Source of the DNA: Escallonia rubra
Lineage: Eukaryota > Streptophyta > Magnoliopsida > Escalloniales > Escalloniaceae
DNA length: 64,000 nucleotides
Assembly (NCBI GenBank): GCA_033065855.1
Contig: JAVXUO010001080.1
Coordinates: forward strand, 62,001 to 126,000
Direction: 5' to 3'
The notes beneath the pieces are model-generated. The model ran no database searches. It worked only from the letters and a program-made list of their open reading frames with translations, and was not told the origin of the DNA. Shown here piece by piece: positions 1 to 64,000 of the stretch (position 1 is its first letter; each line of letters begins with the position of its first letter). A program made the translations under genes and the position numbers.

Positions 1-1254
1 AAGATCGATCTTTTTCAAAGAGGGGTAGAGGGTTCCCCTATTTCTTTACATCTAGTGAATTGCCTCTTCAGACCGTGTCGATAAATCTGCCTTCGAGTGT
101 CTAGTTCAGGAGTTTCCCTGAGTCAATATTAGTTTTGAAAAGCTATCTCACATCAAGGAGCAGGACCAAGTGAGAACGAGACTTGAACAGCAAGAAAAGT
201 TGATTTCACACGGTCACGACCAAACCCACAAGAATAAAAAAGGAGCACCTCACCGAAGGAGATTGCTTTTCATCCATCTCTGGAGAAAAGAAAGAATAGG
301 TTTCCCTCCCCCCCCCCAAAGGCGGACCACCCCCATGGGTGGGGGTGGAGGGGGGGGGGGCATGGCACCCCTTAATATTTTGGAATTGTTTTTTAGTGTC
401 TTAGATAATGAATAAACATATTTAGAATGTTTACAAAAATCCATTATATTGTAACATTAATTTGTTAAGATTTCATTTTCTTGTGTCTTTTACTCTTTGT
501 ACCCTATCATAGTCTTTATCTTTGTCATTTTCTTGCTCTATCTTCATCTTTCTAAATCCCAAATTTTAAATCTCTACATTACAACAAAAAAAAAGAATAG
601 ATTAACGTTCATTCTTCTTCTTCTTCTTCTTTTTTAAGTTTAAATTCTTATAGTTGGTTAACTTATGCGTGACTAATGTACTCATATAGTTAATAATCAC
701 ATTAGTAATATATTTATACAGTAAGAGTTAAGTTTTTTTTCATACAAAATTAGAAATTTATTTTTGATTAACCTTAGCAAGTTAAATAAAGCACTATGCA
801 TAGTGAAAATATATTGTTAGTAGTCAAATTGAGCAATCTATTTTGTATTTAACGGATTCAATATTGACGATAATTATAATGTGTTTTTTACTATTCATGT
901 TTTATGTGAACTTGAGCTTCTGAATTCTTTTATGTTTGCCATCAAAGAAAAAAATTATAATTTTTTAGTACCCCTGATTAGACTTTCTGGATCCCCCCCA
1001 ACCCCCGGCCCTCTCCCCCTCTTCACATACATGCGGCCGCAACCCAGCCACGGCCCAACACTACACAACTCCATTGCGCGGCCGTGACCCACCACGTCGC
1101 GTCCATCAACAACCGTAACCCACTCCCGCAGTCCTGCCGCGTTCATCGCGCAGCTGCACCCAACCAATCTTCTAAACCCAAGCCCACAACAACCCCAAAG
1201 CCAAACCTACAACCAACACCAAACCACCCCAAACCAAAAACCACAACCAACATG

Positions 1255-1967
1255 GGCCTCTAATATGCACCGCCCACTGCCACCACAACAAGCCAATCTA
1301 GCACTTTATTAATTTATAACACTTTAAAGATTTCACTGATTTGGGTAGATTGTATAAGTGGGTTTCCTTTTTCCTTCTAGATCTTGGTGCATTGAGTACT
1401 AATTGGTGAATCTTGGCTTTCGGGAATGAGGTTATGTTGTTAAAAGGGCAGAGATCTCTAATGAAGAGACGGAGGAGCAGCAAAAATATGGGAGAATGAA
1501 GAACCTAGCCTTATGATGGCCCTGTCTAGCGGCTCTGTTTTCGCGTAAATAGGGTAGGCAAGTGTCAAACAAGCAGCTCCTTGCCAATTAACCTGGCATA
1601 TATACTAGCTAACAATATCTGCTTAGTTGTCCAAAGTTAGGGCCTACTGAACCCCATTTTAGCGAGGAAAACGTGGTGCCTTTTTTTAGAGGATCAGCGA
1701 CTGTTTTGTTCACTCTATGCGCACGCGCCTCTGTCTGTGTGTGTGTATGCGTATCTATGTGTGTGTGTGTGTGTGTGTGTTTGTGTGTGTATAACTCTAT
1801 CTGTGTGGTATGTGCGTGTAACTTTTGGGGTGTGTGTCTACGTAACTTTGTACACGTGTATGAAAAAAGAGAGGGGGACTGCACCTTGGAGAGAACACGA
1901 GAGAGCAGGGTTAAGGGTTTGGGGGGTGGTTTAGGATGGGTTTTAGTTGACATAAGACCACCTTCAT
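1255..1967. other. Copy-A-only segment with GT microsatellite
   Basis: The flanks (CATG on the left, CAACTAATTG on the right) are contiguous in copy B near 45,352, so about 713 bp is either inserted here or deleted there. It contains a GT-rich microsatellite (1,734-1,790) and purine-rich DNA. I see no gene and no convincing transposon ends. Confidence 0.7.
1734..1790. repeat. GT/TG microsatellite
   Basis: This is an imperfect (TG)n tract with a few TA and TC interruptions. Open frames crossing it are low-complexity artefacts. Confidence 0.95.
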
Positions 1968-2464
1968 CAACTAATTGCCTTTGCAAGTATATTCGCTTTT
2001 TAAACACATGGCAGCCACTTTGTCGATCGTGTTTCCGGCTTCGAGATTATTTTTAAGACACATTTTCTATTTTGGTGAAGTTCTTTTACTACGTTTTCTA
2101 TAATCTTAGCTGCCTCTATTTTTGTTGACTTGCAGCATCATGTTTAAAGCTTAAGATTCTATCGAACCTTGAAAGCAATGGAAGCCTAAGTTATTACCGT
2201 TTTGCATAATGCCACCAGAGCAAAAGAAGAAGAAAAAAAATAGAGGGGAAAAAAACCTTCGTTGCCCATGGACATTCATGGCACTTGGTCATGGGTCGAA
2301 AGCATACCCGCCAGACTCGTACTCGCGGTTAGCTCCCAGACTAACCAAGTGCTGAGAGCCTCTTCCTTTCTTTGTAGATAATAAGTTCAAGTCTCATGAT
2401 CGAGGACATATTTGGGGTAAGGGAGGGGTGGAGGCTATCTCAGTGTATAGCTCGATACATTCAA

Positions 2465-3204
2465 CACCATCGGCCAAGAAACCACGAGTAGCTTTGAAGA
2501 TTACATCCTAGCAATCGGCAAGAGTCTTCGAACACGGCCAACCAAAATGGTCGGAAACAGCCCGAACCTAACCACCTCCGTCCAAATCCGAATCACCAGC
2601 CATTAGCAGCAGCGTCGTTGGCCTCCAAACTCACGCAACGGCACCGGAGAACAGCCTTCAACCTGGTTCTCTAACTCTCCTGATTTGAATTATTTTTTGT
2701 GTAGTTTGAAAAATGGTGATTTTTGCTGTGGCCGGTGATGAGTGCCTGTGCGTTGGAGGTAGTGGTATTTCGGCGCCGCTGCCTGAATCTGGCAATCGGA
2801 GAAGACCCATATACTACCCGGTTGCTGTGGAGTTAATCCTAGCGGCTGTAGTGGTGGATCGGCGGAGTTTCATAGCTGTGGTGGTGGTACTTTTGTTGGA
2901 TCTCAGGGGAAAGAGAGAGAGGAAGAAAAACCCAGATCTGGGCGCAGATCCGTGATTTGGCCAGAATCTGGAGTCGCCCGTGATTCTGCACGGGAGAAAG
3001 AAAGGGGAAGGGCGAAGGGCATTGTTGGTATATCATAATAAATTTGTGTTGCCCTAAATTTTTTTTACGGTGCCCTAACGGAAGTGGGTTTTGTGTAATA
3101 CAATGATAAACCTCAGGGGAGCGTAGTGTAATTTTCAAAAGATAAGGGGGTCCGTGTGTAATTTAGGGTAAATCTCAGGGGTGCCGTGAGTAATTAACCC
3201 TAAT
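2465..3204. other. Second copy-A-only segment
   Basis: Copy B has an unrelated stretch of about 50 bp (45,846-45,895) in place of this block of about 740 bp. The flanking sequence realigns at ATATTTATGAACTCCC. The right part repeats short phrases such as CTCAGGGG and GCCGTG, typical of degraded mobile DNA, but I found no matching inverted ends. No gene is supported. Confidence 0.6.
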
Positions 3205-5523
3205 ATTTATGAACTCCCTGAGATTATGGGCTAATCTCATGCGTGTCATAACTATATAAAATATCAAATACCTCCTTTAACAAAACAGTAAACAAACGCA
3301 GATACCGAATCTTCTAAAGTGGCTCATTTACCCCATCGTTCGTCTTGAATTTTCCTTTCACATGCCACACTCCCATCTTCATTTTCTTTCTTTACTAATT
3401 TCTTACAGAACACCCCCTCCCCTTCCTCTCTTGGTCTTCACCCACAGCCACCATACCTACTTGCAAGCCCACAACCACTCACCTCTGCCACAACGGCCAT
3501 CACCAGTCATGGTCCAACCCCCCATAGCCACCATTGCCAATCCACAACGACCCATCTCTGAATCCCCACCTCCGTCATCACCAACCACCGCCTAACTACC
3601 CACCAAACCCACTGCCACACCCGTCATCGCCTGACCGAACCCACAGCCTCAACCGCCACTTCTTAACGGAACCCCCCCACACCCATTTCCAAATTCGTAC
3701 CACCACCACCAACCCACTTAATCTCGACATCAAGACCCTCAAGCCCAACATTACCACAAATCCCAAGTTCCACCACAGCACTCCCCCAACACCAATCATA
3801 AATCTGCACACGCACTAATCTGCAAGCAAACGTACGCACACTTGCAGAAATGCCTCACGCACACAAGCACAAATATAGCTTCAGGTTTGAATAAAAGTGA
3901 CGGTGGATTTAACGTTTGTGGTTTGATTTATGTACAGATCTGCACAAACCCACACAATGAGGGTTGGATTTGAGATGACAGTGGCCCATGGTGGTCCTGC
4001 GACAATGCCAACAGCGGCTGTACCGGAAGTCAAATGGTAGGTGAAGAAGGTGGCTTGTAGTTTGGAATTGGTGCAAAAGAAAATTTTGTACGAATTATCC
4101 AGCGTAATTCCCAAGTCTAAAAGCTAATTTAGAACCGAAATGTGCCAACTTTTATCAGAATAAACTGCAATTCCAATATGCAGACGACCCAACTTATAAA
4201 AAAGCTTTAAATCCTAAGTGACAGAAGCAGCATATGCATACGATGAAACGAGCCACAGAGTCCATATACAACGAGCTGCATAAACAAAAATGAAAAGTGA
4301 GCAAGATCACCACCTGGATTTTACCTTTTCAGAAAGTACAAAAAGCACAAAAGAGAGCCTCAGGCAAGATAACAGTTCACTTAATCAACGTTCCCCATAC
4401 CCAAACAGTCCCCCAGTTTCAAGATGATTGGATGACAAAGTACAGACACCAACACCGCCAGCCATAACATATAACCAATTGATACCTTTTCATGGGTTGG
4501 GCCGGGTCTGCAAGCGAACCCACTGTTACACGCCGCAAGAATACTGCCTCTCATAAAAGGCAACGGATAGATAAGCAATCATGCACTATATTCGAAGGGC
4601 TGTGGCGGCTGAGGCTCCTCGTCAACAGCCATTGCTGAGGCTGGGGCCTGTTGTGCAGGTGCTGATCCAGCGGCAGCTGATGCTGTTGACGAGGGTGCAT
4701 CAGTGAGGGATAAAACTTCGGGTTCTGTTGGACGCAAGTCTTTTAGAAGTGCAAAACCAGAAACCGCTGACTTCACCGGCACGTATCTGCTGTCTTCCAG
4801 AAATTTAATGAATTTCTCCTGGGCAGGAACCACTCTGGCAGGGTTGGTCAAAATCTCAAAAGAAGGCTCAGGTTCGGCCTTCTTCTCAGCAGGAGCATCA
4901 ACCTACGAAAAGAATATAAGGGAAGGAACAAAAAAGTTATAACCTGTCTTGGCATATACAGAAGTTGTTTACGACACTTCGGAAAACAAAAAAAGGAAAA
5001 ACTCGTACAGTTCTAAGCTAACAGAGATGATGCAACTACAATATGTACCTGCATAGATTCCCCATCCTTATCACTAGATGATTTCCCTTTTCCTGTGTTT
5101 GAGCCACCTGACGATGCCACGGCAGCAGATGCATTTTCGTTGGCCTTCTCTGCCTCCTTTTTACTGGACCTCGACTTGGCTTTTGCTGACGTTGATAAAA
5201 TTGCAGTATGGAGTTTAACAGCGGATGTGGTGGTGGGTACAGTAGTTGGCCGAGGATACTCGAACAACGAAGGTTTTGCATGTGATAAGAACTCAAACTT
5301 AGGCACTTTCAAGTCATAGTTCAGTCCTATCAAGGCTGTGGGATAGAATGGCAGNCGAATGAAATAGATAAGCGGATACCAGTACCACAATTGGCTAAAA
5401 ACAGCAAGACCAACAACCGCAGTGGTGTTATCATGCTTTGTCTTGGAAAGCAACTTTATGGTCACATTCCTTCCACCATTCCTTCCACCAGCATCTAGAA
5501 TTCCAGAGGCTAAAATAGCACCC

Positions 5524-5934
5524 TGTTACGAAATTGCTCTAGATAAATATGTATAGAACACGATAACCAAATAAGAAAACACAAGAAATATGAGAGAACT
5601 CAAATCCACTTTGCACAAGTCAGATTTACAACGCTCCCTCACGTGTATATCTCAACTGTTTTCTTACTCAAAGAAGGACTCTTCTTCCTTTCTTCCCTAC
5701 TCAAGGAAATACTCTCCTCTCTTGCCCTCTCTTCTATCTTTCTTTCCTACTCAAAGAAAGACTCTCCTCTCGAGCCCGTAAACACGACACAAGACCCCTT
5801 ACTCATACTCGGAGATAAGCAGTGATCTTCTCTCTCCAAGCAATGGGGGACAAGATGTCTTATATACTAAGGGCCAAGTTGTAACCTTCTTTGAGTAACC
5901 GATGTGGGACATAAATACAAGACATATATCAACA
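5524..5934 (-). repeat. 3' LTR of the Copia element
   Basis: This LTR is 411 bp and starts TGTTAC and ends CAACA on the plus strand. It is longer than its partner because of extra CT-rich sequence in the middle. The same LTR family appears at 28,614 and 31,020. Confidence 0.93.
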
Positions 5935-8900
5935 ATCTCCACCTTGGCTTGTATTAACAGATCACTCCATGAGGAAAGTGTAATATGCCTTCAGTACCTT
6001 CTTCAGGTACTCCACCTTGCATCCCCTTTAAAGGTAGGGATACACTCCACCTTGAACTCAACAAGAAAGAAGATGAATCAAGCTCAAGCAATGCTTGAAC
6101 TTCTCTGTCGTGAGCATATCAGCAGCGTTGTCATTAGTGTGAACCTTGTGCATGACAATTTGTTTAGAATTAATCCATTCCCATACCCTATGATAACGTA
6201 CATCAATATGCTTGGTCCTTGCATGGAAAACCTGATTCTTTGCCAAATCCAATGCACTCTGACTGTCACACTGTAAAAAAACACCACGCTGCTTGAAGCC
6301 AAGCTCCTCTACCAGTCCCTTTAACCATAATGTGTCCTTAGCTGCCTCTGTCAATGCCATGTACTCTGCCTCTGTAGTTGGCAATGATGTCGTAGACTGT
6401 AACACTGATTTCCAACATATCGGCCCTCCATAGAATGTAAAAATATATCCAGTCGTGGACCTCCTGGAATCCAAGTCCCCAACATAATCAGAATCCACAA
6501 AGCCAGAAACCTCACCTTTTTCCCCATCACGATCAAACATGATGCCAAAGTTGGTCGAACCTGCTAGATAACGGAAGATCCACTTTACTGCATCTCAATG
6601 CTTATTTCCTGGATTTCCCATATACATGCTGACCACACTAACTGCATGTGAGATATCAGGTCTAGTACACACCATGGCATACATAAGACAACCAACCGCA
6701 TTTGCATACGGTACTCGAGACATATACTCAACATCTTCTACTGTACTAGGACAAAGTTGTGAGGATAACTGAAAATGAGCTCCTAATGGTGTACTAACCG
6801 GTTTAGCATTGAGCATACTAAACCTCTCCAGTACCTTTTCAACATAACTTTTCTGAGTTACCCATAACTTTCCTGCCTTTCGATCTCTATGAATCTCCAT
6901 ACCAAGGATCTTTTTGGCAGAACCAAGATCCTTCATATCAAACCCCCTGCTCAACAATTTCTTCAAGTGCAGAATATGAAACTTACTTTTTGCAGCAATC
7001 AACATATCATCCACATATAATGTAAGCAACAACAGTGAACCATCATCAAGGACTCGATAATACACAAAACAATCATACTCACAGCGAGAGTAACCATGAG
7101 TTACCATGAATGTGTCGAATCGCTTGTACCACTGCCGAGGAGACTGCTTCAAACCGTATAAGGACTTTTTCAGCTTACACACATAGTCCTTCTTCCCATG
7201 TTCAATAAATCTCTCAGGTTGCTGCATGTAGATCCTCTCCTCCAAATCACCATGAAGGAAAGCTGTCTTCACATCAAGCTGCTCCAACTCCATATTTTGC
7301 GTTGTTACAATGGACAATATCAATCTGATAGAAGTGTGCTTCACCACTGGCGAAAAGATCTCACTATAATCAATTCCCTCATTTTGAGAATACCATTTTG
7401 CAACCAGTCTTGCCTTGTACTTCTGATCTTCCTTTTTCCTGTAAATCCACTTGCATCCAATAGCCTTCACACCCTTTGGAAGTTTAACTAATTCCCAAGT
7501 CTGATTCTTCCGTAGAGATTCCATCTCCTCATCCATTGCTGTCAACCACAAGTTACCATCCTCTACCTTGACAGCCTCGTTGTAACTGGTAGGATCTCCA
7601 CTTCCCACAATTAGTGCAAACGAGACCAAGTCCTCAAAACCATACATCTGAGTTGGTTTCTTGGTACGTGGCTCTATATCTCTCACTAGATTCTAAGAAT
7701 CACTAGGATGCTCATATGTTGATCCATCTGTAGGCTCATCAGCTGATTTTGTCCTCTTCTCATGCAACTCTATCTCCACTGTGTGACCCTGCCTCTCGCT
7801 AGAAGTTGCATTCGTATTCAACATATGTGCTTCATTGAATACCACATCTCTACTAATCACCTTCTTCTTGGCCACTGAATCCCATAACCTGTATCATTTT
7901 ACTCCTTCATCATACCCAAGGAATATACATTTTTTGACTTAGGATCAAGTTTGGATCGTTCTTCATTCTGAAGATGAACATACGCAGGACAACCAAAAAT
8001 TCTCATTGCAGAAAACTTAACTTGTTTTTAAGACCATACCTCTTCGGGAACTCGGTGATTAATGGCAGATGATGGAGATTGGTTGATCAAGTAACAAGTT
8101 TTGTTAACAGCTTCAACCCAGAAACTCTTAGGCAAATCTGCATTCAACCTCATGCATCTAGCTCGCTCCAGCAAGGTTCTGTTCATCCTTTCGGCAACCC
8201 TATTCTGCTCTGGAGTCCTCTTCACTAAAAAGTGTCTAATGATACCCTTATCCTTGCAGAACTTCAGAAACTCATCATCCTTATATTCCATGCCATTATC
8301 TGATCTGAAGTACTTAAGCTTCTTACCCGTCTGATTTTCAACTCTAGCCTTCCACTGCTTAAACACATTGAAAACTTCAGACTTGTGCTTCATAAAGTAC
8401 ACCCATACCTTTCTTGAGAAATCATCTATAAACGTAACAAAGTAACGAGCTCCCCCATTTGAGATATGCTTGATTGGTCCCCAAACATCCGAATGTATAT
8501 AGTCCAGAACCCCTTTACTAGTATGAGAAGCTGCTTTAAAACTAACTCGTTTCTGCTTCCCAAAAACACAAAATTTGCAGAAGTCCAGCTTGTATGATTT
8601 CACTCCCTGCAGTAACTTGTGTTTGTGAAGTTACATCATACCTCCCTCGCTCAAGTGTCCCAGCCGTTTATGCCATAACTCAGAGTTATCATTGCTAGAA
8701 CCTGCATGAGTTGATACTGAAGCTCCACCTATAACTGTGTTCCCTATCAGTTTATACAAATTTCCAATTTTCTGACCTTTCATTATCACCATCGCACCTT
8801 TGCTGACTTTCATGACTCCACCTTTTATAGATATACTACAATCTATAGAATCAAGTGTGCCCAAGGAAATCAAATTCTTCTTCAAGTCACGTATGTACCT

Positions 8901-10053
8901 TACATCACCCAGGGTTCTCACAATCTCATCAAACATTTTAATTTTAATGGTACATATCCCCATGACTTTACAAACAGCGTCATTACCCATTAACACAGTA
9001 CCACCGTCACATGGAGTAAGACAATCAAACCATTCCTTATGTGGGCACATATGAAACGAACATGCAAAGTCAAGAAACCATTCCGTAGAAAAATTATTGA
9101 ATCTAACTGATAAGAGATTACCTTCTTGCTGCTCAACCGAGGAAACCAAGTAGAGATCACCATCACTGCTTTTGTCATCTTCTTCAGCAACATTAGCATT
9201 GTTCACATGTTTCTTTCCGTTCTTCTTCTCCTTCCTTTCTCGACAGTTTCTTACAATGTGACCAATCTCTTTACAATACCAGCATTCAATACTGGACTTG
9301 TCCTGCTTTCCATGAGACTTAGACCTGTCTTTTGCATGTCCTGGATTTCTGCTTCTAGATCGACCTCTACCTCTTCCGTGATCATTCTTATTTTCAGACC
9401 TTACCACCAGATCTTCGCCTTGACTGCTTGAACTCGTCCCATTAACTCTGCTCGAGTCCATAAGAGCCGACATAACATCATCAACAAGCAATGTCTCATT
9501 CCCAATAAGCAACGTAGTCTTCAAGGTCTCATATGATTTTGGAAGCGAAGATAACAACATAATCGCCTGATCTTTCTCCTCGAGTTTAACATCTATACTC
9601 GACAATTGGGACACCAACCGGTTAAATTCTGATATATGATCACCCAGATCTGAACCTTCATCCATCCGTAACTGGTACAGATCTTTCTTCAGATATAACC
9701 GATTCGACAAAGATTTTGACATATATATATCTTCTCCAATTTCTACCACAGAGCTGTTGGAGAAGTCTCTGTCAAAACCTGATACTTAACTTTCGGGGCT
9801 AGATTCAACCGTATCGTAGATACAACCTTAGCCTATAATTCCTCCCAATCGTCCTGATCCATTGAATCAGGCTTATTCCCCTGTAAAGGCTTGAGCAATC
9901 CTTGCTGCACAAGAATATCCTTCACCGTGCTCTGCCATATGCCAAAATTTGTCTTCCCATCGAAATTTTCACAGGCATACTTCATGGTCGTGTTGTTTGA
10001 CATATTTATCTTCTCAAATCGATTTTAATTTTGCCCAAAAAATAAACCTGGAA

Positions 10054-10065
10054 GCTCTGATACCA
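10054..10065 (-). other. Primer-binding site, tRNA-iMet
   Basis: The minus strand reads TGGTATCAGAGC two bases inside the 5' LTR, the standard plant initiator-tRNA primer site. Confidence 0.9.
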
Positions 10066-10067
10066 CT

Positions 10068-10428
10068 TGTTACAAAATCGCTCTAGATAAATATGTATAG
10101 AACAGGATAACCAAATAAGAAAACACAAGAAATATGAGAGAACTCAAATCCACTTTGCACAAGTCAGATTTACAATGCTCCCTCACGTGTATCTCTCAAC
10201 TATTTTCCTACTAAAAAAAAAAACTCTTCTTTCTTTCTTTCCTACTCAAAGAAAGACTCTATTCTCTTTCCCTTAAACACAATACAAGACACCTTACTTA
10301 TACTTGGAGAAAGCAGTGATCTTCACTATCTAAGCAATGTGGGACAATATGTCTTATATACTAAGGGCCAACTTGGAACCTTCTTTGAGCAACCGATGTG
10401 GGACATAAATACAAGACATATATCAACA
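10068..10428 (-). repeat. 5' LTR of the Copia element
   Basis: This LTR is 361 bp and is followed on the minus strand by the primer site. The outer edge abuts TACTCATGG of the RPN2 exon. Confidence 0.93.
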
Positions 10429-10682
10429 TACTCATGGTGTCTTCATGCTTATCCAAAATTATATCCAGTTGTCGCCTCGTATAAGATTACATGGTCAAAC
10501 GTTAAAAATTTTAAAAGAAACCAAATACAACAACAATAGTTCTTCGAATGCTTACCTGAATGCCCTAACCCGACTATCACTAGCTTCATTTATCTGGATC
10601 ATCACCATAGCCATGGAAATAAGAGCACCTTGGCGAACAAAATCATCTACATCACCAGTACCTACACAGGAAATGCCTGCTG

Positions 10683-11041
10683 TGTGTTTTGGGTGATGAG
10701 TGTGAGTTGTGGGCTTGGGTGTGAGATGCAAGATGAGTGTGTGCTGCGTGTGATGGAATGTAGGTGTGTGCAAGACTTATATATATGTGTGTGTGGGGGA
10801 CTGAAAAGAGTGTATAAAAATGGGAATGTGAGCCTGTGAATGTGTGTATGTGCTTGTGTGAGAGTTATTATATGTATCTCAAGTACAAGGGCAGAGAGAA
10901 GGCTGCCATGAGGTTTGGGTTTGTGACATGGTTTGCGTGCTTATTGGGCCCCAAGCTCATTCTTGTATACATGTTTTCAGGTGACTACTTAGATGAACCC
11001 GACATCCATGAAGAAAACAAGGACAGACTCACGGGAGATGG
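10683..11041. other. GT-rich spacer after the duplication breakpoint
   Basis: Right of the end of the RPN2 copy is GT-rich, low-complexity DNA with TGTGTG runs, followed by unremarkable sequence. Short open frames here reflect composition. No gene or transposon is recognised. Confidence 0.6.
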
Positions 11042-11354
11042 TCGTTAGGGACATAAGTTCTCTTAGAGCAATCTTAAATCTTTTGATGACATTGTATTAC
11101 AAATTTTATGTTTTTGAGAATTAGTTGGAGCATTGATCTCCATGGATTTAATTATGTAGTTGAGTTATTTATGACAGTTGAGAAAATTTCTAAGTGAGGC
11201 TTTTGATAGCCAATTTATTGTTATAGAAATTAGCAAGTTGGAATGAATTCTGAGTGCAGGATGTAGTAGGCCTGGCAGAACCCTAGTTGAGGCTTAGTGG
11301 GCCTGTGGCCAGTCATGAGCCTAACTCGTGGGCTCACCCGTCAGTTCGGGTCAT
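11042..11354 (+). mobile_element. Possible LTR fragment
   Basis: The tract ends with GGGCTCACCCGTCAGTTCGGG and then GTCATGACA, a phrase resembling the 3' end of plant Ty3-type LTRs. It directly abuts the truncated left side of the Tekay element, so no primer site follows. Family and left boundary are not determined. Confidence 0.3.
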
Positions 11355-14300
11355 GACAGCCTCGATGCATAGGCAATGACCTTTCATGCTGCATCAAAAC
11401 ATAACCAAGCCCTCTCCTAGAGGCATCGCTGTAGTTTACAAACCCTCCCGAACATGACAGCAATGCCAACACTGGTGCCATCACTAGTCTCTGCTTCAGC
11501 TCCTAAAAATTGGACTCACATTCATCAGTCCAAACAAACTACATATTCTTACATGTTAACTGAGTCAACGGTTCTGCAATCTTGGAGAAACCTTCCATGA
11601 ATGGGCTGTAGTAACCTGCTAGCCTAGAAAATTGCGCATCTCTTTCACTGTGCTAGGTCTCTACCATTCGATCACCATCTTAATCTTTTTCGGGTTTACA
11701 AAAATACCATCCTTAGACACCACGTGTCCACGGAAGCCAACCTGCTGAAGCCAAAACTGCACTTTGAGAGTTTCGCGTACAACTCGTGGTCTCTCAGCCG
11801 CTGCAACACCAGTTTCATATGTTCCTTATGCTCCTCCCCAAACTTCGAGTATACTAGAATATCGTCGATGAACACGATAACAAACTGATATAAATAGTCT
11901 CTGGACAACCTGTTCATCAAATCCATAAATGTTGTTGGGGTATTCGTTAAACCAAAAGGCATGACAACAAATTCGTAATGCCCATACCGTGTTCAGAACG
12001 CTATCTTCAGTATATCCTTCTCTCTCACCTTCAACTGATCAGGATCTCAGATCGATCTTCAAAAAGTAACAAGAATCCTAAAGCTGATCAAACAAGTCTT
12101 CGATACAGGGCAATAGGTACGTGTTATGGATCGTAATCTTGTTCAACTCTCTATAATCGTTACAGAGTCTCAATGTGTCGTCCTTCTTCTTCACAAAAAG
12201 GACTGGGACACCCCATGGGGATACGTTGGGGCGAATTAACCCCTGATCCAGTAACTCCTGTAACTGCTCCTTTAACTCTTTCATCTCAGCTGGAACCATA
12301 CGATACGGAGCCTTAGATATAGGTTCTGCACCAGAAACAAGGTCGATCACGAACTCTATCGCACGGTCAATAGGATCTCTTAGAAACTCCTCAGGAATGA
12401 CATCTGGATACTATTCTACCATAGGGATAGATGACAACTCAGGACCATTTTGACTCATATCAATGACATGTGCCATATATCCCTGACAACCCGGGCGTAA
12501 TAAGCGTTGCACTTTGATAGCTGAAATAATACTAACCAGCCCACTTGATTTAGACCCTCGATAAACAAACTCAGACTGACCTGGGATATCAAAATGAACT
12601 AATTTCCCATGACTATCCACAGATGCATGAATGGAGGATAACCAATCCATGCCCAATATGATATCAACGTCGTGAATAGCTAATGGTATGAGATCCATAT
12701 GAAGATCTATATCCCTAACGTGAATGGTAAAATCACAAAGAATCGTCGATACTATCAAATACTTTCCTAAAGGATTGCATATCGTAACGTCAGTCTCTAA
12801 AGGACGGGTTATCATCCACAATCCTCGTGCAAAAGTAGGTGATACAAAAGAGTATGATATGATGCTCCAGAATCAAACAATACATGAGCATCTAGTAAGT
12901 TAACCGAAAGTGTACCTGGCACCATGCCATTGGATACTGCAGCATCTTGAGTAGACATGAAAAATAGACGGGTTGATGTCCTGGGCTCTGCCCCTGTTGA
13001 GACTGTTAAGTCTGGCCCTGCTGACTTTGTCCTCCTCCTTGACGAGGAATACTACTTGCTCATGTGTTAGCTATAGGTGCTGGACAGAAAGCTGACTGAT
13101 TCTCTCTAGCCGATTGGCAGTCTCGAACCTGGTGTTATGTACTGCCACACTTGAAACATCCCCCAGTGAGTTTATAGCATGGTCTATCATCATGGTTCTT
13201 CCCGAACGTAGTACAAGGAGCAGCTTGAGAAATTGATCAGGTACTCTGACCCGCGCTCTATGTAAATCGATGCCCTGGGCCCAGTGGCGGTCTGGGCCCA
13301 GCACTCTGTGCTGATCTAGCTCCCTCACTTTGCGCACCTCTAAAACCCATATTCTGCACTGGTCAACCCCCAGAATTTTGTCCAGGTCTAAAACCCTAGT
13401 ATATAACGAGTTTGAACCCTTGATTCTATCCCATCCTTTAACTGTGAGCACCCCGATATGGTGCAAAAGAAAGCAGCTGACTCTTGTCAGCTCTGCGGAT
13501 CTACTCTCCTGTCTGTCCCTCTTCTGGCCACCTTGTCGCTGCTCAAACCTTTTCTTGTTGTCAGCTCTGGACTATTCCAATGCACGTGCCAGATCCACGC
13601 ACTCCATGTATCTCGATAATCGAGCAAAGATTACTTCATCTCTCAGACCAGGCCTAAGTCCCTGCTCGAATTTTTTATATATGTTGGCCACAGTCGGTAC
13701 CATCTTGCCTGTAAATCTTGTCAGTCGTGAAAATCTCATCTTATACTCATCTATTGTTTCCCTGTCTGCCTGAGTTATCTTGGCGAACTCTCTCAGGATC
13801 TGTTTGTGGTAACTCGTAGAGAAGTACCATTTATTGAACAACTCTTTGAAATGTTCCCAAGTCACCTTAGCCCATTACTTACCAGTCTTGCTAGCCTCCA
13901 CCATCTTCCACCATTAGTCAGCCTCGCCTCTCAGTTTGTATACCATAAATTCAACCTTCTACACTTAATAGCTCAGAATATCTTCTCTAACTCTGTAATC
14001 CAGGAATCTGTTTCTATAGGGTCCACTGACCTATTGAAATTCGCCCGCATTCTGCTTGTTGAATTTGTTCAGGAAACTCATTTCCTGTGCTTGTGGCTGC
14101 GGCTGAACAAGGTTTTGCATATCCTATTGCTGATTGACAAAATTTTGGGCCATAAATGCCAGAAGTTGATTCATAGTATTGAGAGCAGCAACCATGAGTT
14201 GCTGATTTGGTTGCTGCTGCACTGTAGGGGGTGCCTCCCCAATTGGAACCTCTTGGTGTACCTCCCCAACTGGGACCTCTTGGTGTACCTCCCCAACTGG

Positions 14301-15139
14301 AACCTCTTGGTCTCCCGTACGTCCCCCGGTACGGCCTCCTCAGCCCCTGGTGCTACCTCTACGGGTGCGTGCCATGCTATAAAGTAAACTACTAACAGAG
14401 CCGCACAATTATATTTAATTGAGACGATGTAAATTAAAATTTATAAATAATAAATAACATTAATCAAATCGTTAAGGAAAGTTATACACTTCTACCAATT
14501 ACAAAGACATAAACCTATTCTCTACTGATACCACGCTATTTTTTTCCTACTCTCTATTTCTTTCTCTACCCTAATTTTCTTCCTCCTTAATGTAATTGTC
14601 ACATTCCCAAATCCAATTCTCTATTTGAGTTTACGAGAATGTCACCGAGTCAATATCACCCAGCAGATTCTCTAACTCCATGATCTTCTTTCAGAAGTAG
14701 TAGTTATAGTCATACTGCCTTTGCCCCCGAGAGAAATCATAGCTTCTCCTCAAGCTCTCTAATTGCACTTTCAGTAAATCTCTTTCCTCCCTCACCTGGC
14801 TGATATCCACCTCTAGGCATTCCATTTGACGGATCAGATCGTCCCACTCACTAGCCATCTGGGAGTACATTTGTTCCAATTTACAAGGTACGGAGTCGTC
14901 ATGTTCGACCCCAAAGTCATCCTCAACAGGCCCTTCCAGTTCAATCACTCTAAGGTTTTCTTCTTCCTGCCCTTCCTCCTCAGAGTCTTCTTCCAGATCT
15001 TCCTCTGGATCGTTCTCGAAGGGTTCCTCCTCGAATTCATTTTCTTCTATCCATCCTCCAATACCAAGCTGTGCATCATTAGGTACTCCATCCATATCCT
15101 ACAGTAACGAAGATACAAGTGTTGTCAATATTCTGTCGT

Positions 15140-15141
<2 letters not shown>

Positions 15142-15201
<60 letters not shown>

Positions 15202-15240
15202 GCACACACACACATGCACACACACACGTACACACACATA
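15142..15240. repeat. Compound (AT)n(AC)n microsatellite
   Basis: About 20 AT units are followed by about 28 AC-type units. It sits between the primer site and the first open frame of the Tekay element. Confidence 0.97.
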
Positions 15241-15322
15241 TCGTCTAACTAAGATCGTCAGGTTTCCTTTCTAATACTCCAATTATTCAAGCAAGTTTTC
15301 TAGTATAAGCTTTGATACCAAC

Positions 15323-18300
15323 TATAACACCCCAAACCAGAGTGTTAGCCAATCAATCGATCAATTCTTAAATCATTCAATCATCTGAATTTCGCTAAGA
15401 AAACTCCAATTAATATCTATATCAGAGCTTCTACAGTAACTTAAATTTTCAGCTAATCATTCTTAAACGCAAGGACTAAATTAAAGTACTTAATTTAGTA
15501 ACTTACACACTGTTTCCCTCGCAAAGGCTTAAATAAACAAAATAATGAAAATCTAACTCCATGATCAGGCTCTAACCAACACAGGAAATCTACTGTCAAT
15601 TATCTTGCAGAAGGGAACAGAAAAAGGGTGAGCTTTTGAGAGCTCAGTAAGGTCGTTTAAAATCCAGAAGAGGAATTACAAACGGTTATCAGGTTCATTT
15701 CAAAAATGATAAGGGAATAGATTCAAATCAATCCCTTAGACCAGATACATATAGAAACAATTTCAATTACACTGTAAACGGTATAGATGATATTGAACAT
15801 AAGTAAATGTAAAGGCACACAGGTAGTGAACGGAAACACTTAGCAAAGCCACACAGGCAGTGCTCACTAGCAATGTGGTTACATATGCATATGAATACTA
15901 GCTAGACTATTAAGGTACTAGCATCTCCCCCAATAACAGACCATCCGTATATCACCCTTAATACATACCATCCTTATAACTCCTCAATACGCTAACTCGT
16001 GTCAATATGCAGAATTTAATAATCAATAATACAATGAATAAATCGATACCTAACGAGTAATAAATATTGAGCATCGATAAGGTTTTTACAATAAACGTGT
16101 AAGACTCAAAACAAGATATTAAAGGCAAACGATGCATTCTAATAACAATTATAACATAGTCCAACGAAATTTGATAACAATTCAAAAAAATATAGAGCAG
16201 GACAATTAGATGAAATTGGATTTCAGATTGAAATTCCTACCTCGATTCAAGTGAAACAAAGGTAAAACGTCCATGATTAAAGTCCTTTGAATTAACCTAG
16301 GTTGACAAATCACTTATCAGAACACATTCTACACTACTATATTATAAACCTAATATAAACTACACACATCGTACTCATACCTCAACCGGGAATGAAGCAA
16401 CTCAAAGCGGGTCCTACACACGGCCAACCTAACCAGAAGACTTGTCACACTCCTCGAGACTCAGAAAAAACCCAGAAATGATTTTAATTCTCATCAAGCA
16501 TTCTTTATGGCAACCATGGTTTCTCTCTTCCTCTCGACATCCATGGCTGCGACGGCCACAAACCAGATGCACACAAACTGCCTTATAGCAGTACCTCATC
16601 TCCCGACCATAATCCGTTAAATCTAAGCCCCTACACTACTTCCATGAGTACACAGTCGCAGTCCTAAACCCACAAAATCCCCATGGGTTCTCTCATGCCC
16701 CCTTAATAAACCATTTAACTACTAGAGAGAGGCTTTTAAAAAAAATTATCTCAAAGGAATTCGATCACCGAAAAAATTCCTCTGATTCCTTATTCTCTTT
16801 ACTCTCTCTATGTATCTCTCTCTCTATCATGGTTCAGAAAACAAGGATGGAAAAAAAATAGCGTTGGATGCTCTCTCTTAAAGAGTATATATATTAAATA
16901 CTCTAGGTTGGAAAATTACCAAAATGCCCCCTAAAGTTTCGTTAGCTATTCTAAGGCTCTGTTTGAAAAGTGGCTGGTTTTCAGTTTTTTAGCCCAATTT
17001 TTTAAATTTTGGAAAGTCCAACTTTTTGGGGGTGTTTGGTTTAGTTTTAGTTTGTAAAAAGGGCCCAAAAGTTTTGGAAACAAGGCCTGTTTCCGAAAAC
17101 ACGGATTTGGTGTTTTCTATGGTTTTGGAAACCCGTTTTCACGCATTTTTAGAGCTTGATTTAATGAGGTTAAGGTTTCGAGCCTCACTAGCAACAAAAG
17201 ATTAATTTTTTCTCCTATAGTATAAAACCCACCTAAAAATTAGGGTTCGATCTCTTTCGACCATCTGCTCAACTCAGCCGTAGCTATACTCTATTACCCT
17301 CCACTCCAATTCTCTAACACAGCTCCACAGGCCACTGCCTTCATCGCCTCTACCACCGGTCACCGCCTTCTTCTCCTTTCTCTGACGCAGCCACAAATTG
17401 CAAAGGTATGGTTCCCCTTTTCCTCTTTTCAGTCGCATTAATCTTCTAGAAGACAAGATCGGTAGGTCATCTCTCTCTATGTACAAAGTTTCTGACCTCC
17501 GCCGCATCCATCTCGCAGCGCCGCCGCCGCCTCTATCTCTTTTCTTTGGTAGATCTACTTTTGAATCGGGTTTGTCTTCTACACCGCCTCCATCTCTGAG
17601 ATCTACCCTTGTTTGATGGATCTTGATGTTTTAGATACTCTTTCAGATTCTTGTTCTATTTATAGTTGGAGTCTCTTCAATCCTTCACGAATTATAAAGA
17701 AATATCGAGAGATGGCTTGTGTTCATAGAAACTTGGTATTGTGAAGTCGACTAGGGTATGAGATTTCTTAAAGGAATGGTTGGTTCTTGAAGTGTGTTGG
17801 GAACACCATCATACCAGTGTATCTTGTGCATATATATTGCATTATAATCCTATAATTCCTTGGAACAACTTTATAATCCTATAATTCCTTGTACATGTGT
17901 AGTAATTTCACATATGTAGTATACCATATGTGAAATGAGCAAGACACTGTGAGCTACAAAGAAAGGCTGTTCGGAGTGTTTAAATTATGGTAGCTTTTGA
18001 TCTGGATTTTGCAGGGGAAGATATGATTGTTGAAGGCGCTCAGACTAATTCATAAGATTAAAGCCAAATGTATCTAAGTAACCCTCAACAGCAACAAAGA
18101 ATGGGGAAAGTTAGAGACCGCATTGCTGCAAAAATTTGGGATATAAGAGGTTAAATTCTTGTTGAGATTCGGTTAATACCATTTGAATCTTAGACTATGG
18201 ATGTAAAAGTTATGAGATTTGCCAAATTTTATACGTTTGAACGACTGAAATTTGTAAGACATTGTAATATATTTGAATTGTAATTGTTGAAGGTGGGAGT

Positions 18301-18734
18301 TTTTACACATTCTTTGTAATATTTGTTCAATTATGTTTAATTATGTGAGATTGTATTAAAATAAAATAAAAAAGAGTTGTCTCGCCAAACGCTTTTGATT
18401 TTCCGTTTCTTGAATATAGAAACTCTGTCAAGCGTCCAACATTTTTTTGAACTGGTGAAAAACAAACGAAACTCTTACCAATTTTCCTAAAAAAAATTGA
18501 AAACTAAAAACTCTGTCAAACGCAACCTAATTTTACCTGAAACTTTCTATTATTACAGAAACGCCCAAAATAATTATTTACGATAATTTATGTTCTAGGA
18601 AAAATTTAACGGGTTAACGCAATCCCATTTGACTAGTCGTTGCTGATAATACATCGATGCTAAATATTAAAAATATTATCGCTAAAAACTTTAAATTAAT
18701 CTGTTAAAAGTATTTCGGGGTTTGGGGTATTACA
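15323..18734 (-). repeat. 5' LTR of the Tekay element, enlarged by an insertion
   Basis: The minus strand begins TGTAATACCCCAAACC and ends GGTTTGGGGTGTTATA. The span is 3,412 bp, of which about 1,576 bp is a nested PIF/Harbinger-like element, leaving an LTR of about 1.8 kb. Confidence 0.8.
16955..18527. mobile_element. PIF/Harbinger-like non-autonomous DNA transposon
   Basis: Ends GGCTCTGTTTGA and TCAAACGCAACC are imperfect inverted repeats, flanked by TAA on both sides (16,952-16,954 and 18,528-18,530), the target duplication of this superfamily. The 1,573-bp interior looks gene-like. It has a TATA-like TATAAAACCC near 17,220, a GT-rich donor context after 17,403, and an acceptor TTTTGCAG near 18,015. 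A short open frame follows, with tail KVRDRIAAKIW, resembling to me the C-terminal tail of plant Harbinger transposases. The full transposase domain is absent. Assignment rests on ends plus TSD. Confidence 0.65.
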
Positions 18735-20174
18735 TGTGCCCTTTTTACTTGGCCCTGGCTCCTCTTCATCAGCAAGTACAGGAATGTACCAGCCAGATTT
18801 ATATGGGTGACTCGAACTTAACCCATTAGACTGTTTTATAGCGCTCTCGATCCTTATGGGAGAAGCATATGTCTCTATCGTGTCAGTTTGGTAACTGACA
18901 TGGGCCTTTCCCTTTTACAAGTTCGAATCCACTATTTTAGCAATAAAGGATGTCCATTTTCGGATCCCGACAGATCTTTAATTATCTCCCTTTCAGAGTC
19001 ACCTCTTTCGGGTGACAATCGTCTCACTTCGTCCACTATCTTAGAACTAGACTGATTTTGGTTGCCAACCACTTTTATCAAAGCCATGTTTTGGTTTTGC
19101 ATGATGGTCATAAATTAAGACAACACATTTGTAAACTCTTGGGTTAATGAACGAACCTGGTTCATCAATCTAGTCAAAGTTGGGCCATTGTAATCAGTAG
19201 CTGACATTTCAACATTAGGACTTGCACCATCATTGGAACTTTCTCCGTTGGTACTTCCTGAGTTTTGAACATTAGTGTTCACGCTATCATTCCTAGTCAT
19301 GCCATAAGTGGCTTGAATGTTTCTTACTTCACCCAAACTTCTGCCGTTATTGGCATTTGGGGTTTCAGTGCCATTATTGGCGCTGTGCAACCTTATAGTA
19401 TTGCTACATGTGCTTGGCATAGTTTCCTTTTTAGCTACAAGGGTCCCACCGGCCGTGCAATGTTTACACTGCTGGACAAACTCACTAGGACTTCACTAAA
19501 AATGAAAACTTACTAAGGATAGGATGCTAAACAAATCTATAAACGATGCGTCCACTGAAACAAATATTATCCTTACACAACAACAAAAACATGTACTACA
19601 TTATACATGATTCTCTATCGATACAAGATAGATCATATGAGAAACTTGACAAAGGTAAAAGAAAAAAAAAGTGCATTACAGACTCGATTTTTCTAGGTCA
19701 GGTGTGATTTGTGGATTTGACGACCCTTTCATCCGTTGTTTTTCTCTTCTCTTTATGTTCGGTTGTTTGTAACCGTCCTTCCGTTTTACAACCGTTTACT
19801 TCTACCTTTATCAAGAGACGTTTATCAACTATCATCATCGATCGCGTCCTGCCAACACCTATACTTTTCATGCAGTCTGTTTGCTAACCACATTCATCAA
19901 TCGTTTTGCTCATGTTGACAACTGTCCACCTCAAGAATCGTTTATCAAATGCTGATGCCGATGTTCCTATCTTTGATGATAACTGCCTTGTACTTATGTT
20001 GATCACTACCGCCTATTATCTTGCACTCGTTGTCAGCTGTTTTCTGTTTCCCGCATATTTACACCAAATTGCTTGTCTCTGTTACACCGCTATTGGCAAC
20101 TGGCGGTACATTAGTAACCGTAACAGTTATGCCCACTTCCGCATATTTCTTAAAGCACTTTCTATGATCCTTAA
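18735..20174. other. Spacer with a gag-like minus-strand remnant
   Basis: An open frame at 19,420-19,115 (minus, 101 codons), rich in Asn and Ser and ending LMNQVRSLTQEFTNVLS, is followed by further minus-strand coding-like sequence to about 18,770. It resembles the N-terminal part of a retrotransposon gag, but I cannot place it in a family. From 19,560 to 20,174 I see nothing recognisable. Confidence 0.35.
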
Positions 20175-21149
20175 CAATGGCGGAGCTAGTGGGTGGCACC
20201 GGTGGGCCGATGTTCATCTGCTCCTCCAAAATTTTTCCTTCTTATATGGTATATTTTACCCACAATAATAAAAGTGTCCCCCTAAAAATTTTAAGATATT
20301 TAATGGAGTTTTTTTTTTTTTATTTTATATGTTAAAGTACCTAAAAATTTTAGCAATATTAAAAAAATATATTTTTAGTCATTTTATATGCTAAACTCTC
20401 ACAAATAAATAAATAAAAAGTAAAGTTCAAACTCCAAAGAAATAAAGATATAAAAACATATTTAACCACACGAGTTACACTTTACAAGGTGACAAAGCAT
20501 ACCCCTTCTGGACTCTAGCTGCTAAACAGCAATTTCTGCCTCTGCCCTCAGCCGTTTTATCCTCTCCTTCCTCCAATCAGCCCACGTCTAGAGTAAGATT
20601 CAATCAGTTTAGTCAACCATATGGTGGCTTTGGGATAAAAATAGCTTCTGAAGTGCTGCTTATTGGCCGGCAACGATTTCACGATGGATTCCTTATATGT
20701 TTTTTAACACCCGAAGATCACAACAGCGATTTTAACGACAAGTTCCATTTTGATTCCTACATAGTTGAATTGTAGAATCTCTTTTTTCAATTTAGTACTA
20801 ATAACCTCTGATTTTAAATTTTAGGAACTAAAAATTTGGGAATTTTCAATTTCAGATTGATAATTTGGCAATTGAAAATTTGGAACTTATATAGTAGTTG
20901 GGCTTTAACACTCTAAATTTTCTGTTGAACTTTAGCTTGAGCCAACTTGACAGAACCAATGGAATTTAACATTGAGTTCCACTATTCCAGTAGTTTAGAC
21001 AGTGGATTTAGTTCCATGAGATTTAACGTTACTGATGAAAAAGTGCGGACAAACATTTTAAGGCATGAGTTAAGGAATATTCTTATCGCTGAATCATTAA
21101 AAAAAAAATCAAGTGCCCACCTCGCTCAACATTTTTGGCTCCGCCACTG
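20175..21149. mobile_element. hAT-like non-autonomous element
   Basis: The termini CAATGGCGGAGCTAG and TTGGCTCCGCCACTG form an inverted repeat of the CAGTGGCGGAGCC type common in plant hAT elements. The flanking octamers ATCCTTAA and GTTCTTAG agree at 5 of 8 positions, fitting a decayed 8-bp target duplication. The interior (about 975 bp) is AT-rich and has no transposase domain I can recognise. Confidence 0.6.
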
Positions 21150-22387
21150 GTTCTTAGCATGCCACGTGTCTGTGCTTTTATTAGCTATGGTAAAAATATT
21201 TATGTAACCAACACTTGTTCATGTAATCCATGATTCGACTAGGAAAGAAAAACATTGCATTTTGGTAAAAATAACTTCAAGGCTCCGCTTGCTTGCCTAG
21301 TAAAAAACAATAGAAACCTACTTTTGTTGACTTGTTTATCAGACGGTAAACATATTACATAGTTTATATGTTTAGGAATATTACTTACACAAGCACACAT
21401 ATTACCATGTCTTTTAAATACGAGCCAAAGGAATACAAAATCAGTTAGCAGGATATAATGCTATTGAAAGCATTATGCAATTATTGTTGTTATAAAGCGT
21501 TATGCAACTATACTTTTCTTTTCAGTCGTAAGAACTTTACGGAGAACATGAACAAATGTACTTTTTAAGATCCAAAATTCTACCAATTTCTCAAGCAGAG
21601 CTTTGGGGATAGCCCATCTTTTTGGAGAAGTTAGAGGACGTGGATCCAAAACTATTTAGCTAAACCAACACTAAAAACAATACAGAGAATATGTTTTATC
21701 ATTTAAGCATTAGTGGCTTTTGGTATTTGTGGTGGATACTAAATTTTGTTTTCCAATTTAAAAACTTGACTATTTTGATATATTTTTTTCCTCGCCACTG
21801 TGATTCGGCACTTGTTGCGTAATTAAGTGCTACACCAACACTTAGTATATAATAATCTAAACAAAATTTTTATTTGGATGATTATGCATTTTACCAAGCA
21901 AAAACAATCATGAACCACATTAGTGAGACCAGCAAAACCGTATGTAACGATTAAAACATAAACGAATTAGGACAAACAAAAAAACAGCTGACAACATACT
22001 CATGCTTATTTTTTGTTTAATCAAAAGATATCTTAGTAATAAGAGTTTATTTAGTGAGTACACTCGTATTTCTTATCGCTACCACTCGGCCTTCTCCTAA
22101 GAAATATCAAAAGTGTCACTTTTAAGGCATTGTTACCGAAAGTGATCTATCATATTCATCAATGAGCAATCCTTTGAGATGGAGCCTCTTCTGTCTTTTC
22201 TCCCTCCTGCTTTCTCCTCACAACCCATAAGGACAAGGCCCATCCAGCCCCACAGATTTGAAACAATAAAACACCCACTTCCACCAACAACTGTGTGCGT
22301 CACATGCTATATCCCCATGTCCACAGAAGGTACTCATTTCATTGACTAGTTGGTCCTTGTGATCTTTAACACACACAGCACACACAC
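21150..22387 (+). other. Upstream region of the hydrolase gene
   Basis: AT-rich DNA without a recognisable gene lies here. The last 200 bp become pyrimidine- and CA-rich, as in plant 5' leaders, and run into the hydrolase ATG at 22,388. No clear TATA box was found. A minus-strand open frame at 22,481-22,218 overlaps hydrolase exon 1 and is treated as a shadow. Confidence 0.45.
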
Positions 22388-25300
22388 ATGACGGGTGCTC
22401 AGACCAACAAGATATCTGCTGCTTCGGCCAGAGCTCACACCAGGAATACCGAGCACACCACCCCACTTCAATTTTCTTCAAGTTAGGATTTGTTGTCTTA
22501 CTAGTGTTTTTATTTTCAGATCATGGTTCCTTATTGAATTTGTTTGACTGATTTCAATCTTCTTCTTAGGCTAAACTGGGTATTGGTAGTAACAGTTGCA
22601 CTTTTGAGTAATCTTGATGGACTATAATATGCTAAATAGTGTCGATTTAAGTCTTATGTTTGGGAATTAATCACTAAGAGAATCTTCTTAACAGTTGTTG
22701 CCAATCTATTTGTTATACATTACAGCAGCAACTTCTCTGAAAATTTTATCCAATTTAGCCGTTCTGGATCAATCATCACAAAGATGCAGCAATATAAAAG
22801 CTCTCTAATTGTTAGTAGTAGCAATGGATAATCAGGACACGGATCCCCTGCTGTAACCCGTTACAGCAGGGTGCTGTGACTAATCCTATGGGTTACAGCA
22901 AGGGATCCGTATCCGGATAATCAAATGATACTCCTATTTCTGGAAAGGTCTTCTTTTAGGGACATAAGACCAAGATAATACTTGCTTCAATTGTGCAGCA
23001 TGTATTTGTGGCTGATACTCTTTGTCAAAAATCTTCTACCATAAAGAAACTACCTTATACGAGTTTAGTTGGAAGGAAAATAATATAACCCAAGTTCAGT
23101 TACACGGGATATGGCTGAATCGTATGCTCTTATTTGCCTTGTCAAGTATGGGATATAGCAGTAGATAAGTAGGTTCTGATTTTACTTAAAAGGAGCCTGG
23201 CATCTTGGAACTGACTGACTAAATAATTCCTAGTTAAGGCAATATGATACTCAAGGCTTCCACATTCTTACCTTGCCTGCAGTTGACTAGTTTTAGTTCT
23301 TGATGGTTCAAGGTGACCGGCGATAAGACTATTTGATCATAATCTCCCAATGTGATCTACTAGCATGGCACTTCTCGGATAAGCTGATATATTCATCTAG
23401 TGATGTCCAACTAACAAGAGCGTAAAAGGGGTATTGCATTTTGCTTATGCCTGGGATTTGCGCTCATTGTGATATCATGGCTGATTATAATGTCATGCAA
23501 TTGACTATCTCGCTAAGAAGACATGGCTGGCTCGAGAAAAAGTGATCGTGTTCAATGCGGATATATGAAGAAAATTAGTACGTCTCCTCTACTTACGGAA
23601 CTGATTTCATTGATGAAAGCTTTTCGATTACCAGGTTGGCAAAAGGTTTTCTATTTTCTGTACGGCAGCCAACACTAGAAATTCTATCGATAAATGCGGC
23701 ATCTATGTGGCACATTGGAATTGGCCTGAGAGACTGACCAAATTGTTATCGTCTGACAAAATACGACCTGCAGAAATGATTGAGACTCATTTCTTTCGTT
23801 ACTAAGAGAAATTCAGAATAACAAAATCAAGCGATGTTGGCATGCATAAATCCATCAGCTCCTTTACTTTCTTCGCATCTGGGTTGTATAATTGTTTAAA
23901 CACATCGCATCTCCACATTCTTGCGTATCTTATTGTCACGGACCGTTTGCTAAGGAGGCTGATTTTTAGAGGTTATGCCATGCGGGCGCTCATTAGGCGC
24001 TTACGGGACGCTTCGTGGACGCTTACTTGGCGATTACAAGGCAAGGCTTCCGGAAGGTTCCGGACTTCTCTACACTATTCTATTTTGAACATGTGTAAAA
24101 TGTGTAACATGTGTGAATATTCTAGAGTAGGAAAGTATTCTAGAATTCTAGAAGCATAATAGGATCCGTAGGATCGAATGTATCTCCACCGTCCGTTGAG
24201 GAGGTGGAGTAGTATATAAAGCCAAGGCCTCACTTGGCCAAAGCATCGAAGACACATCCAAGACATCTTTGTATTCAAGCTTTCTCCAAGTAGTATATTG
24301 GGAATCCTTTCCCCAACCTCTTGTGTTCCGCTGCATATTTGTTTCCAACTTCGCCTAACTCTACGGTTAGGCTGACTTAGCCGAGCAAGCGGGGGCTTGA
24401 TCTAGCTAAGTGCCGCACGGTTTCGGCTTAGGGAAGTTCGGTCCGTGACAAGTGGTATCAGAGCTTGGTTACGACGAGTCGTGCCAAGCAAGGAGCAACT
24501 ATGGCAGGCAAGGATACTAGCGTTGGAGCATCCGGAGTGGCCGAAGAGAATGTGGTCGTGGTCGAGCGTGGGCGAGATCCATTACCACCCGCCGGTGGGA
24601 AGAAGGGTGGTCGAGGCCAAAGCAAGTCTAGTGATGCACTTGCTTCGTTGGAGGGCCGAACGGGTCACTTGGAGATTGCTATGGGTGATGTCAAAGATCA
24701 CGTGGGAATGGTCGAGCAAAATCTACAGACGTTGGAGGATCACGTCTTAGAAGAGCTCGAGTCGCTCAAGAGGGCGGTGGGCGCCCAAGACGAGCTACGT
24801 GAAAGGTTCACGGAGTTGTTCACAAGTTTACAAGAACAACTCGATGTGGTGAAGGTTGGCGTGGAGGAGATAAGGCAAGACGCGGCGATGTGCAAGAGAG
24901 CTATCGCGGGTGGAGCGGTTGTCACTTCTAGTCCAAGGGTGGACACGCCAAAGCCAAAGGAGTTCGGAGGCAAGCGGGATGCCAAAGAGCTCGACAACTA
25001 CATATGGCACATGGAGCAATATTTCAAAGGTGCTGGCATCATGGATGAGAAGACGAAGGTAAGAACTGCGACTCTTTATCTTACGGATACCGCAACTCTA
25101 TGGTGGCGTAGAAAGCATTGCGAGATAGAAAAGGGGTTGTACGCCATAGATACGTGGGAGGTGTTCAAAAATGAGATCAAAAAGCAGTTCTATCCGGAAA
25201 ATGTAGCCTACGAAGCGAGAAAAAAGATGAAAGAATTGAGGCATAAGCGTAGCATAAGCGAATATGTGAAGGAGTTTACTACACTTATGCTTCATATTCC

Positions 25301-28300
25301 GAATATGGCGGAGGAAGATCTTTTATTCAACTTTGTCGACGGCCTCCAAAGTTGGGCCAAGAAGGAACTTCAACGCCGGGGCGTGAAGGATGTCGATGAA
25401 GCCATAGCAATGGCGGAGTCGTTGACGGAGTACGATCGAGGTGGTGAATCTTCAAAGCCAAAGTGGGAAGATGAAGCTTCGGAAGGCAACCACACCAATG
25501 GTGAGGGAGAGAGTGCGAAGGCGTGGAACAAAGGTGAAAAGCATGCTAGCACAAGCAAGACTGAGGGCCACGACAAGCTATAAGAAAGACGTGCGAGCCG
25601 AAAGCTTAAGGATTGCTTCTGTTGCGGAGGACCGCATTGGGCAAGGGATAGCCCGCGCCAAGGCAAGATGGCTTCCTTGATTAAAGAGAAGGAGAAGGCC
25701 GAGTGCGAGACGGTGCACATAGGCTCGATACAAGTCCTCAATGCGCTCCAAAAGAAAAATGTGCCGCAAGTCCCGACGGGTGAGGGACAAGCTTCTAAGA
25801 GCGAGGGGTTGCTCTACATGGAAGCGAAGTTGAATGGGAAGCCCGCTCATGTGTTAATGGATACGGGGGCGACTCACAACTTCATCACGATGGAAGAGGC
25901 CAAGCGGTTGGGCCTCAACGTGGTTGACGGGGGAGGTTGGCTCAAAATTGTCAACGCCGAAGCAAAGCCCCTACAAGGCACAGTTCGACGGGTAGAAATG
26001 TGTCTTGGCAAATGGAAGGGGTTCGTGAATTTCTCTGTCGCGCGGATGGATGATTTCAAGGTGGTGTTAGGCCTTGATTTCTTGCGACAGGTGAACGCTC
26101 TTGTGTCACCGTACGCCTGCGCGATGTGCATAATGGAGCGAGGCGCGGCTTGTGTGGTGCCTTTGTTCGGGGGAACATCGAGCACCATGACTTCTATGCG
26201 GCTATCGGGTATGCGACTAGTGCAAGAAGTCGAAAGGGAAGAAGCCAAGAAGAGTGAGGGCACTTACTTGGCGAGTCTCAAGGTTGAAGATCGTGTTGTG
26301 CTGCACGAGTTTGAGAAGCGGCAACCACCTAGGAGGAAGGTGGGCGATCAAGGCAAGCTTGACCGGAGGGCCAAGCTACAAAACGTGGTACCATGTGGGA
26401 TGGCACCACCAAAGGAGGAAAAGTTGTTGACTACTTCGAAGGCGAAGGGGGAGATCATCAAGCTAATCAAGGAGGGCCTACAGCGCGATCCCTTAGCCAA
26501 AGAATTGTTACAGCTTGTGAAGAGTGGGAAGACCCAACGATATCGGGTGAAAGGAGACCTACTCTACACAAAGGATGGACGAGTGTACGTGCCAAAGTGG
26601 AGAGACCTAAGGAAAATGGTCATACGAGGGAGTCACGACACTCAGTCGACGGTGCATCCGGGGCATCGACGAACATATGCCTTGGTGACTACGGCATACT
26701 TTTGGCCTCAAATGAAGAAGGAGGTGCAAATGTGTGTCAAGACTTGTCATGTGTGCCGACAAGTCAAGGGGGAGAGTCAAGCCGAGGAGGCTAAACTCTT
26801 AGATACATCGCAAGTTTTGCATGACTTGCAAAGGCGCGAGGCCGAGTACGTGCTTGGGGATAGGCTTGAACAAGGACGAGATGTTCCACCGAAGCAGCAC
26901 TACTTGGTCAAGTGGAAGGGATTGTCGGAGCACGAAGCGACTTGGGAATTAGCGAAAGAGCTCGGACAGTTCGAAGACCTCGTGGATCGCTATCACGAGG
27001 AGGTTATGACGAGGGCATCACGCAATTAGGTGGGGGAGAATGTCACGGACCGTTTGCTAAGGAGGCTGATTTTTAGAGGTTATGCCATGCGGGCGCTCAT
27101 TAGGCGCTTACGGGACGCTTCGTGGACGCTTACTTGGCGATTACAAGGCAAGGCTTCCGGAAGGTTCCGGACTTCTCTACACTATTCTATTTTGAACATG
27201 TGTAAAATGTGTAACATGTGTGAATATTCTAGAGTAGGAAAGTATTCTAGAATTCTAGAAGCATAATAGGATCCGTAGGATCGAATGTATCTCCACCGTC
27301 CGTTGAGGAGGTGGAGTAGTATATAAAGCCAAGGCCTCACTTGGCCAAAGCATCCAAGACACATCCAATACATCTTTGTATTCAAGCTTTCTCCAAGTAG
27401 TGTATTGGGAATCCTTTCCCCAACCTCTTGTGTTCCGCTGCATATTTGTTTCCAACTTCGCCCAGCTCTACGGTTAGGCTGACTTAGCCGAGCAAGCGGG
27501 GGCTTGATCTAGCTAAGTGCCGCACGGTTTCGGCTTAAGGAGGTTCGGTCTGTGACATTAGGTCATAACATGTTAGCAGTAACATATGTAGCGTATTTAC
27601 AGAGTTCTATGAGGAGAATAGGGCATTAGAAACAGAGAACAAAATTGTTCAGAAGAAAGGGGGCAAGGAGTCTTACACTACGATGAATCAAATAGCATCG
27701 GAGCCAAGGCCCACCAGTAAAGCATTGATCAAACCATCATCAGATAGGGGCTGACAGAATACGTTTTCCTTTTTGAAAGAGATGTTTAACCTCATAAAAT
27801 GTAACGACTGGCAGGACTATGGTGATGAACATTGTGTGATGCCATGAGCCGTACAAAATTTTCCAAAAACCAAAGTGCGTACCCCTTGTCACTGTTAGTG
27901 TTAGATTATTGTGATTATGTGTTTGTATGTATTGAAGTTCAAGACCCCAATGGTCTTGTTGTTTGTCCCACATTAGAGAGAAAAAACTCTCTCACGTTAA
28001 AACAAGCACATGTTACTTTCATTTGAAGTGTTTTGAGATATTTAATTTGGAGGGGAGCTTGTGAATGCTATTTTGCGGTGCGCATAGTGCATTTGGCGCA
28101 TTGATTTGTGATCTAATGGCCCAAATTTTTAACTGATTTTCGGTTCTTTCAGCCATTATTTGGTGACTTAGAAATAATTCTAGAAAAGCACCAGAATTAA
28201 CAGTTATTTCTGAAGTGGTGCCTTTAATAGTTTGTCTCTTCATGAAAGGGTGGATGTTAGTCTATAAGTTAAGGTTATAAAAATTCAGAACATTATCATA

Positions 28301-31300
28301 TTTTAAAATTCTCAACTTTAGAATTTCCTTCTTATCTTTTTTAGTTGCATACACAATTTCAAAGAGCAACTCTGAAACGAATGTTCTGAATTGTTATGTG
28401 CAGGTTGGTGGGTTCAGTAATTTTAGAGGTAATTAGTCATTAATCCTAGTGACGGCAAAATATTACCTTCACGATAATGTCTTTAAATGCGCCTCAAGTC
28501 ACTAAATTTAGTTTTTCTTCTTCAATTCTGCACATTTATCGTAACAGTCACATTTCAAAACTCAAGGGCGTATCATTTCTTTTGTCTGCTCTTCAATGTT
28601 TTTTCAGTGATCATGTTGATATATGTCTTGTATTTATACCCCACATCGGTTACTCAAAGAAGGTTGCAACTTGGCCCTTAGTATATAAGACATCTTGTCC
28701 CACATTGTTTGGAGAGAGAAGATCACTGCTTTCTCCAAGTATAAGTAAGGTGTCTTGTAGTGTGTTTAAATGAAAGAGAAGAGAGTCTTTCTTTGAGTAT
28801 GAAAGAAAGAAAGAAGAGTCCTTCTTTGAGTAGAAAAATAGTTGAGAGAAACACGTGAGGGAGTGTTGTAAATCTGACTTGTGCAAAGTAGATTTGAGTT
28901 CTCTCATATTTCTTGTGTTTTCTTGTTTGGTTATCATGCTTTATACATATTTATCTAGAGCGATTTCGTAACAAGTGGTATCAAGAGCTTAAAGGTTTAT
29001 TATTGGGAAACATTGAAATGGATGTGAGAGGATAAATATGTAGACAACACGACCATGAAGTATGCCTGTGACAATTCAAAGGGAAGACGAATTTTGGCAT
29101 ATGGCAGAGCACGGTGAAAGAATTGAGCGGTGCGATAAGGGATGTCGAAGCATGCATGAAGAGCGAGCTCGAGGCACTTGAAGCGGTACTTTGAAGCCCT
29201 CGACATCGACGAGGAGGATAAGGTACAACAGACTGTCTCAAGTCAGGTGGAGCTAATCTTTAATAGATTAGATGACTTGGAGGTAGACAGACGATTAGCT
29301 ATGCTAGAAAGGAAAGTTGATATGTTTGCAGAAGAGCTAAATGACTTGATCGAGGAGAAGGTCGCCCAATTTACCAAGTGGGAGGTGCAATGGCACAAGG
29401 ATCTCAAGGGACAAGTCACGGAGCTCCAAGAAGAACTAGCTGCTTGTAAGAAGGAGCTTACAAGAGGTACGAGGCAAGGGTGTATTGCGGTGCAGCCAAG
29501 GCAAAAAAAATGCCGGAGCCGAGATCGCACGATGGAGCGAGAGAGGCGAGGCAGGTGGATAACTTCTTTTGGCACTTGGAGTGGTACTTTAAAGCCCTCA
29601 ACATCGGTGATGAGGATGAAATAATGCAGATGATGACCATGTACATTATAGATACAGCTGCCTCATGGTGGAGGCGTCGCTATACGGATGGGTGCGACAT
29701 TAAAATGTGGGAGAAGTTCAAGCGTGAACTACAAAGGCAGTTATATCCGGATAGCATCGATGATAAACCTTCGACGGCTGAGGCAGAAGGGAGCATCCAC
29801 GAGTATGTGAATGAGTACTCGGCTTTGATGCTCGAAATACCGGAGATGTCCGAGAGGCAGCAATTATGCTTCTTCGTTGACGGGTTGCAGCAGTGGGTTG
29901 CCACAGCAGAGTTGCGGCGAAGGGAACCTCATGACTTGGCTTTCGCCATGGTGATTGTCGAGAGGTTGAAAGACTTCAAGCAAGGTGAGAGGCCGAGATC
30001 TCCAAGGCACGAGCGTGCCAAATATGGGGGAAAGGTAGGTCGAAGAGTGGCTCGCCCACGGCAATCGATGATGAGTGGAGTAGGACGAGGGACGTTGCAG
30101 CCATCATAAGGAGGAGAAGAAGCACGCCGGAAGTAGGAAGCGGGGTAACTCTTGTGATCATAAGGCTCTGGTGGGGCCTATGGGAGGATGCTTCTACTGA
30201 AAAGGGATTGCCCACACAAGAGCAAGATGATTGTGTTCCTCGAGAAGAAGAAAGGCAGCAAGGGGGATTCTTCCAACAGCGACAGCGAGGCACGCATGGG
30301 GGCTTTGCAGATGGTCAATGCGTTCGTGAAGAAGTCAAGGGAAGAAATTGCCAAGCGGAAGAAGAGCAAGAAGAAAAGAGGCTTGCTCTATGCAACGGTG
30401 GATATTGTAGGGAAGACTCAAGAAGGGCTTGTGGATGCCGGCCACCCATAACTTCATGAGTCTGAGGGTCGCCGGGTGGCTTGAGCTAAAACTAACTAAG
30501 GATGGGAGTTGGTTCACGGCCGTGAATGCCAAGGAGCGACCGACGAAGGGAGTCGTCAAGAACGTCAATTTAAGGATCAGTGAATGGACAAGGAAGGTCG
30601 ACTTCAATATCATCGACATGGATGATCTTGGGATAGTGCTTGGGATGGACTTCATGGAGAAGTCAAGTGCTACGCTCAATCCATATTGCGGGGGGATGAT
30701 GATGGCGGGTAAAGAAGGCCAACCGGAGTGAATGATCCGGTTGGTGTCCAAGGATAGGGCTGACGCACCTAAGGGCATTCCTGTGTTACAGCTGGACAAG
30801 GGATCGACGCTATGCTACGGTGAACAAAAGATGATGCCGATGACAGCGCAACCGATATGCTCACGAAGGCAGTCATGACTGTTAAGCTCAAGGTAGAGTA
30901 CAAGGTGAGTGCATCCCTACCTTTAAAGGGGATGCAAGGTGGAGTACATGAAGAAAGTACTGAAGGCATATTACCGTTTTCTTATAGAGTGGTTTGTTAA
31001 TACAAGCCAAGGTGGAGATTGTTGATATATGTCTTGTATTTATGTCCCACATCGGTTGCTCAAAGAAGGTTACAACTTGACCCTTAGTATATAAGACATC
31101 TTGTCCCACATTGCTTAGCTAGAGAAGATCACTGCTTTCCCCAACTATAAGTAAAGTGTCTTGTATTGTGTTTAAGGGAAAGAGAGGATAGTTTTTCTTT
31201 GAGTAGGAAAGAAAGAAAGAAGAGTCATTCTTTGAGTAGGAAAACAGTTGAGAGATACATGTGAGGGAGTGTTGTAAATCTGACTTGTGCAAAGTGGATT

Positions 31301-33990
31301 TGAGTTCTCTCATATTTCTTGTGTTTTCTCATTTGGTTATCATGTTCTATACATATTTATCTAGAGCAATTTCGTAACAAATCACTTGCTATATCTTCTA
31401 GCTATTAGCTGATGGTTATTTTGTTGCGTTGCTTACCTGTTGCATTGTCATTTCCCTCCTCCCACTCCCAGTAATGTATGTCCAGGTAGCACTAGCCATG
31501 GTGGGTGGTCTGCTAGGTTGGGCTTATGTAGCAACAAAGCCTCCCCCAGCCAAAGTTTGTGGATCACCAGGTGGGCCTCCTGTTACGTCACCGAGAATCA
31601 AACTCAGCGATGGGAGGCATTTGGCCTACAAAGAGACTGGGATTCCCAAAGAAGAGGCAAAGCACAAGATCATTGTCGTTCATGGCTTTGACAGTTCGAA
31701 AGACTTGAATCTACCTGTTTCCCAAGTATACCCAAATTCTCCTTGGACTTCTAATTATCTTTGAATCTCTGCTCTGAGATTTTGGATAAAACCCTTGAAA
31801 ACATTTACATTTGAAAAGCATCAGCATTCTTCATTGTGTACAAGCTACAAGAGCACATGTATAAGCATTCAAATCTGTTGAATTAGTAAACTAAACCTGA
31901 TTTGTGATCTACATGTAAGAAGGCATACGAAGAAGAAGAATAGGTTGATGTTTGAAGATGATTGCCAAAATTCTTGCACAAGTTTGTTGGATATGTAGTA
32001 TAGGCCTTTTGATATGCTTCTGAGTCTTGTTTTTGCATCTTCCTTTCTTAATTATGTCCTGAATAAGCATAACTTTGATGCATCTGAGATGTGCGAGCTA
32101 GTGTGCTATTACAAATAATAGAATTTGCTGATTTTCAAATTTCAGGAACTCATAGAGGAGCTTCGGATATACTTCCTGTCATTTGACCGAGCAGGGTATG
32201 GAGAGAGCGACCCGCATCCATTGCGCACGGTGAGGAGTGAGGCATTCGACATTGAAGAACTGGCAGACAAATTACAGATTGGTCCTAAGTTTTACGTGAT
32301 TGGACTCTCAATAGGTGCCTATCCTGTTTGGAGTTGCCTAAAATACATACCACATAGGCAAGCTCCTTAACTTAGTGTGCTTCATCTGTTTTCTCCCTAT
32401 TATGATGTTCCGAGTCTCTATTTTTGTCAATTTCCAACTCATATATATGCAGGTTATCAGGAGCTTCACTTGTAGTTCCATTCGTCAACTACTGGTGGCC
32501 ATGTTTTCCTGCAAATCTGTCCAAGGAAGCCTTCAAGATGCTGCTTGTGCAAAACCAGTGGGCATTCCGAGTTGCACATTACGTCCCTTGGGTGTTCAAC
32601 TGGTGGATGACTCAAAAATGGTTTCCTTCGTTAAGTGCGTTGACGGGAAACATGGCTGTTTTCAGCCGTCCAGATTTAGAAATGTTAAAGAAGTTGGCAG
32701 AGATCCCCAGTGTCGGTCAGGTAGATAACCCTCTCCATATGTTCTCTTTTTAATATCCGTTGCATATATAGATGTAGGCCTGTCCATGGATTGGGCCACA
32801 AGGGTTAAGGCTGGGCTCAATTGGGTTTTATCTATGAAAATGACTACGCGCATGATTGACTCGACCCTAGCTCTGACCCTACTCAACCCAGCCCAGCCCT
32901 GGCCCGATCTTAACCCACTGCTCATATTTATTTTTCTTATCAATAACTAAGTAGGAAAAACAAATTTAACTTTGTACTTCTTGTTTTAATGAAATTTAAT
33001 TTAATCAAAACTAAAATTGCTTATTTTATTCTTCTAATCAAAGACAAAAAAGGGTCGTCGCCACCCGCTACCGCCAACCCACATCGTGGCCACCACCGTA
33101 CGGCTCTCCGCCATTACCGTTCGGCTCTCCGCCACCATTACATCCCGACACTACCCACAACAATATAGCCACCAAAATGACAGCGCAAACTCTCCGCCAC
33201 CCCTGAACCCATAGCCACCAGCTTACTGTCTTTTGCAACTTTCTTCCAATAGATACTCTTTCTCGGTGGTTTCCCTGGGGTTAATGGTAGATCTACCGGA
33301 GGTTGAGAGATCTAGGGCATATCTGAAGATGGATGGTGGTGGTTGGTGATGATGATGGGTGGTCAATGGTGGTGGCTAGTGGCAACGACAGATGGTTGAC
33401 GGCGATCGTGGATCGTGGTCAGGGGTGGCTCTAGAAAGTCTAATTGAAGGGGCCAAAAAGACATAAAAAAAATGATGGCCAACATAAAAGAATTAAGAAA
33501 GTTTAAGTTCACATAAAATATCAAAATTAGAAGTAGTTCATCAAGGTTTCACAAAATAAGAAAATATAATAAAGTAAATCCATATATCGATGGTCAAAGT
33601 GGAATTCGCCGTTCTTTATAGTCACAAAAGTCATCAATGATCGAGTCTATAGTAAACGTCTCCACAATATATTTCTCAAAGAGTAAATATGTTACGATAT
33701 AAAAGGTAAAAAAAACACAACAAAATTAATTCCTAATTAATTTTAATGTTACGATATAATGACATTTTTGTAAATACGTTAAATGAAAAAAAAATCTAAA
33801 AAGTGGCTTAAGACGGTCGGTGCCTGATGTCTTACCTACAGTCAAAATGGTTGGGGTTATTGGAAGGGTGATGGTGAACAGCGACACTGTAGTGATTTAA
33901 AGGACGATGCAGGCCGGTGACGATGATGGTAAACGTCGACGGTGAGTGGTGTTGGCCGGCAATAGCGAGAGAGAGAGAGAGAGAGAGAGA

Positions 33991-34024
<34 letters not shown>

Positions 34025-37000
34025 CGCTCAACTCTCGTGATGATGACGAGGTCAATCGCTTGTAGCGGTCGTGGGAAGTCAGAGAATTATTTGATCTCGT
34101 TTTTCCATAATTAGTTGTTGCCGGTGTGATCATTGGGTGAATCGTGGCACCATAAGGCTAATTCTTCCCGATGATATCTATGGTGACGATCTTCACCAAG
34201 TTGTATTTCCTAGAAGCGAAACCAATGGACGAACTTATGCCGAGACCTAATATGTATTCTAGTAAAGTTTATTTATATATTAGATCTATTCTCCACATTG
34301 ATTCAAAATTTACCGAGAAAACTTGTTCAAGGTTCGCGGTTTGGGGCTACAACATCTAAAGCCGAGGCCCATCAACTTCTAAAGCTTAAAGTTTGGTTAC
34401 GTCCTTAACGTAACTATTATGAGCGCAGAGCAGAGTATCTTAAACCCATGCACATAATCATCCAAATTACAAATACTTATCAAAATAACTAAGAAGTTAA
34501 TTACAATCCTCTTAGATTAACCATCTAAATTCCACATTAGAAATAAATTTTACTAATAGTTCATCTAAAAAAAATCCATAAAGTCTATTATCCTCTATTG
34601 AATAGCAAAGCACATTCACAGCTCTACTAAGACCTCAATCCTCTCCTTAAGTCTCCACCAGCATGCTACCCTTGTTCGAGAGGAAAAAGAATCGAAAAGT
34701 AAGGAGACGAGTATGAACTGCCCAGTAAGAGATTTTACACATAGAGGGTTATCAAATAGGCTAATAAATGGGAATTTAAATATCTCAATTTAGATTATGT
34801 TTGAAATCACTTACAGTTTTGATTTTCTGTTTCCAAAAAAAAAACCAAAACAAGTTTATTTTTTATTTTTTACAAAAACAAATGGGTGTTTGACTACTCA
34901 GTTTTTATTTTGAATTTTTTTTCCTTTTGAGTGTTTGATTACCCAATTTTTATTTTGAATTTTTTCTTTTTTCTTCGGTGGTGGTTGCGATGGCAGTGGT
35001 GGGGCGTCGAGGTGGCCAGCGAGGTGGCCGGCCGGTGGCGATAGCGGTGGCCGGCAATAGTTGGCTACAGGCGGTGGCTGTGGCGGTGGGGGGTGGTGGT
35101 CTCAAAACAAAACCAAAACTGAAAACTCAAAACCCAAAACTCCAAAATGGGAGCTTTCAAAAATAGCCCAGTTTTCAAAACTAGTTTTCAAAACTGAAGG
35201 ATAGAAAGAAACGAAAAAATATGTGCCAAACGCATTTTTTTTTCTCCAGTTTACAGAACTGGAGAAAAAACTGAAAACGAAATGATTTTCAAACATTACC
35301 TTAGTATCACAAACGAATGACAAAAGTGACCAAATGGTGGCTTAATGACCCATAAGCCAAACATCATATACAATTTATTAATTTATTGGATGTCACATAT
35401 ACAATTGCCTATTATTAAGTATCACAAAATTATGATTGTGTTATGTCTAATATCACAACAAGCACGTCACATGTAAATCATTATCTTCAAAAGGTAATTT
35501 TCAAATTTGAATATCAGCCTTACTTTAGTAATTTGATAAATATATCAAATACTTATTTTAACTTTAAAAGTAGTTATTATAGAGTCAAACTAAAGCGATC
35601 AAAAAAACTAATTCAACAAAATAAAAATCAACTCAATTGGAGATTGAATGAGTCAAATATCATCAAAAGACAAAATTTAGGTGGGATTTCAAGACACAAA
35701 AGTTGTGAGAATTACAAGAGGACTTGTGGCAACACTTTGAGAAGAATTTTTTGGATTTGGCCTTTGTTTGGCCCAAGAAAAAAGGGAAAAAAAAAACAGG
35801 AAAAGCTTTGGTCCAATTGAAACACAAAAGTCACGCTATTGTATCTGGATAAATTAAATTTAGTGAGAAAGGAAAAAAAAAACAGCATGTAACGACAGTA
35901 GTCATAAATGAAGAAGGACAATCTCTACAATTTTGGTGTGTAAAAAAGGGTGTATAAAAACTTACCTCAAACAAGCAAATTTAGCGTTATAAGTTTTTTT
36001 ATATGGTGCAAAAAAAGGCTAGACCGTAAGGCTCTAATCTAACCGGCAGGGAGTATTGCGCCTCAGGGACCTACAAGGCCGCCACATACATCTGAGCCCC
36101 CGATTCCCGCACCTATGTCGGGGTCGAAGCGCACAAGGACTCGTGTGTGGAGCACAAGCAGGGCGAGAATGTAAGTTTGCCACCAACACGTGCGGCGGGC
36201 AGTTCGAAAAAAACCTTGTCTGGCTGAACTTGTTGGCTTTAGTGTCATCCTAATCTTTAAAAGTAAAAAGTCTTTAACTGGGATCTTTTTTGTCTCTTTT
36301 TCTTATCTGTCTCTCAAGTAAAAGACAACGATGACTCATCTGTCTCATTCTCATAACGTTGATAATGTAATCATAACATAACTTAAAGTTCTAATTACTA
36401 TGCAAGTATTGTACCTTAAGATTTGCTAATATAATTGTAATACGACTTAAAGTCTTAATTCAATTAAACATATATTTTAATGCCTAAGTTAATTACATTA
36501 GCGACTTAAAAAAAATATCAAATACTTCCTCTGTCCCACATAAATTCATCACATATTTTTTACGCAAATTAAAGATTTAAGTCTTATTGTGTATTTTTTA
36601 TTTTGAGGAAAGAAAGTGGGCCAGAAGAGAAAAAATCGCTTAGTGGGGTGTTAAATGTGGAGAGAGAAATAAAATATAAAAGTGTAAGAAAGTGGGTCAG
36701 GAGAGAAAAAATGAGTTTGTGGAAAGTAAAATATTAAGAGAGAAATATAATTAAAAAATTTGTAAAAAGGGTAAATATGAAAAGCTACCTACGAAATCTT
36801 TCTTAATTTGAAAAGTGAGCAATTTTTTGTGAGACGGCCCAAAAAGAAAATACGATTAAATTTTATGGGAGTGAGGAAGTAATATTTTAGTCACTAAAAA
36901 GACTTCCGAGCAAAATTCTAAGGTCCATTACTTAAGTTATGATAAAAAATAAAAAAAAATTGTTCTAATTATTATTTACACAAATAATCCCTTTAAAATA

Positions 37001-37427
37001 TTGGGTGTTATAGTGGCACTGGTTGCAGGTTTGACCATTTATATTTAGTATCTAATCAATTAAAGGGGATTGAAATGAAGCAAAGGATAATAGCTCATTA
37101 TATGATCCATGCATGTCACTGTTTCTACACTTATACCAGGAGAAAATACGGCAGCAAGGGCTTCATGAATCTATGTTTCGAGACATAATGGCCGGCTATG
37201 GGAAATGGGAATTTGATCCCCTGGATATAGCTAATCATTTTCCTAACAACCGCTCGGTTCACATTTGGCAAGGCCACGAAGATAAAATTATTCCGTTTCA
37301 ACTGAACCGTTACATATCGGCCAAGCTTCCGTGGATTCGGTACCACGAGGTTCCTGATGTGGGGCACTTGTTGATCTTCGACAGCAGTTTATGCGAAGCC
37401 ATCTTGAGGGAACTATTGCTCGAGTAA
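22388..37427 (+). CDS. Membrane-anchored alpha/beta-hydrolase, five exons, 371 aa
   Basis: Predicted exons are 22,388-22,481; 31,472-31,725; 32,146-32,357; 32,453-32,720 and 37,140-37,427. They total 1,116 bp and every junction is in phase. Exon 1 encodes a basic, Ser/Ala-rich start (KISAASARAHTR) shared with plant homologues as I recall them. Residues about 33-53 form a hydrophobic segment followed by PPP, suggesting a signal anchor. Visible motifs are VVHGFDSS (100-107), the nucleophile elbow GLSIG with Ser171, Asp324 in WQGHEDK and His352 in PDVGHL, a plausible catalytic triad. The family consists of plant alpha/beta-hydrolases of unknown substrate, so no reaction is assigned. Intron 2-style sites are normal except 32,358-32,452, which is GC-AG. 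Intron 1 is 8,990 bp and carries two LTR elements; intron 4 is 4,419 bp and carries MITEs. The gene appears intact. Exon 1 is the least certain part because it lies 9 kb upstream. Confidence 0.87.
22824..22925. repeat. Foldback with a competing inner hairpin
   Basis: Arms of about 36 bp (22,824-22,859 and 22,890-22,925) match in inverted order at roughly 29 positions. The left arm's CCTGCTGTAA can also pair perfectly with the adjacent TTACAGCAGG (22,860-22,869). It lies in hydrolase intron 1, about 340 bp after exon 1. It may be a tiny MITE remnant. Confidence 0.7.
23934..24450 (+). repeat. 5' LTR of the Galadriel-like element
   Basis: This 517-bp LTR starts TGTCACGGACCG and ends GGTCCGTGACA. 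A TATATAAAG motif near 24,214 is a likely promoter element of the LTR. Confidence 0.95.
27041..27557 (+). repeat. 3' LTR of the Galadriel-like element
   Basis: This is 517 bp and about 98.5% identical to the 5' copy. It ends TCTGTGACA at 27,557. Confidence 0.95.
27558..28613. other. Spacer between the two LTR elements in intron 1
   Basis: About 1 kb of AT-rich intronic DNA. A phrase TTGTCCCACATTAG near 27,962 recalls the LTR phrase of the neighbouring Copia family but is too short to call. Nothing else was recognised. Confidence 0.5.
28614..28973 (+). repeat. 5' LTR of the chimeric element
   Basis: This is 360 bp, TGTTGATATATG...GTAACA, followed two bases later by TGGTATCAAGAGC, a variant iMet primer site. 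Confidence 0.93.
31020..31379 (+). repeat. 3' LTR of the chimeric element
   Basis: This is 360 bp, preceded by the purine-rich AAGGTGGAGAT. It is the same length as the 5' copy with about 30 differences. Confidence 0.93.
32358..32452 (+). other. GC-AG intron of the hydrolase gene
   Basis: Exon 3 ends CATAG and the intron begins GCAAGC, fitting the strong-context GC donor AG|GCAAG. It ends ATATGCAG before GTTATCAGG. Joining there gives Arg-Leu-Ser-Gly-Ala, which fits the homologous family. No GT donor nearby keeps the frame. Confidence 0.8.
33966..34023. repeat. (GA)n(TG)n compound microsatellite
   Basis: About 12 GA units pass directly into about 16 GT units. Confidence 0.97.
34793..35300. 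mobile_element. PIF/Tourist-like MITE
   Basis: The ends GATTATGTTTGAAATCA and TGATTTTCAAACATTACC are inverted repeats. TTA flanks both sides (34,790-34,792 and 35,301-35,303). The 508-bp interior holds a GGTGGCC-rich patch. The ends are related in style to the element at 16,955. Confidence 0.75.
36525..36879. mobile_element. Stowaway (Tc1/mariner) MITE
   Basis: The ends CTTCCTCTGTCCCACATAAA and TTTTATGGGAGTGAGGAAG are inverted repeats of the CTCCCTCCGTCCC type. TA duplications lie at 36,523-36,524 and 36,880-36,881. The 355-bp interior is AT-rich and has no coding capacity. Confidence 0.85.
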
Positions 37428-37596
37428 ACTATGCCTATTGTCCCATGGCATAGAGCCACGGTTATAGAACGGTCCTAATGATGAATCCGGCGACTCGTAT
37501 GCTTGACATTTGTATTGGCAACTGATAGAGAGATCACCAATGTGTGAAACTAGTGAGGAAAGTGTATGGTAAAAGATTGTGAAGTGTAATTCAGAC

Positions 37597-37602
37597 AATA
37601 AA
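37597..37602 (+). promoter_or_regulatory. Likely poly(A) signal of the hydrolase gene
   Basis: AATAAA lies 170 bp after the stop codon, in AT-rich DNA. Confidence 0.5.
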
Positions 37603-38666
37603 AGATTGCAATCTCTTACATCATAGAAGTACATTTTATGAGATTATGTAATATTTCTTATTTCCACATTACTCCTTCAGAAAAAGAAATACTTGGACTT
37701 CGTTTGTGTGAAAGAAATTTGTACTGAAAAAAGTTCAAAGACATCTATACTACTTCTGAAAGGGTGGATCCCTTAAAATTATTTTTTGGACCACAATACG
37801 CTTCTCATATTTTTAAATTCACTTTCTTGCCATTCAAAACACAATTAAGATGCTTAGAATTTAGATTTTTCTAATAATTACATTTTTTTCACTTCCCATA
37901 AATGCTACAGTTAATACTTGGATGTCCTTCTTATTTCTCATAAAATTTACCATCAATATAAGAGTAAAATGCACCAACGACTACCGAATTATGATCCATT
38001 TTTTTATTTTGGTCACCGAAATTTAATTTGTTAAATATTTTTTATCACTGACTTACAAATTTGTCCAAGTAAGCCATTATGTTAACCGGTGTTAAGAAGA
38101 GTCCCATTAAGTGGACATGTGCAAAGAACATGACCCTTAACTCAGGGACAAAATCATCATACCTACCGGATTCTTTACTTTTTTTTTTTTTTTGAGATAA
38201 AAGTGAATCCATTAATTTGTTGTGATATTTTTGAAGTTATGCACATAATTTTTCTACTGAATTGTAAAAACTTTTTGTCACCAAAGTTAAGCATTTAAAT
38301 TGGCTTTAAACTTTTTAGCAACAAAAAAAATGTGAATTTCAGTCTTGTCCCGTAATTCAGGGTTTAACTTTCTTTCTTTTTTTTCCCCCTTAATTTAGGG
38401 TTTTAACTTCCTTCTTTTTCGTGCCCCACCACATGTAGCTTCATCAACGTACAACCCCACTCTCGGCCACTTGATAACCAACCACAATCACCCAAAATCT
38501 TCGTCATCACCCGCAGCTCAATCACCACACTACACCACCACGCGCCACCACTATCACCCAAACCCCTAAATCACCACACTAGAACACCACCAACAACTCA
38601 ATCACTACACTACACCACCATCACCCAATCAGAACCACCCAAACCCCGTCATAATTACCCAAAATC

Positions 38667-38772
38667 GAGAGGAAGAGAGAGAGAGAGAGAGAGAGAGAAT
38701 GGCAGATCTAATGGTGGTAGATCTCTGTCTGTGTGTGTGTGTGTGAGTGAGTGAGTGAGAGAGAGAGAGAGA
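38667..38772. repeat. GA and GT/GAGT microsatellites
   Basis: A GA run (38,667-38,698) and a GT run passing into GAGT and GA repeats (38,727-38,772) lie inside the MULE-like element. Confidence 0.95.
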
Positions 38773-38787
38773 ACGGACATCACGCTT

Positions 38788-39990
38788 ATGTAGCGAACCG
38801 CCGAGAAAAAATCGTAGACCTGGGAAATGTCTAAAACTAGGAGTCGCCATCTTATTTAATTAAATAATTGAAAATAAGAAAATTTGAAAAATGACTCTAA
38901 AAATGTCTAGAGGACCACTAATCTATGAAAATAAAGAAACTAGTTTAGTGACTAAGTTATACGGCCAAAGGTGTTAGACACCCGACAGACCCATTCGTTC
39001 TCTACTTCATTTTTATTGGGTTTTGGCCTTTTAAGACATAACACATAAATATTCATAAACAAACCTTAAGTTTATTTCTATATATTGGCTTGAACTTGAC
39101 ATCGAGGGTCAAATGGCCTATGCATCCGGTCGAACAAAACCGGAATCAAAACCATCATAGTTCGACCGGACCCTATGGGAGACGACCTATACTTCGGTCT
39201 TAGACTCGAAAAAGAAATTGAAAGACTTTTTTTTATGATTTTTGGAAATGACAATGTGGTCACGGGGAGGGGAAACACTCTAGACCACCTAAACCATAGT
39301 AGTCTAGAAAGCAGTAAATATGCCTTGAGAATGCGCTTGCCTAGAAGACTTGGCAACTCCTTATGATGAATACATAATCAAGTGACTCAAGACTACGTAA
39401 AAATGAATATCAAGTGCTAAATTCCCCTTAGAGATGATCTGCTCTAGGGAGAAAAAGCTTATCCTTGAAAATGTAACCCAAAGATCATATTTATAGAGGT
39501 ATGGGCACCAAAAATGATAAGGATGACTATCACAGTCTGTGATTTGATGATAAAGCAGGTTATTTGATGAAAATTGCAGACTTGAAAAAAAAGTCAACGA
39601 ACCAGCCGATTCATCCGACGAACCGGCAGCTTCTTCCCTCGGATGAACTGGCTGGTTTTTTATAAACCGGCTAGTTCACCCCTTAATTTTTTTTTTTTGA
39701 ATTTCATGACATTATATGTCCCTAATACAATAATTATCTCCGATATAATCAGATTGGATTAACTAGATTCAGATATTATCTCCATATCTCATACAATCAA
39801 GGATTAATCATATGTATCAATGATAAATCACAAGATATTTCCAAGTCATGTCACAATCTCTTGACCTTAACTTGGGTTAAACTTAAGTAACTGGACTGGT
39901 GTAACCAACCAGACTGAACTCTAACTGGACTGGACTGGACTACCTATTGGACTTAATCAAATAGATTAGGCTCATTATATTATTAGGCCT
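38788..39990 (-). mobile_element. LTR fragment, unassigned family (boundaries approximate)
   Basis: On the minus strand this tract ends AAGATGGCGACTCC...GGTTCGCTACA, matching the LTR end at 56,200-56,245, where the same end is followed by a primer site. Here no primer site follows, so it is a solo or truncated LTR. The right boundary is a guess based on where spacer-like sequence resumes. It carries several CCGGCNGNTT-type repeats near 39,600-39,680. Confidence 0.45.
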
Positions 39991-40585
39991 AAACTCCAAA
40001 ATAATAAACTTAATTATCAACAAATAAGAAAGATGAAATAAAGCTACAAAAAAATGGGGTGTCTAGACCTTGGTCCCCCCCCTTCCCCCTTCCTCCCTCT
40101 TCCCCCCTACTCATATAAGATTGCCAACATCCAGTACGACCATCACCTTTGGCCAACACTGACCTCCCCCTCCCTCCATGCCTCTTTCTTCTTCCTCCCA
40201 CATCATGAACGAACCCATCCCTAAGCCCACACCGACGACTGCCATCATTACCGCACATGCCCCTAAGTGACGCCTTTGCTTTCTAATGGATCTTGCTGCC
40301 ACTGTCTAAGGAATGAAGAAAAAAAATATCATATCCTGATGAAATGAAGTAAAAGGAAGGGGAGTGAGAGTGAGAGAGAGAGAGAGTGTGTGTGTGTATG
40401 TGTGACGGTTTTGCCCCTGTTGTGATGCCCCATGTGTGCATCACATGACCACTTCACAGGAAAAGACTAACCCGACTGACAGAATGGCTTGACTGAATAA
40501 ATATATGAGTCCAGTGACCAAAATGATTCAGTGACCATAATGAAAAGTGAGTCATAGTTCGGTGGCCAATGGTGTATTTTACTCT

Positions 40586-43500
40586 TAATATAAAGGAGCT
40601 ATATTGAGTGAAACCCATAAGTTGATGCTTTATATAGATAATTAGGACAAGCAAGACCTTGGTGATGATAACTTCCTACGACAGATTAAATAAATTAACT
40701 TTTCTGAACTGACCATTAAATGATGATAACAGTTTTCTCTCAAGATAGATGAATTGTAGTTTCGTGTTGGTTTAATGGATAACTGGTTCAGTTTTTTACA
40801 TTGGCAATGAAAATTTGATAATATGGTTCAACAAACAACAAAGGACTAAAAAATTAGACATGCTCAATCTTTTCTTTTAGTTTTCTTATATTTGGCTTTA
40901 AAACTTGATATTATATTTGTGCGTCTAGACAAATAAGTATGTCAACATGTATGTGTGCGCGGGCGCATGCTTGTGCGTGTGTCTTGTGTAACAAATATGT
41001 TTGTGCAAGCGCGCGCGCACGCGTGTGTGCGTATATAAATATTTATATATAAGGACTTGATCCACTATCTACGTTGCCGTCCATCCTTTGCACATGGACG
41101 AGCCAAATATATTTTGTTTTTAAACATCACCATCCGCCACATTATTTTGACTAAAATGCCTCGTATGGATTTAATGAGTGGAATGGATTGATAGGCAAAT
41201 GGGAAGGCAGTATAGTAAACTTCACCGTTCGCTACTTAATGTAGTGGAGGGTGAAATTTACTTTAAAAAAAAAGTAAATCTGACCCGTCCATCCTCGATG
41301 GATGGACGGTGCTGACAACTTAGCTTAAGTTGTCAGCGCTGTCAATCGATCAACTCCCATATATATATACACACATACATGTATACATACATACATACAA
41401 ACATACATAATTATATATGTAAATACATATTTATATATGTATGTAAGGAATGCTTCCTTCTATTGTTGCACACACTAATCCTTAGCACACTTCACACTCT
41501 TACATACTTCACATTTTCTCTAACTTCTTGTGCCTTCTAACTCTTACTTCGATCCTTTTTATAGATGAAAGGATCAGGTACATAGGATTCTTAAACAGTA
41601 AAAATCCTCTAATATTTTTTGTAGGGCCATGTTTTTCTTTTACAATAGCATACATCTTTATTTTTGTTCCCCACTTGGCTCTGTCATTTCTCACTGGCAT
41701 CTATGTCCATTTTGATCATGCTTATCATGTAGTCCTGAACCATTTTGTACAGCTCAACAGTTTGGCTAGGTAGATCAAGTTCTTCTTGTCCTTGGCTATT
41801 GAACTATTCATAGAGTTTGATTATCTGATATTGACCCTCTTTGGATGGTTCTATGAATGCATTACATCCTCCCAGGATTACTATCTTTCGTACATCGCGG
41901 AAACATGCTTCTTCATGCTCGGCTACTATGTTTTCAATGGTTACATGGATAAAACTGATTCTTTCATTCTTGTCTTTCTCTGCATTTTATGTGTTCAATA
42001 GTTCATCCTGGTATGGCTGGTAGAATTTCATTAACATTTTTATTAGTTAATGGATAAATGAACTAAATCTGGTATGGCTGGTAGAACTTGGTTTCGCATC
42101 TTTCTACCAACATTGACAGTATTTGGACTATAATAATCTTTTGATTGAATCTCATAACTCCAAGAGCATATCGAATTATAGCTAAGAGATTCTCAATCAG
42201 TTGCAGATCTTCTCAGTCTATTTCGATTATGTCCACGAGTCCATGTTCAATCCAATTAAGATTAATCTTGTCTGATGGTAGTACGAGGCTTGGTCATCCA
42301 TAATCCCAATTGAGGAATGTCTTTATTTCTGGTTTGCGAAGGATCTCTTCATATTCATTCTCCTTCATGGATAGTTCTTTTATTGTCGTAGTGATATTAG
42401 ATGAGAGCAATGATTCTAGTTCTTCTAGTAATTAGACTATTTCTTCTTTTTCTTGTAGAATTATCATTCATTCTTCTTCGTTTATATTAAACATTTCCTT
42501 CTATAGTTTCAAACCTTGAATTTCCAAAATCTCTCCCATAGTTATTCTCTTCTGCATTTATTGAACCCAAATCATTTGTTATTAGGTTCCTATTTTCCAT
42601 GAAAGTATCTTGATGTATTTTTCTTAACTTTTACTAATGTTATACTGTAAAGAAATATTTAATTGCACGTAATTATTTGCTTAAACCATCTTTATTATTA
42701 TTATTATTATTTTGGACTTGATCACAGTATCAACTTTAATGTTTCATGTTTAATTCATCATCTAGTGCCTAAGTGCAGAAGCATCTTCAGTTATTTTCTT
42801 CTAAAGTTGTTCGCGCACAAATATGGCACTTCGCATGTGCATGGTTTTCTTTTAATTCTAATTGTTGGTCAGCTGGGAAATATCTAATTTGTAAAATTGC
42901 GTTTTTTATATCTTAATGCAATATCATTGTTACCATGTTATTAATGAGGCAGTTGTCAATAATTTGTACAAAGTAGTAGTTATAAAAGGCTTCCCTATGC
43001 AAAGCACAAGATTTAAAACTACTTAACTTGTAAGAAAACATTGTATGATAAAAATTTCATAGATATACGACTGAAAGCAAAACTTTCTTCACAAATGCAA
43101 AGCACAAGACCAAACTAGTTAACTTGTAAGGAAGAAGGTAGTATAATATAATATCGTACGGCTAGAACTAAAAGCAAATTTTCTTCGAAAACGTGAAAAA
43201 ATTGGAAATGAATAAATGAAACTTGCAAACGTGATTGAGAGACAGAAGAGTCCAACCTTGCACAGTGTGAAGAAGAACAATAATAAGTGAAAAACATACT
43301 TTAGACACGTGGGTAATTCTTTTTCCTATCTATTTGGTTCAATTTTATTTTGTTCTAATGTCAAATCTATATTGTAAAGTACCACCCCAGAATAACTTCA
43401 ATACCCAACGTTTCAATAGTACTAATAAGTACTTCAACTACCATTTCTTAACCAAGTTCGATGGCTAACAGAAGATAGAAGCCGTTAAAAAGTACAAGGC

Positions 43501-44092
43501 TAAGATCGTTATTGTAGAAAGAATGTACAACTATGTCTGGCCGACGTCTGGGCGTACATCAAGCTTCCAACAGCGGAAGCATATGGAATGTCCTTCATTT
43601 TCTCTTTCTCTATATTGCTCCTCGGGCAATGAGCATGTCTCCCTTATCAAAAGTTCGTTTCAATCGAATGCGGAAAACTCATCATAAAGGCAGTGATCAC
43701 TAATGCTCTGAGTTTGAGTTGGCTTCCGAGGTGTCCAGTGAAGAGGCACTTGAGAAGGTGGACAATCCTTCGGTGAAGACCTAACGAGAGGCTGAATTCA
43801 AACACACTCAAGATCAACAAGAATCGTATGAACATCTATGGAGCGTAGCAAGGAGCCTTGGCTTCAGCTATCGTCACCCCACTCAATCCTAAATAAAAAG
43901 TGTTATGGTGAAAGGGCACGGGAGTTATCAAATAGCGGTATCCTAATCCCACGTCTATGGCCAATGTTTTATGCTATGATCGATGGTCCTCCGGCTAGAA
44001 ACTAAAGAAGAGAGCGTCCATGACAATAATATCTTCTTTATATGGTTGTGTGGTTTGGCACATCTTTCCTAGCTTGTTTGTCTTAGGAATAA
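40586..44092. other. AT-rich intergenic region
   Basis: No host gene is recognised. Alternating purine-pyrimidine tracts (40,949-40,980 and 41,008-41,032) and AT/CATA microsatellites (41,358-41,440) lie in the first part. From about 41,500 to 42,600 the minus strand looks coding-like but broken and unidentified. A GC-richer stretch at 43,480-44,090 leads into duplication copy B with no recognised content. Confidence 0.5.
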
Positions 44093-47000
44093 AAGATCGA
44101 TCTTTTTCATAGAGGGGTAGAGGGTTCCCTTATTTCTTTACATCTAGTGAATTGCCTCTTCAGACCGTGTCGATAAATCAGCCTTCAGCCTTTGAGTGTC
44201 TAGTTCAAGAGCTTCCCTGAGTCAATATTAGTTTTGAAAGCTATCTCACATCAAGGAGCAGGACCAAGTGAGAACGGGACTTGAACAACAAGAAAAGTTG
44301 ATTTCACACGGTCAAGACCAAACCCGCAAGAACAAAAAAGAAGCACCTCACCGAAGGAGATTGCTTTTCATCCATCTCTGGAGAAAAGAAAGAATAGGTT
44401 TCCCTCCCCCCCCCCAAAGGCGGACCACCCCCATGGGCGGGGGGCGGGGGGGGGGGGGGGGGGGGGCATGGCAACCCTCAATATTTTTGAATTTTTTTTT
44501 AGTTTCTTAGATAATGTATAAACACATTTAAAATATTTTACAAAAATCCATTATATTGTAACGTTAATTCATTTTGTTTTGTCTTTTTACTCTTTGTGCC
44601 CTATCATAATCTGTATCATTGTCGTCTTCTTGCTCTATCTTCATTCTTCTAAATTCGAAATTCTAAATCTCTACATTACAAAAAAAAAAAAAAAAAAGTA
44701 TAGATTTAGGTTCGTTCTTTTTTTTTTTTTTAATTTTAAATTCTTATAGTTGGTTAACTTATACGTGACTAATGTACTCACATAGCTAATAATCACATTA
44801 GTAATATATTTATACAGTAAGAGTTAAGTTTTTTTCATACAAAGTTAGAAATTTATTTTTGATTAACCTTAGCAAGTTAAATAAATCACTATGCATAGTG
44901 AAAATATATTGTTAGTAATGAAATTAAGCAATCTATTTTGTACTTAACAGATTCAATAGTGACACTAATTATAATGTGTTTTTTATTATTCATGTTTTAT
45001 GTGAACTTGAGCTTCTGAATTCTTTTATGTTTGCCATCAAAAAATATATATATAATTTTTTAGTACCCCCGATTAAACTTTCTTGATCCCCCCCTCCCAC
45101 CCCCGGCCCTCTCCCCCTCTTCCTATACATGCGGCCGGGACCCAGCCACGGCCCAACACTGCACAACTCCATTATGCAGCCGTGACCCACCACGCCGCGT
45201 CCACCAACAACCGTAACCCACTCCTGCAGTCCTGTCGCGTTCATCGCGCAGCTGCACCCAACCAATCTTCTAAACCCAAGCCCACAACAACCCCAAACCC
45301 AAACCTACGACCAAAACCAAACCACCCCAAACCAAAAACCGCAACCAACATGCAACTAATTGACTTTGCAAGTATATTCGCTTTTTAAACAGATGGCAGC
45401 CTCTTTGTTGACCGTGTTTCCGGCTTGGAGATTATTTTTAAGACACATTTTCTATTTTGGTGAAGTTCTTTTACTACGTTTTTTATAATCTTAGCTGCTT
45501 CTATTTTTGTTGACTTGCAGCATCATGTTTAAAGCTTAAGATTCTATCGAACCTTGAAAGCAATGGAAGCCTAAGTTGCTACCGTTTTGCATAATGCCGC
45601 AAGAGCAAAAGAAAAAAAAATTAGAGGGGAAAAAAACCTTCGTTACCCATGGACGTTCATGGCACTTGGTCATGGATCGAAAGCATACCCAACAGACTCG
45701 TACTCGCGGTTAGCTCCCAGACAAACCGAGTGCTGAGAGCCTCTTCCTTTCTTTGTAGATAATGAGTTCAAGTCTCGTGATGGGGACATATTTGGGGTAA
45801 GAGAGTGGTGGAGGCTATCTCAGTGTATAGCTCGATACATTCAATGGACAAGATATAAAAAGAAGAAAGCTTCTTATAAAAAGTTTTTAGGGATAATATT
45901 TATGAACTCCCTGAGATTATGGGCTAATCTCATGCGTGTCATAACTATATAAAAACTATCAAATACCTCCTTTAACGAAACAGTAAACAAACACATATAC
46001 CGAATCTTCTAAAGTGGCTCATTTACCCCATCGTTCGTCTTGAATTTTCCTTTCACATGCCACACTCCCACCTTCATTTTCTTTCTTTACTAATTTCTTA
46101 CAGAACACCCCCTCCCCTTCCTCTCTTGGTCTTCACCCATAGCCACCATACCTACTTGCAAGCCCACAACCACTCACCTCTGCCACAACCACCACAACAC
46201 CACAACGGCCATCACCATTGCCGATCCACCATGACCCATCTCTGAATCCCCACCTCCGTCATCACCAACCACCGCCTGACTACCCACCAAACCCACTGCC
46301 ACACCCGTCATCGCCTGACCGAACCCACAGCCTCAACCGCCACTTCTTAACGGAACCCCCCCATCACCCCATTTCCAAATTCGTACCACCACCACCAACC
46401 CACTTCAATCTCGACATCAGGACCCCCAAGCCCAACATTACCACAAATCCCAAGTTCCACCACAGCACTACCCCAACACCAATCATAAATCTGCACACGC
46501 ACAAATCTGCAAGCAAACGTATGCACACTTGCAGAAATGCCTCACGCACACAAGCACAAATATAGCTTCAGGTTTGAATAAAAGTGACGGTGGATTTAAC
46601 GTTTGTTTGATTTATGTACATATCTGCACAAACCCACACAATGAGGGTTGGATCTGAGATGACAGTGGCCCATGGTGGTCCTGCGACAATGCCAACAGCG
46701 GCTGTACCGGAAGTCAAATGGTAGGTGAAGAAGGTGGCTTGGAGTTTGGAATTGGTGCAAAAGAAAATTTTGTACGAATTATCCAGCGTAATTCCCAAGT
46801 CTAAAAGCTAATTTAGAACCGAAATGTGCCAACTTTTATCAGAATAAACTGCAATTCCAATATGCAGACGACCCAACTTATAAAAAAGCTTTAAATCCTA
46901 AGTGACAGAAGCAGCATATGCATACGATGAAACGAGCCACAGAGTCCATATACAACGAGCTGCATAAACAAAAATGAAAAGTGAGCAAGATCACTACCTG

Positions 47001-48497
47001 GATTTTACCTTTTCAGAAAGTACAAAAAGCACAAAAGAGAGCCTCAGGCAAGATAACAGTTCACTTAATCAACGTTCCCCATACCCAAACAGTCTCCCCC
47101 AGTTTCAAGATGATTGGATGACAAAGTACAGACAACAACACCGCCAGCCATAACATATAACCAATTGATACCTTTTCATGGGTTGGGCCGGGTCTGCAAG
47201 CGAACCCACCGTTACACGCCGCAAGAACACTGCCTCTCATAAAAGGCAACGGATAGATAAGCAATCATGCACTATATTCGAAGGGCTGTGGCGGCTGAGG
47301 CTCCTCGTCAACAGCCATTGCTGAGGCTGGGGCCTGTTGTGCAGGTGCTGATCCAGCGGCAGCTGATGCTGTTGACGAGGGTGCATCAGTGAGGGATAAA
47401 ACTTCGGGTTCTGTTGGACGCAAGTCTTTTAGAAGTGCAAAACCAGAAACTGCTGACTTCACCGGCACGTATCTGCTGTCTTCCAGAAATTTAATGAATT
47501 TCTCCTGGGCAGGAACCACTCTGGCAGGGTTGGTCAAAATCTCAAAAGAAGGCTCAGGTTCGGCCTTCTTCTCAGCAGGAGCATCAACCTACGAAAAGAA
47601 TATAAGGGAAGGAACAAAAAAGTTATAACCTGTCTTGGCATATACAGAAGTTGTTTACGACACTTCGGAAAACAAAAAAAGGAAAAACTCGTACAGTTCT
47701 AAGCTAACAGAGATGATGCAACTACAATATGTACCTGCATAGATTCCCCATCCTTATCACTAGATGATTTCCCTTTTCCTGTGTTTGAGCCACCTGACGA
47801 TGCCACGGCAGCAGATGCATTTTCGTTGGCCTTCTCTGCCTCTTTTTTACTGGCCCTAGACTTGGCTTTTGCTGACGTTGATAAAACTGCAGTAGGGAGT
47901 TTAACAGCGGATGTGGTGGTGGGTACAGTAGTTGGCCGAGGATACTCGAACAACGAAGGTTTTGCATGTGATAAGAACTCAAACTTAGGCACTTTCAAGT
48001 CATAGTTCAGTCCTATCAAGGCTGTGGGAGAGAATGACAAGCTAATGAAATAGATAAGCGGATACCAGTACCACAATTGGCTAAAAACAGCAAGACCAAC
48101 AACCGCAGTGATTTTATCATGCTTTGTCTTGGAAAGCAACTTTATGGTGACATTCCTTCCACCAGCATCTAGAATTCCAGAGGCCAAAATAGCACCCATC
48201 TTACTCATGGTGTCTTCATGCTTATCCAAAATTATTTTCTCCAGTTGTCGCCTAGTAAAAGATAACATGGTCAAACGTTAAAGATTTTAAAAGAAACCAA
48301 AAACAACAACAATAGTTATTCGAATGCTTACCTGAATGCCCCAACCCGACTATCACTAGCTTCATTTATCTGGATCATCACCATAGCCATGGCAATGAGA
48401 GCACCCTGGCGAACAAAATCAACTACATCCGATGTCAGAGGCTCTAGTAATGAAATGGCCTCGCTCAGACCAGTGCCTGCACAGGAAATGCCTACTG
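44093..48497 (+). repeat. Segmental duplication, copy B
   Basis: This is the counterpart of 1-10,682. It runs from AAGATCGATC through the RPN2 3' flank and exons 13, 12 and most of 11 of the functional gene, ending near 48,497. It lacks the Copia element and both copy-A-only blocks of about 0.7 kb. It includes a poly-G run of 21 (44,446-44,466), where copy A has 11. Confidence 0.95.
44435..44466. repeat. Poly-G tract
   Basis: GGGGGGC is followed by 21 consecutive G, with a C-run upstream (44,406-44,415). The homologous site at 341-360 in copy A is shorter and interrupted. It is prone to slippage and to sequencing error. Confidence 0.9.
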
Positions 48498-51400
48498 CTA
48501 AAGCCGCACCATATCGGACATGTGGATTGTAGGACTCCGATAGCAAAGACACAATTCGAGGAGTCTGCAGTTCAAGGGAGTGATATCAATTACAGTACTT
48601 AATCATACACTTGAAATTCCTACCAAACCCAAACTCCAGGAAGATACAAGGAGTAGCTTTTATCCTGTGATTTTCTAAAGTGGCCAAATAAGAATGTATG
48701 CACCATGCACAAATAGAACATTATCAATAAAAACAAGGAAACAGCAAGCAAAGCATAAGTAGACACCATCTCTTGAAAGCAAAACAACTTAAACATCACC
48801 AACCTGTTCAGGATCTGAGTACAGGACAAACCCAAGGGCTAGAACAGCAGTCCGCCTGACATCATCACTCACATCAGATACGGCAAAGTGAAGGAGCTGA
48901 CGGATGGCCTTGTTGTTGCCTGTTCCGCTGTATGCCAAAGCCAATGCATACATGCCACCATAGCGCAATATAGGATCCTGATCCCGAGTCATCTGCTCAA
49001 TTAATGTGTCTGCTTCTTCCTCTCTTCCATAGACAGTAAGGGCTATTCCTAGCGCCAATCCCCTGCAACATGTCATTGCAAGCTTTAAGAAAAGTATAAA
49101 TCAAGAACAAAGCCCGAACAGGCATCGTAACAAAGCCAAACCACACCTGATGATCTTCTCATGCTGTGTCTCGTGTGCATAAGTAAGCATTTCACTCGCC
49201 TTCTCACTTGCAGTTCCAACCATCAGTAGACCCATACTAATACCAGCAGCTTCACCGGCAACAGCACTGTCCGTATAAAGCACGTTTTTTATGTCATCAT
49301 AGATTTCTTCATCAGCAGTTCCTAAAGCCGCCAAACCAAGACCCAAACATGCACCGTGCTGAATAACCTGCACCAGTAAAGGTTAAGAAAATTATATCTG
49401 ACAGTTAGAAAAACTTATGCAACAAAAACACAGTCAAGCATGGTACGGACAAAGCAAGCACCTCAACATTGGTACTCCGTAGGCTGTCGCGAAGAAACTG
49501 TTTGATGCCCTCACCATGGTTTGCATGAATCAGACCCAGAGCATAGAGGGCACCACCTTCTGAGTATGGGCTGCCGCCACCACCACCACCAGCAGCCCCG
49601 CTCTGCGGCAAATAAGGGGCCATAAGTGATCTTCCTTGCTGTAGGTGGCCTCGGTGAATAACACCTAGCCCTGCTGTAGCACTAAATTTAGCCCAATTTG
49701 TGGCCCTGCTGAGCCAGTCCTGAATTTTATACAAGAAACTGCAGTTAGAAAAGACTTACAAACTGAATACAAGATCAACACAACAAAGAATTACATCTTC
49801 ACACTATCCAAGTGTAGATATGAATACCAGATTCTCCCTGAGAAATGTATCCACAGTCGTTCCGGCATGCATAATTGCATTAGCATATATTGTTGCACTG
49901 TGGCAGACACTATTTCTCATCTCAACTGACTGCTTTATGGTCTTTAGAATAAGAAGATCCGACCTGTATGCAAAATCACAACAATCAATATATAAATGCT
50001 TCACTTATAACGTTACAAAATAATAGCTTATACGGCAAAGGTCAACTTTAGTTAGTTAATCCATCGCACTTTATCTAATATGTGATTGAAGAAGTCATCA
50101 TATAACTTTCAGCAGTTATATTCTTCTTTCAAGCAATAGCTGAATACATCAGCAGTCGAAGATAAGTGAAGTGCCTCACTTGTTATGACTGTACAGAAAT
50201 TGCAGAGTCAGCTGTATTGAAGTCTCGCCAGACAAAATTCCTCTAAGTTTGGTCAGCCTCTCAGCATAAGTCGCTTCTTTTGGATCAGTATCAGGCACAT
50301 TTCCACCAATGGCTTGAGTTCCATCTGCCATTTGAACATCTTCTGTTGCAGTGGCATTACCAGCAGAATCAGGCTCAGCCACAGGTTCAGTAGGTTGAGA
50401 CTTGGGATTGGAGAGTCGATCTCTAACATTCAAAAGAAAAGCTTGGTGCTCATTCTCAATAAGATCAAAACCTATTTGAAATGCTAGCAGAGCATCATCC
50501 TTATTTTCAGATCGTAAAAGTTTCTCCAATATGGCTGCAACACCCTCTGGTTTGTTCAAAAACATAAGGCACTGACAAATACTCAAGTAATCAGGAGACG
50601 ACAGCTTCTGATATACTTCAACTAGAAGGCGAAGCACCTGCATCCAACCATGTAGATCTGAGTTAGGACAGACAACCAAAATTGATGGTTCAAATCATCA
50701 CTTTTCTTGACAAACACCAAAATTTAGTCACTGCTATTTCAGGCAATCTAACATACATTATTTTATGGTCATAAAAGCTGGTAGTGACCATCATCCAGTT
50801 TAACCTTTGCTTATGACCGAAAAACCCTGAATGCAATCATCATTCCTGGCCGGTTTGATAATGAACCTATATCATGAAAGCTAATAATGCTAAAAAAGTT
50901 CATAATTTCCTACTAGTAGGTACGTTGACCAACAAAGAGGATACATGGGGTTGTAATTAGCTTATTACACAGCCTAGTCGGTTCACATGCCTCCTACCAA
51001 TCAATTAACTGCGAAATCCAGGATGTGTTTGTCAATATACACTGAAGAATGTCATTATTTATTGCAAATAAGTTAATGTGTCCAGAGTCCGTTCACTGCT
51101 TCCACTAAGTGCAGACAACATAAATTCTACACTTCCAGCCGTTACGGTTAACTCATAATGCACTCTTTCCACATCATGTATACAATGCAAATCAGCTGAA
51201 GGATCTGATCATTTTCTTCTCCTATTTCTCAAAATCACTATGAACCTACATAAATTACTTGAATGAAAAAACTAAAATTACAGCTAGCAATCATTTATAT
51301 TACAAATTAGCTAGAGAAATCAGCAGCAGAAAATAGCTCCATGAGAACATGGAATGGATATGAAAATAAATCTGCTTTGGATAAGCAAGACACTATACCT

Positions 51401-54400
51401 CCTGTCGATATTCTCTACGACTAACAAAGGAATGCGAGACATTAATGCAGTATGAAAGAGTCGCGTGAACATTGTCACTCTTAGTAATGGCTTCTTCAAG
51501 CTTATCCAATCTTCTGCACTCGATGGACATTCCGATAGCTTGTTGATATCTTCCATCCATTATACACCTTCAAAAAGCAATCATTAGGACATGAAACTGT
51601 GGTTAAACTACAAGGTATAAACCTACAAACTTTCTTTTTCTCTTGGAATAATAAGCATAAGACACATACTTATCAAGCATTTTTTCAACAATTGCCTCCA
51701 ATCTAGGATCCACTGTTGTTGCTTCATCACTTGTCTCAGCCGCCTTAGTCTTAAGCTTGGCATATTCATCAATAGCTCTAGCTGAGTGAAAGAACAAGAG
51801 GAAAAGAGAAACATTGTGAGTCCATACAATGAACATCCCTAAACAACAATTACAATAACAACAACAGAACGTATAAAACAAACTCAAATTATAAAAGGAT
51901 GACATTTGGCAGATTAACTGAAGTAATTGTTATTGAGAAAGTGGGGGGTGGGGGATAAGGGAGTGCAAAAGGAACGACATAAATGGCTTCTCAACAAAGA
52001 ATGCTGCTTCTCCTTAAATTTGTTTCCTATGGCTTGGCATTTCATTCTTTGGTAAATTTGATATTCATTAACTGCCTAAGAAACTTCAAAACGCAACTCA
52101 TGTGGAACCACAAGCTAGTAGTTTCCAATTAAAATTAAAACCAAACTTAAGGAACAAGAAAGCAAGCAAGCCAAGATTCTTACTAAGAAGAGTATGAACA
52201 TAATCTGAATCCTCTGAAACATCAAAAAGGGGACCAGCTCCAAGAGCATATGTTAACGCGTCAACGGGTTCACCCAAGTAATAGAAAACCTGTGGAAATT
52301 TGAGAAGGAAGTGAAAAAGAAGACGATTGAGATATCAGGCAAGAACTAGTTATATTTTCTGCGCATAACAAAAATAACTATGAAATAACCGGCTTTCCCA
52401 TGGTAACAAAAGTTAGCAATCAGATGATATCTTATAGAAAATGCACCAATTAAACATGATCGCTACCTTTGAAACAAGTAACGCAGCTAGTGGTCTTTGG
52501 GCGAACTCTTCGTCTTCATATAAACTTTCTCTGGATAAGAAAATATCACAAACATTCATCTTGACAGAACAAAAAATGAAACAGTTAATAAATATTACTG
52601 CAGAAAAAAATAATTAGGTCCTTATATCCTGTATTGGATATCTCATTCCAATTTAAGATCGTTACTTCTTTTATCATATCAATTCGTTCTCTTCTTTATC
52701 TATTTTATATCTTTGTTCTTTTGGCAAGGTAAAAAGATATTCAACTTTAGAGAGAAGCTCAAATCATTATAAAGGTTTTCCCCAAAGAAAATGACACCGA
52801 AATTAGGCATAAATGATTCCTATCAAAAGCCTTTTCTTATATAAATCAATTTACAGTACTAATCAGCCACATCAAGTCATATCCTTATCCCATGAGAGGA
52901 ATAGCTTGATGCATCCCAACAAAATCCCATATGAAGTCATCATATTATAGTGCACAAGAAAGCATAACTGATACAGCCCTAAGAAGTTTATACAGCAGCT
53001 CAAGGACGCAGAATACTGCCACTTTTGGAAGACTTAGGGACTTAGGGTCACCCGGGCAGTGCTAGTCAAGAGTAATTCGCGTTAGTTCCTTCTCGATGCC
53101 ATCTTCAAGCTTACCCTGTTTAGTCCCAGTTTGGCAGTGCTTTTGAGAGGTTCATAAGTGCTTTTAGTCTCCAAAAGCAGGTGAGCTAGTGTTTGGCAAC
53201 AATAAGTGCCTGGCCCTTAGTCTTGTACATGTTTATATTCTTTGTTAACCTTAATACAGCTTACTAGTAGACCTTTATTGTCTCGGGCAAAATTCTAGAC
53301 TACAAATTTTCTGGTAGAGATACGTCATAATTAGGGGCTCCGTGTATTATGAAAATTCCAAATTGTGTCAAGAAGATAAATTTATTCACGCCAACAGTGA
53401 TAAAATGCACCACGTCTGGAAATAATGTTCAGAATACTATTAGACAAGACACAAGGATACCCATCAGCAACTTTGAAGATAGAATCTTTACTACCCAGGA
53501 AATGGGAAAAGAACAGTCAAATTTAATTTTCCATACCAATATTCAGTTAGGGTCCAAATGTATTGCAGAAGTAGGCTCTCAATTGAGGGTGGAATTAGAA
53601 TTTAGCACTAAGAATTGTAATTCTCCTGTTTGGACAGCCCATTTAGAATTCGAATCACTCTTCTTGCCCGATTCCAGTAAATTAAAACTACAGTATACAG
53701 TCCATCACTCAATTCTAAAGCCCAAGCCTAGAAGTTACAATTCCACGCTTTTAAAGAACATTATACACTCGGGTCAACTTTGGTTTTCCATTCTCCCAGC
53801 TCTCCCCCTTATCTCTTCTCTTTCATTCAACCTCGCGATGAGACGATAGATCTAGGGTTACGACGGCAGTGGCAATCTAGGGTTCTGATGAAGTCAGAAC
53901 ATCTATGGTTCTCACAGCGGCAACGACAAAAAGTTTAGGGTTCCAACAACGGCATATCTAGAATTCCAGTGACAACAACAGCATATCAAGTGTTTCAGGT
54001 TTAATTGTGTTGATCAAACCCTAATATGTATATGTCTACATGTATTTGTTGTGTTATATGTACTTTTTGTTGCAAAGTGCGTGTTGTTAAAGACAACTTT
54101 AATTCAAAACTCAATTTTATGTGCTACCAATAAGAGAATATCCACTTTTTAAGTAAACAAGCCTTGTCTAAACAATCCACGGAAGTACGCAGTATAAGCT
54201 TAACATAACCATATTTAAAATGTCTAGATATGTAAGAAATAAATTTAAAACCCCCTCACCTAAGCAGAAATTCAAAAAACCCTAACTAAACGGAGTCGAG
54301 CACTTGAAATATTGGGTGAACTTTCAGTCGCCTAGGGATCTCAAAACTTGAAATCAATTTTTATAATCTTACGCCACTTAGTTTCCTCAGAATTTGTACT

Positions 54401-54919
54401 CCGCAATCAGATAAGGAAAATTCACCTTAAACCCAAAGTTCTACTACTCCTAAATAGACATTATGGCAACCTGCCTGGTGGAGATCTTGGGCGGTTGATA
54501 CTTTGACAGGTACCCCACTCGCTAGATTAAGCAAATTACTCATCAACTAGGGACCCCAAAACATCGCACAACATACAGAAGATTCAATCATATTTTATTC
54601 TAACTACTACTAAGTTACCCAAGCAACGAAACGGGACGAAATTTAAAACATCCAGGCCAAACAGACCAAAATCGCCTTAAACCCTAATTCTTAATCGAAA
54701 CATATTATGTATGTATAGGCATATATATGCGTAGAGAGAGAGAGGGAGTAAGAGAAAGAGTAGGGTAACATACATGGTGGGCACGATGGTGGAGATCTCG
54801 GGCCAAAAGCGGTCAACGAAGGCGTTGAGATTGGAGAGGGCATGGAGCTTGAGCTGAGGGTGGCTCTCGTTCAGCATCGCCAGCAGCCCGCCGGCCGAGC
54901 TCACTGTCATCGCCGCCAT
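47265..54919 (-). CDS. 26S proteasome regulatory subunit RPN2 (PSMD1 homologue), 13 exons, 1,000 aa
   Basis: Exons (5' to 3') are 54,919-54,774; 52,530-52,467; 52,289-52,184; 51,781-51,670; 51,567-51,399; 50,637-50,180; 49,963-49,828; 49,719-49,462; 49,367-49,147; 49,062-48,804; 48,564-48,332; 48,251-47,735 and 47,588-47,265. They sum to 3,003 bp and every junction keeps frame, with GT-AG ends. The N-terminus ([18 protein letters not shown]) and the length match plant RPN2, about 1,000 residues. Residues about 410-780 carry proteasome/cyclosome repeats, for example [42 protein letters not shown] and [16 protein letters not shown]. These form a toroid in the 19S base that scaffolds the ATPase ring. 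A Lys/Glu-rich tract lies near residue 850. The tail PPQPFEYSA is the RPN13-docking motif. Its 3' end lies in the segmental duplication. I see no defect. Confidence 0.97.
52531..54773 (-). other. RPN2 intron 1
   Basis: This 2,243-bp intron contains MITE-like phrases such as GTTTGGCAGTGCTTTTGAG (about 53,130) and a plus-strand open frame at 53,349-53,849. That frame has no recognisable domain and overlaps AATTC-rich MITE-like sequence. I do not call a gene. Confidence 0.6.
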
Positions 54920-54993
54920 GATGGATTTCGCCGGAAGATTGATTGCCGGCGCCGATTTCTAGAGAGAGAAGAGTGGGAGAGGATGAAATTGGG

Positions 54994-55003
54994 TTATATA
55001 AAA
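54994..55003 (-). promoter_or_regulatory. RPN2 TATA box
   Basis: TTTTATATAA on the minus strand lies about 75 bp before the RPN2 start codon, leaving room for a short CT-rich leader. No other TATA-like site fits better. Confidence 0.6.
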
Positions 55004-55173
55004 GGAGTGTTTGGTTCGGATCTCTGTGTGCGCATGTTTTTATTTAAGCTCGGTTTTCTTGTGGATCGGGCAATGTATCCGACTTCAATCAGGACGTTTA
55101 TTCTTCATTTTCCTTTTGTGTTGGGTTCATATTACCCATGTGCCCGAAGTTTGGATAAAATTATAATTAAGGA

Positions 55174-55517
55174 TGAGTTTTTGCCCTTAATAACCTGTTT
55201 TTAATACTTAATTACTTTTTTTATCCCCTTTTGAAATTTATTTACCTGTGTAGCTCATTTTTTTAAATCGTGATTTCAAAGTGAGATTTTAAGGGAAGAA
55301 AACGTGATTTGAAACAGAGATTTCTTTTGAAATCTTGCTTCTTAACAGAGATTTCATACGTTTTCAAAAGAAATTTATGTTTCAAACCACGTTTTCCATG
55401 TTGAAATCTCACTTCGAAACCGCGATTTTCAAAAAAGGGCTACAGAGGTAAATAAGGTTCAAAATGTGGTAATTAAGTAATTAAGTTTTAAAAACAGATT
55501 ATTAAGGGCAAAAACTC
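55174..55517. mobile_element. Foldback MULE-type MITE upstream of RPN2
   Basis: The element is almost wholly two inverted arms of about 165 bp. The left arm starts GAGTTTTTGCCCTTAATAA and the right ends TTATTAAGGGCAAAAACTC. The flanks carry the perfect 9-bp direct repeat AATTAAGGA (55,165-55,173 and 55,518-55,526), a hallmark of Mutator-like insertion. It starts about 170 bp upstream of the RPN2 TATA box. It has no coding capacity. Confidence 0.88.
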
Positions 55518-55654
55518 AATTAAGGACACTAAATTTCAAATGATAGTGCATTATCCTTCCGTCATTGATTCGTTAAAAAAATGTATTATTTTGTTTCTGC
55601 CATCAATACGTGTTTTTAAATGTCAATATTGCCCTAAATATTGTATATACAAGG

Positions 55655-55714
55655 TATGTGCAATACAAGGTGTGTGCGCGCGCCCGCCTATGACTGTGCG
55701 CGCGCGTATGTGAT

Positions 55715-55751
<37 letters not shown>

Positions 55752-55752
55752 A
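55655..55752. repeat. GC/TG/AG microsatellite cluster
   Basis: GTGCGCGCGC tracts are followed by (TG)n and (AG)n. The alternating purine-pyrimidine pattern favours Z-DNA. Confidence 0.9.
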
Positions 55753-57150
55753 CATGTGAGCCTATGTCAGTTTGTGTGCATGTGCGTGTCTGGTTCATGA
55801 TCTAGATTATTTTAATTAATGTAATTTGTCTAGATGACTTGGAGAAATAATCCTTGATTAAAAGATCAAATCAATTTATTTGTTGGTTCAGAAGGGACTT
55901 ATCCCGAATCTGGTACATCTCATTTGTGATTTCAGAAATAATTACCGAAAATATGGTCAAAAAATGCCCCAAAATTTGCAAAAAAATTATTTTTTTATTA
56001 ATGGGGTGAACCGGCCGCTTAGTTAGTTGACTTTTATCAATCTGCGATTTTATCACTTATTCTGACTTATCTCCAGCCAGACAGATTAGCAATCTTATTA
56101 GATTTTGGGCAAAATCTAATAGGCTTGTTGTTCTTTGGACACGTTTAGAGTCATTTCCAAAGTTTTTCTTGTTTTCTCTTTCTTTAATTAAATAAGATGG
56201 CGACTCCTAAAATCTTTAGGGATTTTTTCGAGATGGTTCGCTACAATGGTGAGTCCACTAGGGACAAAAAACTCTAAAAGGACTAGACTTAAAAAAAAAT
56301 TCTTGGTTTTTGGCCTTGTTGTATTTCTCTTATCTTTTTGTGGTATGTACAATGTGACATAATTGTGGTATTTGCACTTTTATTTTCATACCTCACACAT
56401 GTGCAAGTCTCACCCCGACCCACCTATTTGAGAGCGACACATTCGAGGCCTTTGGTCCTCCTGGGGTCAAGGCGATATCTCGATCAAATTCTCAACTCCA
56501 CGTGCCTAGTACTAAAGATTCTTTCTGGTCTCTTGATATATTAAACGACTTGTATACATACTAGTGATCGCTCATTATTAACTTCCTAGTTACGGGGGAG
56601 AGATATATGGTAGAGTCGAGCCGATGGAGTGACCTTTACACCGGTGGTATAAGGAGAAAAACCCACACTCGGACCATTCAGTGTTCTGCCCTTTTCTAGG
56701 AGAGTACATGCATTGTCCTATGGCCTGTTGGCAAGGAAACCACTAGCATTTTGTAAGCTAAAGTGGTAATTTTGCAAAAAAGGGCAGACTGACTAACCGG
56801 CCTAATATCCGCGCTCCCAACCGGAAGGGTTGGTCAGTGTGTGCATTGCTTGAAAATTCAAAACTGGCTGACTAATACCTCACATTGACCAACCGGCCAG
56901 TTCACTCAAAGAATGACCGGACGGTTAGTCAGAATCCTGAACTTCCTAAAAAAATTTCAAATCCAAAACTTCCAACCCACTTACCAACCGTCCGGTTAAC
57001 CCACTAGGGAACCTGTCAGTTAGTCAGCACCCCACTTTCCATACATTCTCCCATAAAACCATAATTACCTCACTGACCGACCAGACAGTTAACCCGCAAG
57101 GTTAACCGGCCGGTTAATTAGTGTCCATTCCATGTACGGGTATAAATCGG
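55753..57150 (+). mobile_element. LTR end, primer-site-like sequence and leader of an unassigned LTR retrotransposon
   Basis: The tract ends GGTTCGCTACA at 56,245, and TGGTGAGTCCACTAGGGAC follows at 56,247. This arrangement of LTR end plus primer site fits Ty3-type elements that do not use the iMet tRNA. The same LTR end occurs at 38,788 in the opposite orientation. Leader sequence to about 57,150 contains repeated ACCGGNCGGTTA-like words. No coding domain is recognised, and the element is a broken fragment. Confidence 0.5.
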
Positions 57151-58714
57151 TCAGTTTAATGTTTTAATTAGTGTTGTGTATATGTGTGTCTCCTTGTTGT
57201 GTGGTTCTATTTCTTCGTCAAGTCATAATACATTTTTCTGTATTTCTACGTTAACGAAAAACCCAAAAGAAAGAAGAATAGAAGAAATAAATAGTGTGTA
57301 TGTGTATCCTCCAATTATGTCGTCCTAGTATCTTCATTGAGTCGCCCCGTCTTTACCTTTAATTCTTAAAAAAAAAACGCAAAATTTTGAAAAAGCCAAA
57401 AATAGTTTCTTCATCTCTAAGAAGTATCTTTTAAGGTCTAAGTCAAATAAAGTTTATGCGAGTATAGAACTCTATTCTCAGCAATTTGAGAGCATGACAA
57501 TTTGCAAAGCAAGATAGAATTGCCTGATTTCATACTGGCTGGCATTCATAATTGACCAATCACTTCGAGGGGTTATACAAAAGATGATTTTTGAATTTAA
57601 GTCTAGTGGTCTATCTCGTTGACACTTTTTCTTTGTATGTAGGGGTGGTGACTTTCTGTCTTTTCAAGCTTAAATATCATAATTCCATTTCCTTCAAAAT
57701 TTAATGTCAAAAAAATCTAACAGGAGAATTTGATTTAAAACTTAAACATTCAAGTGAAGAATTTAGGAGACTATTATAAAAAGGCATGACCTCTTTTCTT
57801 AGGGAATCTCCCACAACCCTCATTCGCCAAAAGCAAGCCCAATCCTCAAAGATAATGAGGTTTCATATCAATGTCGCTCATATTCAAAGCTCACTTACCC
57901 CTTCTCCTAGCTTGGACCATCTTTCTTGAAAAGAAAAAGAAAAAAAGCCCGCTAGATTGAAAATCCTGAAAAGGGCGGTCTAGGCAGAAGTCAGGGCAAA
58001 AAGAAAAAAAGAAAAAAAAAAGAGAGACCTCAAAAGAATGTAGGTCTGCACAAATCTTCCTTGAAATGAGCATTCCTGATGATTGGAGGCTATCATTTGA
58101 CCACCACTTACCATCCTGATTACCCTACACAAAAAATTTACCACTTACTAGCGCTTTGCGCCTAAATAGTTTAGTCTTTTATTTTTTTAGCTTATTTACC
58201 ATTCGTTTCTTAGCTCACACCCTGGACTACATTATGTCCCATAAAAAGTCCTCATTCAAATTATGCTTACGAGTTGTCATGCATATGCAATACGTGCGCA
58301 GCTTCGTGAAATTCTTTGAATAACTTTTGACATGACATTTAGTAAAAGTAAAAAACAAAATATGACATTATAGAAGAAAGGGAGTCCATGCAAATTTACA
58401 TATAAGACGTAATACCGTTCAAATTAGTAAGCACGTATCCTTGCACATCTATTTTCATTTCATTACTTCTTCTAATTGTTTCATGAAATTTCATCCATAC
58501 CCCTGCAGAATGTGGTATATACATAAAAACGTTACAACTTTATTCACGTATTAATTGTAGGCAAATCTGGATATTTTTCTTATTTCTTACCTGGTCAAAG
58601 AACGACATATTATTTTATATTCATCAATGTGCATCTCCTTTCTCCGCAAGTACTCGTTGAGAAAACTATGAAAAGATAAATCGACAATGAGTTTGACTTC
58701 GTATGGATTAGATT

Positions 58715-59033
58715 TGCATATATTTTCTCTAATTGCACATGGATCGCATGTGACAACTATGCCTAGTATTTTTTTAAAAAAAAACAACTAAGTATTTATG
58801 TAACCTTACAAATGATTTCATCGATTGAATTTACATATATTTTCTTTAACCGCACACGCATCGCGTGTGGCGACTATGCCTGGAAAAAAAGTTACGAGTC
58901 CTTCCCTCTCGGGTCCTCATGTTCATGATAAAATCATAATTTCGTTATATATTTTCTTTATTATTTTATCGATTAGAATTGTATATGTTTATTTAACTAC
59001 ACACGTAGTAATTTTCTAACAACGATCATTATG
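58715..59033. repeat. Three diverged copies of a short hairpin unit
   Basis: Units near 58,715, 58,831 and 58,977 each read ATAT-TTT-TTTAA-NGCACA followed by a small palindrome such as CACACGCATCGCGTGTG. The first two end CTATGCCTGG-like. The copies are about 115 and 145 bp apart. Confidence 0.55.
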
Positions 59034-60320
59034 TAACTTTACAAATTATATCTTAAATTTTGTTATATCTAAGGGGGAAAATGAAAAAAGCGACACCTAA
59101 ACTATTAAACAGAGGAGATTAATAGCCTGTTTGCGAGTTTTGATAGGAGAGAAAAGAAAAGAAAAGAAGAAAATAAAATAAAATAAAAGAGAAAAGAAGA
59201 TAAGGGAATACAATTTTCCTTCCTCTTGTTTGTAAGTTTAAGAGATAAACGAAAGTATCATTCATTTTTCTTGTTTGTGAGTTCAGAAGAATGAAAAAGA
59301 AAAGATAAAATATTACATATATATACCCTTATACAATAGTGTATTAATTCAAATAAAGACTTTAAAGTACGATCCTAACTAAGAACATAATTCAGACGAG
59401 GAAAAGAATTAGTCATCAAGGACATCAAAGAAAGTTTATACCCGAATAATGTGATAAGTCTCACATTACCGGTTAATGCCACAATTAAAAAACACACAAA
59501 CTAGTCAACTCCATTTGTTGACTACAAACATCCGACCATCCAAATCTAATTAATGTTAAACCAAAAGCATAACAATCAGCCATGAGTCAACTCTAACATC
59601 TACCAGTGACGATTTGAACCTCGCGCCATTTTTGCAACATGAGCTTGTGCCTCTCTGGTGGACAACTAAATAAAGCCCTTGGCTTTTCGGGATTCTTACC
59701 TGAGATTGCAGGAGATGAAGCTAGCCACCACTTATGTCACTTCTTCTATCTGTTTGCAATAAATACAATAGGTTTTTGTAAGAAACACTAGGACCTAAAA
59801 GTCATTAAAAGTTCAATCATCATAATCTCAAGGGTGAATAATCACCAACACTATGACCTTACACCAACGAGCAAGAATTGTTGCCCACGACCACAGCCTC
59901 AACAGTGAATCGCCAACCATCGCTTCCATGATTGATTATAATTATCTCTACCTAATCAATGCTAGAAGTTCCATTCCCCAGTAACCCATTTATAAGCGGA
60001 CATGGTTAGAGTAGCTACTATTTTAGATTTATTATCCCACCACCACAATGTCAATATATAAGGGTGGTTGCCCTGCTATTATAAAACCAATGTCGATGAT
60101 TTATAAAACAAATTAAAAAATAAGCAACAACCTTTTTTCCTCTTTTGCCCCTCTTTATGTCTCTCTTTCTCCCTCTCTCTATGAAACTCTATTTTGTATG
60201 AGGCTTGATGATAATGCATTAAAATAGAATCAGATTCGGGCTAACCAAAATGGCCTAGCATGGCAACACAACGCGTCAATGAGAGGAGAAGATTGATTGG
60301 TTCTATTTACTTTGTATTTG

Positions 60321-60321
<1 letters not shown>

Positions 60322-60355
<34 letters not shown>
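60322..60355. repeat. (AT)n microsatellite
   Basis: A run of about 17 AT units. Confidence 0.97.
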
Positions 60356-60358
<3 letters not shown>

Positions 60359-61239
60359 CTATTATCTCATGATCCACCATCTATCGACGGCCACAACCAC
60401 TCTTCATAGGAAGAATGCAACATGAAAATACAAAGAAAATGTAGGGAAGATGAAGATGAACGAAAATGTAGAGAAAATGTAGGGAAAATACAAAAAGTTT
60501 GATGACAAAATTACGTGAAAATACAGCTTAAGGCAGGCTTACTGTTGGAGAGTTGAAGAGTATAATTCTACGCCGATAAGTAGTGGACTGCAATCCATAA
60601 TGGAAAAAGGAGAAGGATGAAGAAAGAAAGGGAGAAAGAGATGCTGATAGAAGTTATGCGAGGAGAAGAGAGAGGTCTTTGGTAGCTGAAAGTGAAAGTG
60701 AGTTAGTGTTTTTTTGACATTTTTTACCTTAAGATTGTATGTACTGCTCTCGAGAAGATGATGGGCAATTTAGGAAAAGTCCATGTTGTCGACACGTGTT
60801 AGCACCGAATGAGTTTCAGTATAACACTGAAAAGTGTGTTACACCCAAAGTCATGTTCTCATTATAAGTAGTACAGATTCAAGAGAAACAAAGGTTCTCT
60901 TACATTTTTATGAGGCCGAAAAAAATTATTAAAAAAATATAAATGAAAAAAAAGAGATAATGGTCCATGCACTTTTTGAACATGCTACATCATGACATGA
61001 CATGATATGTTCACTTTTATATTGGTTTGTTTGCTGACTCTTCAGTTTCTGATCTCCCGAACCTGATGTGTTCACCTCTTCGTGTCCTGATGAAGACCCA
61101 CTAATCTTCATGAACCATCTGGCCTACCCTATCATGTACGGCAACCATGCTTTATATCACAGTTTAATATATTTGCCACCTTTTTAATAATTATACTAAA
61201 GCCTTATGAGGAAATATGCTAATCACACTATGAACAACA

Positions 61240-63224
61240 CCTTAGGGTAATGTCAAACATGATTCGTGAGTTGAAGGTTATAAGTAGCAGTCTTACCAAT
61301 GAGCAGCAAGTCCAGGCAGGACTTTTGAAGACATTGCATGGCACTTAGAGCTCGCGGATGAACGCTTAGGCGCAACTAAGGCCTCTGAAGCATATGCTGC
61401 TAAGCCTTTTCCCCGTAGGATATCTGGGTCCAAAAGGAAGAGGGGAGGTAGGAATGGAGATCAATGTCGTGTTGGACCGAAGGGTAAGACCAACAAAGGC
61501 AAGAGAGGACAAAGAGGAAAGAAAGTCAAGTCAAAGATGACTTGTTATAATTTTAACAAGAAGCCAGGGACACTTCGTTCGTGAGTACACTACAACGAAG
61601 AATGTACTCCTAAATCCTTTCCAGATTGCTTTCTTACGTCATGCGTACTTGTTACTAAATCTCTCCCTATTGGATTGTAGACTCTGGATCAACAAACCAT
61701 ATCATAAGGGAGCGGATATTGGGTTCGTGAAGTATCTTCGCGTTCCTAGCGGGAGCAAAACGTTATACATTTGGAACCAGTCTAGTGTAGAGGTTTTGGG
61801 CCTTGGCACTTACAAACTGGAAATGTCGTGCATTATATTTGCACGATGTACTTTATGCTCCGAGATTTGACGAAATCTTCTTTTAGTCCTTTCTTTGCTT
61901 AAGCTAGGTTTCTCTTTTCAATTTAAGGGTAATAAGGTGGACATATTCCACAAGACTGTTTTCTAGGGTTCTGGTTATCTGTCAGATGGTTTTGTGGTTT
62001 TGGACATCGTTAACAATCCTTGTTATGATAGTTTAGTTTCTTTGCTAGCTTATGTTGATAATGCTCATGATGACTCTGTTAAGTGGCATAATAGATTATG
62101 CCACATTGGATAGGATATAATGACTAGGTTAGCTAGAGAAGGCCTTTTGGGCCCACTCGCTAAAGTCATTCTATCCACTTGTGAACATTGCCTAGCTGGA
62201 AAACAACTAAAAAACCATTCAGAAAAGCAACTATGACAGACGTTCCATTGCAATTGATTCACATTGATATTTTTAACCCAATGAATGCGAGGGCAAGGCA
62301 TGGTAATTAACTGTTCGTGGAATGCCGCAACAAATAGTGTTGCGGAGAGAGGGAATCAAACGTTGCTTGACATGGTTAAGTCGATGATGGCTCAAGCTAA
62401 TTTGCCTATCTATTTTTGGCGAGATGCATTATTGACTGCAGCTTACATCCTTAACTGTGTACCTCAAAATTAGTACCCTCCACTCCTTATGAGTTATGGA
62501 CTAGCAAAAAGCCTGATCTCAGTCTTTTAAGACCTTAAGGATCGGCATCTTATATACGCAATACTTCCCACAAACATGGGAAATTATGCCATAGAGGAAA
62601 GAAGAGTATCTTCATAAGGTACCCTAATCACTCTAAAGGATATAAGTTCATTGACTAGTAGTCATATGGGGACATAACTGAAATTGAGTCACGTGACATG
62701 GATTTCCTTGAGGAGGATTTCCCTAATAGGGGTGAGGTGAGCAAAGAGGTTGAGCTTTATTAATTGGGAGATCTTGATGGAGGCATCTCCGTTCGCTCAG
62801 TTCAGACTGAAGAGCTAATTCCTCAACCACTTAGGGATAGTGAGAGTAACTTACACAGTTAATCACCTCCTATAGAAAGTTTACAGGATACTCAACCACG
62901 CATAAGCAAACGTGGAAAGGTTCCCCGTCGTCATTTTGAGATTGAAGGTGGGGAATCTTACATGGTTGACGTGCATGGTAATGATGAACTAAGAACTTAT
63001 CATCAAACGCTCTCATCATTTGCTAGTAAAGAGTGGATGAATGCAATGATAGAAGAAGTGGAGTCTATGAAGACCAATCACGTCTAAGACTTGGTTGATT
63101 TTCTCCATGGCCGTAAGACTATTGGAAACAAATGGGTATAAAGGTCAAATAGAAGGCGAATGTTTCCATTGAAAGGTATAAGGCATGTCTTGTAGCAAAG
63201 GGGTATACCTAACAAGAGGATATA
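61240..63224 (+). mobile_element. Decayed Ty1-Copia fragment
   Basis: The plus strand shows, in order, a gag end with a Lys/Arg-rich region, a protease-adjacent region (VPSGSKTLYI), GAG-pre-integrase-like sequence, the end of integrase (NSVAERGNQTLLDMVKSMM) and the start of reverse transcriptase (KEWMNAMIEEVESMK). No LTRs are seen. It is broken many times and interrupted on the right by a CACTA element, so it is older than that insertion. Lineage is not determined. Confidence 0.8.
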
Positions 63225-64000
63225 CACTACAAGAAAAACAGCTTTTTTCGACGGACTTTTAGCGACGGATTCGAATCCGTCGCTAAAAGTAACTTTTACC
63301 GACGAATTTTCCGTCAGTAAAGGTCCGTTGTTAAAAAAACTTTTCCGAGGGATTTTTTGTCGGTAAAGATCTTTAGCGACGGATCTTTACCGACGGACTT
63401 TTACCGACGGAATATTCCGTCGCTAATTTTTATTTTTGATTTTCTCCCTTTTTTTCTTTTGCCAAAAAAAATTGAAAATGACTTTTACCGACGGACTTTT
63501 GCCAACGGCCAAAATCCGTCGGTAAAAGTCATTAAAATTAAAAAAAACCCTACCCTTTCGTTCTTTTCTCCCCGCCGCTCACACCATTCCCTTCTTCTCT
63601 CTCTCAATCTTTCTCTTTCTAACACCTCCCACACACCCAACCGCTGCCGCACCCCCACCCCGCCGCCTCTACCGCTCGCCGACACACAGGGGTGGAGCTA
63701 CGTATGAACGGGGGGCTAATGTACCCCCTCACCTACGACGGTCACTTACCTGCGACGGCCACTCACGTGCGACGGTCGACGGCGACAGCGACACGCGGAC
63801 ACACCCAACCCGCTGCCGCACCCCCACCCCGCCGCCTCTACCGCTCGCCGACACACAGGGGTGGAGCTACGTATGAACGGGGGGCTAATGTACCCCCTCA
63901 CCTGCGACGGTCACTCACCTGCGACGGCCACTCACCTGCGACGGTCGACGGCGACACGCGGACACGGCAGGGGCTCCTGCCTCCTTGAGTCGACTCTCTC
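63225..64000. mobile_element. Left end of a CACTA (En/Spm) transposon
   Basis: The terminus CACTACAAGAAAAACAGC is the canonical CACTA end. It is followed by about 300 bp of subterminal repeats built on CCGTCGGTAAAAGT and GACGGA words in both orientations, then CT- and GC-rich DNA. ATA (63,222-63,224) is a candidate 3-bp target duplication. The other end is outside the window. No transposase is visible here. Confidence 0.88.
63634..63970. repeat. Tandem duplication of about 169 bp in the CACTA element
   Basis: Two nearly identical units (phrase GTGGAGCTACGTATGAACGG at 63,692 and 63,861) repeat at a period of about 169 bp. Each holds three to four CTGCGACGGYCACTCAC-like subrepeats. Open frames across it are compositional. 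Confidence 0.85.

Follow-up and report, generated by a model that had tools for sequence, protein, structure and literature searches.

A mobile retrotransposon family in Escallonia rubra combines Copia termini with a Ty3-type gag and protease

The stretch analysed here (64,000 nucleotides of an Escallonia rubra contig; hereafter the window) contains, at positions 28614-31379, a chimeric element of 2,766 bp in which a Copia shell surrounds a gag and protease of Ty3 type. Its Copia-type LTRs (28614-28973 and 31020-31379, bounded by TGTTGAT...GTAACA) are 91.7% identical. The Copia leader and first gag codons (28974-29122), delimited by a MAFFT alignment that also took in 31 further chimera loci and the local Copia, include a primer binding site (TGGTATCAAGAGC, 28976-28988) that occupies the same position in the local Copia and that we take to be of the initiator-methionine type; at 29038-29043 the Copia gag start codon is followed directly by a stop (ATGTAG). 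The interior comprises a coiled-coil N-terminal part of a Ty3-type gag, present as one unit in this copy (29123-29624), the gag capsid region in a 219-aa frame (29450-30109; Pfam Retrotrans_gag, PF03732, E 5.4e-8) and the remnant of a retropepsin-like protease (30411-30731; RVP_2, PF08284, E 3.8e-6). A C-terminal tail of Copia RNase H with the 3' untranslated part (30839-31005, from the alignment with the local Copia) and a PPT-like polypurine tract (GCCAAGGTGGAGAT, 31006-31019) precede the 3' LTR, and all of these features lie on the plus strand. The flanking target repeats, GATCA (28609-28613) and AATCA (31380-31384), agree at four of five bases, so that "near-perfect", as the repeat had been described in an earlier note, holds with one mismatch. 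The window copy is dead, its gag and protease being out of frame with each other; its LTR identity is the lowest among the loci whose two LTRs were compared, which range up to 100%.

A Copia of the same type as the shell is present in the window as a broken copy on the minus strand (5524-10428; RVT_2, E 1.1e-72), whose flanks are duplicated, without the Copia, at about 48197-48202. The LTR and leader of the chimera – its first ~508 bp – match this element (10429-9918, minus strand) at 90.4%, and the match resumes at ~30839 and continues through the last stretch; between ~29122 and 30839 there is no Copia match beyond short pieces at chance level. The junctions, previously placed near 29,120 and 30,838, thus fall nearer 29122 and at about 30839, while alignment to the local Copia and Pfam agree with the earlier note that LTRs, primer site, first and last internal segments and purine tract are those of Copia around a Ty3-type gag and protease. 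Judged by the match to the local Copia, the window chimera is without the Copia Gag and the RVT_2 reverse transcriptase of an autonomous Ty1/Copia element. Significant matches to the local Copia are confined to the two ends of the chimera, and all that remains of Copia pol is the short RNase H tail.

Pfam detected no reverse transcriptase, RNase H, integrase or chromodomain in five frames from the window or in three long frames from other copies; the long frames matched Ty3_capsid (E 9.7e-10), Retrotrans_gag and aspartyl protease. A RILP coiled-coil match above the cut-off, also in the long frames, is taken as coiled-coil likeness only. A PDB sequence search (best E 0.21) and searches of viral contigs, tRNA and Rfam returned nothing useful. 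Among 11 genome gags compared, the closest belongs to a Ty3 element at 23934-27557 of the window (plus strand), in which gag, protease, H2C2 and chromodomain were seen and reverse transcriptase was not. This is the nearest relative found of the chimera gag-protease: 34% identity over 309 aa (E 3e-45), with a second homologous stretch at 32% over 181 aa (E 6e-33). An identity of only 34% excludes it as the direct donor, and the 10 other sampled gags are weaker candidates still (at most 54 bits); the Ty3 donor was thus not found among these 11 elements. The chimera thus has a Ty3-type capsid and protease, but its LTRs are those of Copia, and the frames scanned contain neither a Ty3 reverse transcriptase nor a chromodomain integrase.

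Mixtures of this kind are often artefacts: REXdb discarded all apparent chimeras as probable mispredictions (PMC6317226). The earlier note proposed a search for further copies with the same junctions and a count of distinct target repeats, and considered that a single copy, or junctions varying between copies, would indicate an accidental nested insertion or an assembly artefact. Across the 566-Mb host genome the 5' junction has 166 matches when as many as 3 mismatches are allowed (none for the reversed control) and the 3' junction 73 exact matches (control 0). Thirty-eight chimera loci were dissected. Both LTRs could be measured in 30, and of these 30 loci 24 are flanked by perfect 5-bp target repeats, all mutually different (L020, which has a shifted end, and L022 were scored as not matching). 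At both junctions the alignments, read by eye, pass directly from Copia into gag-protease. Recurring junctions and different perfect target repeats therefore define a mobile family, the chimera having moved as a unit as had been claimed, and refute nested insertion or assembly artefact, to which we assign a negligible probability.

In the many copies that share the two junctions, a Ty3-type gag and protease region has taken the place of nearly all the Copia coding sequence; what is retained of Copia is the LTRs, primer site, purine tract, RNase H tail and the leader with some 85 bases from the beginning of gag. The polypurine tract is present in all 30 two-LTR loci; L033 lacks the primer binding site, and in L019 it is degenerate. 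The coiled-coil part was counted in 37 loci, where it comprises between one and four units, each of ~396 bp. The copies inserted independently, and some of them recently: L018 and L026 have no LTR substitutions and the LTRs of L025 are 99.2% identical. With the same mismatch limit that gave 166 chimera sites, 138 Copia sites were found (reversed-pattern control 0); by this count the chimera is at least as numerous as its putative Copia helper.

The disrupted Copia start is a property of the family. ATGTAG occurs in 31 of the 33 loci that have the site (five of 38 do not; L035 reads ATGTCG and L010 is rearranged there) and in none of 14 Copia leaders, relative to which all 28 readable loci (10 were unread) also share a one-base deletion after the start. 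Together these lesions rule out a present-day in-frame fusion of Copia Gag to Ty3 Gag. Since both the junctions and the lesions are shared, the chimera would have arisen once; and since the Copia gag start reads ATGTAG, translation probably begins within the Ty3 part. The long frame has its first methionine behind several upstream ATGs.

Stop-to-stop gag-protease frames of 734, 742, 738 and 852 codons exist in some copies, and frames of at least 600 codons are concentrated among those with LTR identity of at least 97% (10 of 14, against 1 of 16 below; P = 4e-4, with cut-offs set after the data were seen); frame length and LTR identity are rank-correlated (0.63, n = 30, P = 2e-4). The frame of L022 is open despite containing three coiled-coil units. 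Nonsynonymous to synonymous changes stand at 82:51 for shared changes and 130:40 for singletons (P = 0.006). Against a transition-aware neutral expectation the ratio is 0.71 for shared changes (z = -1.94) and 1.29 for singletons, a weak signal of purifying selection; earlier counts looked stronger, and we rely on the transition-aware counts and the contrast between shared changes and singletons. The counts left out any column covered by fewer than 11 of the 13 copies, as well as any codon with more than one differing base.

Open frames in young copies, together with the lower nonsynonymous share among shared changes and the open three-unit frame of L022, fit a protein in use and argue against a passive hitchhiker, in which the Ty3 segment would be cargo, its frame incidental or recently decaying, and packaging, copying and integration the work of Copia proteins. 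Such an element could be mobilised wholly by Copia proteins because it has kept the Copia packaging and replication signals, and the weakness of the selection signal, and a translation that may be impeded by the upstream ATGs, are in keeping with it. So are two young copies: L018 has identical LTRs, yet the first part of its frame is missing, and L003, at 99.0% LTR identity, has a frame of only 242 codons. Some recent copies were thus mobilised without their own full protein, or quickly lost it. On balance we regard the hitchhiker as rather unlikely.

Candidate helpers are six close Copia copies, each with an open frame of between 1329 and 1333 aa. Chimera LTRs are about as near to Copia LTRs as to one another, whereas the gag is more diverged: of 78 pairs, 76 differ more at the fourfold sites of gag than in their LTRs (medians 0.101 and 0.044). 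The median LTR distance from chimera to young Copia is 0.0345 (nine of 14 Copias, five older or truncated ones being excluded), and for 12 of the 13 long-frame copies the closest Copia LTR among the 14 sampled is 0.005-0.040 substitutions per site away; for the other, L009, the figure is 0.057. One copy, L025, is a mosaic: its capsid-protease is 99.6% identical to that of L026, while its 5' LTR (100%) and tail (99.6%) match L027; its 3' LTR is only 97.1% identical to that of L027, whose own LTRs differ by 2.7%. The mosaic and the closeness of the LTRs to those of Copia fit template switching. A slow evolution of LTRs may also account for the closeness, and in LTR trees a split between Copia and chimera is not significantly rejected (p-AU 0.087 with eight Copias, 0.061 with 14).

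A helper of Ty3 type has also to be considered: the chimera Gag-protease, being itself Ty3-like, might co-assemble with Gag-Pol from a related chromovirus, which would then also provide the reverse transcriptase and integrase acting on the RNA. A 5-bp target repeat is compatible with either a Copia or a Ty3 helper, and many of the genome's Ty3 gags sit within open frames of at least ~1,500 aa (150 of 4,170 candidates scored). The ends of the chimera, the context of its primer site and its polypurine tract are, however, all those of Copia, the distances to the nearest Copia LTR are small, and neither the 10 sampled Ty3 gags nor the window element is closely similar, which together make a Ty3 helper quite improbable.

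We therefore favour, at a probability of roughly two in three on the sequence comparisons, a non-autonomous, TR-GAG-like satellite of cross-superfamily origin that would make its own Ty3-type Gag-protease, borrow reverse transcriptase and integrase from Copia, and recombine with Copia RNA. Transcription would start from the Copia LTRs, and translation from a methionine in the Ty3 part would yield the Ty3-type Gag-protease; Copia would supply reverse transcriptase and integrase in trans. Were chimera and Copia RNAs copied together, template switching would keep renewing the chimera LTRs from Copia. The Gag probably aids the RNA that encodes it, whether it builds the particle or becomes part of one. 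The earlier note had offered template switching and a capsid-supplying parasite as alternatives; the evidence tends towards a combination of the two, with the Ty3-type Gag as the putative capsid.

A bolder version of the satellite, which we advance tentatively, is that the Ty3-type Gag-protease assembles on RNA bearing Copia packaging and replication signals and recruits Copia reverse transcriptase and integrase: an element with a swapped capsid class, in numbers at least equal to those of its helper. Dominant-negative Gag in yeast offers a comparison for a different role, in which the protein, which appears to be preserved, would hinder other elements rather than package its own RNA. Control of this kind by TR-GAG proteins is discussed in PMC7765848; but a trans-acting factor gives its own copies no obvious advantage, and we consider this role very improbable.

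Parasite and helper pairs are familiar from BARE-2 and BARE-1, which have common LTRs and in which the parasite has lost its gag start. BARE-2 of barley, in the 2007 work of Tanskanen, reportedly kept pol and lacks Gag. Likewise the chimera has LTRs in common with its presumed helper and has lost the Copia gag start; it differs in that the reverse arrangement holds, pol being absent and Gag coming from a foreign source. In soybean, autonomous elements and their non-autonomous partners have reportedly swapped LTRs (Du 2010), within one superfamily; there too a non-autonomous element acquires helper LTRs, but the chimera crosses superfamilies. Bursts of ONSEN involve pairwise recombination among co-replicating members of one family (PMC5668417), whereas the origin of the chimera spans two superfamilies.

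The chimera resembles TR-GAGs in being a short, non-autonomous LTR element with Gag and protease only: it has two LTRs, primer site and polypurine tract, and, apart from the short Copia RNase H tail, no reverse transcriptase, RNase H or integrase in the frames scanned. It departs from their usual, though not defining, pattern of Gag and LTRs from one superfamily: its LTRs are Copia and its Gag-protease Ty3. The available text of PMC7765848 allows TR-GAG Gags to be Copia- or Gypsy-like and, in that text, leaves mismatched LTRs unstated. Past mobility of the chimera is recorded in its different target repeats and in copies with 100% LTR identity, the Copia enzymes presumably acting in trans. One element of TR-GAG type transposed in Arabidopsis ddm1: this element, AT5TE33540 of ATCOPIA63, matches a single autonomous family (PMC8704663), whereas the chimera mixes Copia and Ty3.

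A Copia/Ty3 chimera can thus be real, mobile and abundant, and library filters against mixed elements can therefore hide biology. InpactorDB excluded, as potential chimeras, elements in which domains of the two superfamilies occur together (PMC7910972), and the Inpactor rule 'only GAG, or GAG and AP' (PMC6022998) fits the chimera and would call it an ordinary TR-GAG. The family makes two questions testable now: how a non-autonomous element keeps up with the LTRs of its helper, and whether capsid and polymerase modules interchange between LTR superfamilies. If the swap of capsid class is true, then Gag and Pol of two LTR superfamilies can cooperate.

The chimera, in which Copia LTRs, leader and RNase H tail surround a Ty3-type gag and protease, is a family. 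The earlier note had proposed as a check a search for copies with the same junctions elsewhere in the genome, and these were found: the 5' junction (window position ~29122) has 166 matches at up to three mismatches and the 3' junction (~30839) 73 exact matches to a gapped pattern, with none in the controls (the first reversed). The corresponding Copia leader gave 138 matches at up to three mismatches (control 0); all these counts vary with the pattern and mismatch limit chosen. When the host genome (566 Mb, 3,222 contigs) was searched at the DNA level, 38 of 1,254 first-look candidates were scored; 38 chimera loci were read, the window copy among them. Alignments inspected by eye place the step from Copia to Ty3 at the same position in nearly all of 32 loci (it is gone in L010 and L043, and partly gone in L041) and the return to Copia at the same point in 33, with small insertions and deletions. 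Two loci are rearranged, with adjoining inverted chimera pieces (L010:2303-3015 and L034:1869-5148) that are perhaps self-nested insertions.

The chimera moved as a unit, as had been claimed. Two measurable LTRs are present at 30 of the 38 loci: 24 of these have perfect 5-bp target repeats, all different, four have repeats with one mismatch, and two have repeats that do not match as scored. The window copy, whose repeat had been called near-perfect, belongs to the second group, with one mismatch in 5 bp. The two LTRs of a copy are between 91.7 and 100% identical, with zero substitutions between the LTRs of L018 and between those of L026, although the latter differ in length (387 vs 505 bp).

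The window copy (28614-31379) is old and broken, because its 360-bp LTRs are 91.7% identical and its gag (PF03732, E 5.4e-8) is in a different reading frame from its retropepsin remnant (PF08284, E 3.8e-6). Over the first ~508 bp it matches the local Copia (5524-10428, minus strand) at 90.4%, and the match resumes at about 30839; between these points, where the Ty3-type gag and retropepsin remnant lie, Copia similarity amounts to short chance-level pieces only. Just 3' are exon-like frames of an apparent gene (31402-32753) with a GLSIGAYP motif, which we take to be that of an alpha/beta hydrolase; its first frame has no Pfam match. Also in the window is a Ty3 chromodomain element (23934-27557; 517-bp LTRs, 98.5% identical) with gag, protease, H2C2 (integrase zinc domain) and chromodomain; no reverse transcriptase (RT) was seen in its frames, and it is probably a recent non-autonomous deletion derivative. 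A segmental duplication (90-97%) pairs 1-5523 with 44093-48197 and 10429-10653 with 48202-48429; the Copia at 5524-10428, whose flanks show no clear target repeat, is absent from one half.

Judged from sequence, the Copia start of the chimera is disabled. In 14 Copia leaders the ATG is followed by TCG, TCA or TTG; ATGTAG stands there in 31 of the 33 chimera loci with the site (exceptions: the rearranged L010, and L035), and a one-base deletion slightly downstream is present in all 28 loci readable by script (10 unread). These shared changes fit one origin of the chimera. L035 (1980-1990) alone among the chimera loci has ATGTCG, which may be a reversion, the result of exchange with Copia or an earlier state. 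The most likely start of translation is the first methionine in the long frame, which is residue 29 of P0001 (the protein of L026) and lies within the Ty3 part; other ATGs precede it, a weak point for this start.

Single stop-to-stop frames span 734 (L026), 742 (L025), 738 (L021) and 852 (L022) codons, and 631-724 codons at seven further loci. P0001 matches Ty3_capsid (E 9.7e-10), Retrotrans_gag (7.1e-10) and aspartyl protease (2.1e-7), with the protease motif DTGATHNF and a CCHC-like stretch visible. It aligns to the window Ty3 element over part of the coiled coil, the capsid, the CCHC-like stretch and the protease; significant similarity to the local Copia is confined to its two ends. Among 11 Ty3 gags, that of the window Ty3 element scores by far the highest against the capsid part (140 bits, 38.7% over 199 aa; second-best 54 bits). 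A coiled-coil unit of ~396 bp in the gag, with a hit in 37 of 38 loci, occurs once in 5, twice in 26, three times in 4 and four times in 2. At the 3' end, the frame of younger copies continues into that of Copia RNase H and ends at the same stop, and other copies terminate in a different frame.

There is moderate support for a working frame in the copies that were mobilised, because long frames track LTR identity and shared changes differ from singletons. Of the 14 copies with LTR identity of at least 97%, 10 have a frame of 600 codons or longer; of the 16 older copies, 1 does (p 4e-4; both cut-offs picked after the data were seen), and over 30 copies frame length and LTR identity are rank-correlated (0.63, p 2e-4). 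Across 13 long-frame copies, changes in at least two copies comprise 82 nonsynonymous to 51 synonymous and singletons 130 to 40 (p 0.006). Against this, shared changes are only marginally below the transition-corrected neutral expectation (z -1.94), and two young copies, L003 and L018, have no full frame.

A search with the local Copia RT, for candidate suppliers of the enzymes, gave 118 matches (116 scored of 7,321 first-look candidates); judged by frame length, open frames of 1,329-1,333 aa hold six close matches (94-96%), and one of 1,432 aa holds another (93%). The mosaic L025 and the LTR distances fit switching of templates between RNAs that replicate together, those of Copia included. 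The capsid-protease of L025 is 99.6% identical to that of L026; its 5' LTR (100%) and tail (99.6%) match L027, and its 3' LTR is 97.1% identical to that of L027 (L027's own LTRs are 2.7% apart). Of 78 pairs, 76 have a capsid-protease distance at fourfold sites above the LTR distance (medians 0.101 vs 0.044), and LTR distance from chimera to young Copia has a median of 0.0345 (5 of 14 Copias excluded). LTRs that simply evolve slowly are a possible alternative to template switching. The nearest LTR of 28 chimeras is a Copia in 13, another chimera in 13 and a tie in 2, in a sample of only 14 Copias, one truncated; a formal test of the Copia/chimera LTR split was not significant (p-AU 0.087 and 0.061).

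REXdb discarded apparent chimeras as probable mispredictions (PMC6317226) and InpactorDB filtered out elements with domains from two superfamilies (PMC7910972). No report of a Copia-LTR family with a Ty3 Gag was found in the literature covered, which includes few subscription journals and does not extend to the first description of TR-GAGs. Transposition of a TR-GAG has been observed (PMC8704663), and the chimera satisfies the Inpactor rule for TR-GAGs (only GAG, or GAG and AP; PMC6022998). The chimera is best read as a TR-GAG-like satellite, but one with a Gag from a different LTR superfamily than its Copia LTRs.
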